Below are positions 1-20,568 of a stretch of 20,568 bases of DNA, piece by piece. The notes beneath the pieces are model-generated. The model did not search any database and was not told where the DNA came from. It saw only the letters and a program-made list of their open reading frames with translations. The stretch spans positions 1 to 20,568 of IMG/VR virus record IMGVR_UViG_3300010373_000148. One strand, written 5' to 3'. Position 1 is the stretch's first letter. Each line of letters starts with the position of its first letter. This DNA comes from a virus. The position numbers and the translations under genes were made by a program.

Positions 1-18
1 TGCTGTTTTCGGGTCCAT
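1..18 (-). CDS. start of next tail gene (partial; probably NlpC/P60 tail peptidase)
   Basis: Only the first six codons (MDPKTA) lie inside the window; the gene continues beyond the left edge. The ATG overlaps the TGA stop of the hub-like gene in a TGATG arrangement, the same coupling used at many junctions here. In Rhodobacter-type gene transfer agents and related siphophages, a DUF2460 gene and a DUF2163 gene are followed by an NlpC/P60 cell-wall peptidase. That product is therefore the expected one, but this is inferred from gene order only. Confidence 0.5.
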
Positions 19-950
19 CATGCCGCTGTCTCCGGCGCCGGAACGTACGGAAATCCCTGGTAATTGGCATCGGCCTGATTGATAGGAGCCTGCGCGCTTA
101 CGTAAAACGTGTCCACGCCGGGCGTCGGCGCCCAGGGCAAACCGCCGTACAACTGAATCTCAGTGTGATTGTGCCCTCCGCCGTCCAGCCAGCCGAGGTT
201 GCGCGCGATCAGAGCATATTGGCCTCGCAGCGTAGCTCCGGCGCCGCCGTTGAAGACGACGTAGCCATTGTTCAGCGTGTCGGTATGAGGCACGCTCATC
301 GAATTCGGCGAGATTTGGTCGGCATAGAGCACCGTCGGCGAAGTGCCTGCCCCGACGATCACATTGAACTGCGGCATTACCGAGAAGTCTGGAGGCGGAA
401 CGCCGCCTGAATAGCTGGCCAGCGTATTGGTCGATTCAATGACCGCCGTCGGCACTTTCTGGTTGAGGCAGTAGAGATAATCGTTGACCTGAAAGGTGAT
501 GAGGCCAGTTTCGACCTTGACGTCTCCAATCCAGCCGGCAAACCACTCAGCCGCGCCCCACGTATTTGCATCGCCCGGCGTCGGCATGTAGGTTCTCCAG
601 ATCCGCACGCGCCAGTTATCGAAGACGCCCAGGCGTGCCAGCTGATATGCGGAAGCCGTGCCAAGTGACGAGGTAATGCTCTGATTGAGCGGCGACCAAA
701 GAAGCGAGAGCGCGTTTGATTCGAGGCCGATTTTGGACGTGATCTTGTCGCGGCGAATGTTGGTTGAACGGAACGTGCCCCAGAGAGGCCATGCAAGCGG
801 CGTTTCCCAGTTTGTCAGCCACAGCGAACGCGGATCGTCGGCCTCACCAATTAGGATCAGGTCGGCAGGAAAGACGAAGTTATTGGCTTTGAGCGCGGCC
901 AGCACGGTTGCCGTCGTATCGACTCCGCTGCCGCTCAGGAATTGCTTCAT
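18..950 (-). CDS. DUF2163 / BR0599-like tail hub protein
   Basis: A 310-residue protein that resembles the DUF2163 (BR0599-like) family, the hub that closes the tail tube at the tip (g13 in gene transfer agents). The N-terminal 150 residues carry family-like features: FPADLILIGE, then LWLTNWETPL, then a region rich in W with GWIGDVKVE and TFQVNDYLYCLNQKVP. The C-terminus ends in a QGFPYVP segment, similar to the GFPHVPG end of the family. The start ATG overlaps the LuxR-type gene stop (ATGA), and its own stop overlaps the next start. Typical members hold several cysteines around the mid and C-terminal parts; this one has a single Cys (in LYCLN). The family call is from memory of motifs, not a profile search. 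Confidence 0.75.
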   Translation of the reverse strand: MKQFLSGSGVDTTATVLAALKANNFVFPADLILIGEADDPRSLWLTNWETPLAWPLWGTFRSTNIRRDKITSKIGLESNALSLLWSPLNQSITSSLGTASAYQLARLGVFDNWRVRIWRTYMPTPGDANTWGAAEWFAGWIGDVKVETGLITFQVNDYLYCLNQKVPTAVIESTNTLASYSGGVPPPDFSVMPQFNVIVGAGTSPTVLYADQISPNSMSVPHTDTLNNGYVVFNGGAGATLRGQYALIARNLGWLDGGGHNHTEIQLYGGLPWAPTPGVDTFYVSAQAPINQADANYQGFPYVPAPETAA

Positions 951-1171
951 AAGGGCGGCAGCTCCATCACATAGGCCAGAGCGCTCGGCTTCGACAGGAT
1001 ATGGAGCACGGCCTCAAGACGGTTTTCTGCGCCGGTCGCATTGAGCACGCTCGTGATCCGCCTTTTCACCATCACCTTGCTCATGCCTAATTCGTGCGCG
1101 ATTCTGCGGTTGTCCCATCCATGCAACATGCATCGCGCAACAGCCCGTTCCCTTGGCGTAATGTCAGTCAT
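947..1171 (-). CDS. solo LuxR/GerE-type helix-turn-helix protein
   Basis: A 74-residue protein made almost only of a LuxR-type (GerE) DNA-binding domain. It opens with ITPRERAVARCM, matching the family LTxREREV motif. It continues through GWDNRRIAHELGMS and VMVKRRITSVLNATGAENR, where the conserved G, N, I-A, LGxS, VK, GA and NR-EAV positions are all present. There is no receiver or ligand-binding domain, so it resembles a free-standing effector domain. The ATG directly follows the TAG of the DUF2460 gene, with GGAG six bases upstream. Its TGA overlaps the hub gene start by four bases. It is thus an integral, co-translated member of the tail operon. Its target is unknown; it could regulate late phage genes or host genes. 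Confidence 0.85.
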   Translation of the reverse strand: MTDITPRERAVARCMLHGWDNRRIAHELGMSKVMVKRRITSVLNATGAENRLEAVLHILSKPSALAYVMELPPL

Positions 1172-1888
1172 CTAAATCTCCGGAATTCTCGAGCTCATGA
1201 ATTTCAAAGATACCGACGAGAAAGCTTCGCTGCCGCCGACCGTCCACATCGTATTCAAAAACTGATCGAAGGTCTGAAGGTCAGACTCCATCTTGCAGCG
1301 GAAGTAGAAGTTGAATTGAGCCGTCACCGGCGATGCGGGAGCCGTCGAGGCGCCCCAGGCCAGATACATGCCCAGCGTCGAGAAGCCAGGAATCGCGAGC
1401 CCGGGCCCGAGCAATTGATACTGCCCCGCGCCGGTCCCGACTGTGGCTAACGTCCCGTTCGCATAGACGGTGATGCCGCCATTGAGGTCGGGAATGTCCT
1501 CGTAGAAACCGCCCATATTGCGCTGGACGGGCGAGAAGTAGTTGCCTGCGCCATCGTTCCATACCTGCAATTCCGCTGCTGGATTTGGCACGCCAAGAAG
1601 GATGGCAGGCCCTACCGAGTTGTCGCTGGGATCGGAGAACAGGAAGTCGAGCGCCCCGCCGTAGAGCGAAAGGATGAATCCCTGAAGCTGTTGATATTCG
1701 TTAAAGTTCTGCGCGAGGTTTTGTCGCAAAACATCGAAGAGTAGTTCCCAGTGCCAGCGCGGGTTCTGTGCTTGCACGACCGAGGTCTGCATGAAGTTGG
1801 GCGAGTTCTGCTGAATGGTATTGAACTCGCTCGATTTGGGCACCGGCCAGGTGAGGCCCGGCAACACTGGGAAAATCGGAAGAGACAC
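1172..1888 (-). CDS. DUF2460-like distal tail protein
   Basis: A 238-residue protein. The N-terminus (PVLPGLTWPVPKSSEFNT, residues about 8-25) and the C-terminal FNFYFRCKMESDLQTFDQFL segment match the DUF2460 family, the distal tail protein that joins tail tube to hub (g12 in gene transfer agents). The middle is beta-rich with many G, N and Y residues. The start is GTG, overlapping the TAG stop of the tape measure gene (TAGTG), with AAAGG about ten bases upstream. Its position after the tape measure and ahead of a DUF2163-like gene supports the role. The family match is by eye. Confidence 0.75.
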   Translation of the reverse strand: MSLPIFPVLPGLTWPVPKSSEFNTIQQNSPNFMQTSVVQAQNPRWHWELLFDVLRQNLAQNFNEYQQLQGFILSLYGGALDFLFSDPSDNSVGPAILLGVPNPAAELQVWNDGAGNYFSPVQRNMGGFYEDIPDLNGGITVYANGTLATVGTGAGQYQLLGPGLAIPGFSTLGMYLAWGASTAPASPVTAQFNFYFRCKMESDLQTFDQFLNTMWTVGGSEAFSSVSLKFMSSRIPEI

Positions 1889-4431
1889 TACCAGCCGCCT
1901 TTCAACATGCCGCGGCGCAGAGCGTCTTCTGTGGCCGAGGAAATCTCTCTCGGCGTAGCCCGCGCCCCGGCCAGGTTCTGTGTAATGCCTCCCATATTAA
2001 CGACTCGGCTGTTAGACGAGGTCGAAGTCTGCGAATTGACGAGCGAATGGAACATGGCCGTCTCAGATTGATTGAGCACGCGCTCGCCAGCATGGGCGAT
2101 GATCGGCACCGGTGCGCCGGCGGATCCAGCCACGACACCACCCAACTCAAAAGCTTGAGCCGTGAGGCCTCCAGCAAGCGTCGTCGCGTAAGCCGCCGAA
2201 GCTAGAGCAGGAGCAGCCGGCGGGTTGATGGCCGAGTAATAGGCCATGGTTCCTGCGAACGCGACACCGGCATCCCCCATGACGGTGCCCACGTTCGCTG
2301 TCGCCTGCACCGTTTTCTGCGCAGCAACGCCTGAAATCTGCAAAGCGTGATCGAGAACCCACATCTCGGCTTTTTTGAGCAGCCACTCGGCCACAAAATC
2401 AATCAGCTGCAGTTCCATCTCGCCAAACATGCGCGCGAAAGCCTGCGATGCCGTCTGAGAGCCGGTAATCCAGCCATTGATGGCCTGCGTGAAGCCATGG
2501 TTAAACTCAATGGCTACCTTGCGGTACTGCTCGATGATGCGGAGCGTTTCCTTCTGGGTGATCTGCTCGCGTTCGAGCGCGCCCTTCTGGGCCTCCTGCG
2601 TCATCCGATGCTGGAGTTGGGTGTACTCCTGAAACTCTTTGTTGCCAAGGTTTGGATCGAAAAGCGCCTGTTCCTTCTTGAGCGCTCCGGTTGTTTCTGT
2701 CTGCTTCAATTGCGAGGCAGCCAGGAGCCGCGCCTGTGCGGTCCGGACCGTAATCAGCCCCAGCTGCGTCTCAAACTCAATCTGCCGCTGGGTAAAGGTG
2801 AACGTCTCCTGCGCCGCCTGAATCGTCGCCTGGGCTGATTCCTTGACGAGGGCGATATGTTCGGCCTGGTCCTTTTTGAATTCCTCGGCAGCGCGCTTCT
2901 GGGCTTCCTCAGCCTGTTTCCGCCCCTCATCCTGCGCCTTCATTTCAACGTCGAAGGTCTTCATCAACTCGTCATGGCCTGCCGCGTTGATTTCAGCGAT
3001 CGCCTTTTGTGTCGAGGCCTCATCCTGCAATTGCTTGAGGCGTTGATCTTCAGCGGGAAGTCCGGACCGCGATGCCTCTGCAGCCTGGGCATGGAGTGAA
3101 AGCTGCTTTTGCAGTTCAGCGGTAATGCGCTCTACCGGCCCAAGTTCAGAATCCGCCGCGTGCTGCACATCGATTTCAGCTTTGGCGATTTCGCCCGCAT
3201 ACTTTGCCCTCAGTGCCGCGAGCCCGACATTCTCTTTAGCGCTGGCCTGCAGCAATCTCTGGACCGCAAGATCGTTTCCGGCATCCCTGGGGGACGTGTT
3301 TCCGAGCGCGCGCTCTTCCTTGCGTTCGTAACTCTGGCCCTCCTTGATTAGCGCCAGTTCCTTGGCCTTGGCAGCCACCAGTTGTTGAGCCTGCGAAAGC
3401 GATCCATCCCCGGCGTGCGCCGTTTCAATCTTCGCGACGGCGAGCTCATGCTCCTGCTTCAACTCAAGGAGGGAAAGCTTGATGGAATTTTCTCTAGCCT
3501 CCGTCGATGCATCGGCTGCTTTCTTGCCCGACACCAGGAAGCCCACATCCATTCCGGCCGCGCCAAGGTTTCCCGATACCAGGTCGCCAAATATTCCCTT
3601 GAGTCCAACTTCGTGCAGTCCCTGCGCGACTGTGCGCAGTTTCTCTGCCGATTGCGTTGTCTCGTCCAGCCGCTGCTTCGCCGTTTCAATGGAGTGGACA
3701 TTGAGAAGGTCGGCTTCCTTCATCTTCTGGAAGTCGGAAAGCAATTTGTCGTCGGCTGCCGAAAGGTCGATGAACTTCTCGTAAAGCTCGTGCGCGTGCT
3801 CGACCATCTGCACAAGCACTTCACCGAGCGCAATCGCTCCGATGACTGGAAAAGCGATCTGCAGCGCAGCCGATACAGCCGGGATGCTCGCGAGAAATCG
3901 TTCCATCGCCCGCATGGGGATCCGGCCTTCGAGAATCCCAGCGGCGCCCGCCGCAGCCACCATGCTCCCGCGTACATGCCCCGTCGTAGCAGAGACAACC
4001 TCGTTGGTGACTGCCAGTTGCTCATTGGCCCGCGAAAGAATATCGGCCCTGAGCGCTGCCAGCTCCATGGCCCGCGCCGCCTCAGCCTCTGCCTCAGCCG
4101 CGCGGTTGGCTTCCGCCATCTCCCGGTTCCATGAATTCGAAGAGCGCAGTTTGGCGATGTTCAGCTTTTCAAGTGCAGCCGCAGCCTGGTCGGCCGCTGT
4201 CTTGGTTGCCGCAATCTCAGCTGCAGCCGCAGCCTGTCCGGGGCCTGTGCCGCTCGCCACGACATTCAGGGCTGCCAGCGTATCGGCATAATTCCGCGCC
4301 GCCGCTGCAGCCGCCGTCTGCGCTTCCTTCATGGACTGCGCGGAAGACTCGACCGCCGAAGTCGCGCGCGAAAGCCCCGCTTCGAGGCCAGCCGTCTCTG
4401 CCGAGATTCTTACCTGCAGTTCGTTAGCCAT
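1888..4431 (-). CDS. tail tape measure protein
   Basis: An 847-residue protein that sets tail length and passes through the tail tube. The N-terminal 150 residues and residues about 220-640 are rich in A, E, K and Q and read as long helices and coiled coil. Residues about 155-210 form a hydrophobic stretch (IPAVSAALQIAFPVIGAIAL). A second weakly hydrophobic, alanine-rich region lies near residues 680-795. The C-terminal ELGGVVAGSAGAPVPIIAHA followed by GERVLNQSE is typical of tape measure tails. It follows the G/GT chaperone pair and overlaps the T stop by eight bases. By the usual scaling of about 0.15 nm per residue, the tail would be roughly 130 nm long. No lytic peptidase domain is obvious. 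Confidence 0.9.
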   Translation of the reverse strand: MANELQVRISAETAGLEAGLSRATSAVESSAQSMKEAQTAAAAAARNYADTLAALNVVASGTGPGQAAAAAEIAATKTAADQAAAALEKLNIAKLRSSNSWNREMAEANRAAEAEAEAARAMELAALRADILSRANEQLAVTNEVVSATTGHVRGSMVAAAGAAGILEGRIPMRAMERFLASIPAVSAALQIAFPVIGAIALGEVLVQMVEHAHELYEKFIDLSAADDKLLSDFQKMKEADLLNVHSIETAKQRLDETTQSAEKLRTVAQGLHEVGLKGIFGDLVSGNLGAAGMDVGFLVSGKKAADASTEARENSIKLSLLELKQEHELAVAKIETAHAGDGSLSQAQQLVAAKAKELALIKEGQSYERKEERALGNTSPRDAGNDLAVQRLLQASAKENVGLAALRAKYAGEIAKAEIDVQHAADSELGPVERITAELQKQLSLHAQAAEASRSGLPAEDQRLKQLQDEASTQKAIAEINAAGHDELMKTFDVEMKAQDEGRKQAEEAQKRAAEEFKKDQAEHIALVKESAQATIQAAQETFTFTQRQIEFETQLGLITVRTAQARLLAASQLKQTETTGALKKEQALFDPNLGNKEFQEYTQLQHRMTQEAQKGALEREQITQKETLRIIEQYRKVAIEFNHGFTQAINGWITGSQTASQAFARMFGEMELQLIDFVAEWLLKKAEMWVLDHALQISGVAAQKTVQATANVGTVMGDAGVAFAGTMAYYSAINPPAAPALASAAYATTLAGGLTAQAFELGGVVAGSAGAPVPIIAHAGERVLNQSETAMFHSLVNSQTSTSSNSRVVNMGGITQNLAGARATPREISSATEDALRRGMLKGGW

Positions 4432-4786
4432 GGGCGCTCCAATCTGCCTTCACTTTGTTCATCACTTCGAGCATTTCTGGGTTGCGCAGGAATTCCGGCA
4501 TCTGCTCGATTGGCTTCATTTGGAGCATCTTGGCAGGAATGTTCGCGAGCGCCGTGGCATTCTCGCGCACTGCCCGCTTGCGGCTGGCTTTGCCTTCCTG
4601 CTGATATCCGAGATAGGAGGCAACCAGCAGATCGGCGGGAGGATGGCGCAAGGTGAACTGCTCGAGCATCCAGAAATCCGAGAGAGGCATCAGCCGTGCC
4701 CGGTCTGGAGTGATCCCGTACCATCGCGCCAAACTCCCAAAGATGTAATCGAGTTCTACGCCGCCGGTGCCGCCGGCTCGTTTTCC
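4424..4786 (-). CDS. tail assembly chaperone T part, made as G-T fusion by -1 frameshift
   Basis: This frame has no good start codon of its own: the first usable one is a TTG at 4732 with a badly placed SD. The open frame continues upstream, without a stop, into the end of the G gene. The reading frame is -1 relative to G. A slip on GGG at the G5A4 run (4781-4790) would join 94 residues of G to 120 residues here, giving a 214-residue GT fusion. The T part contains VELDYIFGSLARWYGITPDR, a WYG...DFW segment and a basic alanine-rich middle. Lambda G/GT and its relatives use the same layout directly ahead of the tape measure to load it during tail assembly. The stop overlaps the tape measure start. 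Start 4786 marks the first codon after the proposed slip. Confidence 0.75.
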   Translation of the reverse strand, partial: GKRAGGTGGVELDYIFGSLARWYGITPDRARLMPLSDFWMLEQFTLRHPPADLLVASYLGYQQEGKASRKRAVRENATALANIPAKMLQMKPIEQMPEFLRNPEMLEVMNKVKADWSAHG

Positions 4787-5067
4787 CCCACGATCTGCGG
4801 CTTCGGTTTGAACCCGTTGACCTTGTTCGCAGCGGCAAGGAACTCCATGAACGGCGGATCGGTCTCTTCAGGACTGAAGACCGGGAGGGAGCGCACCCAG
4901 TCTTCCGTTCCGTGCTCGGTATCGCCTGCTGAAAGCAATGAGGCCGCAATCATGGCGATATTGAATTTGCGACCCTTCTTGTCGTCGAGAACGATGGTTT
5001 CCATCGCTCCCACTGTGATCGTGGCCAGTTCGAACTCTTGGCCTTCGTAGTTGACGGTTTGCTTCAT
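4756..5067 (-). CDS. tail assembly chaperone G
   Basis: A 103-residue acidic protein between the tail tube and tape measure genes, the standard place for the G-type chaperone. It reads MKQTVNYEGQEFELATITVG at the start and ends in an alanine- and proline-rich tail (NEPAAPAA). The ATG at 5067 has AAAGGGG eleven bases upstream. An in-frame TTG at 5088 would add seven residues but is less likely. The last nine codons lie past the frameshift run, so a minority of ribosomes should leave this frame and make the GT fusion. The role rests on position, size and the frameshift geometry; the primary sequence itself is not strongly diagnostic. Confidence 0.75.
   Translation of the reverse strand: MKQTVNYEGQEFELATITVGAMETIVLDDKKGRKFNIAMIAASLLSAGDTEHGTEDWVRSLPVFSPEETDPPFMEFLAAANKVNGFKPKPQIVGENEPAAPAA
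4763..4790 (-). promoter_or_regulatory. -1 ribosomal frameshift signal: G5A4 run plus GC hairpin
   Basis: On the coding strand a TGGGGGAAAAC run lies nine codons before the G stop, read GTG GGG GAA AAC. A tRNA on GGG can move back one base and still pair perfectly with GGG. Eight bases further on, a perfect five-base-pair GC stem (GCCGG / CCGGC, loop CGGCA, 4763-4777) could act as the stimulator. This is not the canonical X XXY YYZ heptamer in frame 0, so the exact slip mechanism is inferred. Confidence 0.6.
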
Positions 5068-5137
5068 CGGCGGAATAACCCCTTTCAATGTTCCACGAAG
5101 CTACATTCGAGATTCGTGTTTAACTATTCAGCGCAAC

Positions 5138-5935
5138 TCACCACGCTTGGAAGCTTTGGAACGGCACGCCGCCTGCACCCGCGAACGCCTCAAAATCGGT
5201 CGTCATCATGGTGTAGTCGTCAAGTTTCGTGGTCAGATCGATCTTGCCGAGGCGCACGTTCGGGAAGTAGAACCCGATGGCATTGTTTCCACCGCCTGCC
5301 TCGTACGGGAACACGACATTCAATCCCAGCACCGGCCCGTAGCCCATCGGGTGATTGGCTGCCGTCAACGTGGTGCCGGTCGCTGCGATCGTGTAGCTGT
5401 AGGAGATGGTCACGCCGAGCGTGGTATCCGCAGCGGCGAATGTGTAGGTTCCGGTCGCCGGGTCAACGTGATACTGCCCTGTCGTGGGCGTAGTCGCCAG
5501 AGGAACTTTGGTCATTGGCACCGAACTTGCCGAGAAGGTCACGCCCAGGTCGGCAAGGAATGTGCCCGAACTCGGAGGCGTCAAAACGACCTGGTAAGGC
5601 GTGCCAGGAATGACGTGCGCTTCGCCGTTGCCGTTGCCGGCCACTTCGACGATGCCCGCAGCAACCGAATCGCCGGTAAACAACTGTGAGAGCAGGATGT
5701 TGGACATCTGGGCAAACTCGAAGCTTCCCTTGATGGTCCGCTTGCCGACTGCCGAGTCTACAGGCCATTGATTCTGCCCGAAGAGCGTCTTGATTTCGGC
5801 GCCGAAGGAGACTTTGCAATTCTGGATCACGCCCACCGTCAAAGGCGTGGGATTGGGGGCGGGATTGCCCGAAGTGGACTGAGGCGAGGCCAGGAGGATT
5901 CCGCTGCCGAATTGCAAGCCTTGAAGGATGGACAT
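5138..5935 (-). CDS. major tail (tube) protein
   Basis: A 265-residue, beta-rich protein with few charged residues, placed between the tail-terminator-like gene and the G/GT chaperones. Residues about 30-90 (GVIQNCKVSFGAEIKTLFGQ, then GKRTIKGSFEFAQ) and the C-terminal NVRLGKIDLTTKLDDYTM with DFEAFAG look like tail tube proteins of siphophages. The middle (about 135-185) has a TTGQYHVDPATGTYTFAAAD segment, common in phage tube proteins with an extra beta region. The SD AAGGGAG eight bases before ATG is among the strongest in the window, as expected for an abundant virion protein. Gaps of 57 and 70 bases on its two sides hold no clear terminator. Confidence 0.8.
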   Translation of the reverse strand: MSILQGLQFGSGILLASPQSTSGNPAPNPTPLTVGVIQNCKVSFGAEIKTLFGQNQWPVDSAVGKRTIKGSFEFAQMSNILLSQLFTGDSVAAGIVEVAGNGNGEAHVIPGTPYQVVLTPPSSGTFLADLGVTFSASSVPMTKVPLATTPTTGQYHVDPATGTYTFAAADTTLGVTISYSYTIAATGTTLTAANHPMGYGPVLGLNVVFPYEAGGGNNAIGFYFPNVRLGKIDLTTKLDDYTMMTTDFEAFAGAGGVPFQSFQAW

Positions 5936-5992
5936 ACGTGTTGCTCCCTTGCGTTAATTCGGCGGATCGAAACTTGGCGGGGTTCACAGCCC

Positions 5993-6493
5993 CTACATGC
6001 CCGAAAGAATGGATATCGGGAAAACTATAGCACCTTGATTGTTTAGCACGCCCTCGTTCTTCAAAATCCGCCCCTTGATGCGCGCGTGGTAAACGACTTG
6101 CCCCAGCGTCTGCTTGAGCCCGCCTGCCATCGGTACGACCGTCACACCATCGAGAGCCAGCGTCCGCTGCTGCATCTGGAAAATCACCGCGTCTCTCAGG
6201 CCGTTCATTTGCGTTGAAACCACTTCGTTCGGCCCGCCCGTATTGCGGAAGAAACATACAGCCGCGCAGTGGATCTCGTACTTTGCCAGCGCGAGAGCCT
6301 TTTCCTCGACGTCCTCCTCGCCTTCGAGTATGTAGAGAGCCGGCTGAATCGCCTGCCCGACCTGCGAGACCTGAGGCAGCCTGCGCGCCGTCGTCAGGAA
6401 GGCAGGCGTCGTTGTCGGCACGCCGTTCGCGAGCGTCATGGTCTGCGAGAGCAGCGAAAAGAGGTTTTGGAAAATGGTCTCCGACGAGGTCAT
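5993..6493 (-). CDS. putative tail terminator / tail completion protein
   Basis: A 166-residue protein just upstream of the tail tube gene and downstream of a gp10-like protein, the usual location of the tail terminator (lambda gpU or HK97 gp10-gp11 neighbourhood). Visible stretches include LFSLLSQTMTLANGVPTTTP, a VGQAIQPALYILEGEEDVEE segment and a C-terminal GRILKNEGVLNNQGAIVFP. The start ATG overlaps the previous stop as ATGA. I do not recognise a diagnostic motif, so the assignment is from position, size and the alpha/beta look of the sequence. Head-tail joining is the main alternative. Confidence 0.55.
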   Translation of the reverse strand: MTSSETIFQNLFSLLSQTMTLANGVPTTTPAFLTTARRLPQVSQVGQAIQPALYILEGEEDVEEKALALAKYEIHCAAVCFFRNTGGPNEVVSTQMNGLRDAVIFQMQQRTLALDGVTVVPMAGGLKQTLGQVVYHARIKGRILKNEGVLNNQGAIVFPISILSGM

Positions 6494-6981
6494 GCCGCCA
6501 TCACCTCCGCAATCGTCGTCTTGATTTCCTCAACCGCAATCGCCTCGATATCGGCAAGCGCCGAACGCAGCCAGGATCTTTCTGCCGCGGGCGGATGGTT
6601 CACATGCCGCGCGAAGACTGTTTCTCCAGCCTGCCCCATGAACGCCAGTGCCTGCCCGTTGATCGGGTAGATGTCGTACCAGCCGGTTCCGCCGTACTCG
6701 TGCGTCATGCCGATAATCCACTCAGGCGAATCGTCTGCGATGCCGACTGAGGTCTGGCAGACACTCTCGACGAACGCCGCCGCCTGCTGCTCGACGGCTG
6801 AGAGAAGCACGCCGGTCTGGCTTTGAAGGACGGCACCCGAGAGATTGCCCTGGACGAGGGTCAGAAGTTGCGCCCCAAGATCCTGCACGGTCGCGAGCAA
6901 GGCTTCCTCGAGCAGCCGCTTCTTCGATCTGAGGTTGGCCAGCGCCCCTTCGTACTCGATATTGAGGTTGACGAAGCTCAT
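6490..6981 (-). CDS. HK97 gp10-like virion morphogenesis protein
   Basis: A 163-residue protein. The N-terminal half is helical (NLRSKKRLLEEALLATVQDL). The second half carries HEYGGTGWYDIYPINGQALAF, then ARHVNHPPAAERSWLRSALA, a pattern common in HK97 gp10-type tail-completion and neck proteins (HEYGG...K/A..F...V.HPG...R.F...A). The start at 6981 is chosen because its ATG overlaps the previous stop as ATGA and AGAGG lies four bases upstream; an in-frame ATG at 7008 would add nine residues. It sits between the connector block and the tail-terminator-like gene. Confidence 0.7.
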   Translation of the reverse strand: MSFVNLNIEYEGALANLRSKKRLLEEALLATVQDLGAQLLTLVQGNLSGAVLQSQTGVLLSAVEQQAAAFVESVCQTSVGIADDSPEWIIGMTHEYGGTGWYDIYPINGQALAFMGQAGETVFARHVNHPPAAERSWLRSALADIEAIAVEEIKTTIAEVMAA

Positions 6982-7253
6982 CGCGCCTCTGGGAATGCGT
7001 AAGGCCATAGTCGATCAAGCAACCAGTTCGGGAGCCAGTTGAACGAGTTCCAATAGGTACGCAGAAATGCTTGAAAGGGTCTCTCTGGAGGCAATGTGAT
7101 CTTTGCGCCCGTCAGCCAGTTCCACGCCGCGCCGCGTATCTTTCGAGGCAGGATCAGCGTCCAATCGCCCCAAAAATAGAGAAGCGAGTACCGGATTCTG
7201 CGCGCATCGTGCGCAAAGGGATGAATACCGCGAATCTCTCTCGTGTCGCTCAT
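6978..7253 (-). CDS. Trp-rich small protein of unknown function
   Basis: A 91-residue protein I do not recognise. The ATG at 7253 overlaps the connector gene stop as ATGA, and its own stop overlaps the gp10-like start in the same way, which is good evidence that it is translated. A longer reading from further upstream would run over the connector gene and is rejected. It contains eight tryptophans (WGDW, AAWNW, YWNSFNWLPNW, LW) and is rich in R, Y, F and P. No signal peptide or clean membrane helix is seen. Its place between connector and gp10-like genes suggests a neck or head-completion role, by context only. Confidence 0.7.
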   Translation of the reverse strand: MSDTREIRGIHPFAHDARRIRYSLLYFWGDWTLILPRKIRGAAWNWLTGAKITLPPERPFQAFLRTYWNSFNWLPNWLLDRLWPYAFPEAR

Positions 7254-7930
7254 GAAGGAATGAACCTCATACGATAGCGGTCCAGCAGCATCTGCACATC
7301 GTTCGGAATTTCCAGTTTCGAGTAGGCCGTCGTGCCCACATTCGGCTGCATCTGCGAGGTCTGCTCGATCCATTGCCGCGAACGGTATTTGGCCGCTACC
7401 AGCTGCGTGGCAGCCTGCTGGAGATCGAACGGCGTCGCCGCGTAGCCAGCCGAGTAGGAAATCTCGACGTTCATGATGCCTTCGTTGAAGACAAAAGGCC
7501 GCTGCCCAAGTGGAGGCGCGTTGCCGTTGCCGCCCCACTGCCCGGGAGACCATGCGCTGTAGGCGACCGTGTTTCGGCTTCCGCCCCGCAAAGCAATCGC
7601 TGCCTGCGAACCGGAGGTGTCGATCACCCAGCCCACCTGGTTAACGCCGGGAGACTGCGGAATCGGAACGCCGTCAATGGCCAGCGACGAGACGGCGGTT
7701 ACCGGGTAGTTGCGCACGAAAAGGATCTCGCTGCCGTTGCCTGAATAGACTTCGCTGAAGGAAGGAATGGGCGATGCACCGGCAAGATTCGTGCGGCTCG
7801 TGATGAGCTGAACCACCTTCGAGAAGTTGGTAATCGCACTCTGAATAATGGCGGCGTCGACCGTCTCCGCCTGATTGAGCCAGTCGTTCACAAGTGCCAC
7901 GGTCGTCAGATCGATCGGATTGGCTGCCAT
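7250..7930 (-). CDS. gp6-like head-tail connector protein
   Basis: A 226-residue protein just after the capsid gene. The N-terminal helix region (LTTVALVNDWLNQAETVDAA, then AIIQSAITNFSKVVQLITSR) resembles gp6-like and gp15-like head-tail connectors, which stack under the portal. A beta insert follows (YSGNGSEILFVRNYPVTAVS, SLAIDG), and a C-terminal helix (DLQQAATQLVAAKYRSRQWI) is also seen in such adaptors. The ATG overlaps an upstream TGA as TGATG, although the frame that ends there lacks a clear start codon. Family recognition is by motif pattern, without a search. Confidence 0.7.
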   Translation of the reverse strand: MAANPIDLTTVALVNDWLNQAETVDAAIIQSAITNFSKVVQLITSRTNLAGASPIPSFSEVYSGNGSEILFVRNYPVTAVSSLAIDGVPIPQSPGVNQVGWVIDTSGSQAAIALRGGSRNTVAYSAWSPGQWGGNGNAPPLGQRPFVFNEGIMNVEISYSAGYAATPFDLQQAATQLVAAKYRSRQWIEQTSQMQPNVGTTAYSKLEIPNDVQMLLDRYRMRFIPS

Positions 7931-8072
7931 CAGGCCTTCTTAGGTCGGAAGGGCGCCACTGTGAATGACGCCCATCCTGGGCCGATATGCTCCGCCGTGG
8001 GACATTCCGGCCGTCTCTCGGCTTAAAAGGTTTGCCGGGAAGCCCTGTCAGGCCGCCCGGCGTAGGAACCAC
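7930..8072 (-). pseudogene. possible small gene split across two frames downstream of capsid
   Basis: The 175-base gap between capsid and connector genes holds two sensible-looking peptide segments in different frames. From a GTG at 8072 one reads VPTPGGLTGLPGKPFKPRDG. One base back in phase, a second frame reads CPTAEHIGPGWASFTVAPF and then RPKKA, ending in a TGA that overlaps the connector ATG. The second frame begins after a TAA and has no start codon. The two could be one small protein broken by an indel or a sequencing error, or joined by recoding. No good SD precedes the GTG. It could also be chance. Confidence 0.3.
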
Positions 8073-8073
8073 G

Positions 8074-8093
8074 CCGCGCCGGTTGCTGCGCGG
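8074..8093 (-). other. GC stem-loop after the capsid gene
   Basis: A perfect six-base-pair stem (CCGCGC / GCGCGG) with an eight-base loop lies twelve bases after the capsid stop codon. No T-run follows, so it is not a standard intrinsic terminator. It might protect the 3' end of a processed capsid mRNA, or be incidental to the high GC. Confidence 0.3.
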
Positions 8094-8105
8094 TCCCTAG
8101 CCCGT

Positions 8106-9848
8106 TTAGAACTGCGCTGCCTGACCGTACGGCCCAATGCCCTTGATGTAGGCCAGGATGTTCGGAGTCTTGACCGCCAGCACTTCTTCCGAGAACACGC
8201 CGAAGGGATACTTGCGGCTCGTCTGCGCGAACTCGATGCCGTACACATCGCGCCGCGTGAACACGCCCCGGGTTTCGCCCAAACGGCTGTTGTCGTAGGT
8301 TTCCTGCAGGGCATCGACGTCGAAGAAGATCGTGCCATTGGGCAGGTAAGGATGCTGGATCACGTCCACAAACTCCCCGCCAGGCAGGCCGAAGATGTTG
8401 TGATACTGCGCGATCCTGCCGTTGACCGAGATTCCGCTTCCATCCGACTCGGGTCCGCCGTTCGGGAAGAAGTAGTTCAGATTTGTGCCGCCGGTGGCTC
8501 CCACCATGAAGGCTGAGCGGAAGGTCGGAACCACATCGGTCGAGATGTAGATCCGGGTAGGCGAGGTCAGCGCTGCCTGCTGAATGGCGAACAGAACCGA
8601 ATCAACTTCCGTGATGCTTCCGACGATGCCGTTGTTTGTGAGGCCTGCACCGTGGAGGTCAGCGCCGCCAGCCAGTGCCGTCTGCGAAGCCGTTGCTGGG
8701 AAGGTGAATGTCGGCAGGCCGACGGTGTACGCCGAGTTGGCTGCGATGTTCAGCAGGCCGTCCATGTCGAGCGCGTTCGTCGACAGGTCGGTAGCGAAAC
8801 CAGCGTAGCCGCCGGTGCCGGCATAGGCTGCCGTCTGCGTGCCCTGAGTCTGGCCGTAGTAGTTGAAATAGCTGGCCGAGGTGATGCCGGAAAGCTTTGC
8901 CGAGGCCGCTGCCGGGGTGAAGGTCGTGGTCGTGTTGATCTGCACAAACCACGCATAGCCCCAGTAACCGGCCTGCGGTGTGCAGGAGAAGGTCACGGTC
9001 TTTGTGCCTGTGACGGTCGGCCCTACCACGTTTGAAGCTGCCGAGACGATGGCTGTGCCCCCGTTGATGACGTCTGTCGATCCGTCTGCATTGGTACGGA
9101 GGTACTGAGTCGTGATGCCCGCGGCGACCGTGTTGGTCGGGTTGGTCAGGGCACGATAGTTGAGGCCGACGGCGTAAGCTGCGGCGTAGGAGCCCACCGG
9201 AAGCACGCCAGTCACAAACTTGGCGTTATTGGTGGCAGAAAGCACGCCGGTCGGGGTGTTCGTGGTGCCCAACTGCAGCGCGGTTCCGGCGCCATTGGTT
9301 GTCGCCGAGCCGCCGAGGTAGGTGCGCTCACGCATCCGGAGGAAGCGCAGCAGTTGCCACATCTTGCCATCGCCGAGCGCGTCTTCGTAGCCCTCAGAGG
9401 CCGAGATGGCTTCATAGGTCACGAAGTCATCGGTGCCGAGCGTGACGTAGGGCGCCGAGTAATCCTTCTCGGTGAACTGGCCGTTCGAGTTCGTGTTGCC
9501 TTCAGAGACGCCAGGGAACTGTCCACCTGCATCGATCGCTGTCACTGCTTTCCATGTCGGCTGCACGCCGTAGCCGGCATTCACCTTATCCCAGCGCGGC
9601 GTGGTGTTCGTGATGTGCGAGAAGATCGGGTCCAGCATGTACGCCGGCGCGCGAAGGTCGATGAAGTTCAGCCCGAGCCCGGTGGTGATGCCGGTGGTGG
9701 TTTTGGCGAGCTTCTTCGAGTTCTTCTGAACAAAGGCACGCCATGCAGGAAGCCCGCACTTTTTGAAGGCTTCATGAACCTGCCGCATGTCAGTCTTCGA
9801 GACAAGTTGGGCGAAAATTGCTTGTTCCTGATTGTTGCCGGTGTACAT
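8106..9848 (-). CDS. major capsid protein (HK97-fold type) with large inserted domain
   Basis: A 580-residue protein with one of the best SD sequences here (TAGGAG, six bases before ATG). The core is capsid-like: residues 60-180 (FIDLRAPAYMLDPIFSHITN, then APYVTLGTDDFVTYEAI and LLRFLRMRERTYLGG) and 410-575 (RIYISTDVVPTFRSAF, DNSRLGETRGVFTRRDVYG, SRKYPFGVFSEEVLAVKTP). Residues about 200-345 are a Thr/Ala/Gly-rich, beta-type insert with a TQYLRTNADGSTDVINGG segment and FSCTPQAGYWGYAWFVQ, resembling an Ig or FnIII-like fold and likely exposed on the capsid surface. Its place after protease and scaffold, and before the connector, fits. Most capsid proteins of this type without an insert are near 300-400 residues. 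Confidence 0.85.
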   Translation of the reverse strand: MYTGNNQEQAIFAQLVSKTDMRQVHEAFKKCGLPAWRAFVQKNSKKLAKTTTGITTGLGLNFIDLRAPAYMLDPIFSHITNTTPRWDKVNAGYGVQPTWKAVTAIDAGGQFPGVSEGNTNSNGQFTEKDYSAPYVTLGTDDFVTYEAISASEGYEDALGDGKMWQLLRFLRMRERTYLGGSATTNGAGTALQLGTTNTPTGVLSATNNAKFVTGVLPVGSYAAAYAVGLNYRALTNPTNTVAAGITTQYLRTNADGSTDVINGGTAIVSAASNVVGPTVTGTKTVTFSCTPQAGYWGYAWFVQINTTTTFTPAAASAKLSGITSASYFNYYGQTQGTQTAAYAGTGGYAGFATDLSTNALDMDGLLNIAANSAYTVGLPTFTFPATASQTALAGGADLHGAGLTNNGIVGSITEVDSVLFAIQQAALTSPTRIYISTDVVPTFRSAFMVGATGGTNLNYFFPNGGPESDGSGISVNGRIAQYHNIFGLPGGEFVDVIQHPYLPNGTIFFDVDALQETYDNSRLGETRGVFTRRDVYGIEFAQTSRKYPFGVFSEEVLAVKTPNILAYIKGIGPYGQAAQF

Positions 9849-9882
9849 GGCGTTCTCCTACCGGCGGCTGGGATTGAGGTTG

Positions 9883-9925
9883 CAGGGTGACAGCCCTGAA
9901 AAGTGGGGCTCTGAAGCCCACTTTT
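9883..9925 (-). terminator. tandem hairpins between scaffold and capsid genes
   Basis: Three bases after the protease-scaffold stop, the minus strand forms AAAAGTG-GGCT, loop TCAG, AGCC-C-CACTTTT (9899-9925). This is an eleven-pair stem with one bulged C, ending in TTTT. A second hairpin follows (CAGGG / CCCTG, 9883-9898). The first looks like a weak, bidirectional intrinsic terminator. It could set a step in mRNA level or stability just ahead of the capsid gene. No convincing promoter is seen in the remaining 35 bases before the capsid SD. Confidence 0.55.
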
Positions 9926-9928
9926 GCT

Positions 9929-10312
9929 CTACTGAATCAGCGCAGCTAGTTCTGGCGGGGCATCGACCGTCTTGGCAACGCTGCTTGCGCCCGATGCCGG
10001 TCCGCCTGCCGCTGGTGTCTCAGCTAGTTTCTTGGTCAGGTCGGCTACGCTCTTCGTGAGCGCTTCGATCTGCTCACGCTGGGCCTTCTGAATAGGCGTC
10101 TCGCCAGCTGCGGCTGCATCGGCGGCAGCCTTGGCCAGCGCCGCAGCCTCAGCAGCCTTGTCGCCGTCTTTGTCGCCGCCCACCATGTCAGAGCATGCCT
10201 TCATGCACTTTTCAATGTGCTCGCCGGTTTTCTCGTGCGCCGCCTTGACGTTCGAGAGGTGATCCATGATGGACTTGCCAGCTTTGGCGAGTTCCTCGGG
10301 TGTCAGTTTCAT
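9929..10312 (-). CDS. scaffolding protein from internal in-frame start
   Basis: Codon 320 of the protease gene is an ATG at 10312 preceded by a perfect AAGGAG at eight bases. Starting there gives a 127-residue protein, MKLTPEELAKAGKSIMDHLS onward, helical and alanine-rich, with repeated KA/AE heptad-like stretches. This equals the C-terminal scaffold domain of the fusion. It copies the nested design of lambda C and Nu3, where the scaffold is made in excess from the same frame. The protein has a short Cys-containing segment (HIEKCMKACSDM). Expression is predicted, not shown. Confidence 0.7.
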   Translation of the reverse strand: MKLTPEELAKAGKSIMDHLSNVKAAHEKTGEHIEKCMKACSDMVGGDKDGDKAAEAAALAKAAADAAAAGETPIQKAQREQIEALTKSVADLTKKLAETPAAGGPASGASSVAKTVDAPPELAALIQ

Positions 10313-11269
10313 GCTCTTTTCTCCTTGGCCGCCCTGAGCGGCTAACTCGTCTGCTTCTTCGATCGCCATGGCCTTAAACTCAGCCAGCAGCATAACCCAT
10401 GCTTCTCTGAGGCCCTCGGGAACTTTCGATCCGTCATCTTCGACTTCCCGTTCCCATTCTGACTGCAGGCAGAGCCAATGCAAGTCCTCCAGCATCGAAC
10501 CCAACCAGCCAACTTCGTATAGTCCTTTTTTCAGCGCAATAGTAGCACAGGCCTTCTTTGCTACCGCTGCGTCCTTCTCAGAAAGAGCGATTCCGGCCTT
10601 CTTCGCCGCTTCAAGAATGATCTTGCGCTCTTCCTTGGGTCGGTCCGCGCACGTCAGCGCACCGCGAACCGCTTTCTCGCTGCCAAGAAGATCAAACGCA
10701 GGCGGGTCAACAATGGAAGTTTGCAGATGAACCTCTTCAGTAACTCCCGGTGTGGCTTTGCTGAGGGTCACGGTTCGCCCTTTCATCGACTCAACCAGCG
10801 CCGAAGGAAGGCAGGGCGCATCGACGGCTGAGACTTCGAGCGGCCGCGCTATGTAGCGCATGCAGCCCTTGAAAACCGGGTCTTCCCACTTGCGGAGGTA
10901 TTCACCGCCCTGCGAGAAACCGACGAAGCAGCCGGCCTTCCACTTCTTGATGGCGTTGGCATCGACCACATCGAAAGCCATCTTGATGGTTTTGGCGGTA
11001 TCGTCGAAGACAAGTTCCCGGCCCGCTCCCTGGACGATGGCCGAATTGTGCTGCTCGCGGAAGGGCATCAGAGAGGGCGTCATGCCAGGCAGAGACGTCT
11101 TCGCAACCTGCTCGGCGGAGACCTCTTCGTACTGAGGTTTGGTGCCGGCGTAATCGCAGACTTCATTCTCTAGGTCAGGCGATTCGGCGGTGACGGTTCC
11201 AAAGACGCGGAGCGAGCCATCGCCCTGCTCTTCCATTTTCGTAAGCGGAACGAATTTTTGCAGTTTCAC
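9929..11269 (-). CDS. XkdF-like prohead protease with C-terminal scaffold domain
   Basis: A 446-residue fusion. Residues 1-160 look like an XkdF/S78-type prohead serine protease: RVFGTVTAESPDLENEVCDY, then FREQHNSAIVQG with candidate catalytic H74, AGCFVGFSQGGEYLRKW with candidate S119, and ARPLEVSAVDAPCLPSA with D150 as possible third member. Residues about 205-315 form a helical region (KGLYEVGWLGSMLEDLHWL). From residue 320 on, the sequence is an acidic, alanine-rich coiled coil (AEAAALAKAAADAAAAGE) like a scaffolding protein. The start is GTG with AGGA seven bases upstream. It precedes the capsid gene, the usual place for this pair. Catalytic residues are proposed from motif shape only. 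Confidence 0.75.
   Translation of the reverse strand: MKLQKFVPLTKMEEQGDGSLRVFGTVTAESPDLENEVCDYAGTKPQYEEVSAEQVAKTSLPGMTPSLMPFREQHNSAIVQGAGRELVFDDTAKTIKMAFDVVDANAIKKWKAGCFVGFSQGGEYLRKWEDPVFKGCMRYIARPLEVSAVDAPCLPSALVESMKGRTVTLSKATPGVTEEVHLQTSIVDPPAFDLLGSEKAVRGALTCADRPKEERKIILEAAKKAGIALSEKDAAVAKKACATIALKKGLYEVGWLGSMLEDLHWLCLQSEWEREVEDDGSKVPEGLREAWVMLLAEFKAMAIEEADELAAQGGQGEKSMKLTPEELAKAGKSIMDHLSNVKAAHEKTGEHIEKCMKACSDMVGGDKDGDKAAEAAALAKAAADAAAAGETPIQKAQREQIEALTKSVADLTKKLAETPAAGGPASGASSVAKTVDAPPELAALIQ
10321..10326 (-). promoter_or_regulatory. internal SD for the nested scaffold
   Basis: AAGGAG on the minus strand, eight bases before the in-frame ATG at 10312, inside the protease-scaffold gene. It matches the 16S anti-SD core fully. 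In the protein it falls in the low-complexity linker GGQGEKS, where little coding constraint is expected. Confidence 0.7.
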
Positions 11270-11335
11270 GCGAACATCCTAGCACGAGGGCAGTTTTTTG
11301 GATTAGTACGTCACCTAATTCGTTCCGTTCAATTC

Positions 11336-14131
11336 CTAGTAGGGCTGCGCCGTGAACTGAACCACATCTCCGCTTACTACCGTTCCAGTGAGCGTACAGG
11401 TAGTTGTAGATGATGCTGTTTGAGTGATCGTATCAGCAGGGGTCGTTAGATCATGCCCGGAGCAGTTGAATCCCGTTCCCCGACTTGTATACCCCGGCGT
11501 AAGGACAACTGTGACTGTTCCCGAAGTCGAACTGGTGTAGCTTCCAATCGTCACGCCATTGTTCGTCGCCCCCGCGCTTGCGCTGATTGTTCCCACAGAT
11601 GCAGCAGCTGAGAATGTCGCGGTAGTTGAAACAGGGACAAAGATTGTGCCGTTTGAGACCATCTGCCCAGTTCCGTAGGTGGCATTGATGTTCTGGATTT
11701 GAGAACCCGCTGGGTGTCCAAGACGCGCGTTGTCCACAGTGACAAAACCATCAAGCGGGGCAAATAAGTTAAACGTTGGCGTGCCGCTAACTGTTCCTAT
11801 AAAACGATCTGTTCCTGTATTAGAAGTGTTACCTCCTAGAGAGTTTACCGTGCAAGTAATCGAACCCGCACAACCAACTAGCCATCCGTGATTCGCCTTA
11901 TTGTTTGAGAGCAGAAAGGTTGTCGCTGCGCTCGCCTGCAACATGCCTGTAACGGTACCCGATCCACAATCCCAATAAACGTTGTCGGCCTTGACTTGTG
12001 GGCCTGCCGCAGACACATTTACAACGGAACCGCAAGCCGTATCAGTGCCGTCGTGAACGTGAATGCTTGCCACACCTGTAGCAGCCGAAGAGATAACGTT
12101 GGGGAATACACTCCCTGCCGGAGCAGGCACATAAAAATGAGAAACATCGACATTGGTTATTACGCTGCTTGCAGGAATGCTAAAAGCCACGTCCCCTGTA
12201 TTGTGAGGTCTGAAATCCACTCCATCGGCAATCAAATTCTGAATTGTAGTCCCTGATCCGACGCTGGTAAATAGAGTGACGTTGCTGGAATTGGTAGCCT
12301 TTGGACCTGAAATGCGGCGGATATACATATTAGCGACGGTCACTGGCCCGATTCCAATACAAGGAGATGTCCAGTCCATTGTGCAGGTTATATCCTCAAA
12401 ACTCATAGTCCCTGCGAATCCTCCACCCGCGAGAGTAAAGAATCCCGGCGATGCGGTTCCCGCAAGGGAGTGGCAGTCTCCGTTTTTTACTGTCACTTTA
12501 TCGAGCCAATAACCAGAAGGCGCAGCCGTGTTCAAACTCACGCAATGGACGTTTGTTATCCCATGCACGCCATCAATATTGACGTTCAAGAAATCTCCAG
12601 CCCCAAAGTAATTAGGGCTCAGTGTCCAAAACTGATAGCCTCCGACGTCAGCATAGAGGGCAAAGATATCGTCCGAACTATAAGCGTAGGTGTTTTCAAA
12701 CGAACTATTGGTGACTGGCCCCTGCCCCTGCAACCCATCCTTGAACTCGTTAGTTGGATCGTAGAATCCGCGCATGTGGAAGTCGTCCACGCCCGCGAAC
12801 ATCATCCCATATCCCGTAGTCAGCGAACCGTTCAGGACTTGATATTGTCCGTAGTGCTGAAAGCCATGCACGCCCAAAAACAGAGACGCGTGAGAGTTGA
12901 GCCCCACTCCGGTACCTGAACTATAGTCGAGCGTCACATTCTCAGCTTGCAGGTTTACATCGGCGTGCTTCACGTAGTAAGGCCCAGCCAAAGCCGCTGC
13001 CGGGATACGGTTTAGCTTAATCACGACGTTATTTGCGTCAGTTACAGATGTCACGCGAAATACTCCACTAAACGCGCCATCCGTGTTCACTGTTCCTGTC
13101 GCGGTGAATGTTGCCGTGCCGGTGCAGGTTGCTACAGTTCCACTGTACGGTGAAGTGAAGCCCCATGTCGTTCCGACGTTAGTAAAAGTGATTGTCCCGG
13201 TCGGCACTCCACCACTTACCGTGATCGTGCCAACATTCGGAAACGCCACATTTGCCGCGTTTGTCAGAGATACATTCTGTGTGCCATTAGTGCACGCGCT
13301 GGCACCGGATGCATAGGTCGCTACTGTCGAAGCGCTTATGAACCACTCGCTTGCTTGCGCATACACCCATTGACCGCCAAATCCTGTACCGCTGCCAATT
13401 GGAAATCCATGAGCAGGGAAGTTCAGCGCACAGGTATCACCACTTGTCCAAGTGCACCCTGTACTCGCAATGAAGGGTTGAGTGTATCCATAATTCACCC
13501 AGACTGTTGTGTTGTTGTTGCTCTTTACAATCACTCCAGGGTCCATCTTGAGTTTGGTATTGGAGTATTGCACCATCGGGCCATTGATGTAATAGACCGT
13601 TCCCGCCGTGCCTGAGATATAGCACGTTCCCCCTGAAGTAGAGAGGCAGGTATTTATCACTGCGATATTTGCGGCTGCCGCCCCTGCGGAACTTGGCGTG
13701 AGAGGAAGGCCGATACTTCCTACCGCAGATGTACCACTCACCGCCGCTCCGTTCCCCGGATAGTACGCGATCTGCCCTGTCGTGCCTGCGTTGACGGTGC
13801 CGTTGGCTGCCGCCGAAGCCACCCCCGTACTCGGGTTGACGATGATCGATGTGTTATCCGGCTTGACTCCGCCGAGCACAGAGGTCGTTGCAATAGGCAG
13901 AGTGTATGAGCCGCCGATTGCCGCATAATGCCCATTTTGGCAGGAATACTGCGTGCCGGTCGTCTTGTTCTGCAGATTTGGCAGGCCGGTGCACACCGTT
14001 CCGGTCGGATCCGAGTTCGTGTAGACGATGCTGGGGCAGCTTTGCTTGCCGGTGTTCGGATCTACGGTGCATCCGTTTTGCGCATGGAGCGACGCGCTCA
14101 CAAGGAGGAAAATCAGTGCCACGATCTTCAT
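11336..14131 (-). CDS. secreted beta-helix protein, tail spike-like or exoenzyme
   Basis: A 931-residue protein with a clear Sec signal peptide: MKIVALIFLLVSASLHA then QNG, cut likely after residue 17. An in-frame upstream ATG would bury this signal, and the ATG at 14131 has GAAAGG eight bases before it. After a Cys-containing N-terminal part come TTGQIAYYPGNGAAVSG repeats-style linkers and, from about residue 165, a pectate-lyase-type right-handed beta-helix opening (INTCLSTSGG, YYINGPMVQYSNTKLKMDPG). Long runs of short beta strands follow, with AYSSDDIFALY near residue 485. The C-terminal 150 residues are T/S/G-rich beta sequence. It could be a receptor-binding spike or depolymerase, or a secreted enzyme cargo. 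Signal peptides are unusual on virion spikes. Its GC drops sharply after about residue 145. Confidence 0.65.
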   Translation of the reverse strand: MKIVALIFLLVSASLHAQNGCTVDPNTGKQSCPSIVYTNSDPTGTVCTGLPNLQNKTTGTQYSCQNGHYAAIGGSYTLPIATTSVLGGVKPDNTSIIVNPSTGVASAAANGTVNAGTTGQIAYYPGNGAAVSGTSAVGSIGLPLTPSSAGAAAANIAVINTCLSTSGGTCYISGTAGTVYYINGPMVQYSNTKLKMDPGVIVKSNNNTTVWVNYGYTQPFIASTGCTWTSGDTCALNFPAHGFPIGSGTGFGGQWVYAQASEWFISASTVATYASGASACTNGTQNVSLTNAANVAFPNVGTITVSGGVPTGTITFTNVGTTWGFTSPYSGTVATCTGTATFTATGTVNTDGAFSGVFRVTSVTDANNVVIKLNRIPAAALAGPYYVKHADVNLQAENVTLDYSSGTGVGLNSHASLFLGVHGFQHYGQYQVLNGSLTTGYGMMFAGVDDFHMRGFYDPTNEFKDGLQGQGPVTNSSFENTYAYSSDDIFALYADVGGYQFWTLSPNYFGAGDFLNVNIDGVHGITNVHCVSLNTAAPSGYWLDKVTVKNGDCHSLAGTASPGFFTLAGGGFAGTMSFEDITCTMDWTSPCIGIGPVTVANMYIRRISGPKATNSSNVTLFTSVGSGTTIQNLIADGVDFRPHNTGDVAFSIPASSVITNVDVSHFYVPAPAGSVFPNVISSAATGVASIHVHDGTDTACGSVVNVSAAGPQVKADNVYWDCGSGTVTGMLQASAATTFLLSNNKANHGWLVGCAGSITCTVNSLGGNTSNTGTDRFIGTVSGTPTFNLFAPLDGFVTVDNARLGHPAGSQIQNINATYGTGQMVSNGTIFVPVSTTATFSAAASVGTISASAGATNNGVTIGSYTSSTSGTVTVVLTPGYTSRGTGFNCSGHDLTTPADTITQTASSTTTCTLTGTVVSGDVVQFTAQPY

Positions 14132-14173
14132 GGGGCATGCCTTTCGGGATTCACGCGCATGATAACAGGAAAG

Positions 14174-14204
14174 CAAAAAGACGCCCCCAGGCGAACCCAG
14201 GGGC
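14174..14204 (-). terminator. intrinsic terminator with UUCG loop before the beta-helix gene
   Basis: The minus strand reads GCCCCTGGG, loop TTCG, CCTGGGGGC (14183-14204), nine pairs including two G-T pairs, followed by GTCTTTTT. This is a classic rho-independent terminator with a stable UUCG tetraloop. It lies 24 bases after the Ig-like gene stop and 43 bases before the beta-helix gene start. Transcription of downstream genes must read through it or restart; the 42 bases left do not show an obvious promoter. Confidence 0.85.
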
Positions 14205-14227
14205 GGTTGCAGTAAAAGGGAGAAACC

Positions 14228-14755
14228 TTAGGGAGTCGGCGTGCCGAAAACGACGGTTTCAGCCTGCGTCAGTTGCGCAGGCGGAACAACGGCGTTCACG
14301 GTGATTGTGAAGGGCGCATTCCAGGTAGAAACTGCCCCATCGGTATCGGTCACGGTGTTTGAGGCGGTTCCCTTGACCGCGCCTATAGAAGGCGCGATCG
14401 CAGTGACCTTGCCAGTGATGCCATCGGGGTTCAAGGCCACCGTTGCCGATGGATCATCGAAGTTGAAGGTAACTTTGCTCACGACGCCGCCCGAAGGACT
14501 AACGCCGTCAGCAAGTTCGGGTTGAATCGAAACGTCTGCCGTTTGGCCGACATTGATGACAAGATCGTTGTTCATAATGAAATGTTCTCCTCGGAATTGA
14601 ACGCTGATGGTTTTGGTTAGAACATCGGGGATGAGCTTGTGCCTGATGGCGTGGACATCGTTCGCGATCTGCTTGAGGATCTTGATTTCTTCGCGATCTT
14701 CTTCGACAATCACGATTTCAACGATCTCCTGAACCTGCACCGGCTTCTTATGCAT
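14228..14755 (-). CDS. Ig-like domain protein with N-terminal helix
   Basis: A 175-residue protein. Residues about 5-50 are charged and helical (VQEIVEIVIVEEDREEIKIL). From about residue 60 there is an Ig-like (Big-type) beta domain: NDLVINVGQTADVSIQPEL, then VSKVTFNFDDPSATVALNPD, GKVTAIAPSIGAVKGTASN and WNAPFTITVNAV. Such domains often decorate phage heads and tails and bind surfaces weakly. The start at 14755 has GAGGAG nine bases before it. An internal in-frame ATG at 14575 also has GAGGAG, eleven bases away, and would give the Ig domain alone (115 residues). It is the last gene before the terminator at 14174-14204. Confidence 0.7.
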   Translation of the reverse strand: MHKKPVQVQEIVEIVIVEEDREEIKILKQIANDVHAIRHKLIPDVLTKTISVQFRGEHFIMNNDLVINVGQTADVSIQPELADGVSPSGGVVSKVTFNFDDPSATVALNPDGITGKVTAIAPSIGAVKGTASNTVTDTDGAVSTWNAPFTITVNAVVPPAQLTQAETVVFGTPTP

Positions 14756-14795
14756 GGGGGAAAACTCCTCGCCAAAACATCGTATACCAAGCGAA

Positions 14796-15116
14796 TTAGT
14801 GTGCAATTTGGCTCAGGTTGGCGGCGTAGACTTTGCGCACCGTCCGCCTGAGCCTTTTGCGCTGCCGGCCGCTGATTCCAGAGGGCCGCCGCGCCTCACG
14901 TTCAAGAATAGCCTTCTCGCGCGTGGCTTCAATATCGCGGCGCAGCTGGGCGAGCCGTTGGTCTCTCAACTTGGCCTCGGCAATCATCTGCCGTGCGCGC
15001 TCTACGAATTCAGGCGAGGTCATCTCAGCGATGGCCTCAGGCGAGTAGCCTTCGAGGTCTTCGGGGTTGAGCGTACCGTCTTCGTTGAAGGTGAGGGTGC
15101 GGAGAGGTTCAGTCAT
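14796..15116 (-). CDS. small coiled-coil protein, unknown function
   Basis: A 106-residue protein not recognised. The N-terminus (LTFNEDGTLNPEDLEGYSPE) is acidic. The middle is a long charged helix (FVERARQMIAEAKLRDQRLA, then RRDIEATREKAILEREA). The C-terminus is very basic (SGRQRKRLRRTVRKVYA). The acidic-helix-basic order could suit a DNA- or protein-bridging role in the head, but nothing shows this directly. Its ATG overlaps the previous stop (TAATG), consistent with coupled translation in the head operon. Confidence 0.65.
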   Translation of the reverse strand: MTEPLRTLTFNEDGTLNPEDLEGYSPEAIAEMTSPEFVERARQMIAEAKLRDQRLAQLRRDIEATREKAILEREARRPSGISGRQRKRLRRTVRKVYAANLSQIAH

Positions 15117-15493
15117 TACATTCCGACCTTTGAGCCATCGTCTATCCAGACAAATTGGCCTTCTTGGCCATAGGTCTCAATCGGAAAGTGCGCAGAGCAG
15201 TCGCAGCAAAACGTTCCTGAATAGAACGAGGGATCACGCGCGTAAGTCTCGGCGATGGCTTGGCTCATCGTCGTTACGCCGCCGCATTTCAGGTGCTTAT
15301 ATGTGCGGCGAACGGGGCGCACAAAGCCTTTTGCACGTTCTTCGGCGGTCAGGATCACATAATCCTTCTGCTGGCCGTTCTCTTTGATTTCGGTGTGGCT
15401 TTGATCCTCAGGAACAGGAGCGCCGCTAACAAGCACTCGTGCCGTGCGATCTACTTCAAGGTCATCAATTTGTTTAATTAAAGGATCGTTCAT
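15116..15493 (-). CDS. Cys-containing phage hypothetical protein
   Basis: A 125-residue protein. It has the pattern GFVRPVRRTYKHLKCGGVTT, then MSQAIAETYARDPSFYSGTF, CCDCSAHFPI and a C-terminal FVWIDDGSKVG. I recall similar sequences in many phage genomes as uncharacterised proteins. The cysteines (KCGG, FCCDC) could bind zinc. The ATG overlaps the preceding stop as ATGA, and its stop overlaps the next start. No function can be given; the cluster places it with head genes. Confidence 0.7.
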   Translation of the reverse strand: MNDPLIKQIDDLEVDRTARVLVSGAPVPEDQSHTEIKENGQQKDYVILTAEERAKGFVRPVRRTYKHLKCGGVTTMSQAIAETYARDPSFYSGTFCCDCSAHFPIETYGQEGQFVWIDDGSKVGM

Positions 15494-15831
15494 GGTCTCC
15501 AGCCTTTTGTGGTTTCGTTCGCTTTTGTTGCGTCGATATCGATGCCATACTGATGCGTCGTGAAACCGGGAAACTTACGCTCGTAATCCTTATCGAGTAG
15601 GAGCGCCTCTTTCTCAAGCTCTGCAGCCCATTCCTCGGCGGTGAAAACCTTCTTTTGAATCAGAAGTGTGATGAGTGCCGTTGCCTCCGCGCGAAGGATG
15701 ATCGATAGTTCCCTATGGTCGCGGACAGCGGAGCATTCGGGATCATCTTTCGAGCGCGTTCCGAGTTGCCATCCTGCGAAGACGGTGCGCCATTTTGCAA
15801 GTTTGTTGATTGCCATTTCGAGTGAATTCAT
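15490..15831 (-). CDS. conserved phage hypothetical protein
   Basis: A 113-residue mostly helical protein: MNSLEMAINKLAKWRTVFAG, then WQLGTRSKDDPECSAVRDHR, then ATALITLLIQKKVFTAEEWA and a C-terminal YERKFPGFTTHQYGIDID ending in TKGWRP. I recall similar proteins near portal genes in other phages, without a known role. The start at 15831 is set by the ATGA overlap with the preceding gene; a longer in-frame reading up to 15948 would run through that gene and is rejected. The stop overlaps the next start in the same way. Confidence 0.7.
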   Translation of the reverse strand: MNSLEMAINKLAKWRTVFAGWQLGTRSKDDPECSAVRDHRELSIILRAEATALITLLIQKKVFTAEEWAAELEKEALLLDKDYERKFPGFTTHQYGIDIDATKANETTKGWRP

Positions 15832-16022
15832 GCGACCCTCTCTCTTGCCTGCTCGCGCAACTTGAACGTCAGCAGCACATTTACCTTGGCTCCAAAGCCG
15901 ATGCCCACCTGATAGGCAGACTGGCAGAGCAGATCGTAATCCCCGCAATAGACGTCCAGATTTGCCTCGACGTCTTCCAGATCACAGCAAACTGCAACGT
16001 ACCGGCGCTTACGTATTCCCAT
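15828..16022 (-). CDS. small Cys-containing protein, unknown function
   Basis: A 64-residue protein starting MGIRKRRYVAVCCDLEDVEA, with four cysteines (VCCD, VYCGDYDLLC) and a basic end (KLREQARERVA). It overlaps the end of the portal gene by 14 bases. The ATG at 16022 has AGGGAG three bases before it, which is close; an in-frame TTG at 16034 is the alternative. The stop overlaps the next start as ATGA. Not recognised; the tight packing is the main evidence that it is real. Confidence 0.55.
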   Translation of the reverse strand: MGIRKRRYVAVCCDLEDVEANLDVYCGDYDLLCQSAYQVGIGFGAKVNVLLTFKLREQARERVA

Positions 16023-18306
16023 CGTCTCCCTCAACCTTGGTTACCGAAAGCCAGCAGCGGCATTTGTTGTGCGCGCCGGGCTCCTTAATCCCCATCCCGA
16101 AATCATGCCCTACCGGAACAGATCCCTGAGCGGAAAACTCGGCGCAAATCGGGCAGCAACCGCCGTCCTGTACCTGCCAAGCGTATTCGAGGACCTTCTT
16201 CGAAGCCGACCACGCGCCAACATGCCCACGAACCTGCTGGTGAGAAATCTCCGAATCGGCAATCGTTTCCGCCTTGTCGTCAGAGAAGACTTGGCTCGCC
16301 TGAATGACGGCCTCAAGTTGCGACGGCGACCACGATTCCTTGATTGCCTGCTTGATCGTGTTGAGCACGTCATCCTTGGCAGTAGTTGAAATCGCCCAAT
16401 GTGCCCCGGTTGCCTCTGCAATCGTGCCATCGTCCTCAACCTTCAGCCCGACCATCTGGTACGCGCGGTCCGCGGCTTCCTGCTCTGCGATCGGCGTGGC
16501 TGCTTCCGTGACTTCTTTGAGATTGGTTTGCAGATGAGCAGTCGCCTGGTACGCGCCGACATTCACGCCCTCGCGCGCTGCCTCCTCGAGATAGGGCCTC
16601 ACGAGTTCAGCCAGCGCCGGGTACTCCCACTCCATCGCCGCAAGGATGGCCAGCGCCCGCGCCGTGTCGTCTTCGAGTTCGCCCTTCCTTACTTTCTTGG
16701 CGAATAGCTTTGCCGCGCCTTTCGCCACACGCGCGCCCTGGGCTGAGAGAAACTTGGCCAGCTTGCGATGCAGTTCCTGCTTCAGTTGCGAGTTGCGCGG
16801 CGTGAGTAGTCCTGCTACGGCTTTCAGTTCAGCGCGTTTGCCTAACTTCGCCGGTCCTGCCGGCTGAGGAGGGTTTGCGGGTTCAGGCTTAGGCGGTTGG
16901 AGGGCAGTGGACCGCGCCGTAGCGGCTTCGAGCGAGAGCGGCTCAATTCCGGTTACAGACTTCACCGTGAGCATATCCGCCTCAGGCTCGGGCCGTGGAT
17001 CGTCGCCGCGGGCCTCGCGCACTTCATTGCGGGTGTAAGTGCCGTTATTGACGTAGGTATCGTCAACCTGCGCCTGCTTCAGAGGATCGATTTCCCGCTC
17101 ATCGTTGTATGCGAATTCAACATCGTCCAGCCCAAGCACTCGCTCAATCACGTAATTAAGCGTGTTTTCGATGTGGCGCAAATATGGCTCAAGGCCTTCG
17201 ACCTGTGCCACGTCAGTCGATTCCTTCGCCGTGCCGCGGTTGACCTGCTTTACCAGGTTCTGCGGGCTCACCGAGAACGCGAACGCTACCACGCGAATCA
17301 GGTACTCGTCGGTGGCATCGGTCAGGGCCTCCGACTTCGAGAACTGCGCCGGATGCTTGGCGTCGGGAATCATCGTCAGCCGGCGCCGCTTGCCGAGGTT
17401 CCCAGCCAGGAGCGAATCGAACCACTTCTGAAAGTCCTTGATTTGCTGCATCGTCCAGTTTTCCGGCATCGGCAGCAGGCCCTCAGGAACGTTGCCTGAG
17501 GTGTAGTAGTCGAGCAGGAACTGCTGGCGATTGGCGGCGATTGCCAGCGTCCGGATGATCTGCTCGACGGGCGGAAATCCCCAGCGGGAGTTGACCCTGG
17601 GGTTGCGCGGCGAGTAGACAAGCTGGTTGGCCGTGAATTCCTTCGGCTTCTTGGCGTCGACCAGCGCCTGCCCGGTCAGATTGCCGGTCGGGATGCCGAG
17701 AATGATCTGCTGGTAAGCAGGGCTAGGCGGGAGCGGCCGGAAGCCGTTGTTATCGAGCAGTGGCGTGATCGTGGCACCCGAGATGAGCCTCAGCCACTTG
17801 ATTTCATTGAGTAGGTTCGAGCACGGATAGATGGTCGGGGCATCGAACACGAGCAGGTCTTCTAACCACATCCGGATCCAGAGATCGAAGGAATGCACGC
17901 CGTCTGGATAGCGCAAAAGCTGTGTGACAGCCGTCACGTTTTGGTTTTGCGCTTCCCGCTTGAGGCGTTCGGCCTTCTTTTCCCCGGGCACCTTCTTGAC
18001 CCGGATCGACCAGGGGCGGTTGACGATCTGATCCTTGCGGGTTTCGATCATCAGGCGGCAGAGATCGAAACTGTTGCTAACGTTCCACAACTGCCCAAAC
18101 TTGACCGGGTTTTCTGAGCGCGGCGTGAACTGCAGATTGATGCCTGGGGTAAAGTCCCACTGGCGAACTCCTACGCCGAGTTGCTGGGTTGGCCGGATGG
18201 GTTGCTGTGCCGAGGCCCAGTCGCCAGGGTTGATGCCCTCAATCAGCGTACCGGCTGGCCTGAAAATGGGCGCGAGTGCATCTTGCGTGGCTTTCCAGAG
18301 CCCCAT
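16009..18306 (-). CDS. portal protein fused to Mu gpF-like domain
   Basis: A 765-residue two-part protein. Residues about 1-440 are portal-like: DLCRLMIETRKDQIVNRPWS, NQLVYSPRNPRVNSRWGFPP followed by VEQIIRTLAIAANRQQFLLD, and GTAKESTDVAQVEGLEPYLR. A proline-rich linker (about 468-490, QPPKPEPANPPQPAGPAK) leads to a helical region. A C-terminal Mu gpF-like minor-head domain follows, with CCPICAEF (717-724), VGHDFGMGI and AHNKCRCW (745-752); the C-x2-C and H-x2-CRC residues are likely metal ligands. Portals form the twelve-fold DNA gate. The MuF domain is normally a separate neighbouring gene (SPP1 gp7-like), so this is a fusion. Its ATG directly follows the TAG of the upstream gene. Confidence 0.88.
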   Translation of the reverse strand: MGLWKATQDALAPIFRPAGTLIEGINPGDWASAQQPIRPTQQLGVGVRQWDFTPGINLQFTPRSENPVKFGQLWNVSNSFDLCRLMIETRKDQIVNRPWSIRVKKVPGEKKAERLKREAQNQNVTAVTQLLRYPDGVHSFDLWIRMWLEDLLVFDAPTIYPCSNLLNEIKWLRLISGATITPLLDNNGFRPLPPSPAYQQIILGIPTGNLTGQALVDAKKPKEFTANQLVYSPRNPRVNSRWGFPPVEQIIRTLAIAANRQQFLLDYYTSGNVPEGLLPMPENWTMQQIKDFQKWFDSLLAGNLGKRRRLTMIPDAKHPAQFSKSEALTDATDEYLIRVVAFAFSVSPQNLVKQVNRGTAKESTDVAQVEGLEPYLRHIENTLNYVIERVLGLDDVEFAYNDEREIDPLKQAQVDDTYVNNGTYTRNEVREARGDDPRPEPEADMLTVKSVTGIEPLSLEAATARSTALQPPKPEPANPPQPAGPAKLGKRAELKAVAGLLTPRNSQLKQELHRKLAKFLSAQGARVAKGAAKLFAKKVRKGELEDDTARALAILAAMEWEYPALAELVRPYLEEAAREGVNVGAYQATAHLQTNLKEVTEAATPIAEQEAADRAYQMVGLKVEDDGTIAEATGAHWAISTTAKDDVLNTIKQAIKESWSPSQLEAVIQASQVFSDDKAETIADSEISHQQVRGHVGAWSASKKVLEYAWQVQDGGCCPICAEFSAQGSVPVGHDFGMGIKEPGAHNKCRCWLSVTKVEGDDGNT

Positions 18307-18549
18307 CTATTCCTCCGTGACCGGCTTGGCAAACTTCTCTGATTTGACGATTGGATTATATCCCCACATTGCAAAGCAGATGGGGCAGCCACACACAATT
18401 AACTTCTGGGCAGGCTCAAAGCGCATCTCGACTTTGACGCGGTTGCCGCATGCGGGACAGGTTTGTTTGCGCTTGACGCGCCGGTGCCGGTAGTCGTAGG
18501 AAAGCCAGGGGAGAAGGCGAATCAGGAAGCGGATGAGCGCGGCGAGCAT
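18307..18549 (-). CDS. small zinc-ribbon protein with hydrophobic N-terminus
   Basis: An 80-residue protein. The first 18 residues (MLAALIRFLIRLLPWLSY) form a hydrophobic, partly amphipathic helix that could contact a membrane. A basic stretch (RHRRVKRKQ) follows, then a four-Cys zinc ribbon: CPAC near residue 31 and CGCPIC near residue 53. It begins directly at the stop of the preceding 51-residue gene (TGAATG) and ends directly at the portal start. Function unknown; nucleic-acid or protein binding is the usual role of such ribbons. Confidence 0.7.
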   Translation of the reverse strand: MLAALIRFLIRLLPWLSYDYRHRRVKRKQTCPACGNRVKVEMRFEPAQKLIVCGCPICFAMWGYNPIVKSEKFAKPVTEE

Positions 18550-18705
18550 TCAGGCCTTTCGAGCGTAGAGTTTGCAATTGGCCTTATGGTAGAGCACGCC
18601 GCGAACGACTTCTGTGCTGCCACACGAGGGACACGGAACATCAGGCTTCGCATCCTTCCGCATGGTGGCCTTGACCGGCTTCTGAAGCTTAGACTCACGA
18701 ACCAT
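18550..18705 (-). CDS. 51-residue zinc-finger-like protein
   Basis: A very small protein starting MVRESKLQKPVKATMRKDAK, with a CPSC knuckle at residues 24-27 followed by GSTEVVRGV and a later Cys near residue 44. It is basic overall. The ATG overlaps the DUF7448-like stop as TGATG, and its stop touches the next start, so it fills the gap exactly. These junctions are the best evidence that it is real. A full four-Cys site is not present, so zinc binding is uncertain. Confidence 0.65.
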   Translation of the reverse strand: MVRESKLQKPVKATMRKDAKPDVPCPSCGSTEVVRGVLYHKANCKLYARKA

Positions 18706-19076
18706 CACAGTGCCCTCATATCAACCGAAGTGCTGTAGTAACCATTCGAAGAGCCATACCAGCGGATCACCACACTGCCCTTGATCGTGCGCAGGCGGTA
18801 GAACGTCCACTCGTTGCAGTCGTTACGCGCTTCACTGCCTTCCGGAGGTTCATCGCTGCTACTCTCTTCGGCAGAGAGGATCGGAGTGTTTTCGAGGTCA
18901 TGCAGGTCGCCTTCGACATCTTCCACGCGGACACTTTCACAGCAATCCTGAGAGTGGAAAAGCTGATATCCGCCGCCATCTACCTTGACGAAATTCACGT
19001 AGGAATCTCCATCGCTGACGCTCACGGTTTCAAACGTTTGCCCCACTAAATCAGCGAACTTGCAATCCGTTACCAT
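18705..19076 (-). CDS. DUF7448-like phage protein
   Basis: A 123-residue protein. The run YQLFHSQDCCESVRVEDVEG, then DLHDLENTPILSAEESSSDE, and the end WTFYRLRTIKGSVVIRWYG with SSNGYYSTSVD match my memory of the DUF7448 family, widespread in phages and of unknown function. The HSQDCCESV core is the hallmark. The start lies within the end of the upstream zinc-ribbon gene (seven-base overlap), and its stop overlaps the next start. Role in packaging or head assembly is inferred from position only. Confidence 0.8.
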   Translation of the reverse strand: MVTDCKFADLVGQTFETVSVSDGDSYVNFVKVDGGGYQLFHSQDCCESVRVEDVEGDLHDLENTPILSAEESSSDEPPEGSEARNDCNEWTFYRLRTIKGSVVIRWYGSSNGYYSTSVDMRAL

Positions 19077-19303
19077 CGCGTTGCTCCCTTTCCAACTGTC
19101 CTGCCTCGCCCATGCTCTTCAGCATAGCCCCGCGAACGAATCAGGCGGTCTGCCTCAGCATCGAGTTCGTCCTGCTCGGTCACCACTTTCCATGCCAGCC
19201 CGCAGGTTAGGCAGGCACGATCCTGTCGGCCCATCTGCTTGGCCAAGCCGCCGCATTGAGGGCAGTTGGGCACGTCGACGGTGGTGGTGATTACGTCAGG
19301 CAT
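19070..19303 (-). CDS. small zinc-ribbon protein
   Basis: A 77-residue protein starting MPDVITTTVDVPNCPQCGGL. It has a compact four-Cys ribbon, CPQC (residues 14-17) and CLTC (about 31-34), followed by a helix (EQDELDAEADRLIRSRGYA) and a basic tail. The ATG at 19303 has GGGGAG about ten bases upstream. The same frame stays open up to 19528, but that part overlaps the terminase end and the antisense membrane gene and has a low-complexity, shadow-like composition, so it is excluded. It is the first gene after terminase on this strand. Confidence 0.7.
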   Translation of the reverse strand: MPDVITTTVDVPNCPQCGGLAKQMGRQDRACLTCGLAWKVVTEQDELDAEADRLIRSRGYAEEHGRGRTVGKGATRW

Positions 19304-19348
19304 AGCCGCCCATCTCCCCGTTGGCATCGTATCAAGCAGAGGTGCCTC

Positions 19349-19498
19349 ATGCTCGGAACGATTTTGATGGTGTTTGCCTTTGTTCTGCTGCTGCTCGCCG
19401 CATTCAACATTCCCTCGCCGCCACGGCTCAATCTGGGTTGGCTGGGCATGGCTTGCTGGGCGCTGGCTATCGTTCTGGGCGGCTTGCACATCGGCTGA
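19349..19498 (+). CDS. antisense small two-helix membrane protein
   Basis: This is the only convincing plus-strand gene in the window. It encodes 49 residues: MLGTILMVFAFVLLLLAAF (first membrane helix), a short loop with IPSPPRLNLG, and a second helix (WLGMACWALAIVLGG). AGAGG lies six bases before the ATG. The form, a helix ending AAF, a P-rich turn, then a helix with an N-L-x-W/A-L-G start, recurs in small phage membrane proteins I have seen, none with known function. It converges on the terminase gene with only seven bases between the stops and fills a 200-base stretch that holds no plausible minus-strand gene. A holin-like or host-modifying role is possible but unproven. No clear promoter is visible upstream. 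Confidence 0.7.
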   Translation: MLGTILMVFAFVLLLLAAFNIPSPPRLNLGWLGMACWALAIVLGGLHIG

Positions 19499-19505
19499 GG
19501 GCCTT

Positions 19506-20568
19506 TCACAGAGGCCTCGGAAGCGCACAACGCATGCACTTCTCGGTCCCTGCGATCATAATCCAGAATGTGCACCCGCACTCACAAATATCTTTGTTTC
19601 TTCCGTCGACGAGCACGCGGGCCTCGGCGATCGGCGGAATAACCCCCTCTTTCGCCATTGAAGCCGCTTCCTCTTTAACGAATCCTGCCCACCCATCGCC
19701 GCCGGCTGCAAGCTCGGTTAGCGCCCACACATTGGCGTCGACTCTATCGGGAGATTCATCGTCAGTTTTCGGGTTCCATTGCGTCATTTGGTCCTCAAGC
19801 ATCGAAAACGTTCCATGATGGTGGACCCGATGCTGCTCGTAAAGGGCGGATACTGGCTCGGCCCGAATCACCTTTCCGCGGCTCGCGGTCACCTTTTTGT
19901 AGCTGACGTTTGCGTCCTGGTGCCTGACAAGCGCCTCAATCATATCGCCACCATTATTTGCTTCCCCGACAAGCCGATCGGCTGCCAGGCGATGATAGAG
20001 CCGCACGCCTACCTTTGCCGCTTCGTCTGGCGTATAGATTCCGCTCTCATCGGCCAGGATGTAGAAGTGCGACGGGTCGCGGTTGTCCTGCCCAGCCGCT
20101 ACAATGCCCCACTCATCGGAATCCTCATTGCTGGTCGTTGCCGGGTCCATCGCTACCACAATGCGCGCCAACGGCGGTAGTTTGAGCACACGCGCGCCTT
20201 CAATATCGGCCAATTTGAAGAGCGCCCCTGGATTGTCGTCGAGAAGTTCTGCATAGATTTCCTGCCGCCCGAGTCGCGTTCCTTCGTACTTTTTGGTAAT
20301 GACATCAAGGAATCTCTGCGAAAGATTGGATCGGTTATCGTATGTGCTGCCGTTCGTCACGAAGGTATTTGGATCCTTCATGAGATCGCGAATCAGCTTC
20401 GTTGGGCGCGGCGTGGTGGTCAGAACTGCCTGAGGGTTGTCGCCAAGTCTCAGGCCGAGTTGCGCCATGTCCCAAGTGTCTTGGTCGTAGCGCCAACTGG
20501 CTATTTCGTCGCACCAGAGCTTCTCGCATTCAGGACCGCGAAGGGAATCCGGCTCTTCGGCGGTAAAA
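19506..20568 (-). CDS. terL: terminase large subunit (5' end outside window)
   Basis: The last 353 residues of the packaging ATPase-nuclease; the reading frame is open to the right edge, so the ATG at 20468 is internal. Just inside the edge lies the Walker B-like stretch EKLWCDEIASWRYD, preceded by AEEPDSLRGPE. LTTTPRPTKLIRDL is the coupling motif. The nuclease half shows VVAMDPATTSNEDSDEWGI (first acidic site), GEANNGGDMIEALV (second), and SPDRVDANVWALTELA (third). The Walker A part is not in the window. The C-terminus extends past the nuclease with a CECGCTFW...CMRC group, a possible zinc knuckle that is not typical of the family. It cuts and pumps DNA through the portal encoded 1.2 kb downstream. 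Confidence 0.93.
   Translation of the reverse strand, partial: FTAEEPDSLRGPECEKLWCDEIASWRYDQDTWDMAQLGLRLGDNPQAVLTTTPRPTKLIRDLMKDPNTFVTNGSTYDNRSNLSQRFLDVITKKYEGTRLGRQEIYAELLDDNPGALFKLADIEGARVLKLPPLARIVVAMDPATTSNEDSDEWGIVAAGQDNRDPSHFYILADESGIYTPDEAAKVGVRLYHRLAADRLVGEANNGGDMIEALVRHQDANVSYKKVTASRGKVIRAEPVSALYEQHRVHHHGTFSMLEDQMTQWNPKTDDESPDRVDANVWALTELAAGGDGWAGFVKEEAASMAKEGVIPPIAEARVLVDGRNKDICECGCTFWIMIAGTEKCMRCALPRPL

Follow-up and report, generated by a model that had tools for sequence, protein, structure and literature searches.

The gene P0001 of an uncultured phage very probably encodes an exported protein, as judged from its predicted signal peptide and from its relatives, and it is built from modules of phage fibers. 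In our preferred explanation, to which we give an even chance as a whole, P0001 would be a spike that is finished outside the cytoplasm and joins virions. The narrower question of whether the protein becomes part of virions or acts as a free protein is also about evenly balanced. The window analyzed here is a whole IMG/VR virus record of 20,568 bases with genes on the minus strand, and P0001 is the gene under study. L-numbers are labels of compared loci, and L002 is a second phage that carries the body of P0001.

An open frame with a Shine-Dalgarno sequence fitting its start and a clean Sec signal peptide had been proposed for P0001, and both were confirmed. The N-terminus (MKIVALIFLLVSASLHA, followed by QNGC) has one Lys, a 13-residue hydrophobic core, and Ala at position -1. 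It is classified as a signal peptide under a home-made heuristic (positive n-region, hydrophobic core, and small residue at -1), which also gives a positive call for 4.5% of control ORFs, including some that are truly exported. In addition, residues 3-25 align to the signal-peptide end of TIGR04200 (NCBIfam, below cut-off). The protein has 20 Cys, many of which are spaced 6-10 apart. The possibility of a wrong start codon was considered and rejected; the alternative TTG, 45 nt upstream, overlaps the tail of a terminator. The parts of the gene are as follows:

11336-14131, minus strand: coding sequence of P0001, a predicted exported spike-like protein (ATG at 14131 to TAG at 11336, 931 aa, stop included)
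14140-14145, minus strand: Shine-Dalgarno sequence GAAAGG, 8 nt before the ATG
14081-14131, minus strand: predicted Sec signal peptide, residues 1-17 (MKIVALIFLLVSASLHA), with the cleavage site predicted by eye and heuristic
13802-14080, minus strand: N-terminal segment, residues 18-110, with 4 Cys and the fiber-type motif YTLPIATTSVLGGVK
13733-13801, minus strand: linker GTVNAGTTGQIAYYPGNGAAVSG, residues 111-133, the start of the L002 homology and widespread in phage fiber-type proteins
11339-13732, minus strand: body or 'tip', residues 134-931, with 16 Cys, every one conserved in L002, and a GC3 of 51%

One close relative of P0001 was found in IMG/VR, in the 98.7-kb contig L002. The terminase and portal of this phage are non-homologous to those of the window phage, and it has many HNH genes and 43% G+C (in the stretch read). 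Residues 111-931 of P0001 are 97% identical to the L002 protein at the amino acid level, and the DNA identity between the window and L002 is confined to positions 13801-11303 within the compared loci:

11303-13801, minus strand: module common to the window and L002 (90% DNA identity), starting at the linker and ending 33 bp beyond the stop codon

The shared body has evolved under purifying selection (dS 0.43, dN 0.016, dN/dS 0.037), and all 16 of the shared Cys are kept between the two proteins. The homology begins at GTVNAGTTGQIAYY, i.e., at the linker. Before residue 111 the two proteins are unrelated, and the L002 protein starts with a clean signal peptide of its own (MKNIFVSLLFLFGLVLASAQ); a 140-aa gene just before the L002 spike gene also has a signal peptide. 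In the window phage and L002 alike, the body has a GC3 of 51-54%. For residues 1-110 of P0001 the GC3 is 71.8%, like that of native phage genes (62-78% in the neighbors), and the N-terminus of the L002 protein has 38% GC, matching its own phage. As the bodies are alike in GC3 and each N-terminus matches its own phage, the same tip appears to have been joined to two resident exported stalks. P0001 has the modular build of fibers with an exchangeable tip, swapped at a shared linker between two unrelated phages.

Other elements of P0001 also resemble phage fibers. The linker pattern GTVNxGxxxQ[ILMF]AYY was matched by at least 119 IMG/VR stretches, in fiber-type proteins of many phages. The motif YxLPxATTxxLGGVK lies at residues 76-90, and residues 58-115 resemble the head-fiber proteins of phiCrAss001 (E 0.001, with the N-terminal piece searched alone). 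Against the Pfam family Phage_head_fibr (PF11133), the N-terminal part reached 18.1 bits, which is below the gathering score of 24.6. The N-terminal 100 residues and a 35-residue linker piece yielded no match as search queries. The body is distantly homologous to a spike-like protein of Caulobacter phage Quill_5.2 (gp049; 28% identity over 240 residues) and, via this protein, to the spike-like protein P26059A_0121 of Curvibacter phage P26059A. Two regions of the body are defined by these comparisons:

12032-13690, minus strand: region homologous to Quill_5.2 gp049, residues about 148-700, a probable beta-solenoid
13082-13375, minus strand: segment of about 98 residues (253-350) with C280 and C336, missing in the Quill and Curvibacter homologs

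No signal peptide was found in either Quill_5.2 gp049 or P26059A_0121. These distant homologs from cultured phages are in line with P0001 being an ordinary cytoplasmic tailspike, assembled on virions like P22 gp9, with a hydrophobic N-terminus that is due to chance or to a wrong start. However, two non-homologous signal peptides precede the same body, its cysteines are even in number and conserved, and the Quill_5.2 protein lacks several of the partner cysteines (e.g., C162 and C226). Together with the association between signal peptides and cysteines across a wider class of proteins described below, these features make a cytoplasmic tailspike very unlikely. As a separate observation, gp049 and gp050 of Quill_5.2 (L123:3635-5469) lie in different, overlapping frames and resemble a single spike when joined; a frameshift, a sequencing error, or a true split could account for this.

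The beta-helix fold that the original prediction had ascribed to P0001 was not confirmed. Searches of Pfam, PHROG, and PDB families left the body without a match, AlphaFold2 with a two-sequence input gave a pLDDT of 36 for the whole protein and 41 for residues 385-765, and the hydrophobicity periodicity has no clear solenoid repeat. Foldseek hits were non-significant, mostly beta-solenoids and some of them polysaccharide-lyase-like. The distant tailspike-like relatives suggest that the body may be a beta-solenoid. Searches for a pectate lyase or GH28 profile or catalytic site found none (Pfam to E 10; NCBIfam to E 0.1). Of the earlier proposal that P0001 is either a secreted cargo enzyme or a spike assembled at the envelope, the part common to both, namely export, stands; neither an enzyme activity nor a catalytic site was identified. 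The fiber linker, the head-fiber-like motif, and the tip swapping fit an envelope spike; the upstream terminator, the absence from the same interval in relatives, and the foreign GC3 fit cargo.

These cargo-like traits concern the genomic setting, which was located as predicted between the portal and a protease-like gene, outside the tail module, although other exported fiber-like proteins do adjoin tail genes. The relevant features are as follows:

16009-18306, minus strand: portal protein (Pfam 4e-18) with a C-terminal Mu-F-like domain
14228-14806, minus strand: Ig-like small protein without a signal peptide, upstream neighbor of P0001
14175-14205, minus strand: intrinsic terminator, a 10-bp stem and then TCTTTTT, between the Ig-like gene and P0001
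14159-14167, minus strand: possible extended -10 element TGTTATCAT, not above chance in the window
9929-11269, minus strand: protease-like gene, downstream neighbor of P0001 (phrog_21715; function assigned from position)

Upstream of P0001 are the Ig-like small gene, three small genes, and the portal, and downstream are the protease-like gene and the presumed major capsid gene; the latter two match unnamed PHROGs only and are labeled from these matches and gene order. The terminator upstream of P0001 (-20.9 kcal/mol for a 43-nt stretch, z -3.3) is the best of the terminator-like sites in the scanned stretch, which overall are not above chance, and the scan found none directly downstream of P0001. 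The portal-protease interval is 4.7 kb in the window. Among the relatives of the window phage, which were found by portal, those with a complete interval mostly have 1.1-2.3 kb, and L156 has 4.4 kb with other genes inside. P0001 is absent from the interval in every one of these relatives, which identifies it as an insertion. The whole records of 13 relatives also held no trace of it, an empty search that by itself shows little. The intervals of L147 and L148 contain other exported, cysteine-paired genes (in L148, one with a fiber motif), and that of L156 contains exported small genes beside toxin-like cassettes; the interval thus accepts exported cargo. With its upstream terminator, P0001 looks like an insertion in the head operon.

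The L156 locus (793-6075) has further peculiarities. The C-terminal part of its portal is repeated further down (about 3230-3760, with a short piece near 6105), two of the copies run into different peptidoglycan-hydrolase-like ends, and four exported small genes have a common VNPWTGxxWDxWxCEK-like motif. This region resembles an array of polymorphic toxin/immunity cassettes on the portal, with periplasmic immunity proteins, for which MuF polymorphic toxins provide a comparable case (PMC5576092).

Foreign GC3, a secretion signal, and the polysaccharide-lyase-like fold hints could also indicate a cellular secreted enzyme or host-derived auxiliary metabolic gene unrelated to fibers, or host DNA at a contig edge. 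This origin is highly improbable, given that head genes flank P0001 on both sides, that the gene has a fiber linker and a head-fiber-like motif, and that a near-identical copy lies beside the terminase and portal of a second phage; no relative was found in the genome collection either, by a pattern-based scan of weak sensitivity. Contamination with host DNA was considered and dropped. Scans of genome contigs for the spike and for the portal found no host of the window phage, and an assignment to Acidobacteriota from the style of the signal peptide is only a guess.

A more serious alternative, with a probability somewhat short of even, is that P0001 is exported but free: the infected or lysogenic cell would secrete it or display it on the surface, and it would at no point become part of virions. 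Such a protein, a descendant of a tail spike working as a host-surface protein, could cut or coat the polysaccharide receptor of the producing cell and thereby block superinfection, release progeny from the matrix, or alter the lysogen surface as a moron. Its anatomy is moron-like, with a strong upstream terminator, absence from the interval of relatives, and a foreign GC3, and the interval in which it lies is occupied by other exported genes in L147, L148, and L156. Furthermore, a signal peptide with disulfides is the usual design of secreted proteins, and the L002 phage record contains an integrase. However, the relatives of the window phage (mostly fragments) yielded no integrase, the promoter-like sequence does not exceed chance expectation, and P0001 is built from virion-fiber modules.

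P0001 is not a one-off, in that fiber-like proteins with predicted signal peptides are common in uncultured phages. Signal peptides were called in 27/87 ORFs with the linker and a complete start, compared with 25/560 other ORFs from the same loci (Fisher p 2e-12; as for all p values of the linker set, somewhat optimistic because the set includes the window, L002, and a few homologous pairs, namely L016/L066 and L041/L055). When only the first start was considered, the counts were 23/87 and 15/560, respectively. The earlier statement that virion spikes are not normally exported holds for cultured model phages. Among cultured phages with matches to the exported fiber-like protein of L105, none has a signal peptide there, and the searches turned up no gene of this kind in any cultured phage. 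A literature search, mostly not covering subscription papers, found no paper on exported tail fibers.

The exported linker proteins also differ in cysteine content, with a median of 1.35% compared with 0.25% in the others (p 5e-10). Of the 20 complete exported linker proteins that have two or more Cys, 19 have an even number (p 2e-5), and the sole odd one, from L055, becomes even once the lipobox Cys is set aside; among non-exported linker proteins, 19/27 have an even number. Ten exported genes chosen by position in related phages encode mature proteins with 12, 14, 6, 12, 16, 16, 2, 8, 4, and 2 Cys (10/10 even, with signal-peptide cysteines left out by eye). For another fiber motif, ADHVHPxDT, signal peptides are not significantly enriched (8/96 vs 30/609), but the exported proteins have 1.23% Cys compared with 0.21% (p 3e-4), and the number is even in five of six. 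Thus, the enrichment of signal peptides is specific to the linker family, and the cysteine signature of exported fiber-like proteins is general. Proteins that are rich in Cys and nearly always have an even number are expected if disulfides form outside the cytoplasm, and the signature is hard to explain without a true exit from the cytoplasm.

Many genes of this class are located in tail operons, near or overlapping the preceding gene. The terms 'fiber slot' and 'tail-like' were read from gene order and PHROG names. The exported gene of L105 comes after a baseplate wedge gene, as does that of L098, where a further exported gene separates the two; in L007, a fiber-anchor gene lies between the baseplate wedge gene and the exported gene. 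The L105 protein has a C-terminal tail-fiber domain (phrog_9017, 6e-14), and the exported proteins of L022 and L033 have virion-structural domains. In L158, L160, and L161, which are relatives of the window phage, exported Cys-rich genes come directly after a J-like tail-tip gene, except for a small gene between them in L158. Three exported genes adjoin the tail-like genes of the L002 phage, and one of these three matches a parallel beta-helix profile. By a mechanical count, in which some of the upstream ORFs may not be genes, 21/27 exported linker genes start -60 to +25 nt from the upstream ORF on the same strand. Such positions suggest late rather than lysogenic expression and argue against a protein that works free of virions.

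Several individual genes encountered in these loci deserve mention. In L160, the second gene after the J-like tail tip (7087-8130, minus strand) is exported and has a glycine-rich adhesin-type domain (phrog_863 tail fiber assembly, E 2e-14). L007 (11090-11965, plus strand; phrog_12796) and L033 (5804-6628, minus strand) each have a separate gene for a fiber N-terminal domain, without a signal peptide, directly before the exported body, possibly representing split fibers with the anchor inside and the body outside the cytoplasm. A signal-peptide gene in L106 (13641-14465, plus strand) resembles a Hyphomicrobiales outer-membrane barrel and adjoins an exported fiber-like pair; it may be phage-borne or mark a host boundary. 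In L165, a short exported ORF (8908-9216, minus strand) like a truncated solenoid N-terminus lies between two long exported genes and is possibly a decayed or frameshifted third spike. Finally, Strzyga_00010 of a cultured Brevundimonas phage (L169:10233-11807, minus strand) is annotated antisense to its surroundings, and its composition suggests a spurious ORF.

In the preferred explanation of a spike completed outside the cytoplasm, P0001 would be made with a Sec signal peptide, cross the inner membrane, and lose this peptide. It would then fold outside the cytoplasm, where its 20 Cys may form up to ten disulfides that staple the beta-solenoid body. A fiber-type stalk would be formed by the N-terminal segment together with the linker, and the 820-residue C-terminal body would serve as an exchangeable tip, binding or cutting a host surface polysaccharide. 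Each phage would have received this tip at the linker of its own exported stalk, with swaps matching host sugars. At lysis, periplasmic spikes would meet virions and join them, such that P0001 would act as a receptor-binding spike.

Export and oxidation are considered very likely, and the export step is well supported by the swapped-yet-exported relative, the even Cys counts, and the exported genes in the tail neighborhoods of relatives. For the final step, the fiber modules, tail-operon positions, and tip swapping favor joining virions, whereas the cargo-like placing of the window gene and the absence of a known precedent favor a free protein. To our knowledge, there is no precedent for spikes mounted outside the cytoplasm. 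In addition, P0001 is preceded by a terminator, in the manner of cargo expressed on its own, and in lambda the position after J is also used by lom-type host-surface morons; both points count against joining virions. As a more general and tentative proposal, which we consider rather less than evenly likely, many uncultured tailed phages may have fiber bodies that are Sec-exported, oxidized in the periplasm, and mounted at lysis, with a cytoplasmic stalk or anchor that stays with the particle.

Phage tails and fibers are taught as cytoplasmic assemblies. The exported fiber-like class would imply one of two things: some phages complete their receptor-binding parts outside the cytoplasm, or fibers repeatedly became secreted host-surface proteins. 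Either answer changes annotation, as such genes may be mislabeled as auxiliary metabolic genes or overlooked as receptor-binding proteins, and also changes host-range prediction for soil and freshwater phages. A signal peptide combined with an even Cys count provides a sequence test that is open to anyone.

Compared with known systems, the closest counterpart in sequence is Quill_5.2 gp049 (WNV48185.1), a spike-like protein encoded between the terminase and lysis genes of a T7-like Caulobacter phage, which shares the homologous body and an N-terminal solenoid motif. Unlike P0001, it has 494 aa, no signal peptide, and no 98-residue insertion, it lacks several partner cysteines, and its frame continues in gp050; its virion role is putative. 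The tailspikes of P22 (gp9) and HK620 share with P0001 the expected pectate-lyase-like beta-solenoid, a likely polysaccharide target, and the modular arrangement of N-terminus and tip. However, these tailspikes are cytoplasmic and trimerize inside the cell, whereas P0001 is predicted to be exported and cysteine-paired and has no significant sequence or fold match to them. Head fibers (phi29 gp8.5, PF11133; phiCrAss001 gp21/gp29) have the YxLPxATTxxLGGVK motif and the head-operon location in common with P0001, a likeness of motif only and below the Pfam cut-off; head fibers are not known to have a signal peptide. The lambda morons lom and bor, an outer-membrane barrel and a lipoprotein, respectively, resemble P0001 in being inserted between conserved structural genes, in having an exported product, and in the nearby terminator. 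They differ in that P0001 is a large fiber-derived protein, for which a promoter and lysogenic expression are putative. Finally, carbohydrate-active auxiliary metabolic genes of soil viruses share the signal peptide, the hints of a lyase-like fold, and the origin from uncultured soil phages. Those genes are read as host-type enzymes, whereas the linker, tip swap, and tail-gene synteny of P0001 point to a phage fiber.
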